From contig JAFIGD010000042.1 in assembly GCA_020831625.1 (NCBI GenBank), positions 1-44,686 of the forward strand: 44,686 nucleotides of DNA, read 5' to 3'. The notes under the pieces are model-generated. The model was not told the origin of the DNA. It searched no databases and saw nothing but the letters and a program-made list of their open reading frames with translations. This document shows, piece by piece, positions 1 through 44,686 of this stretch (the stretch's first letter is position 1; each line of letters starts with the position of its first letter). This DNA is from Verrucomicrobiota bacterium. Lineage in GTDB: Bacteria > Verrucomicrobiota > Kiritimatiellia > SS1-B-03-39 > UBA6053. A program made the position numbers and the translations under genes.

Positions 1-32
1 CCTCTGCTCTCTCCGTTATCTCCTGTTCAAAA

Positions 33-95
33 AAATGTGTATACTCGTCAGGGCGCTGCCCCTGGCTGATGAGTTACATGCCGTTGGCATTCTGC
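33..95 (+). repeat. Dispersed repeat, copy 1 (GTATACTCGTCAG family)
   Basis: This segment matches the reverse complement of 42317-42376 and the direct strand of 42653-42708. The shared core runs from ATGTGTATACTCGTCAG through GCCCCTGGCT. The arms GGGC/GCCC and GCCGTTGGC can form small hairpins. It lies outside genes in all three places. Its mechanism of spread is unknown and no transposase is nearby. Confidence 0.7.
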
Positions 96-351
96 AAAAG
101 CGATGCGGACTGAAAAGGAAAGTTCGCACCTTTAAAAACAGATAAACAGGATTCATGATATAATCCTGCCAATCCTGCCACGCCAAGCCGCAGCCTCCGG
201 CGAAGGCTGGTTATCCGGTCCAAAATTCCCGTTCTTCACATAAGAAATTCGGATATTCCCTGTCATTAAAGACGAATCCTCAATTTTACCCTGAAAAATG
301 GGGGTGTACTGGCCAAATTGGGTTGACAGCGAGGCGTTTTCCCGCCAGTGT

Positions 352-367
352 TTACAGTAACGCAACA
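352..367 (+). promoter_or_regulatory. Candidate operator site 1 (LacI regulon)
   Basis: TTACAGTAACGCAACA lies about 80 bases upstream of the first GH16 gene and 23 bases after a TTGACA hexamer (323-328). The same 16-mer with one change occurs at 5637-5652 before the first GH94 gene, and inverted with two or three changes at 13563-13578 before the pseudopilin gene. A central CG is typical of LacI-family operators. The match to the LacI gene at the end of the cluster is inference. Confidence 0.45.
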
Positions 368-448
368 TTTGTTGCTTCTGAAATCCCGTAGTTTCAGAAG
401 GCAAAAACGTTATCAACCGGAATAGTCACGCCATCCAAGGAAAAACCC

Positions 449-2419
449 ATGTACATCCCCTCAATCCCCATCCGTTCAACGTTGATCATTCGTTTGCTGG
501 CCTGTGCGTTCTTTTGCCAGTACGCTGCCGCCGATGACGGCCCGGCGGCGGCGCCAAAATTTCTCTTTGACGCGGTTCCCGCAAATTCGGAGGGCCGCAT
601 CCAACAGGATCAGCCCGGCGTGTCCGCCACCCCGCGGGAGGGCGGAATGGATGTGGAGGTGAACGCGGATTCGGGGAATTATCCGGGTTTTTCCATTGTT
701 CCCGTCCGGGGGGAATCCTGGGACCTTTCACCCTGGGGGCACGTTCAGGCCAGTGTCACCAACACCGGCGACCACAGGATCCGCGTCCATCTGCGGGTCG
801 ATAATGCCGGTCCCTGGCAGGATAATCCCTGGAACACGGAATCGGTTACGTTCAATCCCGGGGAAACGAAATTTATCAAAGTGATTTTCGGCCACCAGCA
901 TGGCTTCAGGCCGGGGTACAAGCTGGATCCCTCCGCTGTGGTGCGGGTCATGTTTTTTTTGGACAGGTCGAACCGGGACCGCAGTTTCCGGGTGGAGGAT
1001 CTGGTTGCGGGCGGACCCGCAGGAGAAAAACCGCCGGTGGATCCGTCGTCCGTGGTGGTTCGCCCGGAGGGCGGGGTGATTTTGGGCTCCGGGGCAAAAC
1101 TGGAGCCGGCGGCCGTGTTTGAAGTCAAAGGCGGCATGCGCGCGCAATGGGGCGACGGCAACAAAACGCTGATTCTCGAACAGGCGGAGGGCGCGTCGGG
1201 ATCGCTGACCGTGAAGCCGGCAATGGGGGTGTGGAATCTCGGCAACCACCACGAGGTGATCGTCACCCTGCGCAACACCGGGGACACCGCCATCACTCCC
1301 CGGGTGCGGGTTCAAAGCCGGGGCGGGGCGACAGACACCGTGTCCCCCCCCGAACCGATTGAGCCTGGCGCGGAGTCCACCGTCACCGCCAGCTTCGTGG
1401 CACCCACCCCCTGGGTCGGTGTCGCCAATCCCAGACAAAAACACAGCGGGGGAAAACGCGGCACCGGCACCCCTTTCCAAAGTGACCGGACCAACGGGGT
1501 GGTGATTTCCCTCGACAACGTTCCGGCATCGGTCCGGGCCGAAGTGGTGTCCATTGTGGCCGCCGCGACTCCGGTGGAGATTCCCGAATGGGTGGGCACA
1601 CGTCCTCCGGTCGACGGGGACTGGACCCTGACCTTCGAAGACAACTTCGAAGGCACCGAAATCGATCTGAACACCTGGAACATTTACACCCGGAATTTTT
1701 GGGACAGACGCACCCACTTCACCAGGGACAACACCATCGTCGCCGACGGCAAACTCACATTGCGGTACGAACAGAAAACCGGGTTTCACAATGACAATCC
1801 CGAAGACGACAGCCCGGTGGCCAGAACGAATTTCGCCAGCGGGTATGCGGACACCTTCGGAAAATGGACGCAGCGCTACGGCTATTTTGAAGCGCGGATG
1901 AAACTTCCCGCAGCGCCGGGTCTCTGGCCGGCTTTCTGGATGATGCCCGACCGGGGTCAAGAAAACGGGATCTGGTACCGGCGCCAGCGGACCGAAGACG
2001 GCGGCATGGAGTTTGACATCATGGAGCACCTGACGGCCTGGGGGCCTTACCGCTTTAACGTCGCCATGCACTGGGACGGATACGCGGAGAATCACAGAGC
2101 CATCGGCAGCAGCAACATCTACGTGCCCACCGACGCGGAGGGATTTTTCACCATCGGCATGCTGTGGACGCCGGGCGAGGTGGTCTATTACGGAAACGGG
2201 GAGGAAATCGGGCGCTGGGAGCATCCCCGTGTCGCAAACGTGCAGTCCTATATGATTCTGTACATGGTTTCCGGCGGCTGGGCCAATGTGCCGCTGGATC
2301 CTTCTCAACTTCCGTCCGATTTTGTCATTGATTACGTGCGCGCCTGGCAACGGGCCGACCTGGCAACACCGGAGGACGGACCCAAAGAAAATGACGGTCA
2401 GCCATTCAGTCAGCACTGA
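449..2419 (+). CDS. Secreted GH16 endo-glycanase with two N-terminal beta-sandwich modules
   Basis: A 656-residue secreted glycoside hydrolase. A signal peptide occupies about residues 1-28. Two modules of similar layout follow (about 35-190 and 205-370), each with a W-[DN]-L-[SG]-x(3)-[HE]-V stretch and a 'NTGD' turn. They resemble the carbohydrate-binding domain of agarases. The GH16 domain is about 385-640. The catalytic motif E-F-D-I-M-E puts the nucleophile at Glu521, the helper at Asp523 and the acid/base at Glu526; 'LWPAFWMMP' is the usual GH16 core strand before it. GH16 enzymes cut internal beta-1,3/1,4-glucans or galactans with retention. Beta-glucan is favoured here because GH94 phosphorylases follow. 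Only 31 bases separate it from the next gene, so co-transcription is likely. The exact substrate cannot be read from the sequence. Confidence 0.9.
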   Translation: MYIPSIPIRSTLIIRLLACAFFCQYAAADDGPAAAPKFLFDAVPANSEGRIQQDQPGVSATPREGGMDVEVNADSGNYPGFSIVPVRGESWDLSPWGHVQASVTNTGDHRIRVHLRVDNAGPWQDNPWNTESVTFNPGETKFIKVIFGHQHGFRPGYKLDPSAVVRVMFFLDRSNRDRSFRVEDLVAGGPAGEKPPVDPSSVVVRPEGGVILGSGAKLEPAAVFEVKGGMRAQWGDGNKTLILEQAEGASGSLTVKPAMGVWNLGNHHEVIVTLRNTGDTAITPRVRVQSRGGATDTVSPPEPIEPGAESTVTASFVAPTPWVGVANPRQKHSGGKRGTGTPFQSDRTNGVVISLDNVPASVRAEVVSIVAAATPVEIPEWVGTRPPVDGDWTLTFEDNFEGTEIDLNTWNIYTRNFWDRRTHFTRDNTIVADGKLTLRYEQKTGFHNDNPEDDSPVARTNFASGYADTFGKWTQRYGYFEARMKLPAAPGLWPAFWMMPDRGQENGIWYRRQRTEDGGMEFDIMEHLTAWGPYRFNVAMHWDGYAENHRAIGSSNIYVPTDAEGFFTIGMLWTPGEVVYYGNGEEIGRWEHPRVANVQSYMILYMVSGGWANVPLDPSQLPSDFVIDYVRAWQRADLATPEDGPKENDGQPFSQH

Positions 2420-2450
2420 ACAGACTTTCCCCGGGAACTGGAGAACTAAC

Positions 2451-5400
2451 ATGACACGTCTTATTACCGCCCTCATCGCCGTCCTCACGTTTTGGGGTCC
2501 ACTGGCCGCCCGGGAGGAGAGCCTCCTGTTCCGCTGGGACTTTTCGGAAGGGCGGGGGAACACCGTGCGCGATGCGTCCGGAAACGGTCTCGACGGCATT
2601 CTGCGCGCCGAACGGATCGACACGCCGGACGGTAAGGGTGTCTTCCTCGACGGCACCGCCGGCAGGGTCATTGAAGTCACGCTCCCGGAGGAACTCCGCT
2701 TCGGCAGGGGATCCTGGAGCTTTATGGCCTGGGTCAGGCCTAAACAGTTCGCCATCGATTCACACCAGAACCAGCGCCGGCTCTTCGACTACGGCACCTT
2801 TCCCCGGGCCAATCTGGTGCTCGACATTTCCGGCACCGGCCGGTTCCTCTCCTATTTCTGTTATCAGGAAGGGGACGGTCCGCTGGTCAGCGCCGGCGGC
2901 GGCAGCCCCGTTGCCCTGGAAGCCGGGCAGTGGACCCATCTCGCCGCCGTCGTGGACCGCGGCGAAGGCACGCTGCATCTCTACGTCAACGGCTATGCGG
3001 GACCGGGAAGCCGGCTGCCCGCCGACTTCGACGGCGATTACTCGGTGACCGGCAGACTGACCGTCGGCAGCGGCTGGCAGAATTTCCAGGGAACTGTCGA
3101 TGAGGTGAGTGTGTACCGCCGGGCCCTTTCCAGCGACGAAGTGCGGGGCGCGTTCCGAGCCCGCCGGGAGGTTTTCGGGGTCGAAGAATCTCCCGCCCTG
3201 CGCGCGGCCCTGCAGCGGGAAGCTCTCGCCAGTGCGTTCGAAGCGGTTGCCGCGGCCTGGTCGGCCGGCGATTTCCCCGCCGTCCGCGCTGAATGCGCCA
3301 GGGTTTTGGCGGACACCGGCTTTCCCGCCCACGCCCGCAGCTACGCGCACCTTCGCATCGCCCAGAGTCACTCGGCGGAGGGAAATCCCGCCGCCGCCCG
3401 TGCGGAATACCTGCGCATCGCCGACGACGAAACCTATCCCGGGGTTCACCGCGCCGAGGCGGCGGAACGCGCGGGTGAACTTGAACGCGAATCCCGGGGA
3501 CTGCCCGCCCGCGACCCGGAGGCCTCCCGCACGCCCATTCCCCTCATTGAAAACTTTACGGCCGAATTTTTCGTCTCTCCGGACGGTAATGACGATCATG
3601 ACGGCAGCCGTCAGCGCCCCTTCGCCACCCTCGAACACGCCCGCGACACCGTGCGGGCCCTGCTGCGGCGGGGTGTGGACGGTCCGGTCGGGGTGCGCCT
3701 TCTCCCCGGCGAATATCCCATGACGCGCACCTTTGAGTTGACCGCCGCAGACTCCGGGACCGCCGGCGCGCCGGTGGTGTACCGGGCCGACGAGCCGGGC
3801 ACGGCCGTGCTCTACGGCGGGGCCCGCCTTGACGGTTTCGTCCCGGTGAGCGATCCGGCGGTTCTTGCCCGTCTGCCCGAGGCGAGCCGGGACCGGGTAG
3901 TCCAGCTCAATCTGCGGGAGCGCGGCATTGCTGACTATGGCGAGCTGCGGGCACGCGGTGTCGGCCAGCCCGACGCGGCCCCCACGCTTGAACTCTATTT
4001 TGACGGCCGTCCCATGACCCTCGCCCGCTGGCCCAACGAGGGGTTCACGGGCATCCGCGAACTTGTTCAGCGCGGCTCCCGCGCCGACGGCACGCCCTCG
4101 GTGATCGGTTATCTCGACGACCGACACGAGCGCTGGCTCGAGGCCGAGGATCCCTGGCTGTTCGGCTACTTCCATTTTCTCTGGGCCGACGCCACCGCCA
4201 AAATCGGACGAATTGACCCTGAGACGCGGACGCTCACCACCGCTGAGCCCTACGAATATGACGGCCGCGGCATGGACGCGGGGCAGGGCATCATCTACTA
4301 CGCCTTCAATCTGCTCGAGGAAATCGAACAGCCCGGCGAGTGGTACCTCAACCGCGACACCGGGATCCTCTATTTTTATCCGCCCTCCGACCCGAACCGG
4401 GCCACCGTCGAAATCGGCATGTTCGCCGCGCCCATGGTCACCCTCAACAGGGTTGAAAACGTGCGCCTCGAAGGGCTCGTCTTCGATCTGGGCCGCGACC
4501 ACGGGCTGGTCATTAGCGACAGCTCCCGCATTCTCGTCGCCGGCTGCACCGTGAAGCGCATGGCCGGCAACGGCGTTATGATCCGCGGCGGCGAGGCGAA
4601 CGGTCTTTTCGGCTGCCACATCCACACCATCGGCCGGCGTGCCAGCGAGGTCATCGGCGGGGACCGCAGAACCCTGACCCCCGGCCGCCACTTCGTTGAA
4701 AACTGCCGCTTCCACGACTTCGGCCGCATCGACCGCACCTACACCCCCGCCATCCAGCTTGAGGGTGTCGGCAACCGCGTGGCGCACAACCTCATGTACA
4801 ACGCGCCCAGCAGTGTCATGCGCATTGAGGGCAACGACCATCTGGTCGAGATGAATGACGTGCACAGCGCGGTCACCGAGTCCGACGACCAGGGTGCCAT
4901 CGACATGTGGGGAAACCCCACGTACCGGGGCATCGTGTTCCGCCACAACATCTTCCGTGACATCCTGAAAACCGGCGACGAGCCCGCCATCCATGGTCAG
5001 GCCGCGATTCGCTTCGACGACGCGATCAGCGGCATGGTCGTCTATGGTAATCTCTTCGTGCGGAGTTCGGGCGGCAACTTCGGGGCGGTTCAGATGAACA
5101 GCGGCCGGGACAACATCATGGACAACAACCTTTTCGTGGACTGCGCGCTGGGTATCACCGGCGGCTGGAACCCCAACAACCCATTCTGGCAGGCGCTCCG
5201 CGACACCCCTGAACCGCACGGGTATATCACCAACGACCTGTATCGCTCGCGCTATCCCGAAATTGCCACGATGCTCGACGACCCCGCCGCCAACCATGCC
5301 TGGCGAAATATTTTCCATCGGACCGGGGTGGCGGTTCACCCCTACGGCCCCGGAGACATCGAACGATTCGAGAATGCGGAGTTTGGAGAGGAGGACCCGG

Positions 5401-5555
5401 GTTTCGTGAATGCGGCGGACGGTGATTACCGCCTGCGTCCGGACGCGCCGGCGCTTCAACGCATCGGTTTTCGTCCTTTGCCGCTCGACGAGGTCGGCCT
5501 CTACAGCCATCCCCTGCGGGCGAATAGGTCCGCGTCACCCGCTCAGGTTGAATAA
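2451..5555 (+). CDS. Secreted LamG-domain / right-handed beta-helix protein
   Basis: I start it at ATG 2451, which follows a GGAGAA ribosome-binding site and begins a clear signal peptide (MTRLITALIAVLTFWGPLAA). The frame is open further upstream but lies inside the previous gene. The mature protein (1,034 codons in all) has three parts. First is a concanavalin-like LamG domain (about 25-215; note 'SWSFMAWVRP' and 'GTVDEVSVYRRAL'). A helical TPR-like linker follows (about 220-345), then a long right-handed parallel beta-helix starting at 'FFVSPDGNDDHDGS'. Beta-helix proteins of this build include glycosidases such as GH141 and polysaccharide lyases. I cannot name catalytic residues or a family with confidence. 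It probably trims side groups or unusual linkages on the polysaccharide attacked by the neighbouring GH16. Confidence 0.8.
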   Translation: MTRLITALIAVLTFWGPLAAREESLLFRWDFSEGRGNTVRDASGNGLDGILRAERIDTPDGKGVFLDGTAGRVIEVTLPEELRFGRGSWSFMAWVRPKQFAIDSHQNQRRLFDYGTFPRANLVLDISGTGRFLSYFCYQEGDGPLVSAGGGSPVALEAGQWTHLAAVVDRGEGTLHLYVNGYAGPGSRLPADFDGDYSVTGRLTVGSGWQNFQGTVDEVSVYRRALSSDEVRGAFRARREVFGVEESPALRAALQREALASAFEAVAAAWSAGDFPAVRAECARVLADTGFPAHARSYAHLRIAQSHSAEGNPAAARAEYLRIADDETYPGVHRAEAAERAGELERESRGLPARDPEASRTPIPLIENFTAEFFVSPDGNDDHDGSRQRPFATLEHARDTVRALLRRGVDGPVGVRLLPGEYPMTRTFELTAADSGTAGAPVVYRADEPGTAVLYGGARLDGFVPVSDPAVLARLPEASRDRVVQLNLRERGIADYGELRARGVGQPDAAPTLELYFDGRPMTLARWPNEGFTGIRELVQRGSRADGTPSVIGYLDDRHERWLEAEDPWLFGYFHFLWADATAKIGRIDPETRTLTTAEPYEYDGRGMDAGQGIIYYAFNLLEEIEQPGEWYLNRDTGILYFYPPSDPNRATVEIGMFAAPMVTLNRVENVRLEGLVFDLGRDHGLVISDSSRILVAGCTVKRMAGNGVMIRGGEANGLFGCHIHTIGRRASEVIGGDRRTLTPGRHFVENCRFHDFGRIDRTYTPAIQLEGVGNRVAHNLMYNAPSSVMRIEGNDHLVEMNDVHSAVTESDDQGAIDMWGNPTYRGIVFRHNIFRDILKTGDEPAIHGQAAIRFDDAISGMVVYGNLFVRSSGGNFGAVQMNSGRDNIMDNNLFVDCALGITGGWNPNNPFWQALRDTPEPHGYITNDLYRSRYPEIATMLDDPAANHAWRNIFHRTGVAVHPYGPGDIERFENAEFGEEDPGFVNAADGDYRLRPDAPALQRIGFRPLPLDEVGLYSHPLRANRSASPAQVE

Positions 5556-5636
5556 CCGCAAAGCTTTTGAAATGACGGACCGATTCTCCCCCGCGACTTT
5601 TCGTGAATTCGCTTTGACAAATCGCATCCGTTTTAG

Positions 5637-5652
5637 TAACAGTAACGCAACA
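5637..5652 (+). promoter_or_regulatory. Candidate operator site 2 with promoter before the GH94 operon
   Basis: TAACAGTAACGCAACA is nearly identical to site 1. It lies in the 143-base gap between the beta-helix gene and the first GH94 gene, 17 bases after a TTGACA hexamer (5614-5619), so it would overlap the -10 region. That is a typical place for repression. A TATATAA stretch at about 5684 is the only other promoter-like element before the gene. Confidence 0.45.
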
Positions 5653-5710
5653 TTGTACGCACCGGGTATTCCGGCTTGATTGTTATATAAAAATTGAAGT
5701 GAAAGTGAGC

Positions 5711-7990
5711 ATGATGAGCGAGACCTTTGGACGATTTTCCGCAGATGGTTTGACCTATAACGTTACTGATGCGTTATTGCCGCCGCGCGCGCAGATCAAT
5801 TTTCTGTGGAATGACCATATCATCTCGGGGGTGAACCAGTTCGGGAGCGGGGAGGGGATTTTCAATGACCGGACGCTGATGCTGAATCATCCGGAGGGCC
5901 GGGTGAATCTGATTCGAAACGGGCGTCGCTTGTTTTATCTGAAGGATGTGGAAACGGGTCGGGTCTGGAACGCGGGGTTTTATCCCACGAAAGTGGAGGG
6001 GGCGGAGTACAGTTGCACGGTGGGGCTGGGGTGGTCGCTTTTCCGGATGCGGTATGAGGGAATCGTCACCGAGCTGCGGGTGTTCCTGGCCCCGGACGAA
6101 CCGGTGGAGATTTGGGAGTGCCGCTTCATCAATGAAAGCGGGCGGGACCGGGAGATTGTCTGGTGTCCCTACGTGGAGTGGGATTTGGGTGGCTACGCCA
6201 CGTTCAGCAGCAAATATTCGTATTTCCGCTCGGTGTGGTCCGAGCGGCTGGGCGCGGTGTTGAGCACAAACACCTCCAACGAGCGTCCGCACGGCCGCTA
6301 CAACGCGTTTCTCGCCACGGATGGGGAAGTCAAGGGCTGGTGCGGGAGCCCGCGTCAGTTTCTGGGGCCGTTCGGAGAGCCAGTGCGGCCGGAGGCTTTG
6401 CTGAAGGGGATGCCGTCGGCGGAAACAGCCTGTGAGGATTTGGCGGCGGCATTGGAGATTCGCGTAAAGCTCCCTTCGGGAGGAAGCGAAGACCGGGTGG
6501 TCTTGATCGGCAGTCATGACACCGAGGCGGAGGCGGAGCGGCTCTGTGCCAAACTGCTGCCGGCAAAGTATCGGCAGGAGGCCTTCGCCGCGCTTCAGGC
6601 GGAGAAACAGGTCATGGCGGACACGGTGCGGGTGGAGACCCCCGATGAGCGGATCAATGTCCTGACGAATATCTGGTCGAAACAGCAGATTCAATTGTGC
6701 GTGGAGTTCGGGCGGGACGGGGCCCGGGGCTTTCGCGACACCCTTCAGGACGCCTGGGCCACGGCTCCGTTCAATCCGCAGCTGGCCCGCAACAAGCTGG
6801 TGGAGACCCTGCGGCATCAGTATGCGGACGGTCACGCGATCCGCGGATGGATGCCTTTGCAGCTCCACCATTATTCGGACGGTCCGGTGTGGATGGTGAT
6901 GGCGGTGTGCGCCTATGTGAAAGAAACCGGAGATGACGGTCTTTTGAACGAGGTGGTTCCCTTTTTGGACGCGGGCGAGGCCACTGTGCTGGAGCACATG
7001 CTGCGCGGGGTCCGCTTCCTCAGCGAAGATTTGGGGCCGCACGGATTGGTGCTGGCGCATGACGGGGACTGGAACGATTCCCTGAACTGGCTGTGCAAAG
7101 AGGGCAAAGGCGAGAGTGTCTGGACCTCCATGGGGCTGTATTACGCGCTGACCCTGCTTTCGGAGTTGAACGGGGCCCGCCTGCGGGACGCGGGGCTGGG
7201 CGAGGAACTGAAGGAGCGTGCGGACCGCATGGCGGCGGCGATTCAGGAGCACGCCTGGGACGGAGAGTGGTATCTGGCCGGATACAACGATTTGGGCGAG
7301 CCGGTGGGGTCACATCTTAACGAAGAGGGCAAAATCTATCTGAACTCCCAGACCTGGGCGGTTCTCACCGGACTGGCCACGGGAGAGCGGAAGGAAAAAT
7401 GCCTGAAGGCCATCGATGAGCATCTGGAGAGCACGCACGGCACCCTGACGCTGTCGCCCGCGTACACCCGTGAACAGCCGAACGTGGGACGTCTGTCGGT
7501 GCTCTTGCCGGGCATGTACGAGAACGGCACCCCCTATTGTCACGGCACCGCGTTCAAGATCGTGGCCGATTGTGTGGCGGGGCGAGCGGACGCGGCGCTC
7601 GCGAGTTACCGGAAGGTGATGCCGGACACGGCCGAACATCCCTCCACCGTGTCGGGGTGCGAACCTTATGCGTTCACGAACCAGTATTTGGGGCCCGACA
7701 ATGCGAGGGCGGGAACCTCCATCAGCGGCTGGATCACCGGCACAGCGGGGTGGATGTTCCGCGCGGTGGTGGAGTATTTCGCCGGGGTTCAGCCCGGATA
7801 CGATGCCTTTGTGGTGGCGCCCTCCCTCCCGGGCGAATGGGACAAAATCACGGTCCGCCGCACCTTGCGGGGCAAAGCCTATGACATCGAAGTGCGCCGC
7901 GGCGGGGACGGTTTGCAATTGTGGCTGAACGGGGAGCGCCTGCCTGTCTCGGAAACGGAAACCGAATGGAGAATCCCCTATGAAGCCTAA
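5711..7990 (+). CDS. GH94 glycoside phosphorylase (first paralogue)
   Basis: A GH94 (formerly GT36) inverting phosphorylase of about 760 residues with no signal peptide, so it is cytoplasmic. It would cleave a beta-linked disaccharide or short oligosaccharide with phosphate, releasing alpha-glucose-1-phosphate. The general acid is the first Asp of the D-W-N-D motif in 'HDGDWNDSLN' (Asp457 when counted from the upstream GTG at 5699). The C-terminal part carries 'YCHGTAFKIVADC' and 'ISGWITGTAGWMFRAVVEY', the conserved barrel and phosphate-binding region. It is shorter and clearly more distant than the two cellobiose-phosphorylase-like paralogues downstream, so its substrate probably differs (laminaribiose or another beta-gluco-oligosaccharide are options). 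GTG 5699 and ATG 5714 are alternative starts. It overlaps the next gene by 11 bases. Confidence 0.9.
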   Translation: MMSETFGRFSADGLTYNVTDALLPPRAQINFLWNDHIISGVNQFGSGEGIFNDRTLMLNHPEGRVNLIRNGRRLFYLKDVETGRVWNAGFYPTKVEGAEYSCTVGLGWSLFRMRYEGIVTELRVFLAPDEPVEIWECRFINESGRDREIVWCPYVEWDLGGYATFSSKYSYFRSVWSERLGAVLSTNTSNERPHGRYNAFLATDGEVKGWCGSPRQFLGPFGEPVRPEALLKGMPSAETACEDLAAALEIRVKLPSGGSEDRVVLIGSHDTEAEAERLCAKLLPAKYRQEAFAALQAEKQVMADTVRVETPDERINVLTNIWSKQQIQLCVEFGRDGARGFRDTLQDAWATAPFNPQLARNKLVETLRHQYADGHAIRGWMPLQLHHYSDGPVWMVMAVCAYVKETGDDGLLNEVVPFLDAGEATVLEHMLRGVRFLSEDLGPHGLVLAHDGDWNDSLNWLCKEGKGESVWTSMGLYYALTLLSELNGARLRDAGLGEELKERADRMAAAIQEHAWDGEWYLAGYNDLGEPVGSHLNEEGKIYLNSQTWAVLTGLATGERKEKCLKAIDEHLESTHGTLTLSPAYTREQPNVGRLSVLLPGMYENGTPYCHGTAFKIVADCVAGRADAALASYRKVMPDTAEHPSTVSGCEPYAFTNQYLGPDNARAGTSISGWITGTAGWMFRAVVEYFAGVQPGYDAFVVAPSLPGEWDKITVRRTLRGKAYDIEVRRGGDGLQLWLNGERLPVSETETEWRIPYEA

Positions 7991-8624
7991 AGTCTTGCGT
8001 TCTTGTGGTTTGGCGATGGTTTCGGTCCTGTGCGGATCATTGCTGTTGACGGCATGCGGGCGCAGGCCGACGGAGATGGACCGCCGTGCCCGTCTTCAGC
8101 AGGAAAGCGCCCCCTGGTTGCTGGGCGGCGCGGTCAAACGCGACGTCTCCCCCGGCCGCACCGTGGTGGTGCTGGGGGTTCCTCCCATCAACGAGACGGC
8201 CCGGGCGTTTGGCGAATGGCGGCTCCAGGGGCTTCGCAGGCAACTGGGTGCGCGGGAGTGGACGCTCCAGGTCCGGGACTCGGTGGCGGGCCTGGCGGAG
8301 GATGTCGAAACGCGTCTGCTCACCGGCGGATTAACGTCTGACGAAGTGGAGAGGCTCCTGGCCGGCGTGACCCGGGAGGATATTGTGGTGAGTCTGGTGC
8401 CGATTGAGTCCCTCACCGAGGCGCAACTGGACCGGTGGCCGAATCTGTATCTGCTGGTCTTTGATGTGGACTCCACTCCCTGGCGTTCCCTGGTGGAGCG
8501 GGGCAGGGTGGCGGCCATCGCCTATGACCGGAACGCGCCGCCCCCGGGAACCAATTTTCAAACCATGGACACGGCCGTCTGGGCCGAATTGTTTGGCGGA
8601 TTGGAGACCCGCGCCTCTCACTGA
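7980..8624 (+). CDS. Small lipoprotein of unknown function inside the GH94 operon
   Basis: A 214-residue protein with a lipoprotein signal: hydrophobic stretch 10-24 followed by the lipobox L-L-T-A-C, with the lipidated Cys at residue 26. The mature part has a predicted alpha/beta pattern ('TVVVLGVPPINETARAFGEW', 'LYLLVFDVDSTPW') but no domain I recognise. Its start overlaps the end of the first GH94 gene, and the next GH94 gene begins 14 bases after its stop, so it is translated as part of this operon. Placing an envelope lipoprotein between cytoplasmic phosphorylases suggests a role in sugar uptake or sensing, but this is inference. Confidence 0.8.
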   Translation: MKPKVLRSCGLAMVSVLCGSLLLTACGRRPTEMDRRARLQQESAPWLLGGAVKRDVSPGRTVVVLGVPPINETARAFGEWRLQGLRRQLGAREWTLQVRDSVAGLAEDVETRLLTGGLTSDEVERLLAGVTREDIVVSLVPIESLTEAQLDRWPNLYLLVFDVDSTPWRSLVERGRVAAIAYDRNAPPPGTNFQTMDTAVWAELFGGLETRASH

Positions 8625-8638
8625 AACGGAAACACATC

Positions 8639-11074
8639 ATGACCCAATTCGGATATTTTGATGACGCGGCCCGGGAGTATGTGATTACCCGTCCGGACAC
8701 CCCCCAGCCCTGGACCAACTACAGCGGCGACCGCCGGTACGGCGCGGTGTACAGTCATCATGCCACGGGATACGCGTTCACCCATTCCCCGTCAAAGGGG
8801 CATTTGCTGCGGTACTCGTTTGTGGCCCCGCCCGCGTCGCAGCCGGGACGGTATTTTTATCTGCGGGACGCGGAGGACGGCGATTTCTGGAGCGCCTCCT
8901 GGCGGCCGGTGGCCAAACCGCTGTCGGACTACAAAAGCACCTGCCATATGGGAACGGCGTATATGGTGCTGCGCAGCGAGTACCGCCAAATCGCCATGGA
9001 AACCTCTTACTTCGTTCCCCTGGGCCAGGAGTTCGAAATGTGGCTGCTGCGGGTCACGAACAGGGGGAGCACCCAGCGGGAGCTGGATGTGTTCAGTTAT
9101 GCCGAGTTCTCTTCGGTGTGGGACGTGGTGCTGGACGAGTTCAATCAGCAGTACGCCAATGCGGTTTCACAGTGTCAGCTTGTGGACGGCATGGCGGGGT
9201 GCGGCAACATGCCGCACTTGCCGGTGAAGGAGGACTTTGGCGCGCCCGACCAGAGCCGATGGTGTTACATGCTGCAGGCCGGGGATGTGGCGCCGTGCGG
9301 CTTCGATTTTGAGCGGGACCGGTTCCTGGGTTCCTCGGGAAGCTACGCGGCGCCGGAGGCGGTGCTTCGGGGCGCCTGTTCGCAGTCGGAGGCTTATGCC
9401 GACACCGCCTGCGGGGTGTTTCAGAGCCGTCTGAGTCTGGCGCCGGGGGAAAGCAAATCCCTGGTGGTGATTCTGGGGGCGGGCCGCGCGGAAACGGTCG
9501 GCCGAACGGTTCGCGAAACCTTTGGATCGGTGGCGCGGGCGGAGGAGGAACTCCGCAAACTGAAAGCGCACTGGCACGGCCGACTGAATCATGTGACGGC
9601 GGAGACGCCCGACCCGGCCTTTAATTCCATGCTCAATGTCTGGGGCGCCTACAACGCGCTGATGACCTTTGAATGGAGCCGGTCGTGCAGTCTGGTGTAC
9701 AGCGGGCTGGGGCGGGACGGTTTCGGATACCGGGACACGGTCCAGGATATCCTCGGGGTCCTGCCGTCAATCCCGGAGCTGGCGCGCGAGCGGCTGCTGC
9801 TGATGCTTTCGGGTCAGGAATCCGCCGGCGGCGCCCAGCCGGTGGTGGATCCGGTGTTTTTTAAACCGGGAACGATGCCGAAAATGGATCCGGCCCGCCA
9901 GCGGGCGGATGATTGCCTCTGGCTGTTTAACACCGTGCCCGCATATGTGGCCGAGACCGGTGACCGCGGGTTTTATCAGCGGGTGGTTCCGTTTGCGGAC
10001 AGTGGCGAAGGCACGGTTCTGGAGCACTTGCGCCGCGCCCTGGACTTTTCGCTCCATTACCGGGGGGAGCACGGTCTGACCTGCGGTCTGCACGCGGACT
10101 GGAACGATTGCCTGATTCTCGGATTCCGGGGCGAGAGTGTGTTTGTGAGTCTGCAACTCCGCCTGGCCCTGGACACCTATGCCCGCATCGCGGATGCGGA
10201 GAAACTTCCGGAGGAAGCGGCCTGGGCGCGGAAGCAGCTTGCGGAGGTGGACGGGGCGCTGCAGCGTCACGCGTGGGACGGGGCCTGGTTCCGCCGGGCG
10301 ATCACCGAAGACGGAACGCTGGTCGGCAGCGCGCAGTCTCCCGAGGGTCAGATTTTCCTGAATCCGCAGAGCTGGAGCGTGTTGTCGGGCGCGGCAACTC
10401 CGGAACAGGCTGAGGCGGCCATGGAGGCGGTGGACCGGCGTCTGGTGACCGGATACGGATTGGCCCTGCACGATTCGCCCTATGAGAAAACCGGGGTTCA
10501 GCAGGTGCAGTCGGTGCTGTATCTCAAGGGCGTGAAAGAGAACGCCGGGGTGTTTCAGCATACCCAGGGCTGGGCGGTGATTGCGGACTGCATGTTGGGT
10601 CACGGGGCCAGGGCCTATCGGAATTTCCGGGCCTATCTGCCGGCGGCGCAGAATGACCGCGCGGAGATCCGGGAGATTGAACCGTATGTGTATGCCCAAT
10701 GGACGCACACCCACAAGAGTCCCAAGCACGGGCGCAGCCGGCTTCCCTGGCTCAGCGGAACCGCGGCCTGGAGTTATTTCGCCGCCACCCACCATATTCT
10801 CGGCCTTCGCCCCGAAGAAAACGGATTGCGGATCGATCCCTGCATTCCCCCGGAATGGACCGCCTTCACCATGAGCCGGGTCTTCCGCAGGCAACGCATT
10901 CACATCTCCGTGGACAATCCCCGTGGTGTGGAGCGGGGGGTGATGTGTTTGCGATTTGAGGACGGCCGCGAGCTGTCCGGCGGATTTTTACCCTTGAACG
11001 AAGTGCGGGACGATCTTCGCGTCACCGCGGTGATGGGGCCGTCAGCCCCTGTAAAGAAAGGAAATAATTTATGA
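8639..11074 (+). CDS. GH94 cellobiose-phosphorylase-like enzyme (second paralogue)
   Basis: An 811-residue cytoplasmic GH94 phosphorylase matching the length and landmarks of characterised cellobiose phosphorylases. The N-terminus 'GYFDDAAREYVITRPDTP' followed by 'PWTNYSGD' is the beta-sandwich start. 'LHADWNDCLILG' carries the general acid Asp487, 'HTQGWAVIADCMLGHG' is the substrate loop, and 'SRLPWLSGTAAWSYFAATHH' is the C-terminal signature. The reaction is cellobiose (or a related beta-glucoside) plus phosphate giving alpha-glucose-1-phosphate and glucose. It is a close paralogue of the next gene, in the same frame order and with the same Asp number, so the pair arose by tandem duplication. 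Its stop overlaps the next start by four bases (ATGA), so translation is coupled. Confidence 0.92.
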   Translation: MTQFGYFDDAAREYVITRPDTPQPWTNYSGDRRYGAVYSHHATGYAFTHSPSKGHLLRYSFVAPPASQPGRYFYLRDAEDGDFWSASWRPVAKPLSDYKSTCHMGTAYMVLRSEYRQIAMETSYFVPLGQEFEMWLLRVTNRGSTQRELDVFSYAEFSSVWDVVLDEFNQQYANAVSQCQLVDGMAGCGNMPHLPVKEDFGAPDQSRWCYMLQAGDVAPCGFDFERDRFLGSSGSYAAPEAVLRGACSQSEAYADTACGVFQSRLSLAPGESKSLVVILGAGRAETVGRTVRETFGSVARAEEELRKLKAHWHGRLNHVTAETPDPAFNSMLNVWGAYNALMTFEWSRSCSLVYSGLGRDGFGYRDTVQDILGVLPSIPELARERLLLMLSGQESAGGAQPVVDPVFFKPGTMPKMDPARQRADDCLWLFNTVPAYVAETGDRGFYQRVVPFADSGEGTVLEHLRRALDFSLHYRGEHGLTCGLHADWNDCLILGFRGESVFVSLQLRLALDTYARIADAEKLPEEAAWARKQLAEVDGALQRHAWDGAWFRRAITEDGTLVGSAQSPEGQIFLNPQSWSVLSGAATPEQAEAAMEAVDRRLVTGYGLALHDSPYEKTGVQQVQSVLYLKGVKENAGVFQHTQGWAVIADCMLGHGARAYRNFRAYLPAAQNDRAEIREIEPYVYAQWTHTHKSPKHGRSRLPWLSGTAAWSYFAATHHILGLRPEENGLRIDPCIPPEWTAFTMSRVFRRQRIHISVDNPRGVERGVMCLRFEDGRELSGGFLPLNEVRDDLRVTAVMGPSAPVKKGNNL

Positions 11075-13533
11075 GCGCCTACGGACATTTTGACGACGAG
11101 AACCACGAGTATGTGATTACCCGCCCCGACACCCCGCAGCCCTGGACCAACTACAGCGGCGACCGGCGCTACGGAGCGATCTTCAGTCACCACGCCACGG
11201 GATATTCCTTCACCCGCTCGCCGGCCACGGGCCGGCTGCTGCGGTATTCCCACACCGTCTCTCCCGGGTCGCAGCCGGGGCGCTATTTCTATCTGCGCGA
11301 TACGGAGGACGGCGACTTCTGGAGCGCGTCCTGGCTGCCGGTGGCCAAGCCGCTCGACACGTATTCCACCTCCTGCCGCATGGGCATGGGAACCATGGAC
11401 ATCGAAAGCGCCTACCGGTCGATCCGCACGCGGGCCCGCTATTTTATTCCGCTGGGGCAGGAATTCGAATACTGGATGCTCACGGTGACCAACGACGGCG
11501 ACACGCCCCGGTCGCTGGATGTGTTCAGTTACGCCGAATTCACCTCGGTCTGGGATCTGTTCCACGACGAATTCAACCAGCAGTATGCCAATGCGATTGT
11601 GGCGTGCCGCATGGAGGACGGCATGCTGGCGGGCGGAAATATGGTGAACCTGCCGCAACTGGATTTTTTCGGGGAGCGTCATCAGAGCCGCTGGTGGTAC
11701 ATGTCACAGACCGGAGACGTTTCCCCGCACGCGCATGATTTTGAGCGGGCCGCGTTTTTGGGGCCGGAGGGCCGCTATGCGAACCCGCTGGCGGTGGCCA
11801 GGGGGGCCTGCTCCGGAAGCGAAACCTATGGCGACACCGCCTGCGGGGCGTTTCAAAGCCGGTTGGAGCTGGCACCCGGTGAAAGCAAAACCCTGGTGGT
11901 GCTGCTCGGTGTGGGCAGGGCGGAAACGGTCGGACGCGGGGTGCGCGCGCAATTCGGGTCGGTGGAACGGGCTGAAGCGGAGTGGGAGACCTTGCGCTCT
12001 CATTGGCGGCAGACCCTCGGGGGGATTCGGGTGAACACGCCGGATCCGGCATTCAACAGCATGGTGAATGTGTGGGGAGCGTACAATGCGCTGATGACGT
12101 TTGAATGGAGTCGGTCGTGCAGTTTGGTGTATACGGGGCAGGACCGGGACGGCTACGGATTCCGGGACACGGTGCAGGATGTGCTGGGGGTTCTGCCCGC
12201 CATCCCGGAAAAAGCCAAAGAGAGGCTGTTGCTCATGCTCAGCGGTCAGGAATCGCTTGGCGGGGCCCAACCGGTGGTGGATCCGGTGTTTTTTGAAGCC
12301 GGCAACATGGGCCGGGTGGATCCGGACGAGCAGCGCGCGGATGACTGCCTTTGGTTTTTCAACGCGGTGCCCGCCTATGTGGCGGAGACGGGAGATATGG
12401 ATTTTTATGATCAGGTGGTTCCCTACGCGGACGAAGGGGAGGATACCGTGTATGCCCATTTGCGCCGGGCGTTGGAATTCACACTGGGCCATCGCGGAAC
12501 GCACGGTTTGGCCTGCGGCTTGAAGGCGGACTGGAACGACTGCATCATTCTGGGACGCAAAGGTGAGAGTGTGTTCGTGACCCTTCAACTGCGTCTGGGG
12601 CTGCGGGTGTTTTCTGAAGTGGCCGCCCGGTTGAAACGACGGGCGGATGTGAACTGGGCGAACACCCGCCTTGAGGAGATTGACCGGGCGCTGCAGGAAC
12701 ACGCCTGGGACGGGGAGTGGTTCACCCGGGCGATTACGGAGCGCGGCGATCTGCTGGGTTCGAGTCTTTGCGGGGAGGGGCAAATCTTCCTGAACCCCCA
12801 AAGCTGGGCGGTGCTGAGCGGGGCCGCGACCCCGGAGCAGGCGGTGAAAGCCATGGACCAGGTCGAACAGCAGCTTTCGGATCCATATGGACTGCGCTTG
12901 CATCACCCCAGTTTCCGGAAAACGCCGCGATCCACCGTGCATGCGGTCACCTACCTGCCCGGCACCAAAGAAAACGGAGCCATTTTTCAGCACACCCAGG
13001 GGTGGGCGGTGATGGCGGATTGCATGTTGGGGAACGGGGAACGGGCCTGGCGGCATTTCAGGGCGTATCTTCCGTCGGCCCAAAATGACCGTGCGGACAT
13101 TCGGGAAGTGGAGCCCTACGTCTATGCGCAATGGACACATTCCGGGGTGGACTCCTCCAAGCCCGGGCGCAGCCGGGTCCCCTGGCTCAGCGGGACCGCC
13201 GCCTGGAGCTATTTCGCGGCCACGCAGTATATCCTGGGGCTGCGTCCCGAGGCGGGGGGGCTCCGTATCGATCCCTGTATTTCTTCGGAATGGACATCCT
13301 TCACGATGGAACGGACCTTCCGGGGCAAACGCATCAGAATCGTCGTTGAGAATCCCGACGGATGCCAACACGGTGTCCGCGCGCTGAAACTTGAAACCGG
13401 CGAAGTGATCGAAGATTCGCTTCTGCCGTTGGACCGGATGGTGGACGGCATGACTGTGGTTGTGACCATGGGGGCTGCCGGCGCTCCGGATTTGGTTTCA
13501 GCCGGAAATTCAGAACTTCTCCAATATACCTGA
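11071..13533 (+). CDS. GH94 cellobiose-phosphorylase-like enzyme (third paralogue)
   Basis: An 820-residue GH94 phosphorylase, sister of the preceding gene. The start 'YGHFDDENHEYVITRPDTP', the general acid Asp487 in 'LKADWNDCIILG', and the tail 'SRVPWLSGTAAWSYFAATQY' all match. It differs from its sister in the loop around 'VDPEEQ-type' residues and in the C-terminal strand region, so acceptor choice may have diverged. No signal peptide. It closes the tight run that starts at 5711. The next gene has its own likely promoter, 120 bases further on. Confidence 0.92.
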   Translation: MSAYGHFDDENHEYVITRPDTPQPWTNYSGDRRYGAIFSHHATGYSFTRSPATGRLLRYSHTVSPGSQPGRYFYLRDTEDGDFWSASWLPVAKPLDTYSTSCRMGMGTMDIESAYRSIRTRARYFIPLGQEFEYWMLTVTNDGDTPRSLDVFSYAEFTSVWDLFHDEFNQQYANAIVACRMEDGMLAGGNMVNLPQLDFFGERHQSRWWYMSQTGDVSPHAHDFERAAFLGPEGRYANPLAVARGACSGSETYGDTACGAFQSRLELAPGESKTLVVLLGVGRAETVGRGVRAQFGSVERAEAEWETLRSHWRQTLGGIRVNTPDPAFNSMVNVWGAYNALMTFEWSRSCSLVYTGQDRDGYGFRDTVQDVLGVLPAIPEKAKERLLLMLSGQESLGGAQPVVDPVFFEAGNMGRVDPDEQRADDCLWFFNAVPAYVAETGDMDFYDQVVPYADEGEDTVYAHLRRALEFTLGHRGTHGLACGLKADWNDCIILGRKGESVFVTLQLRLGLRVFSEVAARLKRRADVNWANTRLEEIDRALQEHAWDGEWFTRAITERGDLLGSSLCGEGQIFLNPQSWAVLSGAATPEQAVKAMDQVEQQLSDPYGLRLHHPSFRKTPRSTVHAVTYLPGTKENGAIFQHTQGWAVMADCMLGNGERAWRHFRAYLPSAQNDRADIREVEPYVYAQWTHSGVDSSKPGRSRVPWLSGTAAWSYFAATQYILGLRPEAGGLRIDPCISSEWTSFTMERTFRGKRIRIVVENPDGCQHGVRALKLETGEVIEDSLLPLDRMVDGMTVVVTMGAAGAPDLVSAGNSELLQYT

Positions 13534-13562
13534 GCCGAAAAAGGCGGGGGGGTGTGCGGTAC

Positions 13563-13578
13563 TGTTTCGTTATTGTTA
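13563..13578 (-). promoter_or_regulatory. Candidate operator site 3 before the pseudopilin gene
   Basis: On the + strand this reads TGTTTCGTTATTGTTA. The reverse complement of site 2 is TGTTGCGTTACTGTTA, which is 14 of 16 identical. It precedes a plausible promoter (TTTACA at 13590-13595, 17 bases, TAATGT at 13613-13618) for the pseudopilin/GH16 pair. Three copies before three leader regions of one cluster support a shared regulator. Confidence 0.4.
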
Positions 13579-13653
13579 TCATGTTTCCCTTTACAAGAGG
13601 ACGCGAATCTTGTAATGTATAAGAAATGTCTTAATCTGAATTGGAGAACTGCC

Positions 13654-14358
13654 ATGAGATCCCGCCTGTTTATCCAGAGGAATACCGGACAACCGAACCG
13701 GCCTCCCGCGTGCCGCCGCGCGGCGTTCACCCTGATTGAAATGCTGGTGGTGATCGCGATCCTTGCGCTTTTGGCCGTGCTGATGATTCCGGCGGTGAAT
13801 CGGGGGCTTGAAACGGCCCGGAACACAAAATGCATGAACAATCTGCGGACTCTGTCTCAGGCGGGGCTGATGTATGCGTCCGAACACGGTGGCCGCCTGA
13901 TTGCGGCGGAAACCAAACCCCATGGACAGCCCGCGACCTTCTGGATGGAGAATCTGGCTCCGTATATCGGTTCAGAAGAGTTGAACGACAGTCAGCGCCG
14001 ACGGTATCTGCCCTGTCCGAAAGTGGGGTTCACACGTTGGAATTGGGGATACGGGATGAACATCCGGCCTCTTTATCCTGCCAATGACCGGCAATTGTTG
14101 GACCGGTTTAACCAGAACGGAAGCCGCCACGGATATACCAAGGCGTTTTATATTTACGAAATCGCCCACCCGGATCAGCGGCTGTACCTTGTCGATTCTC
14201 TGGAGTGGCAGATTTCGGGCATTCCGGGTCACCACGGGTTTCTGCCCTTCGGCCGCCACGAACGGGAACGGGTCAACGCAAGTTTTTTTGACGGATCCGC
14301 ACGGTCCCTCAATTACGAGCAAGCCATGAAGGCGCTGAATCCGAAATGGGACGGATGA
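13654..14358 (+). CDS. Prepilin-type (H-X9-DG-like) pseudopilin
   Basis: I start it at ATG 13654, which has a GGAGA ribosome-binding site eight bases upstream. About 234 residues. A basic leader is followed by the type IV prepilin motif 'AFTLIEMLVVIAILALLAVL', with the conserved Glu at +5, then a long helix ending 'NTKCMNNLRTLSQAGLMYAS'. The C-terminus has 'GRHERERVNASFFDGSA', a variant of the H-X9-DG motif seen in very many Planctomycetes, Lentisphaerae and Verrucomicrobia proteins. Such proteins are cut by prepilin peptidase and sit in the envelope. Their roles are largely unknown. Its end overlaps the start of the second GH16 gene, so it probably assists secretion or surface display of that enzyme or is induced with it. 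Confidence 0.88.
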   Translation: MRSRLFIQRNTGQPNRPPACRRAAFTLIEMLVVIAILALLAVLMIPAVNRGLETARNTKCMNNLRTLSQAGLMYASEHGGRLIAAETKPHGQPATFWMENLAPYIGSEELNDSQRRRYLPCPKVGFTRWNWGYGMNIRPLYPANDRQLLDRFNQNGSRHGYTKAFYIYEIAHPDQRLYLVDSLEWQISGIPGHHGFLPFGRHERERVNASFFDGSARSLNYEQAMKALNPKWDG

Positions 14359-15791
14359 ACGGCGGTATGAACCCCTCATTTATATCTTTCCGTTTCCTGT
14401 CAGCCCTTGTCTTTTTTGTGCTCCTGCCGCTTGCCGGCCAGAATATAACTCTTGAACTGGCCCGGGAAATGCGCGTGGACGTGGAAGTCGTCGAGGAGGC
14501 CCTTCTCCGTGCATTTCAACATGCGGGCTCCGAACAGGTTCGCAGAGATGTGGGGGTGGCCGGAACCGCAAATCGCCGCGTGGGACAGCATCTGGATGGG
14601 ATTATTGGTGAATTTAAAGCGGTCGAGGCGGCGGAAAGGGCGAAGGAGCTTTTCGACGGCGGAATGAGGTATCCTCCGGCAGCGAGAGTAAGGATAGAGA
14701 GTTTCGAGGTCCCGGTCGGCACCACGGAAGTGCATGTGCCCGTCACGCTGGACAAGGCCAGCCCCAATACCGTGATTGCGTATGTCCGGGTTTTGAACGG
14801 GGACGGAGGCCGTGCCGATCCCGACCAAACCCGTGCCGTTTTTTTCCGTCCCGGTGATCCGCTGATTCAAACGGTGACTTTCCGGGTTCGGGACATGCGC
14901 GAGGGCCATAACGTCAGGGCGGTCCAGCCCACTGTGCCCGATGGCGGCATCCGGGACGGCGGAGGGATCCGAATCACAGCACAACAGGGCGCGGTGAATG
15001 AGCCGGTCGAAGGGGGGCGCGACCCCCTCAGGTTCGCCCCCCTGGGGGAGCTTGTGTATGCCGTGACCGGAGACACCATCAAATTTGATGACCGGGGTGG
15101 ACCGGACACCTTCTCAACCGCCCTGTCGCATGGACGCACGCAGGATGCCAACCAGGAAACGGGGTACTACGGCACGGTGGAGATGGGTGGTTTTGTCCGC
15201 ACCCCGGAAGGATTGAAGCTTTCCACGCGCCGTCTGGACGAGCCGGTCCGACACGGGTCTCCGGCCAGAGAATATCCCTTTCTGGCGGCAATGCTTTCGG
15301 GCCACCGCACCACGGACACGCATTTCAAATACGGCAGTGTGGAATGGGTGGTGCGGATGCCCAACCGGCGGTACGCCTGGCCGGCGCTCTGGCTGCTGCC
15401 CACCCGCGGCTGGCCGCCGGAAATCGATGTTTATGAAGGCTTTGGATACAATAATGACTGGGATTTTTCAGCCAATCTCGCGACCAATCTTCATGGAGGC
15501 CGAAACCTGCGGCGCGCGTTCACCCGTTCCGCGATGCATATGAAAATGCACTTCTTCGGGCTGCCCAACACGCTGGACAGCGCGTTCCACGTCCACGCGG
15601 TCACGGTGGATCCGGAGTGGATCACCATGTTTGTCGACGGCGTTGAAACCATGCGGTATGCAAATCCGTTTCGCGGTGAAACCTGGTATCCCCTGACAAA
15701 CGTCGCGGTGAAGGCGGGAATGGAATCCGCCTATGACAAAGGGTCCGGTGCAATGACGCTGAAATCTCTGAAAGTGTGGCGCTCAGAGTAA
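14355..15791 (+). CDS. Secreted GH16 glycanase (second)
   Basis: A secreted GH16 enzyme of about 478 residues. A start at 14355 overlaps the preceding stop (ATGA); 14346 and 14367 are alternatives, the last giving the cleanest signal peptide (MNPSFISFRFLSALVFFVLL). After a helical region a Calx-beta-like strand domain is visible ('FEVPVGTTEVHVPVTLDKAS', about 115-200). The GH16 domain fills the rest. 'YAWPALWLLP' precedes the catalytic E-I-D-V-Y-E: nucleophile Glu356, helper Asp358, acid/base Glu361 (numbered from 14355). The domain layout differs from that of the first GH16 enzyme, so it probably cuts another linkage or another form of the same glucan. It is the last gene of the cluster and converges on the LacI gene. 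Confidence 0.9.
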   Translation: MNGGMNPSFISFRFLSALVFFVLLPLAGQNITLELAREMRVDVEVVEEALLRAFQHAGSEQVRRDVGVAGTANRRVGQHLDGIIGEFKAVEAAERAKELFDGGMRYPPAARVRIESFEVPVGTTEVHVPVTLDKASPNTVIAYVRVLNGDGGRADPDQTRAVFFRPGDPLIQTVTFRVRDMREGHNVRAVQPTVPDGGIRDGGGIRITAQQGAVNEPVEGGRDPLRFAPLGELVYAVTGDTIKFDDRGGPDTFSTALSHGRTQDANQETGYYGTVEMGGFVRTPEGLKLSTRRLDEPVRHGSPAREYPFLAAMLSGHRTTDTHFKYGSVEWVVRMPNRRYAWPALWLLPTRGWPPEIDVYEGFGYNNDWDFSANLATNLHGGRNLRRAFTRSAMHMKMHFFGLPNTLDSAFHVHAVTVDPEWITMFVDGVETMRYANPFRGETWYPLTNVAVKAGMESAYDKGSGAMTLKSLKVWRSE

Positions 15792-15837
15792 ATTTTGTAC
15801 CCATGAGGACCTCAACAGCAAAAGAGGGGGGCAGGTT

Positions 15838-16860
15838 CTATTTTTTGGTCGATGAGGGTGGCGGCGCGGTGGTGTCATGAACTTCAAAGACCGCCGTGTG
15901 GGTAATCTGAATCGGAGCTTGCGTTTCGTCTTCGATCAATCGCATCAGCGCCTGTCCTGCTTCAAATCCCAGTTGGGTGGCGTCCTGACAGACCGAGCTG
16001 TAAATCGGGTTGGAGAGAAAACGCATGTCTTTATCATCGAATCCGATGATGGAGAGATCTTCCGGCACGCGAATTCCCTTCTCCCGGCAGGCGCGGATTG
16101 CACCCATGGTGACGTACTGGGTTGTACAGATGACTGCGGTGATCGGTTCAGGCAGGCCCATCAGCTGACGCATGACCGTCACCCCGTCCATGACCGAGGG
16201 GCCGGTTCGGAAAAACAGTCCGGGGTCCGGTTCGATTCCAGCCTCTCCCATCGCCTCGATGTAGCCTTCGTAGCGGTCATCCAGATCGCTGTCGTGCCAC
16301 TTGCCGGTGATAAACGCGATACGGCGGTGGCCGAGTCCCAGGAGATACTTAACGGCCTGTTTCGTCGGTCGTTTCGAATCGCACGCCACCCAGTTCACCT
16401 GGGTTTGTTCTTTTTCCAGATGGGAGGCCACCAGCACCATGGGGAATTTTTCTTTCGCGATGGCCCGCACGATGGTCAAGTCCTCGGGATGTGCCTGCAG
16501 AATCACGCCTTTCAACTCCTTCCGCTCGAAGAATTGGCGGTAGGTTTCATTGGGTTTTTTGTCATTCAGCAGGTTCACCAAAGCGAAGTCAAACTTGTGC
16601 GGGGTGAGGGATTCGAAAATTCCGCCGAAAAGAGCGGAATGATACATGCCGATATCGCCCCGAAAACTATGGGCGGGGTAGACAAAACCCACGTAGCGGC
16701 TTGCCCGCAGACCGACCCGGCGGTCATATCCCTCCTCCTGAGCTGTTTTCAGGATCAGTTCTCGGGTTTTTTGACTGATACCCGAGCGGTTGTTTAACGC
16801 CCGTGAAACGGTTGTACCGGAGATGTTGAGCTTTTTTGCGATACTTCGTACTGTTGCCAT
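15838..16860 (-). CDS. LacI-family transcriptional regulator
   Basis: A 340-residue LacI/GalR regulator. The N-terminal helix-turn-helix reads 'VRSIAKKLNISGTTVSRALN' (residues 4-23). A hinge and a two-lobe periplasmic-binding-like effector domain follow ('RYVGFVYPAHSF', 'MVLVASHLEKEQTQVNWVAC', 'RRIAFITGKWHD', 'LSIIGFDDKDM'). Effectors are usually sugars or sugar phosphates released by the pathway controlled. It is convergent with the glucan cluster and ends 46 bases from the second GH16 gene, so local control of that cluster is the simplest reading. A weak copy of the putative operator lies just before its own start. Confidence 0.93.
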   Translation of the reverse strand: MATVRSIAKKLNISGTTVSRALNNRSGISQKTRELILKTAQEEGYDRRVGLRASRYVGFVYPAHSFRGDIGMYHSALFGGIFESLTPHKFDFALVNLLNDKKPNETYRQFFERKELKGVILQAHPEDLTIVRAIAKEKFPMVLVASHLEKEQTQVNWVACDSKRPTKQAVKYLLGLGHRRIAFITGKWHDSDLDDRYEGYIEAMGEAGIEPDPGLFFRTGPSVMDGVTVMRQLMGLPEPITAVICTTQYVTMGAIRACREKGIRVPEDLSIIGFDDKDMRFLSNPIYSSVCQDATQLGFEAGQALMRLIEDETQAPIQITHTAVFEVHDTTAPPPSSTKK

Positions 16861-16880
16861 ATGGAGCGGAAGGGTTTAGG

Positions 16881-16894
16881 GTGAACGAAACTGT
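16881..16894 (-). promoter_or_regulatory. Weak possible auto-operator of the LacI gene
   Basis: On the minus strand ACAGTTTCGTTCAC matches the ACAGTNNCGNNNCA core of the three operator candidates but only about half of its positions overall. It lies 21 bases upstream of the regulator's ATG. Autorepression is common in the family. The evidence here is thin. Confidence 0.22.
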
Positions 16895-17116
16895 TTACCT
16901 GTCTCTACAAGCGATACAGGGGTGGATGCAAGACATAAAAAATAAATAAAGTTATGATGTCTGCGGGTTAGCCTCCGGTCGATGCGGTTGAAAAGGGTCA
17001 CAAACGGAAGAGATCCTGGATGAAGACCGCAGATTGTGGCAGCTGGGAGGCAGAGGAAGAATTGAACCACGGATGGACACGGATGGTGACCATCCTTGAA
17101 ATGGTCCAGCGCTGCG

Positions 17117-17162
17117 TTCCGACGCTCGGAAAATCATTCCGGTCCTTTTCCGGGCGTCGGAA
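17117..17162. terminator. Strong intergenic hairpin
   Basis: TTCCGACGCTCGGAAAA pairs with TTTTCCGGGCGTCGGAA across a 12-base loop, with a single T-G wobble. On the + strand it is followed eight bases later by a run of five T. On the minus strand, the direction of ackA-pta, no T-run follows. It may end minus-strand transcription imperfectly, or be a dispersed palindromic element rather than a terminator. Confidence 0.45.
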
Positions 17163-17248
17163 TGGCTTGTTTTTCCCGGCATCGGGTGAAAATGGGGTTT
17201 AGCGAAGAGAGAAGGCAGGGGACGGGGTGATGTTTTGATGGAAAGTCC

Positions 17249-17304
17249 TCACCCCATCACCCCATCACCCCATCACCCCATCACCCCATCACCCCATTAT
17301 CCCA
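17249..17304. repeat. Octanucleotide tandem repeat (TCACCCCA)
   Basis: Six perfect head-to-tail copies of TCACCCCA at 17249-17296 are followed by one degenerate unit TTATCCCA and the start of another. The array lies directly after the pta stop codon on the transcript side. There are no spacers, so it is not CRISPR. Copy number in such arrays commonly varies between strains. Confidence 0.9.
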
Positions 17305-17318
17305 TCACCTCCGTCGGC

Positions 17319-19466
17319 TTACTGCGTGCTTTGGATGGCGGTGAGGGCGATGGTGTAGATGATGTCTTCGACGAGGGCTCCGCGGGAGAGGTCGTTGACG
17401 GGTTTGTTGAGGCCCTGGAGCATGGGGCCGATGCTGACGACTTTGGCGCTGCGCTGGACGGCTTTGTAGGTGGTGTTGCCGGTGTTGAGGTCGGGGAAGA
17501 TGTAGACAGTGGCGCGGCCGGCGACGGGGGAGTCGGGGGCTTTGGTTTTGGCGACGGAGAGGGTGGAGGCGGCGTCGTACTGGAGGGGGCCGTCGATGAG
17601 GAGGTCGGGGCGCTTTTCTTTGGCGAGCCGGGTGGCTTCGCGGACTTTTTCGACGTCGCTGCCGGTGCCGCTCTCGCCGGTGCTGTAGCTGATCATGGCG
17701 ACGCGGGGCTCGATGCCGAAGGCGGTGGCGCTGTCGGCGCTTTGCAGGGCGATTTCGGCCAGGGCGGCGGCGTCGGGATTTTCGTGAATGGCGCAGTCGG
17801 CGTAGATGCAGACCTGTTCGGGCAGGAGCATGAAGAAGAGGGAGGAGACGAAGTTGTTACCGGGGCGGCTTTTGATGAGCTGCAGGGCGGGGCGCACGGT
17901 CTGCGCGGTGGTGTGAACGGCGCCGGCGACGAGTCCGTCGACGTGGCCCTGATGCAGCATGAGGGTGGCGAGGGGGATGTTGTCCTCCAGGAGCGAGGCG
18001 GCCATGGTGCGGTCGAGGCCTTTGTGCTTGCGGAGTTCGACGAGCACGTCGATGTACTGGTCGCGGATGGTGGCGGGGTCGAGGAGGGTGATGTCCGGGT
18101 GGAGGTCGATGCCCTGCTGTTCGGCGGTTTCGCGGATGGTTTCGGGGTTGCCGAGGAGCACGCAGCGGGCGATGCCGCGGGTCTGGCAGATGTTGGCGGC
18201 GTGAAGGGTGCGGGGTTCCCCGCCTTCGGGGAGGACGATGCGCTTGTTGGCGGCGCGGGCGAGCTGAACGAGGCGGTAGCGGAACGCGGCGGGGGAGAGG
18301 CGGGGTTCGGGCAGATTCTGGCCGAGGGAGGCGATCCAGGAGCGGCTGATTTGACTGGCGACGTGGTTCATGCCGTCCTCGATGCGCTCGATGTCGTCGA
18401 TGGGCACCTCCATGTTCATGCGGGGGATGCGGGTGGCGGTGGTGTAGCTGTCGGTTGTGACCGCCAGCACCGGCAGTCCGGTCTCGAAGGCGGTTTTGCA
18501 GAGTTTCATGATCTCCGGGCTGGGTTCGCCGGCGGAGGTGAAGATAACGCCGGCGAGGGGGACCCCGTTGCGCGCGGCCATGCAGGCGCCGAGGAAGAGG
18601 TCCATGCGGTCGTAGGGAATCAGGAGCAGCGCGCCGGCCTGATAGACGTAGGTGATGTTGGCGACGGTGCGGGCGCAGAGGAACACTTTCATGGCCCGGC
18701 GGGTTTTCATTTCGCCTTCGTGGATCACGCGGGCGTTCAAATGCTGGGCGATGTCGATGGTGCGGGGCACGGCCATGCGCTGCAGCCAGGGGACGCAGCC
18801 CAGTAATCGGAAACTGTCTTTTGAGAAGGAGGTGAGGGATGTGCGGAGGCGTTCGATGCTGATGCGTTCGGCTTCGGGGGCGGGCTCGTTGATGTCGATG
18901 CGGAGTTTGCCGTCGTTGTCGCGGGGGGCGTTGACGAAATTGATGATGGCTCCGAGGGTGCGCTCGGATTCCAGGCCGCCGAATTCGGAGGCGGTGTTGC
19001 GGAGTTCGGTGTCGAGTTGGTCAAGGTGTTGGTTGACCGGCGCGCCGACGAGCACCACGGAGGCGTCCAGCGCCCGGGCGATGGTGCGGTTGAGGAGGGC
19101 GGCGTGTTCGAACTCGTCCATGCTGATGAGGCCTTCGGTCACCACCACGTCGGCGTCCTGGGAGGCCTGGTGATACAGCTCCATGATCCGTTCCATGAGC
19201 TGATCGCTGCGGTCGGCGGAAAGCTCCCGGACCACTTCGGCGTAGGAAATGGGCTGGGGCGGGTTGAGTTCGGTGGTGTTGCGGATCACGAAGGTGCTGC
19301 GCTCGGGTCCGGTGTCGCCGCGGAAGAGCTGGGCGACGGGCTTGAAGAAGGCGGCCTTGATGCCGCTGCGGTCGAGGGCGCGGACCAGGCCCATGCTGAC
19401 GGAGGTGAGTCCGACGCCGGTGCCGGTGGGAACGAGATAGATACACTGTTTTCGGAGGGCGCTCAT
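17319..19466 (-). CDS. pta: Phosphate acetyltransferase, long form
   Basis: A 715-residue phosphotransacetylase, the length of the long bacterial form (E. coli Pta is about 714). It converts acetyl-CoA and phosphate to acetyl phosphate and CoA in the cytoplasm. The N-terminus is a BioD/P-loop-like domain ('YLVPTGTGVGLTSVSMGLVR', about 9-28), the middle a DRTGG-type regulatory domain, and the C-terminal ~330 residues the catalytic PTA_PTB domain ('RIVLPEGGEPRTLHAANIC', 'DGLVAGAVHTTAQTVRPALQ', 'YSTGESGTGSDVEKV'). Its start overlaps the ackA stop by four bases, so the two are translationally coupled. Together they make ATP from acetyl-CoA with acetate as the end product. Confidence 0.96.
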   Translation of the reverse strand: MSALRKQCIYLVPTGTGVGLTSVSMGLVRALDRSGIKAAFFKPVAQLFRGDTGPERSTFVIRNTTELNPPQPISYAEVVRELSADRSDQLMERIMELYHQASQDADVVVTEGLISMDEFEHAALLNRTIARALDASVVLVGAPVNQHLDQLDTELRNTASEFGGLESERTLGAIINFVNAPRDNDGKLRIDINEPAPEAERISIERLRTSLTSFSKDSFRLLGCVPWLQRMAVPRTIDIAQHLNARVIHEGEMKTRRAMKVFLCARTVANITYVYQAGALLLIPYDRMDLFLGACMAARNGVPLAGVIFTSAGEPSPEIMKLCKTAFETGLPVLAVTTDSYTTATRIPRMNMEVPIDDIERIEDGMNHVASQISRSWIASLGQNLPEPRLSPAAFRYRLVQLARAANKRIVLPEGGEPRTLHAANICQTRGIARCVLLGNPETIRETAEQQGIDLHPDITLLDPATIRDQYIDVLVELRKHKGLDRTMAASLLEDNIPLATLMLHQGHVDGLVAGAVHTTAQTVRPALQLIKSRPGNNFVSSLFFMLLPEQVCIYADCAIHENPDAAALAEIALQSADSATAFGIEPRVAMISYSTGESGTGSDVEKVREATRLAKEKRPDLLIDGPLQYDAASTLSVAKTKAPDSPVAGRATVYIFPDLNTGNTTYKAVQRSAKVVSIGPMLQGLNKPVNDLSRGALVEDIIYTIALTAIQSTQ

Positions 19467-20659
19467 GGGGATATTTCAGGCTGGAGGATGATGGAGGCGG
19501 TATCGCGGGCGATGAGAAGTTCTTCGTCGGTTTGCACGACCATGGCGCAGGGGGCGTCGGTGGTGGTGATGATGCCGCGGTTGGCGCGGCCGTGGTCCTC
19601 GTTGGCGGCGGAGTCGAGGTGGAGTCCGAGAAAGGGAAGGAGGGCGACGGTGCGGGCGCGGACGGGGGTGGAGTTTTCGCCGATGCCGCCGGTGAAGATG
19701 AGGGCGTCGAGGCGGCCGAGGGCGACCACCTGGGCGGCGAGGGCTTTGGCGAGGCGGTAGCAGAAGACCTCCACGGCGAGGGCGGCGCCCTCGTGTCCGC
19801 CGGCTTCGGCCTGAAGGAGGGTGCGCATGTCGTTGCTGTGGCCGCCGGAGAGGCCGAGCAGTCCGCTTTGCTTGTTGAGCAGGGCGGAGATCTCTTTAAG
19901 GGAGAGGTTCAGGGTGTTGCAGAGGTGTTCGTGGAGGGAGGGGTCCACGTCGCCGGAGCGGGTGCCCATGACCAGGCCTTCGAGCGGGGTGAGGCCCATG
20001 GTGGTGTCCATGGATTTGCCGCCGAGGACTGCGGCGGCGCTGCAGCCGTTGCCGAGGTGGGCGCTGAGGAGGGCGAGGTCCGCGAGGGGACGGCCGAGCT
20101 GTTCGGCGGCGCGGGCGGCGACGTAGCGGTGGCTGGTGCCGTGGAATCCGTAGCGGCGGACGCCGTGTTCGGTGTACAGATGATGCGGCAGGGCGTAGAG
20201 ATAGGCCCGGCGGGGCATGGTCTGATGAAAGGCGGTGTCGAAGACCATGACCTGGGGCTTGTCGGGAAACGCGGTCCGGGACGCCTCGATGCCGAGAATA
20301 TTGACGGGGTTGTGGAGGGGCGCGAGGTGTTGATGGGCGCGCAGCACCTCCAGGGATTCGTCATTGATGCGGCAGGAGGCGGTGAAATGTTCGCCGCCGT
20401 GTACGACCCGGTGACCGATGCCGGCGAAGTCCAGTTCGGAGTCCCTCAGCACCTTCACAATGGCATGCATGGCGCCCCGGTGATCGGTCGGACCAAGCTC
20501 GTTTTCACCCTGCACCGCGCCTTTCCAGCTCAGAAACCCGGAGTCGGAGCCGATGCGCTCGACCTGCCCGCTGAGGACGTGGGTGCCGGCTTCGGGGTCG
20601 ACGAGGCTGAATTTGATGGAGGAACTTCCGCAGTTGATGACAAGGATTTGATCGGACAT
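19463..20659 (-). CDS. ackA: Acetate kinase
   Basis: A 398-residue acetate kinase of normal length. It transfers the phosphate of acetyl phosphate to ADP. The ASKHA-fold signatures are present: 'ILVINCGSSSIKFSLVD' at the N-terminus, 'VVHGGEHF' (about residue 86), 'VMVFDTAFHQTMP', the 'YGFHGTSHRYV' motif, 'SAHLGNGCSAAAVLGGKSMD' with the ATP-binding turn, and 'LIFTGGIGENS' near the end. It is the first gene of an ackA-pta operon. The 680-base region upstream is repeat-rich and shows no obvious promoter that I would name. Confidence 0.97.
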   Translation of the reverse strand: MSDQILVINCGSSSIKFSLVDPEAGTHVLSGQVERIGSDSGFLSWKGAVQGENELGPTDHRGAMHAIVKVLRDSELDFAGIGHRVVHGGEHFTASCRINDESLEVLRAHQHLAPLHNPVNILGIEASRTAFPDKPQVMVFDTAFHQTMPRRAYLYALPHHLYTEHGVRRYGFHGTSHRYVAARAAEQLGRPLADLALLSAHLGNGCSAAAVLGGKSMDTTMGLTPLEGLVMGTRSGDVDPSLHEHLCNTLNLSLKEISALLNKQSGLLGLSGGHSNDMRTLLQAEAGGHEGAALAVEVFCYRLAKALAAQVVALGRLDALIFTGGIGENSTPVRARTVALLPFLGLHLDSAANEDHGRANRGIITTTDAPCAMVVQTDEELLIARDTASIILQPEISP

Positions 20660-20753
20660 GAGCTTCTCAGGTTACAGGCAATATTTAATGGTTCCAGCCC
20701 TATCCGATTTATCCGCATTGTCAAACTACAGCGGGTTAAATTTGGGTTATGGG

Positions 20754-20815
20754 CGCGATTCCAAGGGTTGAAACCCATGGCTACGCGCGGGCCTGCCGCT
20801 ACGCGACAACTAGGG
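20754..20815 (+). repeat. Dispersed palindromic repeat (CCCATGGCTACG family), copy 1
   Basis: About 60 bases starting GCGATTCCAAGGGTTGAAAC match 35091-35150 closely. The core CCCATGGCTACG (20774-20785) also occurs at 35106-35117, as CCCACGGCTACG at 42591-42602, and inverted at 42401-42412. GGGTTGAAACCC forms a short hairpin. All copies are intergenic. Confidence 0.75.
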
Positions 20816-20955
20816 AGCCGCCGTCGCCGCGAAGAGCGAAGGAGGATCGCCGCATCGGCCGGGGCGTCGGGAGCGACGCGAAGCGTCTTTAGTGCGTGTA
20901 GCGAGTGCAACGAAGCTACCGCTTTGGGGCGAAGGGAGGAATTCAGAAGGGAAGA

Positions 20956-20993
20956 GAACATCGAACATCGAACATAGAACGCCGAACATTGAA
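20956..20993. repeat. Heptamer tandem repeat (GAACATC)
   Basis: Five units of seven bases: GAACATC, GAACATC, GAACATA, GAACGCC, GAACATT, then a partial GAA. It abuts the left end of the direct repeat at 20994. A second heptamer array with a different unit lies at 34753-34808 at the other edge of the island. Confidence 0.8.
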
Positions 20994-21190
20994 GGGGGCA
21001 ACGCGGCGGAGAAGACCCCCTGTGCCCTGCGAATGCGGAGATTCGCGATCCCGTCTCCCCCCCGCCACGGCGATTCGGCGCTCCGGTGGCAAAACGGAAG
21101 CTTGATTTCTCCAGGGATTACGGGATAGAGTAGGGAATGGCCGAAAAGAAACATCCTGTGGCATTCGCCTTGGAGGGCAAGAGGGAGGGG
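20994..21190 (+). repeat. Left direct repeat flanking ietAS
   Basis: These 197 bases match 24809-24996 with only a few substitutions and one short indel region. Shared landmarks include GGGGGCAACGCGGCGGAGAA, CGATTCGGCGCTCCGGTGGC and ATCCTGTGGCATTCGCCTTG. The repeat contains the upstream region and first ~18 codons of the 151-residue protein whose intact copy starts in the right repeat. The two copies bracket the ietAS pair exactly. Confidence 0.9.
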
Positions 21191-21235
21191 GTGGTAAAAA
21201 TCCTGGACACGAGTTGGTTTTCTTTGCTTTTTTGA
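21137..21235 (+). pseudogene. Truncated duplicate of the 151-residue hypothetical gene
   Basis: The frame begins MAEKKHPVAFALEGKREG, matching the intact protein start MAENKHPVAFALEGKRDG at 24943 in all but two positions. After codon 18 the match ends, and the frame runs into unrelated AT-rich sequence with a stop at 21233-21235. It is the stub left by duplication of the repeat segment. Confidence 0.8.
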
Positions 21236-21345
21236 TTCACCATCTGCTGAAACCCGCTCTAAAAATTCATCACCGGGGGTGCGCGATTACAAAGTAGTCC
21301 GCTTTTTGTCGTTAGTTTTATCTTGAAAATAGTGATATTTACGTG

Positions 21346-22512
21346 ATGAATGGACTAATGAGCGATTTGAAAACAGATTTAGTCCACATCGTGAGGTTGG
21401 CCGCAACGGAGCAGACGGAGGATGTGCGGTTGTATGCGGCCAGGATGGTGCGGCGTTACAGGTCGGTAGAACCTGACCTTGCGCTCCAATTGGAGCAATG
21501 TCTGAAAAGCTCGCCTGCACGCGGTCAGAGCCCGTTACGGCGCGCCGAAGCCCCTTTCAGCGCCGCTCCACTTCCGGTGGATGAGGATTCCCGGCTCTCA
21601 TTGCTAAAATCCTTTGAAATAGATGCCAAAGCCGAGGAGCCATTGCTGCCCCCGGAATTGCGTTTGACTCTTTTGCAGCTTGTCGAAGAGCGCAAACGAA
21701 TCCGCGAACTGGGGGCAAAGGGCCTGCAACCGACGCGTTCCGCGATTCTGGTCGGACCTCCGGGTGTGGGCAAAACCATGACCGCCCGTTGGCTGGCCTC
21801 CAGGATGCGCCTGCCGCTCTATGCTTTGGATCTGACGGCGGTGATGAGCAGCTTTCTGGGACGCAGTGGCGGGAACCTGCGCGCCGCTCTGGATTTTGCC
21901 AAGCGGCAATCCTGTGTGTTGCTGCTCGACGAGATCGACGCGGTCGCAAAACGCAGGAGTGATGAAAGCGATGTGGGGGAATTGAAGCGTTTGGTGACGG
22001 TGATGTTGCAAGAGGTGGAGCAATGGCCTTCCTCCGGCCTCCTGCTTGCGGCCACCAATCATCCGGAGTTGATTGATCCAGCTCTCTGGCGCCGCTTTGA
22101 TCTGGTGGTGAATTTCCCCATGCCTGAACCCCATGCGGTCTGGAAAGCGGTCCGTCGTTTCCTGGGTGAGGACTCAGAGCGGTTCGAAGCCTGGCAGGAT
22201 ATTCTGGTAAAGGCGTTCACCGGCGTATCCTTCAGTGATATTGAACGGGAAATCAACCGATTCCGCCGCGCTTTGGTGCTGACAACAACCGCGCCCAAAG
22301 ACCTCGTTGCCGAGCTGGTTCGCCGAAGGGCGGAGGAACTGGATTCCACTTCCCGGATTGACTGGGCGGTGGACCTCGCCCGCGCCGACCTGCTTTCCCA
22401 GCGTGCCGTCTCTGAAATCACAGGCGTCAGCCGTGACACGATCCGGAAACATTTGAAATCGGAAGCAAGTGAGGAAGGTGTGACGAAAACCGGAAAGGTG
22501 GCAGCCGTATGA
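21346..22512 (+). CDS. ietA: AAA+ ATPase, IetA-like partner of a subtilase
   Basis: A ~388-residue AAA ATPase. It has an N-terminal helical domain ('DLVHIVRLAATEQTEDVRLY'), Walker A 'GPPGVGKT' (about 137-144), Walker B 'LLLDEIDA' (about 192-199), sensor-1 'LLAATNHP', and an arginine finger region 'LWRRFDLVVNFPMP'. Its C-terminal helix-turn-helix ('RAVSEITGVSRDTIRKHLK') suggests DNA contact or autoregulation. Its stop overlaps the subtilase start (ATGA). ATPase/subtilase pairs of this type were described as ietA-ietS on Agrobacterium pTiC58, where they act as a plasmid stability and incompatibility module with the ATPase restraining the protease. They have since been reported as antiphage. GTG 21343 and ATG 21358 are alternative starts. 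Confidence 0.85.
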   Translation: MNGLMSDLKTDLVHIVRLAATEQTEDVRLYAARMVRRYRSVEPDLALQLEQCLKSSPARGQSPLRRAEAPFSAAPLPVDEDSRLSLLKSFEIDAKAEEPLLPPELRLTLLQLVEERKRIRELGAKGLQPTRSAILVGPPGVGKTMTARWLASRMRLPLYALDLTAVMSSFLGRSGGNLRAALDFAKRQSCVLLLDEIDAVAKRRSDESDVGELKRLVTVMLQEVEQWPSSGLLLAATNHPELIDPALWRRFDLVVNFPMPEPHAVWKAVRRFLGEDSERFEAWQDILVKAFTGVSFSDIEREINRFRRALVLTTTAPKDLVAELVRRRAEELDSTSRIDWAVDLARADLLSQRAVSEITGVSRDTIRKHLKSEASEEGVTKTGKVAAV

Positions 22513-24131
22513 GTCAGATCAATTTTATCCTTGGCTTCGGGGAGCGTTTGACGGAGCCGGTAAAAGTGAAACCCGGGTTTGGTAAGAAAACCCACCCTTA
22601 CAGCTTGAACGAGGCGAGAGATAGACTCGTGCCCCAATTCGACGCGGTGGCCGCACAGACCGACCGTTTGCCCGCTGATGCCTGTCCATTGGACTACGCG
22701 GTTATGCGTTGGACAATCCATCCGCAATACATCGCAAAATCTTATTTCCCTCTAGCACTTCTGCAAACCATGGGACTGGAGTCCGTCGGCAGCCGTACTG
22801 TGGAGATACAGCCCAGAAAATGGGCCCGCAAGGAAGATGTGAGGTCCACACCAACGACAGAATTGTATGTGGCGGGGAAACGCCGTCATTTACGACAAGT
22901 CCCCGGCCGCTTGGGCCAGATCGAAGAAGGTTCCAAAGCCGCTGAAAATCTTATCGGCCTGGAGAATGTGCAGACTCTCGAGGCCTCGACCCGCAGAAGA
23001 CTTGTGGGAACGGACAATGAGCGATTTATCGAGGTCGGTCTTCATCTGCTGCAGAATGAAAATCCCGATGACGTGAAAAGCGCATTTATCGATTATGCCG
23101 AAAAACATGGATTTATCCCGAAAACGGATCTTTCCTTCACCACAGGGCTTCTTTGGTTTCTCCCGATGGAAAATTGTGACGGCCAATTGGAGAAACTTGC
23201 GCAGTTCACATTAATTCGTGTGGTCCGTCCCGTGCCTCTGTTACGGGGGCTCCGCCCTTTTGTACGGGCGGCGGAAGTCACAGTCCCATGCCGTCTGCCC
23301 GAACTTCCGCCCCTTTCCCACGAACCCAAAGTCGCAATTCTTGATGGTGGGCTGCCACTGCACCACGCCGCCAAAGAATGGGTAAAGAGGTATCATAAAC
23401 TGGACGAACAGGCTCCTGACGATCCGGATGGCTTGGCGCATGGGCTTGCCGTCACCTCCGCCTTTTTGTTTGGGCCGCTCTCGAGCAAACATCAGGCCGC
23501 TCAACCATATGCCCCCGTGGACCACTACCGGGTGCTCGACGGGAATGCGGGCCAGGAGGATCCGTATGAGCTGTACCGGACGCTCGGGCTGGTGGAAACC
23601 GTTTTGCTCAGCCACCAGTATCAATTCCTGAATCTGAGTTTGGGGCCTGACCTGCCCATCGATGACGATGAAATCCACCCTTGGACCGCGGTGATAGACG
23701 ACCAATTGAGTGACGGCCAAACCCTCATGACTGTGGCTGTCGGTAACAACGGGGAGAGGGACCGAGAGACTCGACTTGATCGAATTCAAGTCCCTGCCGA
23801 TGCAGTGAATGCTCTTTCCGTCGGCTCCACGGACGCTACGGGTGCGGACTGGGCCCGTGCAAGCTACAGCGCCACTGGACCCGGTCGCTGCCCGGGTATC
23901 GTAAAGCCCGATCTCATGGCCTTTGGGGGAGGGCCCGAGCAGTACTTCCATGTTCTGCAGGAGGGGGGCAAGCCGTGTCGATGTATCCCACGCAGGGCAC
24001 CAGCTTTGCCTCCCCCTATCTCCTCCGCACGGCGGTGGGGATTCGCGCGCTTTTGGGAAATGAGATCTCACCCCTGGCCATCAAAGCGCTGCTGGTGCAT
24101 ATGGCGGAGCGGAAAGAATATGAGGTTTTAG
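22509..24131 (+). CDS. ietS: IetS-like S8 subtilase, N-terminal part (frame-split)
   Basis: The first 484 or so codons encode a subtilisin-like protease with a ~270-residue N-terminal extension. The catalytic Asp279 lies in 'KVAILDGG', His311 in 'GLAHGLAVTSAFLFG', and the 'LNLSLGPDLP' and 'VGNNGERD' segments include the oxyanion Asn. At 23961-23969 (GAG GGG GGC) the frame leaves the protease sequence. The remaining codons to 24131 read as low-quality out-of-frame sequence and lack the catalytic Ser. As written this product is an inactive protease. A -1 step at the G6 run joins it to the overlapping frame that carries the Ser. Confidence 0.85.
   Translation: MSQINFILGFGERLTEPVKVKPGFGKKTHPYSLNEARDRLVPQFDAVAAQTDRLPADACPLDYAVMRWTIHPQYIAKSYFPLALLQTMGLESVGSRTVEIQPRKWARKEDVRSTPTTELYVAGKRRHLRQVPGRLGQIEEGSKAAENLIGLENVQTLEASTRRRLVGTDNERFIEVGLHLLQNENPDDVKSAFIDYAEKHGFIPKTDLSFTTGLLWFLPMENCDGQLEKLAQFTLIRVVRPVPLLRGLRPFVRAAEVTVPCRLPELPPLSHEPKVAILDGGLPLHHAAKEWVKRYHKLDEQAPDDPDGLAHGLAVTSAFLFGPLSSKHQAAQPYAPVDHYRVLDGNAGQEDPYELYRTLGLVETVLLSHQYQFLNLSLGPDLPIDDDEIHPWTAVIDDQLSDGQTLMTVAVGNNGERDRETRLDRIQVPADAVNALSVGSTDATGADWARASYSATGPGRCPGIVKPDLMAFGGGPEQYFHVLQEGGKPCRCIPRRAPALPPPISSARRWGFARFWEMRSHPWPSKRCWCIWRSGKNMRF
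23962..23969 (+). other. G6 run, possible -1 slippery site or indel in ietS
   Basis: The zero-frame codons are GAG GGG GGC AAG, so the last G of GAG plus the next two codons form G GGG GGC. That fits the X XXY YYZ rule for -1 ribosomal frameshifting. Slipping gives GGG GGG CAA GCC GTG TCG ATG and runs straight into the serine-containing frame. Equally, one G could have been lost by mutation or misread in the assembly. Confidence 0.6.
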
Positions 24132-24727
24132 ACGTGGGGATGGGGAAAATCCCCGAAGACCTCATGACGATCGTCAGTTGTCCGCCGGGTGTGGTTCGGG
24201 TACTTTATCAAGGGGAACTGAACCCGGGGAAATATATTCGTGCCAACATTCCACTGCCCACCACTGGTTTGAAGGGCATGGTCGAGATGAAAGCCACCTT
24301 TTGTTACGCCTGCCCGACGGATGCCCAGGATGCTGCGGCATACACACGGGCGGGGCTGGATATCTATTTCAGGCCTCACGTCGATAAACAGCAGCCGGAG
24401 AAGGAGCACCCGGAAACCAAGTCCTTTTTTTCACGAACCGTCCATGCGACTGAGGCAGAACTTCGAAACGACTTCGGGAAATGGGAAACCGTTCTTCATG
24501 GCAAAAAACGAATGCAAGGCGGGAGTCTTCACAAACCCGTTTTTGACATTCACTATAATGCCCGGGAAATGGGTGCTGCTTCGGGAAGTGCGGCAAAAAT
24601 CCCGTACGCGCTTGTAATCACACTCACAGCCCAAAAACAACCGGAACTTTACAACGAGATTCTTCAAGCTTACTCGCAAATCCTGTCACCTATCCAGCCA
24701 AAAGTGGCTCTTCAAATTCAGACCTGA
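23975..24727 (+). CDS. ietS: IetS-like S8 subtilase, C-terminal part with catalytic Ser
   Basis: This frame continues the subtilase: 'YPTQGTSFASPYLLRTAVG' has the S8 serine motif G-T-S-[FM]-A-x-P, with the Ser codon at 24002. After the protease core (about 45 residues) comes a ~200-residue C-terminal beta-rich domain ('RVLYQGELNPGKYIRANIPLP', 'FCYACPTDAQD', 'YALVITLTAQKQ') typical of this subtilase group. The GTG at 23975 lies inside the protease fold, and no ribosome-binding site precedes it. It is therefore the second half of ietS, not an independent gene. Confidence 0.85.
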   Translation: MSMYPTQGTSFASPYLLRTAVGIRALLGNEISPLAIKALLVHMAERKEYEVLDVGMGKIPEDLMTIVSCPPGVVRVLYQGELNPGKYIRANIPLPTTGLKGMVEMKATFCYACPTDAQDAAAYTRAGLDIYFRPHVDKQQPEKEHPETKSFFSRTVHATEAELRNDFGKWETVLHGKKRMQGGSLHKPVFDIHYNAREMGAASGSAAKIPYALVITLTAQKQPELYNEILQAYSQILSPIQPKVALQIQT

Positions 24728-24808
24728 GCAACATCACGCTCCGACTGTTTGGCCAAGGAACGGAGCAAAGGGGACAGGAGCGCGAATCTCCGTATTCGCC
24801 GGGGCGGA

Positions 24809-24996
24809 GGGGGCAACGCGGCGGAGAAGACCCCCTGTGCCCTGCCGATGCGGCGATCGGCGCTCCATCTCCCCGGCGATTCGGCGCTCCGGTGGCAAAA
24901 CGGAGGCTTGATTTCTCCCGGGATTTCGGGATAGATTACGGGATGGCCGAAAACAAACATCCTGTGGCATTCGCCTTGGAGGGCAAGAGGGACGGG
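24809..24996 (+). repeat. Right direct repeat flanking ietAS
   Basis: The partner of 20994-21190, in the same orientation about 3.8 kb away. It carries the probable leader and first codons of the intact 151-residue gene. Recombination between the copies would delete ietAS and leave one intact downstream gene. Confidence 0.9.
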
Positions 24997-25398
24997 GATA
25001 TCGTCTCCTCCGAAACCGATTTCATGGATGAGGATGAAAATCTGTGGGTGGCTGTGGAGAAGGAGCTTCGGGGGCAGTTGTTTGAGCAGGGAGGCAAAAA
25101 CAAGGCCAATATGCACCTTGCCCTTGAGAATGGCGGCGATTTGATTGTCACCACGACCCAGGGTTTCCTGAATACCTTGAGTGAGGTGAAGGTGTATGAC
25201 ACCGTGCGGGTACGCATCAAGGCCGAGCAGAATCTGCAAAGCGGGGAGTTGCGGAATGCCCAGTTGCTTGACATTCGTCCCGGCAAGCCTGTCTTTGATG
25301 AAGAGGCCTTCAATCGAGCGGTGGAAATCGGCACTCGTGCCTGGGCGGATGTCCCCGATATCGGCCAATGGGTCGCGGAACAGCGGGGGGCGGTGTGA
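24943..25398 (+). CDS. Hypothetical 151-residue protein
   Basis: I start it at ATG 24943, because the same start is preserved in the truncated copy at 21137; the frame is open 17 codons further up inside the repeat. The protein is acidic and mostly beta ('HPVAFALEGKRDGDIVSSET', 'GGDLIVTTTQGFLNTLSEV', 'DTVRVRIKAEQNLQSGELRN') and ends with a helical tail. I do not recognise a family. It follows ietS by 215 bases and converges on the HNH nuclease gene, seven bases apart. It is probably an accessory or cargo gene of the defence island. Confidence 0.7.
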   Translation: MAENKHPVAFALEGKRDGDIVSSETDFMDEDENLWVAVEKELRGQLFEQGGKNKANMHLALENGGDLIVTTTQGFLNTLSEVKVYDTVRVRIKAEQNLQSGELRNAQLLDIRPGKPVFDEEAFNRAVEIGTRAWADVPDIGQWVAEQRGAV

Positions 25399-25404
25399 AA
25401 GCCC

Positions 25405-26004
25405 TTATGTCTGCTCCAATGGAATATCCATGATCATCTTGTCGATATTTTCTTTCAGCATACGAATGGCTTCCCCGCAGTCTGAGAGGCTGACTTCGCG
25501 TTTGAGCTGAATCAGACCATCGCTTTTGTGCAACAAATCCCGGAAATGCCGCCGTTTGATTCGATGCTGCACGAGTGAGGGATCATTTAGGCCCATCACA
25601 AGGATGTGGAGTTTCCCTGCGGGGGTTTTCCCAATCAGGCGACCGGTGCCGGCCTCCTCCACGATATGATCCGGAAATTCGTTCTCCCGGCAGGGATTCA
25701 GGAGACGAAGTCCGGATTTTCTATCTTTCTCTGACGGCCAAAATTCGCCTTTCGATCCGTTGCAATGGCGGGTGGAGAGAAACAGATTGCTGTATCGTTG
25801 ATTCACCTCTTTTTTGAGCGTCGGGTTGAAGTGGTCCACGTCCATGGCATCAATACCACCCGCATCGTCAACATGCAGGTCGGAGTACGCGCACCGATCC
25901 TTGAAATCCCTGCGGAGGGCAGGCAGGGCTTTCTTGCGGTAGTTGTGCCGCTTGATGCTTTTTGGGGCAGTTCCCCGCTTAATGCGTGGTTTCGAGGTAC
26001 TCAT
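25405..26004 (-). CDS. HNH nuclease
   Basis: A 199-residue HNH endonuclease-like protein. The beta-beta-alpha-metal core is visible: 'RCAYSDLH' (about 37-44, in place of the usual CxxC), 'MDVDHFNPTLKK' with the metal/base pair Asp57-His58, 'RYSNLFLSTRHCNGSKGEFWP' with Asn73 and His80. This arrangement is like the TIGR02646/PtuB-type HNH proteins found beside ATPases in Septu and in some retrons. Here no intact SMC-like ATPase or reverse transcriptase accompanies it. It is the last gene of a minus-strand series and overlaps the 144-residue gene by 26 bases. It probably cuts nucleic acid as an effector. Confidence 0.8.
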   Translation of the reverse strand: MSTSKPRIKRGTAPKSIKRHNYRKKALPALRRDFKDRCAYSDLHVDDAGGIDAMDVDHFNPTLKKEVNQRYSNLFLSTRHCNGSKGEFWPSEKDRKSGLRLLNPCRENEFPDHIVEEAGTGRLIGKTPAGKLHILVMGLNDPSLVQHRIKRRHFRDLLHKSDGLIQLKREVSLSDCGEAIRMLKENIDKMIMDIPLEQT

Positions 26005-26413
26005 TCAGAGCGTGGATGAGTTTGTCCGCTTTTTCGAAATGGCGTTTTTCCGCAAGAATTTCCCGGTAACTCCGGTTTGAGTTCAAGGAATACCGCATCC
26101 GTTCCAAGCATTCCAGTTTCCGACGCTCCTCAGCTGTGATGGAGTCCAAAGCGAATTTTCTGGAGAGATCGAGGAATTGACGCTCATCCTGCCGGGTCCA
26201 TTCCGTCTTTTGGCTGGTGGAAAAATCGTAGGTCGAGTTCGTGGCGCTAATCTCGGCGGTGCCGCTCAGGGGCTGTGAGGGAGCCACGCTCATATGGAGG
26301 GGGCGAAAGCGGTTCGGTACGGCGGATTTGCCGGATTCGCCAACCGTCATTTCCACTTTTGGCTTGTTGGGAGGGGCTTGGAGGGTTGCCCCGGCCAAGG
26401 AGTAAATCATCAT
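25979..26413 (-). CDS. Hypothetical 144-residue protein, HNH partner
   Basis: No family recognised. The N-terminal half is Pro/Ser/Thr-rich and probably disordered ('TLQAPPNKPKVEMTVGESGK'). The C-terminal half is strongly helical and charged ('RQDERQFLDLSRKFALDSIT', 'EERRKLECLERMRY', 'EKADKLIHALNEYLETTH'), suggesting a protein-binding coiled region. The start overlaps the upstream gene's stop by four bases and the end overlaps the HNH start, so all three are coupled. A partner or inhibitor of the nuclease is a reasonable guess. Confidence 0.7.
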   Translation of the reverse strand: MMIYSLAGATLQAPPNKPKVEMTVGESGKSAVPNRFRPLHMSVAPSQPLSGTAEISATNSTYDFSTSQKTEWTRQDERQFLDLSRKFALDSITAEERRKLECLERMRYSLNSNRSYREILAEKRHFEKADKLIHALNEYLETTH

Positions 26414-26964
26414 GATTGGCCCTCTTTCGTAAATGGCAGCAGTTCCAGTACCAGAGCGTAATGAGCATTCAAGTTTGCATGAAGGATCGCGACCGGCTCC
26501 GCTTCAATTTTTGTCTGAGTGGAATCATCATTCACCCCGTCCGTGCTGAGAAGCGACATTGTGGAAAAGGTATAGAGCACCAGTTCGCCATCGGCATTGA
26601 CTCGCCCAGCCCGGATGTAGCGAATGCTGTGAACAAATGAAGCACTCTGTGAGGAGGAAATCCTCTTTACTTTGGAGGCGGCCACTTCCTGGTCGTCCAC
26701 GAAGGCCCGGAGCTGTTCGACATAAGGTCCGAAGCTGAAGCTCTGGTTCCGCATCTCCGCTTTGGAGAGTGCGAAAGCGAAGACGTTGTCGCCGATCGAA
26801 GAACCCAGTTTCACAACCACATGGCTGGGAGTCTCCTCCATGGAAAACTGGTCAAACCATACAGCAGGAACACCCTTTGGATTCGGGAAAAGGATGTCGT
26901 AGTGCTTCTCTTTCAATTGAGAGGCTTTTTCAGATTTTTTTGTGGATGATTTTACGCTTGGCAT
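26410..26964 (-). CDS. Hypothetical 184-residue protein upstream of the HNH pair
   Basis: No family recognised. A Lys/Ser-rich N-terminus (MPSVKSSTKKSEKASQLKEK) leads into a mixed alpha/beta domain ('VPAVWFDQFSMEETPSHVVV', 'GDNVFAFALSKAEMRN', 'ILHANLNAHYALVLELLPF'). The tail 'NLNAHYALVLELL' looks like a helix packing against strands. ATG 27009 would add 15 residues; neither start has a clear ribosome-binding site. It overlaps the 144-residue gene by four bases. With the next two genes it forms a compact three-gene module. Confidence 0.7.
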   Translation of the reverse strand: MPSVKSSTKKSEKASQLKEKHYDILFPNPKGVPAVWFDQFSMEETPSHVVVKLGSSIGDNVFAFALSKAEMRNQSFSFGPYVEQLRAFVDDQEVAASKVKRISSSQSASFVHSIRYIRAGRVNADGELVLYTFSTMSLLSTDGVNDDSTQTKIEAEPVAILHANLNAHYALVLELLPFTKEGQS

Positions 26965-27042
26965 GGTGTTTTCAGGCTTATGGCTGGGAACCGTTCTTCT
27001 GAATGGCATAAAAAACCTGTCAGGGTCAAGCTACAAGATACC

Positions 27043-27279
27043 CTAAAACCAGGCTGGCGCAATACCGGATCGTGCGCAGAATAAGGACACGACTTGAGGC
27101 ATTGAGACGGGTTTTTTGCGTTTGCGGGTTTCCTGATAGGCCCGCTCCAGTTGTTTAGCCACAACCGTGTGCCCCTTGCGTTGTTCCTCCTGGATGAGCT
27201 GTTCGCAAAGGCCGTCAAAATTCCCGTCCCCGGCTTCCGCCAGGGCGCGTACACAGCGTTTCATGAGGTCGGCTTTCAT
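27043..27279 (-). CDS. Small protein resembling the N-terminus of an IetA-type AAA ATPase
   Basis: A short helical protein beginning 'MKADLMKRCVRALAEAGDGN' and continuing 'QLIQEEQRKGHTVVAKQLER'. That pattern (M-K-x-D-L, then E-E-x-R-K-G-H-x-x-x-A-x-x-L) is typical of the first ~60 residues of AAA ATPases that pair with subtilases. It then stops at a TGA, with no Walker motifs downstream. It is therefore probably a stub of a second such ATPase, or a stand-alone version of that adaptor domain. The frame is open up to ATG 27318, overlapping the retropepsin gene by 19 bases. Confidence 0.6.
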   Translation of the reverse strand: MKADLMKRCVRALAEAGDGNFDGLCEQLIQEEQRKGHTVVAKQLERAYQETRKRKKPVSMPQVVSLFCARSGIAPAWF

Positions 27280-27299
27280 TTCATTTTTATTTTGAAAGG

Positions 27300-28259
27300 T
27301 TACTGTTCTTTTGGCCAAAGATGGATCATGGCTTTTTGTGATTCGATAAGATAATCATATCCTTCAAATAGGTTCATGCCTATTAAAACAAGGTCGTCAC
27401 GGATGTTTACTGCAACATCGATTGTTCGACTCACGTCACCAATACTGATAGTTCTCTGCACAATAGGAGCAGAGATGGTTCCATTTACTGTTTGAAAGCG
27501 CCGTGTTGGGGCTTTGGACAGGTCTTCAAATCCAGTTGCATTAAACAATTCCCTTGAAATCATTGTGATAGTGGCACCTGTATCGAGTAGAGATTCATTC
27601 ATTATTGCACCGGCAGGGCCTGAAATACCAATAGGGAGTAATAAATGGGAGTTAACAAATCTTCCTTCAACACTAACAGAGTTGTATCTTGAGAACTGTT
27701 GCCCCCGTTCTCGTGCAAGTTGAATTTGGTTTGATGGAAGCGATTTGGTGTTTCTGATGTTGCCTAACGCGACTTCATCCAAAAAAAAGTAACTTTTTCG
27801 ATAGCGATCATAAAATGCTATACTGGTCAAGAAATCACCGCCATATTCCACGACAGGTACGCTCGCAGCAATGAGCCTTTCATAATTTGTACTCCGCAAA
27901 GAAGGCGGCATATAAACCATGAGAAGAAAACTTGTGAATTCCTCAGCTTGGACCTCTATTTGTAAGGCCTCTGGAAACGCTTCTTTGGCGAGGTTTTCAA
28001 GGAGACCTTTAATTGATTGGCCTGGTTGGTTGTGTATCCGATCAAAGACTGTTTCACCAGATGCCAGAAATATTCTTTTATTAAAATCCTCTTCAAGAGC
28101 ATGGATTTTTTGAAGATGCGAACGCTTTAAAGATGTGGACTCAGAAGCAAAAGCCGTTTCAAGCCGATTGGGCTCTACATAGTTGTCACGCATCTGATAC
28201 CCAACGCGGAATATTAGTATGAATGCTAAAAGTAAAGATATGTTTTTTGCCGTCCACAT
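27300..28259 (-). CDS. Membrane-anchored retropepsin-like aspartyl protease
   Basis: A 319-residue protein with an N-terminal membrane anchor (about residues 6-22; Lys5 before it predicts the bulk lies outside the cytoplasm). A ~160-residue middle domain follows, then a retroviral-type aspartyl protease domain (about 200-316). The active-site loop is 'ESLLDTGATITMIS', catalytic Asp226. The flap region 'TVNGTISAPIVQ' and the C-terminal 'LVLIGMNLFEGYDYLIE' (I-G-x-x-L/F) complete the fold. Such single-domain proteases work as dimers; Caulobacter PerP is a periplasmic example. Four bases separate it from the zinc-ribbon gene upstream. Local composition is AT-rich compared with the island's other genes. 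A role in sensing or cleaving a membrane partner is inferred from context. Confidence 0.85.
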   Translation of the reverse strand: MWTAKNISLLLAFILIFRVGYQMRDNYVEPNRLETAFASESTSLKRSHLQKIHALEEDFNKRIFLASGETVFDRIHNQPGQSIKGLLENLAKEAFPEALQIEVQAEEFTSFLLMVYMPPSLRSTNYERLIAASVPVVEYGGDFLTSIAFYDRYRKSYFFLDEVALGNIRNTKSLPSNQIQLARERGQQFSRYNSVSVEGRFVNSHLLLPIGISGPAGAIMNESLLDTGATITMISRELFNATGFEDLSKAPTRRFQTVNGTISAPIVQRTISIGDVSRTIDVAVNIRDDLVLIGMNLFEGYDYLIESQKAMIHLWPKEQ

Positions 28260-28263
28260 AGAC

Positions 28264-29202
28264 TCACCTCATGTCAATCAGCTGCAGGGTTGAAAAATTA
28301 TCTGTTAGTACATTCATATTTTCAGCTGTAGCATAAAAATCCAAAAAGGGATTATTTGACTTAGTACTGAATGATTCAGCCCGGATATTAATCTGATATA
28401 ATAATAATTTTCGCGTTGTGCGTCTGGAATTGTCAGTGAAAACGGTCCTTAAGCAGCCCACCTGAATTTCATAGATTGGGAAATCCCTGCAAACCAGAAA
28501 AACGTCATTTGTCACTCTGGAGATTAATGAAATCACCTCTCTCTTCAATGAGTCAAGTGTCTGGTGCCGGGTACGTGCTGTAGCTTCACCTGCAACCATA
28601 CTCCCCATGTCAAACTCGATATTAAGCAAAAGACCCTGTTGGGTTTGCCGCACGTTTGCTGTGGAACCATTTGGAGCTGCCTCCAATGCAACAGCTCTCA
28701 AAACGTCTTGGATGGATTGGGATGTATCTGAAGCCATAGATTTGAGCCGAAGCTGTGTCCGTTCACGTTGACTCAGCGCAAAACGTTGATCAAATGATGA
28801 TCGCGCACGGAATTCCTCTTGGTAAGCTGTACGTGATTGAGAGGCTAGTTCAGCGGGATTGATATTATTTAACTGCTCTCCAAAATTCTGTTTTATGTTA
28901 AGAAGTTTTTCGTTCAACTCATTCTCAAGAAGCTCTATTCTCTGTTGATGTGAATCCCAAAGTTTCGAGGAATCTCGAGCAATCATATCTGGTACAAAGA
29001 TTGCACCCAACCCCAAAAGGATCCATGTTGCGATCCAAAAAGCTATTGGTATTTTTCGAGCACCGAAGGCCCAAAAACTTGTATTTTTTATTTCTGTGAC
29101 AAAAGCCCGGTGGCAACGCCCGCACCTAGCGTTTAACGGGCTGACATTTGCAGCCAGTCTGTTTTTTGCTCCGCAGTGTGAACATTGAATTATTTGGCTC
29201 AT
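28264..29202 (-). CDS. Zinc-ribbon, single-pass membrane protein with coiled coil
   Basis: A 312-residue protein. An N-terminal zinc ribbon has two CxxC knuckles (Cys7/Cys10 and Cys27/Cys30: 'CSHCGAKNRL', 'CGRCHRAF'). A membrane helix follows at about 51-70, then a coiled-coil stretch ('RIELLENELNEKLLNIKQNF') and a mixed domain. The region 'QSIQDVLRAVALEAAP...QQGLLLNIEFDM' aligns by eye with 'QSIKGLLENLAKEAFP...FTSFLLMVYMPP' of the retropepsin protein next door, so the two seem to share a domain on the same side of the membrane. The start overlaps the nuclease stop by four bases. A signal-relay partner of the protease is the simplest model. Confidence 0.8.
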   Translation of the reverse strand: MSQIIQCSHCGAKNRLAANVSPLNARCGRCHRAFVTEIKNTSFWAFGARKIPIAFWIATWILLGLGAIFVPDMIARDSSKLWDSHQQRIELLENELNEKLLNIKQNFGEQLNNINPAELASQSRTAYQEEFRARSSFDQRFALSQRERTQLRLKSMASDTSQSIQDVLRAVALEAAPNGSTANVRQTQQGLLLNIEFDMGSMVAGEATARTRHQTLDSLKREVISLISRVTNDVFLVCRDFPIYEIQVGCLRTVFTDNSRRTTRKLLLYQINIRAESFSTKSNNPFLDFYATAENMNVLTDNFSTLQLIDMR

Positions 29203-29909
29203 GTGAAATTACATCCAATGATTGGGAAATCAACCAGGCGATGTTTATTTAGCGACTCAATAGCCCAAGCATAGAGATTCCGGTCATGTTCATTATCTGT
29301 AAAGGAGTCGTTTGGGGTAAAATACACCCATTCCAGTGCTTTTACCACACCAGCTGCACTTTCTAACAGCCATTCGCGGATGTCATCTTCAAGTTGTGGA
29401 TCATCCAGCGAAAATCCTGATTGGTTCGGATAAAAATTTGACTTTGAATAAACCTCTTGGGCTGTAATTCTATAAATTTTCCAATTGATGTGCGCCAGAA
29501 GCTCGTCGCGGCCCCGATCTTTTATTATATCATGTTGTTTCCCATCCACTTCCAGACCAATTCTCAAACAAGGATTTGCGAAATCAATAAAATAGTTAAA
29601 AACAGGATATTGTGGGTAAAGAACAGCGTGGGAGTTTCTTAAGCTCGTCCAGACTTCGTTTTCGCACTCGTTCATGTGTTCAACCCAGTCTAATATTGGA
29701 AAGTGAGAGTAGGGTCCTTTTCCTTGTGCGATGATTATAGGCAAGTATTCCATGTAAATTTGTCGGATAAACCCCCATTTGTCAGGCATTTCTGTGAGTT
29801 CCAAAAACCGTAGGCTCAGGAAACGATCAATTAAGAATTGTTCTGGGGAGATTGAAAGTTGAGTATCCATACGTATGGCCAATTGTCTTCGAGTTATATA
29901 TTCAAACAC
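29199..29909 (-). CDS. PD-(D/E)XK nuclease (DUF559/Vsr-like fold)
   Basis: A 236-residue protein whose central part fits the DUF559/very-short-patch-repair nuclease fold. 'YPQYPVFNYFIDFA' has the strand with Asp109, 'RIGLEVDGKQHD' carries Glu120/Asp122/Lys124 and His126, and 'RDELLAHINWKIYRITAQEV' is the following helix and strand. A ~75-residue helical N-terminus and a ~75-residue C-terminus are unassigned. A GTG start at 29909 overlaps the stop of the upstream ISP fragment (29902-29904); ATG 29870 is an alternative. It is the first gene of a tight three-gene cassette with the zinc-ribbon and retropepsin proteins. It is predicted to cut DNA, and its link to a protease suggests regulated activation. 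Confidence 0.8.
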   Translation of the reverse strand: MFEYITRRQLAIRMDTQLSISPEQFLIDRFLSLRFLELTEMPDKWGFIRQIYMEYLPIIIAQGKGPYSHFPILDWVEHMNECENEVWTSLRNSHAVLYPQYPVFNYFIDFANPCLRIGLEVDGKQHDIIKDRGRDELLAHINWKIYRITAQEVYSKSNFYPNQSGFSLDDPQLEDDIREWLLESAAGVVKALEWVYFTPNDSFTDNEHDRNLYAWAIESLNKHRLVDFPIIGCNFT

Positions 29910-30625
29910 ACAACCCCGGCAACCCGCCCACCACTTTCATGGTTTCCAGACTGACGGTGATGATGCGTTGGAGGAGTTCTAAGGGGTATTTGGGGTTTTG
30001 GAGGGTTTCGGTGGCGTAGTGGTTGGCGTCGTTGGTGATGTGGCTGGATTTGTCGGTGGTGACGGACTGGCGTTCCATGACCCATTCGATGGCGGGTTTG
30101 CCGTTGACGATGTAGGTGTAGGCTTCGAGGGGGATGTCGCGAAGGGTGATGTGGGGATTGTAGAGGATGGTGGTCTTGTCGGCAAGGGTTTTTCCGGTCT
30201 CAGGGTCTTTGGTTTTGCCGAAGCGCATTTTGGTGACGCGGTAGTCGGACGGCTGTAGGTCTTTGAGGGCCTTTTTGCCGGTGTCGAGGGTGACGGGGTG
30301 GGGTTGGACGCTTTCGTAGTTGAGGTGCAGGTCGGCGAGTTGGTGTCCGGCGCGGGAGAAGGTCCAGAAGGCTTCGGCGCCTTTGACGGCGGGGATGCGG
30401 GGCAGCTCTTTGCTGAGGTTGTCGGCGTAGCGGGCGCGGTAGTCGGGCGAGTGGAGGAGTCCGTAGATGTAGTAGAAGAGGTCTTCTTTGCTGATCGTCT
30501 CGCCGGGATAGGCTTTCCGGAAGTGCGCCAGGCCCGCGTCGCTGATTCCGTCCCTGCGTTTGTAGCCGGTTTCGGTCCGGGTGGCTTGGGTGCCGCTGAA
30601 GAGGTCTTCTATGTAACATATTACT
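29902..30625 (-). pseudogene. Type ISP restriction-modification enzyme, C-terminal fragment
   Basis: Reading minus from about 30625 the frame gives 'DLFSGTQATRTETGYKRRDG', 'SKEDLFYYIYGLLHSPDYRA', 'YADNLSKELPRIP', 'GHQLADLHLNYESVQP', 'PLEAYTYIVNGKPAIEWVME' and ends 'VSLETMKVVGGLPGLCV'. This is the C-terminal target-recognition region of single-chain Type ISP enzymes. No start codon belongs to it: the frame enters from AT-rich sequence just after the Type II endonuclease stop. The N-terminal part of the same kind of enzyme ends at 33030, so both are halves of one gene whose ~800-codon middle is missing. Ordinary GC-rich codon use resumes at about 30605. Confidence 0.85.
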
Positions 30626-30653
30626 GAAACTGATCTGAAAATGTTTAAAAAGG

Positions 30654-31730
30654 TTAAGCTGATTTTAAAGCTGGCTCCATAAAACAGTCCAAAAATTCTT
30701 CAGTTATGCCTTTAATTTTTCTTTTTGAACAGAGTGCATATAACTCTTCAACAGCAGAATAAGAAAAGAATTTTGGATCTAAATCTTTAAATTGTGGTGC
30801 TTGACACTCACGTAAAACAAAATCTCTATCTGAGTCTGGTGCTACGATTACCCAACGTGAAGGAAACGGTGGTATCAAATCTTTAAACTTTTGCATTCTG
30901 AGAAGTCCGCTTCTAACACCAGTTGAGTGTTCAACCTCCATGACCGCAGGCATGAGCCTCCCGTTTTTAAACCAAATGCAGTCAATCAGCAGAGCGGCTT
31001 GGATACCTTCATCAAAAGCTTGCAAAAGTCTTTCACCTCGTAAATCAGAAATTGCACCAGGATATTCACAAATTCTTTTGTTTTGGTACAACAACCCTTT
31101 ATCATTTTGGGCAATCCATGTGCGATAGCCGAGTTGGCCGCCAATAAGGAATAATGCAACTTGAATTTGGGCATGACGACGAACCATCTCTATGTCAAGC
31201 CCTGGGGAGGGTGCTTCCGAAAATCCAACAGATTCATAAACAATTTCAGTTGTTGGAACTTCTGATATAACAATATCGACCTCCCGCTCGGTAATCACGC
31301 CTTCTTCGTGCGGATCAGTAGGGCACCAAATTAAATGCTTATGGCCTCTTTTAATCGTTTCTCTTTCTCTGATCAACTCTACCCTTCCAGGATAACAATA
31401 GTAAAATTGTGACGTATGTGCCAAAAGCGCTTCTAATGATGACCGTGTGTTGTAACTTGCACCCAATATTCGATCCAAATTAAAGGGAACGTTTTCGCGT
31501 ATTCCATTTGCTACGCGCCAAAGCATCTCCATTGACATTGTTTGAGTTTTAGCTGATGCGTATGTTTCTCCTTTAGAAGGTCTAAAACGCCTTATTCTGA
31601 CAGGGCCTTCTGGTCGAGTCACACCTTCTACAACTACAAGGGTTTCTGTGCTTGAGTTAATATAGGGGTATTGGTGGTCTTTCGGTAGTTTATCAATGAA
31701 ACTTACTAAATTTGAAGCAGATAATCTCAT
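30654..31730 (-). CDS. Type II restriction endonuclease, partner of the cytosine methyltransferase
   Basis: A 358-residue protein directly after the methyltransferase gene (TAATG overlap at 31728-31732), so it is almost certainly the cognate endonuclease. A PD-(D/E)XK core is likely at 'LLIDCIWFKNGRLMPAVMEVEHSTGVRS': Asp250, then Glu265/Glu267 on the next strand, with 'STGVRSGLLRM' forming the following helix. The N-terminal ~180 residues have no clear family; 'ATIKRGHKHLIWCPTD'-like segments suggest DNA binding. I cannot name the recognition site. The gene is AT-rich, like its partner and unlike the interrupted host gene, pointing to transfer. Confidence 0.8.
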   Translation of the reverse strand: MRLSASNLVSFIDKLPKDHQYPYINSSTETLVVVEGVTRPEGPVRIRRFRPSKGETYASAKTQTMSMEMLWRVANGIRENVPFNLDRILGASYNTRSSLEALLAHTSQFYYCYPGRVELIRERETIKRGHKHLIWCPTDPHEEGVITEREVDIVISEVPTTEIVYESVGFSEAPSPGLDIEMVRRHAQIQVALFLIGGQLGYRTWIAQNDKGLLYQNKRICEYPGAISDLRGERLLQAFDEGIQAALLIDCIWFKNGRLMPAVMEVEHSTGVRSGLLRMQKFKDLIPPFPSRWVIVAPDSDRDFVLRECQAPQFKDLDPKFFSYSAVEELYALCSKRKIKGITEEFLDCFMEPALKSA

Positions 31731-32935
31731 TAGTGCGCTCCTGTTGTCGATATAAAACTTGAAATGGATTCTGCAATTGCTTTGGAAAGCATATACGGGA
31801 CACCATTTCCTACGGTTTTAAACATTGCTGAAAGTGGTATGGTTGGCGGTACAATAAATTCTTTTGGCAAGCTTTGGATGGCTAATGTTTCAGCAACATT
31901 TAATCGTCTTGCGTGATACGGATGCAAATGAACTTCGTTATTACCATACGCAGCAGTTGGGGAGTATCGCCACCTATGAAGCCTTTTGTAAGATTTTTTC
32001 TTGTCATCACCTTCCTGAATTACCTGGAATTTTTTCAATCCAGCGCGTGGAGTAAAACAATGAATAAAGTTTGGATGATTTTCTACACTGTTTTTTTGAA
32101 ACCAATACTCCACAGTAAGTTCAATCGGTAAATTGTCCGGTTGGCTTAGCCGACTACCTTCGGCAAAAGGTGTTTGCTCAGGCCATGGCAAATCTTTTAA
32201 TGTTTGTGAATCATTTCTTTCAGTTAGCGACCACGGGAACTGGGCTATACTTTGACTGGTTATATTGTTTAAGCGATCTGACTTTTGGTTAAATCCAATC
32301 AGAAGTATTCTCTCTCGGTCTTGAGGTGCCCCATACCAAAGGGCATTTGTCAATCTTTCAGTGAGTAAATAACCTGCATTCTCAAGTTTAACTTTCATTT
32401 CTTCAAAAAACTGTCTGTGTTTGACTGTTCTATATAAACCTTTTACATTTTCGAAAAGGAAGAAGTCAGGTTTTAACAAACAGACTAATTCAATATAGGT
32501 GTTGGTTAGCTTTCCGTTTTCACCGTGCTGGCCTTTGTTTTTTCCGCCTACTGAAAAATCGGGGCATGGTGGGCCTCCTATGAAGCCAACTGGCTGTCCT
32601 TTGCGTTTTTCTATTTCTACCAAATTCTTTAGTTTTTTAAGAAATTTTCCTTCAAGCATCCATTCAATATCAGCAAGACTGTATCCATAAGTTGGTTCTG
32701 CAATGCCCATGTTAATTCTTGAAAAACGATATGTTTGCATAAATGGGAGGTTGTATTCGTTTACAAAGCGAATTGCATATTTTCCTTGTGTTTCAAAGCC
32801 TAGATCTAGAAACCCTGCGCCTGAAAAAAATGAGAAGATCCCAATTTTGTCATCTGTCTGGTATAAATCAAAAGTTGGTTTTTCACACACCTGAAATGAT
32901 TCAGGTTCTAAATTGCATTCAATATAATTTATCAT
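31730..32935 (-). CDS. DNA (cytosine-5) methyltransferase, Type II
   Basis: A 401-residue m5C methyltransferase with the motifs in normal order. Motif I is 'FSFFSGAGFLDLGFE' (AdoMet binding, about 34-48) and motif IV 'GGPPCPDFSVGG' with nucleophile Cys124. Motif VI is 'FFLFENVKGL' with Glu162 and motif VIII 'APQDRERILLIGF'. A target-recognition region spans about 225-330. Motif IX is 'ARRLNVAETLAIQSLP' and motif X 'MFKTVGNGVPYML'. It transfers a methyl group to C5 of cytosine in the site cut by its partner. It precedes the endonuclease gene, which allows protection before cutting. Composition is AT-rich. AT-rich sequence just upstream of the start (a TATAAAAT-like stretch near 32967) is a plausible promoter. 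Confidence 0.95.
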   Translation of the reverse strand: MINYIECNLEPESFQVCEKPTFDLYQTDDKIGIFSFFSGAGFLDLGFETQGKYAIRFVNEYNLPFMQTYRFSRINMGIAEPTYGYSLADIEWMLEGKFLKKLKNLVEIEKRKGQPVGFIGGPPCPDFSVGGKNKGQHGENGKLTNTYIELVCLLKPDFFLFENVKGLYRTVKHRQFFEEMKVKLENAGYLLTERLTNALWYGAPQDRERILLIGFNQKSDRLNNITSQSIAQFPWSLTERNDSQTLKDLPWPEQTPFAEGSRLSQPDNLPIELTVEYWFQKNSVENHPNFIHCFTPRAGLKKFQVIQEGDDKKKSYKRLHRWRYSPTAAYGNNEVHLHPYHARRLNVAETLAIQSLPKEFIVPPTIPLSAMFKTVGNGVPYMLSKAIAESISSFISTTGAH

Positions 32936-32977
32936 TTTTGTTTTAATCCATTTAATGGTTCATTTTATAAAAAAATC

Positions 32978-34702
32978 TTATGCGGCATTTCGTCGCAAGT
33001 CCAGATTATCGCGGGTATTTTTGGGTGTTCTCAGGTTGGAGAGGATGCGGCAGGTGTTGGGGGGCGGGTCGGCTTTGAGCCAGGTGAGTTTGGCGTCTTT
33101 TTGGGTGGCGTTCATGGAGCCGTCGACGTGTTCGGCTTCGCAGACGAGGGGGTGTTGGAGCTGGGTCTCGTTGTCGTTGTAGGCTTCGACGACGGCCTGG
33201 AACATGGCGGCGATTTCTTTGGAGCTGACGCGGTGGGCGCCGGTTTTGCCGGAGCCCGGTTCGATGACCTGGCAGAAGGCGACGGCGCGGCGCATGGGGT
33301 GGGCGGCGTCCTCGACTTCGCCGCGGATGCCGTGTTTGCCGAGGGCTTTCCAGCAGCCGATGATGCGGGCGGCGTCGTCGACTTTGAGCTGGTTGTCGTC
33401 GTCGGCGAGGAGTTCCTGGAGGCGGTCGCTGACGTGTTGGCTGTCGATGGTGAGGACGATGACTTTGTAGTCGGTGAGGAGGCCGAGGTGGACGGCTTCG
33501 GAGAAGGTGATGACGTGGAGCTGTTCCCCGAAGAGGTCGGGGTTGTCCATGGAGCAGAGGGTGATGTTGTCGCGTTCGGCGGTGGCCTGGGCGAGGGGGT
33601 TGTAGATGCGCGGGGTGGCGGTCATGTAGAGGCGCCGGACGGCGCGGAGGAAGTCGGGGTCGTGGACGCGGACGAAGTTGCTTTCGGCCTGGTCGTCGAA
33701 GGTGGCGCCGGTGGTGCGGTGGGCTTCGTCGCAGATGACGAGGTCGAAGGGGGGGAGGCCGTGGAGGTGCTGGGCTTCGCTGAGGACCTGGATGGAGTGG
33801 TAGGTGGAGAAGACCACGCTCATGTGGCGGGGATCGTGGCGCTTTTGCATCTCGGCGGCGAGGCGTTTGGCGTCGGTGGTGGCGGGATAGCGGAGTTCGT
33901 GCACGAAGGTGGCGACCACGTCTTCGTCGCGTTTGCGCTTTTTGCCGACTTCGTCGTCGGAGCAGACGGCGAAGGCGTGGAGGGGGGTGGCACTTTCCTG
34001 GGTCCATTCGGTGAGGGACTGGGAGAGGAGGGCGAGGCTGGGGACGAGAAAGACGACGCGTTTGCCGGGTCCGGCGAGTTCTTCGGCGATTTTGAGGGAG
34101 GTGAAGGTTTTGCCAGTGCCGCAGGCCATGATGAGTTTGCCGCGGTCGGCGGTTTTGAGGCCGCGGAGGACGGCGTTTTTGGCGGAGGTCTGGTGGGGAC
34201 GGAGGGTTTTCTTTGCTTTGAGGACGGGCGGGGCGCCGGGCTGGAAGCGGGACCAGTCGATTTGGCTGTTTTCGAGGTCGTGGAGATCGATTTTGGTGAC
34301 GGGCGGCTGTTGTCCGGCGAGGGCCTGCTCGGCGTTGTCGGTCCAGGCGGCGGCGGTGGTGACGATGACGCGATGGGTGAAGGGTTTCTGACCGGAGGCG
34401 GTGAAGAAGCTGTCGATGTCGCTTTTTTGGACGCGGTGGTCTTCGGCGTAGAATTTGCACTGGATAGCGTGGGTTTCGGCGGTGCCGCGGGTACGGGCAA
34501 CGAGGTCGATGCCGGTGTCTTTGGCGGTGAAGCCGTTTTCGCGGGCCCAGTCGGTGTAGGTCCAGACCTGTTCGTAGAGGTCGGCGTAGGTGGCCTCGTG
34601 GCGGAGGTAGGCGAGGATGAGTTCCTCGAAATAGGTGCCTTTTTCGCGTTCGGTGAGGGAGGCGGCGCGGTAGGTGTGGAGGAGCTGTTGCAGGGGTGAC
34701 AT
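32978..34702 (-). pseudogene. Type ISP restriction-modification enzyme, N-terminal fragment
   Basis: The frame begins at ATG 34702 and encodes an Mrr-like nuclease domain ('KDTGIDLVAR', then 'AIQCKFYAEDHR': Asp66, Gln81, Lys83) and a superfamily 2 helicase. Motif I is 'MACGTGKT' (about 192-199), motif II 'DEAH' (324-327) and motif III 'TATP' (about 358). Native sequence ends at 'TCRILSN', just before helicase motifs V and VI. The last ~17 codons (TPKNTRDNLDLRRNAA) are foreign read-through into the inserted segment. Helicase motifs V/VI and the adenine methyltransferase domain are absent, so the enzyme cannot be functional. The C-terminal end survives at 29902-30625. Confidence 0.88.
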
Positions 34703-34752
34703 TTGTTCCGTTTGGTATGGGATGGAACGGGGATGTCAATAGTGAGTGTGGA

Positions 34753-34808
34753 GTGACGAATGACGAGTGACGAATGACGAGTGACGAATGACGAGTGACG
34801 AGTGACGA
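34753..34808. repeat. Heptamer tandem repeat (RTGACGA)
   Basis: Eight contiguous heptamers alternating GTGACGA and ATGACGA (the last two both GTGACGA). They lie 51 bases upstream of the ISP N-terminal start codon, and so in its leader region. There are no spacers, so it is not CRISPR. Confidence 0.9.
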
Positions 34809-35090
34809 ATAGGGCTTGGGGAGGAGTAACGGGCAGAGGAACGCAGACCCTGTCCGCCGCAGCAGCGAAGCGCGAAGGAGGAACACCGCGTCGGCCGGGG
34901 TGGAGGGGCTAATGAGGAGCAAAAAGCGAACGCCGAACCCGCCGCAGCAGGCAAGCATCGGAGTTTCTCCTCGCCCCAAGGCTGACGCTTTCGCCGTAAA
35001 TGAGTTAAAACCGATTCCGACGGTCGGAAGAGGGGGTTGAAACCCCAAGATCCGTGAGCCGTCGCGACGGAAATCCCTTTTTGGACGCGA

Positions 35091-35150
35091 TTCCATGGGT
35101 TGAAACCCATGGCTACGCGTGGGACTGTCGCTACGCGACAGCATGGGTTC
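35091..35150 (+). repeat. Dispersed palindromic repeat (CCCATGGCTACG family), copy 2
   Basis: Matches 20754-20815 over about 60 bases: GCGATTCCATGGGTTGAAAC, then CCCATGGCTACGCGTGGGAC and GTCGCTACGCGACAG. GTCGC/GCGAC arms can fold. It sits between the ISP start and the secreted-protein gene. Confidence 0.75.
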
Positions 35151-35318
35151 CGGCGTTGCCGGGGTGAATAGGCCTCTTCGGGGACTGGAAGGGGAAAGAG
35201 GAGGAAAGCGAACCGTAAGTCCAAGGATATTTACCTGCCGCAGGCGGGCTGTGGGGCACGGGTGTTTTGAACAGAAGGATGCAAAGAAAAAAAACACCTT
35301 CTGTACAAAACCCGGGGC

Positions 35319-37268
35319 CTATTCCTCGTTGAAGGAGGTGTTGCCTTCGCGGTCCATGGAGGAGGTGAAGACTTTGCCGCCGGCGTTGACGGTGAGGGTG
35401 CCTTCTTTCCAGCCGAGATCGAGGACGGGGTGTCCGGACGCGACGCGGAGGAGCGCCCATTCTTCGGGGTTGTCGAAATCGCGGACGGTCCCGTTGCGGT
35501 TCACGCCGGCCATGCCGTTATCGGAGGGGAACTCCAGTTCGATGAAACCGCCGCCGCTTCCGGTGAGGCGGGCGACACCCTCGTCGAGGCGGTCCACATT
35601 CAGTACCGCTTTTTCGCGAACGGCCCGCCGGAAGGCGGCCATGTTCCGGTGGGTGGAGCTGTCGCCCACCTCCATGGCGAAGCCGTGGTAGGGTCCGCCG
35701 CTTTTGGGGGCGTGAAGGCTGTGCTCCACGGAGAGTTCCCGCGCGGCACGGCCGGTCGGCTCTTTGACACCGGGTTCTCCAAGGTGAATGGGCCAGAGGG
35801 CCAGCCAGGTGTTTTCAAATTCGATGAACCAGATGTCGTTCTCCAGTTCGCGTTTGGCGTCCTTGGGAAGTTGGAAGACGAAGTGTTCGCCTTCGCTGCT
35901 GTCGCGCAGCCAGATGAGCAGGTTTTGATACTGGGCGATCTGCACGCCGCGGTCGATGCCGAGGCGGGGCATGTTGTCCTGCGAAGAGGTGGCGGCCACG
36001 AAATAGTCGACACCGCGTTCGCTGTGTTCGACGACGAGGTTGAACGGGGCGATATCGTTTTCGGGGCCGCGGGGGGTGATGCTTCCGAGCATGTAGTTTT
36101 CCCCGATGTACATGGTTTCGAAGTGACGGGGGCGGTGGCTGTCATCCCCGTCCTGTTCCCAGTTCTGGTAATTGATTTTGGTGGACAGCAGTTCCACGGG
36201 TTTGGGAAAATCTTTCTGTGCGAGGGCCATCACGGCGGCGGGGGGACGATAGGCGCTGAGGATGGCATGGACCTGATCGGCTTCGAAGTGCTGGCCGCCG
36301 TCCTCATGTCCCCCGAAATAGATCCAGGCGAAATTGGCGAAATCTCCGCCCATGGGACGGTTCGCGCGGGAGAAACTGTTGTCGCGTTTGGCGGGCCGAA
36401 CCATGCCGCCCCGGTAATATTTCAGGGCCATTATGGTGGCGAGCTGATCCAGCGCGGCCTTGGCCACCCCCTTGATTTGCTCGTCTTTGGCGAAGTCGTA
36501 CAAATTCAGATACGCGGCGAAGGTGTGGCCGTGATAGGTGGCGGAGTCCCATTCGCCCATGCCGATGTTGTAGAGCGCCCAGACATAGCGGTTGATGTGG
36601 TCCCGGTAGATCTCCATCGTTTCCTCGTTGCCGGTTTCCTCGGCCATCAGGAAGGTGGAGGTGGTGGACATGGCGAAAAGATTGTCGGTTCGGCGGCCGT
36701 CGACCTGACGGTTCCCGAAGCGCTCGGGGGTCCAGCCCTGCAGGTTTGGGTTATAGCGCTGGAAGACGGGGTGGGGGGTGTTGCGGGGATCGGTGCGGGT
36801 CCAGTTGTCCGCGCCGCGCTTCATGCGGGCCCGGTACTCCGGGTTCAGCCAGGGGGCGAAAAAGAAATATTTGCGCATCTGCCCTTTGAGGGTGAAGGCC
36901 GCGTAGAAATCGATCCCTTCGGTGTGCTGGTGCCAGCTTCCGGCCTGGGTGTCTTCGGCTTCCAGAAACGAGACGGCCTCATCGCGGTACCCTTTCAAAA
37001 AGGCCATAAAGGCGTTCGGATAGGAGCTTTTTTCGTTTTCGAAGTGTTTGTTGCCAAACCGTCCCGGACGGGCATGGGTGTTGATCAGGAAATTCGCGCG
37101 TTCCCAGAAGGCCTCTTCATCGGCCTCATCCCATGCATTGAGCCAGCGGGCATCGATCGGATAGGGTTCAACGCGAATTTGACCGTTGTGTTCAATTACA
37201 TTTTGGGCGGAAGTATGTGTGCCAAGCAACGAAAGTCCCGCGAGAAGGGATAGAGTGAGTTTATGCAT
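35319..37268 (-). CDS. Large secreted protein, possible alpha-toroid polysaccharide enzyme
   Basis: A 649-residue protein with a clear signal peptide (MHKLTLSLLAGLSLLGTHTS, cut near residue 21). Residues ~50-380 look like a helical (alpha/alpha) barrel, with repeated Trp/Tyr/His-rich helices ('GSWHQHTEGIDFYAAFTLKG', 'YGHTFAAYLNLYDFAKDEQ' style). The rest is beta-rich ('GVDYFVAATSSQDNMPRLG', 'SGHPVLDLGWKEGTLTVNAG'). That two-part build is shared by heparinase-type lyases and several glycoside hydrolases, but I cannot assign a family or catalytic residues. It is transcribed alone. A TTGACA hexamer and AT-rich stretch at 37343-37371 are its likely promoter. Confidence 0.75.
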   Translation of the reverse strand: MHKLTLSLLAGLSLLGTHTSAQNVIEHNGQIRVEPYPIDARWLNAWDEADEEAFWERANFLINTHARPGRFGNKHFENEKSSYPNAFMAFLKGYRDEAVSFLEAEDTQAGSWHQHTEGIDFYAAFTLKGQMRKYFFFAPWLNPEYRARMKRGADNWTRTDPRNTPHPVFQRYNPNLQGWTPERFGNRQVDGRRTDNLFAMSTTSTFLMAEETGNEETMEIYRDHINRYVWALYNIGMGEWDSATYHGHTFAAYLNLYDFAKDEQIKGVAKAALDQLATIMALKYYRGGMVRPAKRDNSFSRANRPMGGDFANFAWIYFGGHEDGGQHFEADQVHAILSAYRPPAAVMALAQKDFPKPVELLSTKINYQNWEQDGDDSHRPRHFETMYIGENYMLGSITPRGPENDIAPFNLVVEHSERGVDYFVAATSSQDNMPRLGIDRGVQIAQYQNLLIWLRDSSEGEHFVFQLPKDAKRELENDIWFIEFENTWLALWPIHLGEPGVKEPTGRAARELSVEHSLHAPKSGGPYHGFAMEVGDSSTHRNMAAFRRAVREKAVLNVDRLDEGVARLTGSGGGFIELEFPSDNGMAGVNRNGTVRDFDNPEEWALLRVASGHPVLDLGWKEGTLTVNAGGKVFTSSMDREGNTSFNEE

Positions 37269-37342
37269 GTGTCTGTTCCAAATGAATTCTGATTTCGATA
37301 TGTGGGAGCCGACGCCGAAGACGCCGGTGCGATATAAGTTAA

Positions 37343-37371
37343 CTTTAATGTATAAATATAGAGTTTGTCAA
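37343..37371 (-). promoter_or_regulatory. Possible promoter of the 649-residue secreted protein
   Basis: On the minus strand TTGACA (37371-37366) is followed by a very AT-rich stretch containing CTATATTTATACATTAAAG. No perfect -10 box occurs at 16-18 bases; ATTAAA or TTAAAG would serve. Local AT content contrasts sharply with the GC-rich genes on both sides. Confidence 0.3.
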
Positions 37372-37375
37372 GGGC

Positions 37376-38083
37376 TCAGTTGCCGCGGAGGTTTCCGAGG
37401 CCGCCGTCGATGTGCAGGATCTGTCCGGTGACCCAGGTTTGGTCTGGATGGATGAGCCAGGCGAGAGCAGAGGCGATGTCGTCGGGGGTGCCGATGCGGC
37501 CGAGGGGGTGCATTTTTTCGGAAACGGCCCGGGCGGGGCCCCGGGTGAGGCGGGCGGTCATGGGGGTTTCGGTGAGTCCGGGGGCGACGGCGTTGACGCG
37601 GATATTTTTGCGGGCGCAGGTGGCGGCGGCGGAGCGGGTGAGCCCTTCAATCGCGCCTTTGGCGGCGGCGATGGTTTCATGATTGACCATGCCGGTGCCC
37701 GCGGCCACGGAGGACATGAGGGCGATGCTGCCGCCGTTGGGCATTTTCTCGACGGCTTCCCGGAGAATGGTGAAGCTGCTGAACACATGGATGCGCATGA
37801 CCTCGGTGAACTCGGCGGGGGTGGTGCGGTGGAGGGGTTTGAGGAAAAGATTGCCGATGCAGTTGACGACGGCATCCACGGAATCATGGCCTTCGAAGGC
37901 CCTGGCGGCTTCGCCGGGGCGGGTGGCGTCGGCTTCGACTTTGTGGACGGAGGCTGGGAGGTCGTCCAGGCGGCTGAGATCGCGGCTGACAGCGGTGATG
38001 CTGAAGTCGTCGGCCAGGCGGCGGACGAGGGCCTGGCCGATGCCGCCGGAGGCGCCAAAGAGAATGAGGACGGGTTTTGACAT
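37376..38083 (-). CDS. SDR-family protein lacking the catalytic tyrosine
   Basis: A 235-residue short-chain dehydrogenase/reductase fold. The nucleotide-binding turn is 'GASGGIGQ' (10-17), the 'NCIG' motif stands in place of NNAG (74-77), and the C-terminus is 'APGLTETPMTARL' and 'VTGQILHIDGG'. In the active site Ser125 and Lys142 are present, but the residue at Tyr position 138 (S-x12-Y-x3-K) is Ile, confirmed by the ATC codon. Normal hydride transfer chemistry is therefore unlikely. It follows the photolyase gene by 27 bases in the same direction, so the pair is an operon. Possible roles are flavin handling or a structural partner of the photolyase. Confidence 0.88.
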   Translation of the reverse strand: MSKPVLILFGASGGIGQALVRRLADDFSITAVSRDLSRLDDLPASVHKVEADATRPGEAARAFEGHDSVDAVVNCIGNLFLKPLHRTTPAEFTEVMRIHVFSSFTILREAVEKMPNGGSIALMSSVAAGTGMVNHETIAAAKGAIEGLTRSAAATCARKNIRVNAVAPGLTETPMTARLTRGPARAVSEKMHPLGRIGTPDDIASALAWLIHPDQTWVTGQILHIDGGLGNLRGN

Positions 38084-38110
38084 GGGGTAATCTCCGGGAA
38101 GGGTTTGGGT

Positions 38111-39646
38111 TTAAAGGGTTTGGATCAGGTGCCGGGCCTGCTTGCGGATGGCGGATAGTTCGGTGTCGTCGATGCGGTCGAGATTGCGGACCTGCAGGCT
38201 CATGCGGGGATTGGCGGCGAGTGTGTCGCGGTGCCGGTCGAGAAAATCCCAGTAGAGGGTGGTGAAGGGGCAGGCGTCGTCGCCGGTGCGGTTGGCGGGG
38301 TTGTAGCGGCAGGATGCGCAGGCGTTGCTCATGCGCTGGATATATTTTCCGGTGGCGGCATAGGGTTTGCTGGCCATGATGCCGCCGTCGGCGTATTGGG
38401 ACATGCCGAGGGTATTGGGGAGTTCGACCCACTCGACGGCGTCGAGGTAGACGGCCAGGTACCATTCGTGGGTCTGGCGGGGATCGACACCGAGGAGGAG
38501 GGAGAAGAGACCGGTGACCATGAGGCGCTGGATGTGATGGGCGTAGCCAAAGGTGAGGGTCTGGGTGAGGGCGTCGCGCATGCAGGCCATGTCGGTTTCG
38601 CCGGTCCAGTACATCCCGGGCAGATCACGGGTGGCGTTGAGAGCGTTTTTTTGGAGGTAGCCGGGCATTTCCATCCAGTAAATTCCGCGGACATATTCGC
38701 GCCAGCCGATGAGTTGACGGATGAAACCCTCCGCGGCTTCGAGGGGAATGCGGTCAGGATTGGCCCGCCAGGCCTTCTCGACCGCTTTGCAGACGGTGAC
38801 CGGATCGATAAGCTTCACATTGAGCGCGCAGGAGAGCCGGGCGTGATAGAGAAACGGTTCGCCGGTCCAGATGGCGTCCTGATATTTTCCGAAGAGAGGG
38901 AGGCGGTGTTCGATGAAATCCTCCAGCGCTTCGGCGGCCTGAGCGGGGGTGACCGGCCAGTCGAAGGTGTTGAGGTCGCCGGGATGATTCGGGAAACGGG
39001 TGTTGATTTCGTCGAGAACTGCGCGGGTGATGCCGTCGGGCGGGAAGCGCTTACCCTGCGGGAGGTTTTCGGGACCGCTTTTGGGAAAGGCGGAGCGGTT
39101 GGCGGCATCGTAATTCCATTTGCCGCCCTCGGGATTGCCGTCGGCATCCAGGAGCAGTCCGGACTGCTTGCGCATTTCCCGGTAGAAGTATTCCATGCGG
39201 AGCTGTTTGCGTCCCTTGGCGTATTCGCGGAAGGCTTTGGGAGAGGTGAGAAAATGACGGTCGGGGAGCCATTCGAGTTCGATTCCGTGGTTTTTGGCGA
39301 GGGCGGTGAAGGTTTGATAGAGATGATATTCTCCGGGGGGCACCATGCGGAGTTTGTCAGGGTTGATTTGCCGCAGATCCCGCTCGAACGCGGATTGGAA
39401 ATCGGGGGTGTCTTCGGTTTCGGCGAAGGTGCGGTAGGTGAGAGGCAGGCCCCGGCGGAGAAGGTCCTCCCGGAAGTGCCGCATGGCGGCAATGAAGTAT
39501 GCAGTGCGGATTTTGTGACTCCATATCCGTGTGGTTTCCGCCGTCACTTCCGTCATCCAGTAGTGGTGTTCGGCGCCGGGTTCTCCTTCAAAGATGGCGG
39601 AGTGAGGGTCGAGCTGATCGCCGAGGATGATGTTCAGGATTTTCAT
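38111..39646 (-). CDS. phrB: Iron-sulfur (6-4) photolyase / FeS-BCP cryptochrome family
   Basis: A 511-residue prokaryotic (6-4) photolyase-like flavoprotein, the length of Agrobacterium PhrB. It repairs UV-induced (6-4) photoproducts using blue light, FAD and a [4Fe-4S] cluster. Four cysteines, Cys355, Cys443, Cys446 and Cys459 ('MACMRDA', 'NACASCRYNP', 'DDACPF'), have exactly the spacing of PhrB Cys350/438/441/454. The N-terminal 'NIILGDQLDPHS' antenna domain and the C-terminal FAD domain ('HHIQRLMVTGLFSLLLGVDP', 'NTLGMSQYADGGIM') are intact. It heads an operon with the SDR gene and is divergent from the DUF429 gene, whose start lies 44 bases away. Confidence 0.95.
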   Translation of the reverse strand: MKILNIILGDQLDPHSAIFEGEPGAEHHYWMTEVTAETTRIWSHKIRTAYFIAAMRHFREDLLRRGLPLTYRTFAETEDTPDFQSAFERDLRQINPDKLRMVPPGEYHLYQTFTALAKNHGIELEWLPDRHFLTSPKAFREYAKGRKQLRMEYFYREMRKQSGLLLDADGNPEGGKWNYDAANRSAFPKSGPENLPQGKRFPPDGITRAVLDEINTRFPNHPGDLNTFDWPVTPAQAAEALEDFIEHRLPLFGKYQDAIWTGEPFLYHARLSCALNVKLIDPVTVCKAVEKAWRANPDRIPLEAAEGFIRQLIGWREYVRGIYWMEMPGYLQKNALNATRDLPGMYWTGETDMACMRDALTQTLTFGYAHHIQRLMVTGLFSLLLGVDPRQTHEWYLAVYLDAVEWVELPNTLGMSQYADGGIMASKPYAATGKYIQRMSNACASCRYNPANRTGDDACPFTTLYWDFLDRHRDTLAANPRMSLQVRNLDRIDDTELSAIRKQARHLIQTL

Positions 39647-39690
39647 GTGGAGCGGCTTGCGGATCGGACCGGGGCGGTTAGGGTGGCGGA

Positions 39691-40467
39691 ATGAAAACAG
39701 ACGTGTTGATGGGCTGGGATGCGGCGTGGACTCCGAACGGAACCGGGGCCTGGGCGGTTGCGGTCGGCGGTGAAGTGGTATTGCATGAGGTCACGCCTTG
39801 TGGAGACGGGTTGTTGACGTGTCTGGATGAGATTTTGGGGGAATTCCGGCCTGCGGTGATCGCAATGGATCTGCCGCTGGCGGTTGGCGGGGTCAGGGGC
39901 TGGCGGAAAGCGGACTTGGAGACCACGCGGGCGTTCACCCGGTTTGGATGTCCGGTGCACAGTCCTACTGCTGAAAGGCCTGGGGCCTGGGGGGACCGGA
40001 TTGTGGAGGTGATGTCTGAACGGGAGTATCATTTGAGGTTGTCGAAATCCTGTGGCCAGGGGGTATTTGCGGAAGTGTATCCGCATACTGCATTGTTAGA
40101 GATCTATCGGCGCGCCCGGCGGCTGCCTTACAAGGCGGGTCGGTCGAAACAGTACTGGCCGGACCTCGGGCGGGAGGAGCGGGTTGAAAGACTGCTGCGA
40201 ACGTACCGGGAGATTTGGGGCCGGTTGGAAACGGCCTGGACGCTGCCGCCCTTTCCCGGCGTGAGCGATTCACCGCGCCTTAAAGAGTTGAAAAAGCTGG
40301 AGGATTTGACCGATGCGCTGGTGTGTCTGCACGCGGCGCGGGGAATCCAGACAGGGCGATACCGACCATACGGGGACAAAACTGCGGCGATTTGGAACCC
40401 GGATGCGGCGGGGCTTTTGCGCCAGACAGCGGATATGTCAGGAGAGGAACCGAAGAAGAAGGCGTGA
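39691..40467 (+). CDS. DUF429 domain protein
   Basis: A 258-residue DUF429 protein, a family with a predicted RNase-H-like fold and unproven nuclease activity. Typical features are the N-terminal 'GWDAAWTPNGTGAWAVAV' strand pair with acidic Asp9, 'VIAMDLPLAV' (second acidic strand, Asp55), the 'CPVHSPTAERPG' loop, 'FAEVYPHTALLEIY' and the C-terminal 'KLEDLTDALVCLHAA' helix with a conserved acidic residue. It starts 44 bases from the divergent photolyase gene, with a GGTGG ribosome-binding element. DUF429 genes often sit near DNA repair genes, but no direct link is visible here. Confidence 0.85.
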   Translation: MKTDVLMGWDAAWTPNGTGAWAVAVGGEVVLHEVTPCGDGLLTCLDEILGEFRPAVIAMDLPLAVGGVRGWRKADLETTRAFTRFGCPVHSPTAERPGAWGDRIVEVMSEREYHLRLSKSCGQGVFAEVYPHTALLEIYRRARRLPYKAGRSKQYWPDLGREERVERLLRTYREIWGRLETAWTLPPFPGVSDSPRLKELKKLEDLTDALVCLHAARGIQTGRYRPYGDKTAAIWNPDAAGLLRQTADMSGEEPKKKA

Positions 40468-40601
40468 GGTGCCCCGCGAATGTCTTTGCCGTCCCGCGAA
40501 TGCAGAGGAGGGGTGAGAGTCCAACGGATGCTTGCGCCGGACAACGGATATAAGACCGGGGTGATGGGGTTCTGTGTTGAGGTTGTGATGGAATTCCCAT
40601 C

Positions 40602-40618
40602 GGTGAGCGGTGCTCACC
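40602..40618. terminator. Hairpin between convergent genes
   Basis: GGTGAGC pairs with GCTCACC across a three-base loop, between the convergent DUF429 and larC genes. The + strand continues TCTTCCATATTTT, a weak T-rich tail, so it may terminate the DUF429 transcript. There is no T-run on the other strand. Confidence 0.4.
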
Positions 40619-40631
40619 TCTTCCATATTTT

Positions 40632-41918
40632 CTACTCCAGCTTTTGCCGCAGGGAGGCGGTGCTTTGTCCGCTGGATTGGGCCAAGTCGCGGAGAGACTC
40701 GTATTCGGGGAGATCGCGGGTGGTGCCGTCGGGGAGATGGTGGCGTTTGAGACGGAGCGGTCCGTGCTGGGTGTTGGTTTGGATCTCTTCGCGGGACAGA
40801 ATGGTGCGGGTCATGTCCAGTCGGCGGATGCCGAGGGTGGGGAGGCGGAGGAGCAGATGCCGGGTCAGTTCGTCGGCGCGGGCGGGTTCGCAGAGGACTT
40901 CGAGCATGTGGGCGGGGCGTCCTTTTTTCATGAGGATCGGACTCAGCCAGGCGTCGAGGGCACCGAGGTCGAGCAGATCTCCGAGAAGGTCGGCGCCGAG
41001 ATCTTCGGGGGTGACGTTGTCGAGGTTGGTTTGCAGGAGGGTGACCGGCTGCCGGTCGCTGGCCGTGCTGTCACAGAGGCTGAGGCGGAGGGCGTTGGGC
41101 TGATCGAGATCGCGGGTGCCCGCGCCCATGGCGGTGGCGGTGACAGTGAGGACGGGGATGTCGAAGGAGGGGCTGAGGGCTTTGAGGATGACGGCGCCGG
41201 TCGGGGTGGTCATTTCTTTGGCGACCGGACCGGGAAAGGTCGGCATGCCCTGGAGAAGCCGCTGGGTCGCGGGGGCGGGAACCGGCAGACGGCCGTGGGC
41301 GGTTTTGACAAAGCCGGATCCGGTGCAGACCGGTGTGCTGTACACGGCATCGGCAGAAAGTTTGTCGATGAGCAGGGCGGCACCGACGATATCGACAATG
41401 GCGTCCTCCCCGCCGACTTCGTGAAAATGAACCTCCTCAAGCGGGATACCGTGCATGTCGGCCTCGGCTTCGCCGAGATCCTTGAACATGGCGAGGGCGA
41501 GGGTTTTGACGGAATTGGGCAGATCAGCGTGTTGAATCAAATGGACGATGTCCCGATACGCGCGGTGCGCATGGCCATGATCGTGGGTGTGCTCATGCTC
41601 ATGCCCGTGTCCATGTTCATGTTCATGATCATGATCGTGGCTGTGCCCGTGTTCGTGCCCATGGGTATGTCCGTTTTCATGTCCGTGTCCGTGGTCATGC
41701 CCATGCGCCTCCGGCGCATGCCCATCGATGGTGACCGTGGCTTTGCGGCAGCGGATGGTGGAGCGGATGACGTCCTCAAATGAGACGGTGACCTTGTCGA
41801 GCCCCAGGCGGGCGGGCAGGGTGGTGATGTCGGACTCGGCGTTGAGAAGCGGCGCGAGAGCGCCGAGGAACATGTCGCCGCTGATGCCGGAATAGGGTTC
41901 GAGTTTGAGTTGGGGCAT
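40632..41918 (-). CDS. larC: Nickel-pincer cofactor synthase LarC, single chain with His-rich loop
   Basis: A 428-residue LarC, the CTP-dependent nickel insertase of the nickel-pincer cofactor used by lactate racemase-type enzymes. The N-terminal half has 'LEPYSGISGDMFLGAL' and 'HFHEVGGEDAIVDIVGAA'. A His-rich segment at residues 72-118 holds 23 His in 47 residues and is suited to nickel storage. The C-terminal half has 'TPTGAVILKAL', 'ETNLDNVTPEDLG'-type and 'PAHMLEVLCEP' motifs. In Lactiplantibacillus plantarum the two halves are joined by programmed frameshifting; here one uninterrupted frame encodes both. No larA, larB or larE is in the window, so the target enzyme is elsewhere. Confidence 0.93.
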   Translation of the reverse strand: MPQLKLEPYSGISGDMFLGALAPLLNAESDITTLPARLGLDKVTVSFEDVIRSTIRCRKATVTIDGHAPEAHGHDHGHGHENGHTHGHEHGHSHDHDHEHEHGHGHEHEHTHDHGHAHRAYRDIVHLIQHADLPNSVKTLALAMFKDLGEAEADMHGIPLEEVHFHEVGGEDAIVDIVGAALLIDKLSADAVYSTPVCTGSGFVKTAHGRLPVPAPATQRLLQGMPTFPGPVAKEMTTPTGAVILKALSPSFDIPVLTVTATAMGAGTRDLDQPNALRLSLCDSTASDRQPVTLLQTNLDNVTPEDLGADLLGDLLDLGALDAWLSPILMKKGRPAHMLEVLCEPARADELTRHLLLRLPTLGIRRLDMTRTILSREEIQTNTQHGPLRLKRHHLPDGTTRDLPEYESLRDLAQSSGQSTASLRQKLE

Positions 41919-41942
41919 AGAGGTTAGTGTAAGAGAACCCTT

Positions 41943-42173
41943 CTATATTTCAATTTCAAACGTGTGGAACCTGCCGGTGATATCCAGTTTGACTCTTTGG
42001 CACAGCATTTTGTTTCGCACCAGAATGATCTGGCCTTCACCTCCGGCACGGATAATCACAATGCGGCCAGTGAACAGCTCTCCGGCACGGCCTTCCGACA
42101 CCGTATGGAGTCGATCACCGATTTGCAGTATAGTCCCGTCTTCAGGCAAACGCAATTCTGAATCTTTTGACAT
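41943..42173 (-). CDS. Small hypothetical beta-rich protein
   Basis: 76 residues from ATG 42173 (MSKDSELRLPEDGTILQIGD); the frame extends upstream into repeat sequence, so the later start is preferred. It has alternating strands ('GRIVIIRAGGEGQIILVRNK', 'VKLDITGRFHTFEIEI') that could form a small barrel. No family recognised. It ends 24 bases from the larC start, in the same direction, so it may be co-transcribed with larC. Confidence 0.5.
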   Translation of the reverse strand: MSKDSELRLPEDGTILQIGDRLHTVSEGRAGELFTGRIVIIRAGGEGQIILVRNKMLCQRVKLDITGRFHTFEIEI

Positions 42174-42316
42174 AATTCCTAATCTCCGAAACGACTTCGA
42201 TCCCGTAGATAAAGGGCGATCTTTCCCACAACGAAAATGAGAATCAGCCATCCGAGGTTGTGGAGCCTCCAGGCTCGGCGTCCGGGGTTTTTGAACACAA
42301 TGTGAAACGGTGTTTT

Positions 42317-42710
42317 CGAATGCCAAAGGCATTACACTCATAAGCCAGGGGCGTTGCCCTGACGCGTATACATATTTCGATCCCCGAAGGGGATATTCAC
42401 CGTAGCCGTGGGCAAGGGGCGCTCAAGCCCCGCCGCCCACGGTTTTTGTACAAAGAGATAGCAAACCCTGAAAAGGTTACTCACCTTGAACCCGCCTTAT
42501 TCGCCTTCAAAATCCGCTGGGTGAGGCATCCCTTCAGGATCCAGGATTTTTTTTTACGTTCCCACCGTGGGTGTCTCGCTGCGCGCGAAACCCACGGCTA
42601 CGGTGAATTGCCCGTTCCGGGCAAAAAAAACATGCGCATTTTTTAATTCTTGAAATGTGTATACTCGTCAGTGCGTTGCCCCTGGCTAACGGGTTGTATC
42701 CCGTTGAGAT
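42317..42710. repeat. Long imperfect inverted repeat built from dispersed repeats
   Basis: The left arm 42317-42413 holds an inverted copy of the GTATACTCGTCAG repeat followed by an inverted CCCACGGCTACGGTGAAT. The right arm 42590-42710 has the same two blocks in mirror order and direct orientation (CCCACGGCTACGGTGAAT at 42591, GTATACTCGTCAG at 42658). Each arm also has its own small variable palindrome: ATCCCCGAAGGGGAT on the left and GCCCGTTCCGGGC on the right. About 175 bases separate the arms. Confidence 0.75.
42406..42447 (+). terminator. Terminator-like hairpin with T5 tail
   Basis: CCGTGGGC (42406-42413) pairs with GCCCACGG (42435-42442), with an inner stem GGGGC/GCCCC (42416-42420, 42427-42431), and TTTTT follows at once. 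It has the form of a + strand intrinsic terminator, but no + strand gene lies upstream. It may be part of the repeat family rather than a working terminator. Confidence 0.5.
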
Positions 42711-42740
42711 AAAAACGGCGGACGGAAAAATAAAGTTTTG

Positions 42741-42815
42741 TGGAACCGCCCCGCAGTGTGCTGCCGCAGCATGCGAAGCGCGAAGGCGCATGCGGACCCG
42801 AACGCGGGGTGATAT
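42741..42815 (+). other. Group II intron domain-V-like relic, isolated
   Basis: AACCGCCCCGC (42744-42754) can pair with GCGGGGTGAT (42804-42813), as in the lower stem of bacterial group II intron domain V. The interior, with GCAGCATGCGAAGCGCGAAG and GGCGCATGCGGACCC, is nearly the same as in the element at 44509-44611. No maturase lies before this copy. Confidence 0.5.
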
Positions 42816-42929
42816 GGATGCTTGGAGCCGAACCGAGTCGGTCAGTTCCCGGGTACCCGATTCTGATTGAGTAGCTTTTGCATTCGATTGAGCTGACAAA
42901 TACCCGTGGATCCAAAGAAAATCATAATT

Positions 42930-42989
42930 AAACCAATTGAGGTCATCCTCATCCCACTGCCGAAGTAGCAATCTTTCCGTTCTAATCAT
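42930..42989 (-). pseudogene. GNAT acetyltransferase N-terminal stub
   Basis: From ATG 42989 the frame reads MIRTERLLLRQWDEDDLNWF, the canonical first strand and helix of RimJ/RimL-type GNAT acetyltransferases. The next residues (NYDFLWIHGYLSAQ) no longer fit, and no acetyl-CoA-binding motif follows. About 20 codons of the gene survive. Confidence 0.65.
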
Positions 42990-43042
42990 GCGTCGCCTCC
43001 ATTCTCTGGTTGGGCATATACATTCTGCCCAAACGACATGGC

Positions 43043-43240
43043 TCACAGATGCGCGTTCAGTGCATTCTGTGCAGCCAATTGTTCAGCTTCCGCATAGGGG
43101 ATTTTCCACACGGTCTTTTTACCATCCCACAGGGGAATGGGTTCTTTCTCGGCAACAGCCTTTTGCAGGACCTTCAATGCGGCGCGGTTCATGGCCTGCT
43201 GAGCCAAGAGGGTATCAGGGTTTTTACTGGTCTTTTTCAT
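43043..43240 (-). CDS. Small protein downstream of the zeta toxin, possible antitoxin
   Basis: 65 residues from ATG 43240 (MKKTSKNPDTLLAQQAMNRA), overlapping the end of the toxin gene by 17 bases. It is helical with a short strand motif 'IPLWDGKKTVWKIPYAEAEQ'. Small proteins with a 'P-[LV]-W-x-[DN]-G-K' stretch often accompany zeta-toxin-like kinases. Whether it neutralises the toxin is inference, since classical epsilon antitoxins are different proteins and usually come first. Confidence 0.7.
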   Translation of the reverse strand: MKKTSKNPDTLLAQQAMNRAALKVLQKAVAEKEPIPLWDGKKTVWKIPYAEAEQLAAQNALNAHL

Positions 43241-43733
43241 CGATGAGTTCCGGGTTTCCATAAGCAGTATCCCACACTTTCCAGTCATCTGCAATCTGTT
43301 TGTAAAGATCAAGGTTAGCCAGCCCCCTTTCAAAGCGTCTTTTGATTACATCCGCAGGGATATGATGACCACCCTGCTTCACGCGTTGCCGAACCCGTTC
43401 CTGAGCCAGTTCAACGGTGGGGAGCGTCAGAAAGTGCAAAACGACTATATATCCCTTCGATTTTGCCTCCAGGAGAAGGCGAAGATGGCTTTTTCCACTC
43501 AGCGTGCTTTCCAGGGCGAAGGATTCACATCTTCGAAGGCATTCCCGGACCCGATCCAGCAGGATTTTCGAGGCTTCAATCGCAACCTTTTCAGGAGCAA
43601 ACGGGGAGAGGCCAGCCGCAATCAGGTCGGCATTCAGAAAATTGTCCATGGCGGCTTCTGCCGGGAGAAACTCTGTGGCAAACGTGGTCTTCCCGGCTCC
43701 ATTCGGGCCTGCGATCAGGATACAGGTTTTCAT
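43224..43733 (-). CDS. Zeta-toxin-family P-loop kinase
   Basis: A 169-residue P-loop kinase of the zeta toxin family. 'LIAGPNGAGKTTFA' is Walker A (Gly9-Thr17), 'NFLNADLIAAGLSPF' contains the conserved Asp that selects substrate, and 'SFALESTLSGKS' is the family's E-S-T-x-S motif. 'RVRQRVKQGGHHIPADVIKRR' supplies the lid arginines. True zeta toxins phosphorylate UDP-N-acetylglucosamine and block peptidoglycan synthesis. Shorter chromosomal members such as this one are less well characterised. It sits between a frameshifted upstream gene (eight bases away) and a small overlapping downstream gene, forming a three-gene operon. Confidence 0.88.
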   Translation of the reverse strand: MKTCILIAGPNGAGKTTFATEFLPAEAAMDNFLNADLIAAGLSPFAPEKVAIEASKILLDRVRECLRRCESFALESTLSGKSHLRLLLEAKSKGYIVVLHFLTLPTVELAQERVRQRVKQGGHHIPADVIKRRFERGLANLDLYKQIADDWKVWDTAYGNPELIDEKDQ

Positions 43734-43741
43734 AAGCCGGT

Positions 43742-44069
43742 TTATGACGATGCAATGGTGTCCTGTCCAGAATCATGCGGAAAAATCTTCGCAATGAGAG
43801 GCCCGATGGCCGGGCGGTCATCTTCAGAAAAATCGGATTCATCACTGTATTCAATCACTTGGAATTTTTCATAAAGCCACTTACTGATAGGAAGTCCAAT
43901 TGTAATTCCCCTCATTGTCGACAAGCCAAATACAGTCCAGTCCGTCCTGTTGGGAATAGTAACCGACTCTTCGGATTTCGCCTATCTCATGCCCTTTTTT
44001 CCTCGCATGAGGCCATAATTTTATAAGCCGCAAAACACTTCCGGGAGGTATGGGGATGATTTTTTTCAT
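43742..44069 (-). pseudogene. Frameshifted small gene upstream of the zeta toxin
   Basis: The first part, from ATG 44069, reads MKKIIPIPPGSVLRLIKLWP ... 'EIRRVGYYSQQDGLDCIWLVDNEGNYNW' and stops at TAA 43881-43883. The second part, in another frame, continues 'SKWLYEKFQVIEYSDESDFS' and 'DDRPAIGPLIAKIFP' to 43742. Joined, they make one plausible ~108-residue protein with the break near TATCAGTAAGTGG. Whether this is a true mutation or a one-base sequencing error cannot be judged here. No known function. Confidence 0.65.
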
Positions 44070-44480
44070 TTGCTGAACGGCTACCCTGACCGGACTGTCA
44101 GTCCCGCCTCTCTTCGGGAGTTTCGCTTCCGACTGAAGCGGCTGACCGGGCGGAACTGGTTCGTCTCCATGGAATACCGGCTTGCACAGTTGCGACTCCA
44201 CGTCAGGGGATGGATGAACTACTACGGACTCTCCGAACCGCACAGCCACTGGCAGGATCTTGCCCGGTGGGTTTTCCGGCGGCTTCGGCTCTGCTACTGG
44301 GTCATGTGGAAACGACCACGGACCCGGATCGGCAATCTGCTGAAGCTGACCGATGACCCGAGAACGGCAATCGGCCTGGGGCGCAATTCAGTCGGCCCGT
44401 GGAAAGCGTCCCGAATGCTGGGGTTGGTCCTTACGAATGAATGGCTGATGGAGCAGGGTGCAACGCATCTTGCGCAGGAG
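44070..44480 (+). pseudogene. Group II intron maturase, C-terminal fragment
   Basis: The frame gives the maturase-specific (domain X) region: 'SLREFRFRLKRLTGRNWFVS', 'RLHVRGWMNYYGLSEPHS', 'LCYWVMWKRPRTRIGNLLKL' and 'GPWKASRMLGLVLTNEWLME'. The whole reverse transcriptase domain (YADD etc.) is missing, and the frame has only a TTG as possible start, so this is a 5'-truncated relic. The frame stays open to 44645 through the intron's 3' end. It abuts the 5' end of the broken toxin-operon gene, which it may have disturbed. Confidence 0.88.
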
Positions 44481-44508
44481 TGGGAGCGATGTGCCGCCCC
44501 TTCGTTGA

Positions 44509-44611
44509 ACCGCCCCGCTGTGTGCCGCCGTAGCAGGCGAAGCGCGAAGGCGCATGCGGACCCACCTTCGTCCTGCGGGCTACGGCGTGGCATGCCCGCA
44601 CGCGGGGTGGT
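44509..44611 (+). ncRNA. Group II intron 3' end: domain-V-like stem with insert
   Basis: ACCGCCCCGC (44509-44518) pairs with GCGGGGTGGT (44602-44611, one G-U pair). It lies 29 bases after the maturase coding homology, where domain V is expected, and is followed by GTGGGAGCTGGGAGCTGG. A normal domain V is about 34 bases; here the stem holds about 80 extra bases with GTAGCAGGCGAAGCGCGAAG and GGCGCATGCGGACCC. Similar inserts occur at 42755-42803 and, in part, at 34858-34885. Confidence 0.5.
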
Positions 44612-44686
44612 GTGGGAGCTGGGAGCTGGCCCTAGTACTCAGTAAAGCATAAATCTTCGCATAGGACCGTGAGATTCCGAGTGGAT

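Follow-up and report, generated by a model that had tools for sequence, protein, structure and literature searches.

The nearest described systems to the locus analysed here are the trypsin- and caspase-nuclease pairs of 2025, in which Tuck et al. proved that nucleases are controlled by proteases, of trypsin-like and caspase (canu) types, in bacterial defence (PMC12799240). Our locus lies on contig JAFIGD010000042.1 of a Verrucomicrobiota bacterium (positions 1–44,686; hereafter the window, to which all coordinates refer) and comprises three minus-strand genes, encoding a nuclease, a zinc-ribbon (ZR) membrane protein and a retropepsin. These genes had been described as closely coupled, and the ORF coordinates agree: the nuclease gene (29199–29909 with a GTG start) and the ZR gene (28264–29202) share a 4-base ATGA overlap, and the protease gene (27300–28259) follows the ZR gene after a gap of 4 bases. 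All three ORFs are intact, whereas several neighbouring defence genes are broken. The AT-richness reported for the three genes was also confirmed. Their GC content (0.41–0.43) and GC3 (0.35–0.38) are alike, against 0.50–0.64 and 0.57–0.84, respectively, in the flanking genes, with the exception of a type II restriction–modification (RM) pair upstream that is itself AT-rich (GC 0.38–0.40). These three genes are probably a new defence cassette.

The first gene encodes the DUF559/Vsr-like nuclease that the preliminary description had predicted. Its product matches DUF559 (PF04480) with E = 6e-9 and 36.1 bits, above the Pfam gathering score of 20.6, and MTES_1575 with E = 9e-7. The catalytic core (residues 78–156, 29442–29678; E83, D109, E120, D122, Q125 and H126) has the D..ExDG..H arrangement, and residues invariant in the family are kept. 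The gene had been said to start by overlapping the stop of a restriction gene. An 8-bp overlap does arise if the GTG at 29909 is used, but M14 lines up with the starts of three homologues (L090, L091 and L092), and the start was therefore placed at the ATG at 29870, the most likely position (gene 29199–29870), which leaves a 31-bp gap beyond the stop of the neighbour. That neighbour, moreover, encodes only the C-terminal part of a type ISP enzyme, the gene for which is broken. In the alignment, the nuclease has the same length as its partner-free relatives and no obvious additional gate segment.

The second gene was expected to encode a zinc-ribbon single-pass protein, an expectation that was met in its main features. 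Four cysteines in two CxxC pairs (C7, C10, C27 and C30; 29113–29184) and one strong transmembrane segment (about residues 51–71, 28990–29052; Kyte–Doolittle 2.11) are present, but the match to the zinc-ribbon profiles MJ0042/zinc_ribbon_4-5 (E = 0.009, 16.4 bits) falls below the cut-off of 30.3 bits. Hydropathy and charge, with a positive flank N-terminal to the transmembrane segment, suggest that the zinc ribbon is cytosolic and that the remainder lies outside the membrane. This probably periplasmic part (28264–28989) consists of a coiled coil and an alpha-beta-beta-alpha-beta region in a low-confidence AlphaFold model, which has a long helix at residues 53–113, and it contains two cysteines (C238 and C250) that fit a periplasmic location. 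The models of the ZR protein and the protease are poor (pLDDT of 49 and 36, respectively). We also considered that these two proteins might be paralogues with a common ectodomain; their likeness is suggestive by eye and in secondary structure, but shuffled-sequence scores gave only z of about 2–3 and the relationship was rejected.

The third gene (27300–28259) encodes a protein with a C-terminal retropepsin domain (27366–27593) that matches PF13975 (8e-10) and PF13650 and scores above the Pfam gathering threshold. It has the hallmarks of clan AA, with an intact D226-T-G-A site (catalytic Asp226 codon at 27582–27584) and LIGM at 292 as the glycine-containing strand, and reaches 30.4 bits against TIGR02281 (clan_AA_DTGA), below the curated cut-off of 57.95. 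Its closest solved relative is the bacterial retropepsin ApRick/APRc (81 aligned residues, E = 4e-4). Of the membrane-anchored aspartyl protease in the preliminary description, the protease thus stands, and the anchoring is probable but not certain because the N-terminal hydrophobic run (residues 6–18, 28206–28244) is short, at about 13 residues with a Kyte–Doolittle maximum of 1.56. This segment may serve either as a weak anchor or as a signal peptide, and the probable location of the protease domain is outside the inner membrane. The PADLOC candidate PDC-M08B, which has a domain of 127 aa, was rejected as the identity of this protein: it matches the protease domain only (E = 0.004) and neither of the other two genes, and is named in none of the literature searched. 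The match probably reflects just the common retropepsin fold.

The strongest support for a defence role comes from comparison with related genomes. In the congener G109, homology with the window extends to 29914, where the type ISP gene (79% amino acid identity) has its 3′ end. About 2.65 kb of other genes come next, and the two sequences match again from 27279, where an IetA-like remnant has its ATG (93% nucleotide identity over 106 nt, near the end of the G109 contig). The interval between these points in the window, 27280–29913, holds exactly the three genes and nothing else. In G109 (L237, 1436–4043), the slot is filled by a four-gene candidate defence cargo that encodes a 129-aa protein without a family match, an AAA ATPase, a DUF3226/TOPRIM protein and an HNH protein; the ATPase (AbiLi/PDC-M38-like) and the DUF3226/TOPRIM protein match the candidate system PDC-M38. 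Beyond the same ISP end (84% amino acid identity), the congener G018 carries PARIS-like genes for an ATPase and an AriB-like protein. G072 retains a remnant of ISP with a deletion, after which come genes for a Ppl-like SMC ATPase and an AlbA-type protein. The location among defence genes that is looked for in anti-phage systems was thus found, in that all three related genomes compared have defence genes, known or candidate, in the slot; its left edge is seen in all three and its right edge in one (G109). The slot edges showed no convincing direct repeats or recombination sites. These boundaries, together with the other cargo in relatives, argue that the three genes arrived together, as a unit, at a site where defence genes are exchanged. 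The trio is probably a single horizontally acquired cargo, exchanged by recombination into the slot behind the type ISP 3′ end. Whatever the mechanism of the cassette, a slot anchored on the ISP remnant gives exact boundaries for cloning and is a place in which to seek further undescribed systems in related genomes.

The surroundings bear out the claim that the cassette sits in a defence island, which contains an IetAS pair, a PtuB-like HNH gene, parts of a type ISP gene and a type II RM pair. The left edge of the slot is the minus-strand 3′ remnant of the ISP gene (29902–30614; PF18135, 2e-20; 79–84% amino acid identity in the congeners), and its 5′ remnant, also on the minus strand, lies at 32978–34702 (profile positions 1–560 of 1646; PDLC03597, 1e-238). 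The middle, several hundred residues, is gone, and a type II REase and C5-MTase pair on the same strand (30654–32935; PDLC03534, 3e-121; PDLC03355, 2e-154) is in its place. The type ISP gene (29902–34702; L236 and L238) is a hot spot for replacement: in G018 (L236) another C5-MTase and an HTH gene occupy its middle, and in G072 (L238) the middle is deleted. The right edge of the slot is formed by an N-terminal remnant of IetA (27043–27279, minus strand; PDLC04232, 8e-6); the ORF there (27043–27318) matches just the first 60 residues of the IetA profiles and is apparently the remnant of a second ietA. In the IetAS pair (21343–24727), ietS falls into two frames that overlap (22509–24131 and 23975–24727), as the result of either a real frameshift or a sequencing error. 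Dispersed repeat-like intergenic sequences (20847–21191 and 24773–25040) flank the IetAS part and are common to G018 (L236, 7276–7947). The island also carries the PtuB-like HNH gene (25405–26004) and several broken defence genes. Two uncharacterized genes (25979–26413 and 26410–27009) precede the HNH gene, overlapping it or each other, and 25405–27009 could be another three-gene defence unit.

Recurrence of the gene order across genomes had been proposed as a check, and the trio has so far not been found a second time. All ORFs of 202 loci were scanned with the ZR protein and the protease, and matches were obtained in the window's own sequence only. In searches that find mainly close relatives, neither protein had relatives in 288 genomes of the class, plasmids, phages or viral contigs, the protease had none in 388 genomes of the phylum, and the ZR protein had none in 109 genomes of the phylum of L090 or in 84,980 species genomes. 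Viral scans with the ZR protein, the protease and a protease–ApRick alignment gave no match. No second trio or ZR–protease pair came to light in these searches. Because they reach mainly close relatives and were run without a positive control, they show that close relatives of the two proteins are absent, and not that remote ones are. Weak genome matches for the ZR protein or nuclease in G106, G231 and G229 were discarded as an unrelated ATPase and a generic DUF559 gene.

Distant DUF559 hits were used to build a profile, with which relatives of the nuclease were found. Those in viral contigs and phages (L010–L016) are full-length or nearly so, with 29–38% identity, and in L010–L014 they lie directly behind a DnaB-type helicase gene, in phage replication modules. 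Full-length relatives with 33–45% identity occur in four Bacteroidota genomes (L090–L093), that in L093 being frameshifted. In L091 (Flavobacteriales; 3226–4610), GCGTTAGG stands before each of two successive genes (2 matches versus 0.14 expected); we take these repeats to be attC cores, and the nuclease relative looks to be inside an integron gene-cassette array. In L092 (Terrimonas; 6028–11344), a conjugative element carries the relative, and about 50 bp further on follows a STAND-type gene (1524 aa) with weak matches to Avs4, LmuA and PDC-M54; the two possibly form a defence pair. The neighbours of the nuclease relatives include no zinc-ribbon membrane gene and no retropepsin of the trio type; an unrelated, longer, secreted retropepsin-type protein is encoded about 1.1 kb from the relative in L090. 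Homologues that occur singly and away from defence genes had been named as evidence against a three-gene system. This pattern was found in part, for the nuclease only, whose relatives stand alone except for the Terrimonas gene beside its STAND-type neighbour.

PerP of Caulobacter is a clan AA protease, and PodJ is a single-pass protein with a cytosolic N terminus and a coiled coil. In a published review, PerP is named as the first of the proteases that act on the membrane protein PodJ (PMC10202637), which lends support to an analogous, predicted working of the trio. The ZR protein would be bitopic, with a cytosolic zinc ribbon, a single transmembrane helix, a coiled coil and a periplasmic domain, and the retropepsin would be anchored on the periplasmic side, where dimerization would be needed for activity. 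Disturbance of the membrane or envelope by infection might lead the retropepsin to cut or act on the ZR ectodomain, in the fashion of PerP on PodJ. The change in the ectodomain would be transmitted across the membrane and reach the zinc ribbon, which would then free or activate the cytosolic DUF559 nuclease against incoming or host DNA. In our preferred reading, which we hold tentatively and at not quite an even chance, the trio is one acquired cargo, most likely an envelope-linked anti-phage (or anti-plasmid) system that works in this PerP/PodJ-like way. The specific proposal that a retropepsin outside or across the inner membrane acts on a bitopic ZR sensor to switch on the nuclease, which would make a new, site-1-protease-like class of immunity, we consider unlikely. 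The preferred reading draws on the edges of the slot and the different defence cargo that the three relatives carry in it, the equal GC3 of the trio unlike that of its flanks, the tight coupling, and the intact ORFs and catalytic motifs beside broken neighbours. The charge, transmembrane segment and ectodomain cysteines of the ZR protein, the bacterial retropepsin as closest solved protease relative, and the precedent of protease-controlled nucleases in defence (PMC12799240) also favour it. Counting against it are the lack of a second trio or ZR–protease pair in the searches, the full-length nuclease relatives of equal length that have no such partners, and the weak likeness of the two ectodomains together with the poor AlphaFold models.

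The main rival is that the cargo combines two separate units: a DUF559 nuclease that acts alone, as a mobile or homing-like gene or a single-gene defence, and an independent ZR–retropepsin pair. We regard this as a sizeable possibility, if rather doubtful: solitary relatives in Bacteroidota, in an integron array and in phage replication modules, none with a ZR or retropepsin neighbour of the trio kind, are what it predicts, but the ATGA overlap joins the nuclease gene to the ZR gene, GC3 is equal in all three, and just these three lie between the slot edges. It is improbable that the nuclease is a pro-enzyme that the retropepsin clips directly, as trypsin-like proteases do in nuclease–protease Hachiman and AVAST and caspases do in canu. 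The principle is proven in bacterial defence (PMC12799240), and the nuclease gene is upstream of the protease gene in the trio as well; however, neither trio enzyme belongs to those families, and direct clipping is made less likely by the probable placement of the protease outside and the nuclease inside the membrane and by the nuclease having no segment beyond those of partner-free relatives. Just as improbable is that the ZR–retropepsin pair forms an envelope module for routine maintenance or regulation and is carried in a defence island by chance. Secreted retropepsins are indeed widespread in the class (at E ≤ 0.001, 102 of 288 genomes have at least one, and 95 have one that scores above the family cut-off), but the resident ones inspected are longer, secreted and no closer to the trio protease, the source genome has the cargo copy only, and defence-type genes fill the slot of all three relatives.

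The preliminary description had held that no described system has this combination of genes, and we find the same: the trio matches none among the PADLOC models, which gave no match to the nuclease or ZR protein at E ≤ 1, or in the open literature, where no retropepsin-based anti-phage system was found (subscription papers being mostly outside the reach of the search). The protease domain of ApRick/APRc of Rickettsia (PDB 5c9b, 5c9d and 5c9f) is alike, but its N-terminal part and neighbourhood differ. Stand-alone DUF559 nucleases of phages (L010–L016) and Bacteroidota (L090–L093), at 29–45% identity, are without a ZR or protease partner. PerP–PodJ resembles the trio in combining a retropepsin-type protease with a single-pass protein that has a cytosolic N terminus and a coiled coil; it differs in having no nuclease, no role in defence and another gene arrangement, and just the protease domain is alike. 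The pairs of Tuck et al. (Hachiman/AVAST/Lamassu/DRT and canu; PMC12799240) resemble the trio in lying in a defence locus, with the nuclease gene upstream of that for the protease. The trio is not a member of that group, because both families differ: an MBL-fold nuclease is paired there with a trypsin-like or caspase protease, whereas here a DUF559/MTES_1575 nuclease accompanies a retropepsin (PF13975/PF13650), and a separate membrane protein is present without a sensor ATPase or helicase fusion. The trio is probably one well-bounded, new defence cargo with an attractive predicted mechanism. If that mechanism is true, an aspartic protease of retrovirus type and envelope signalling would enter bacterial immunity, beside the trypsin- and caspase-activated nucleases.
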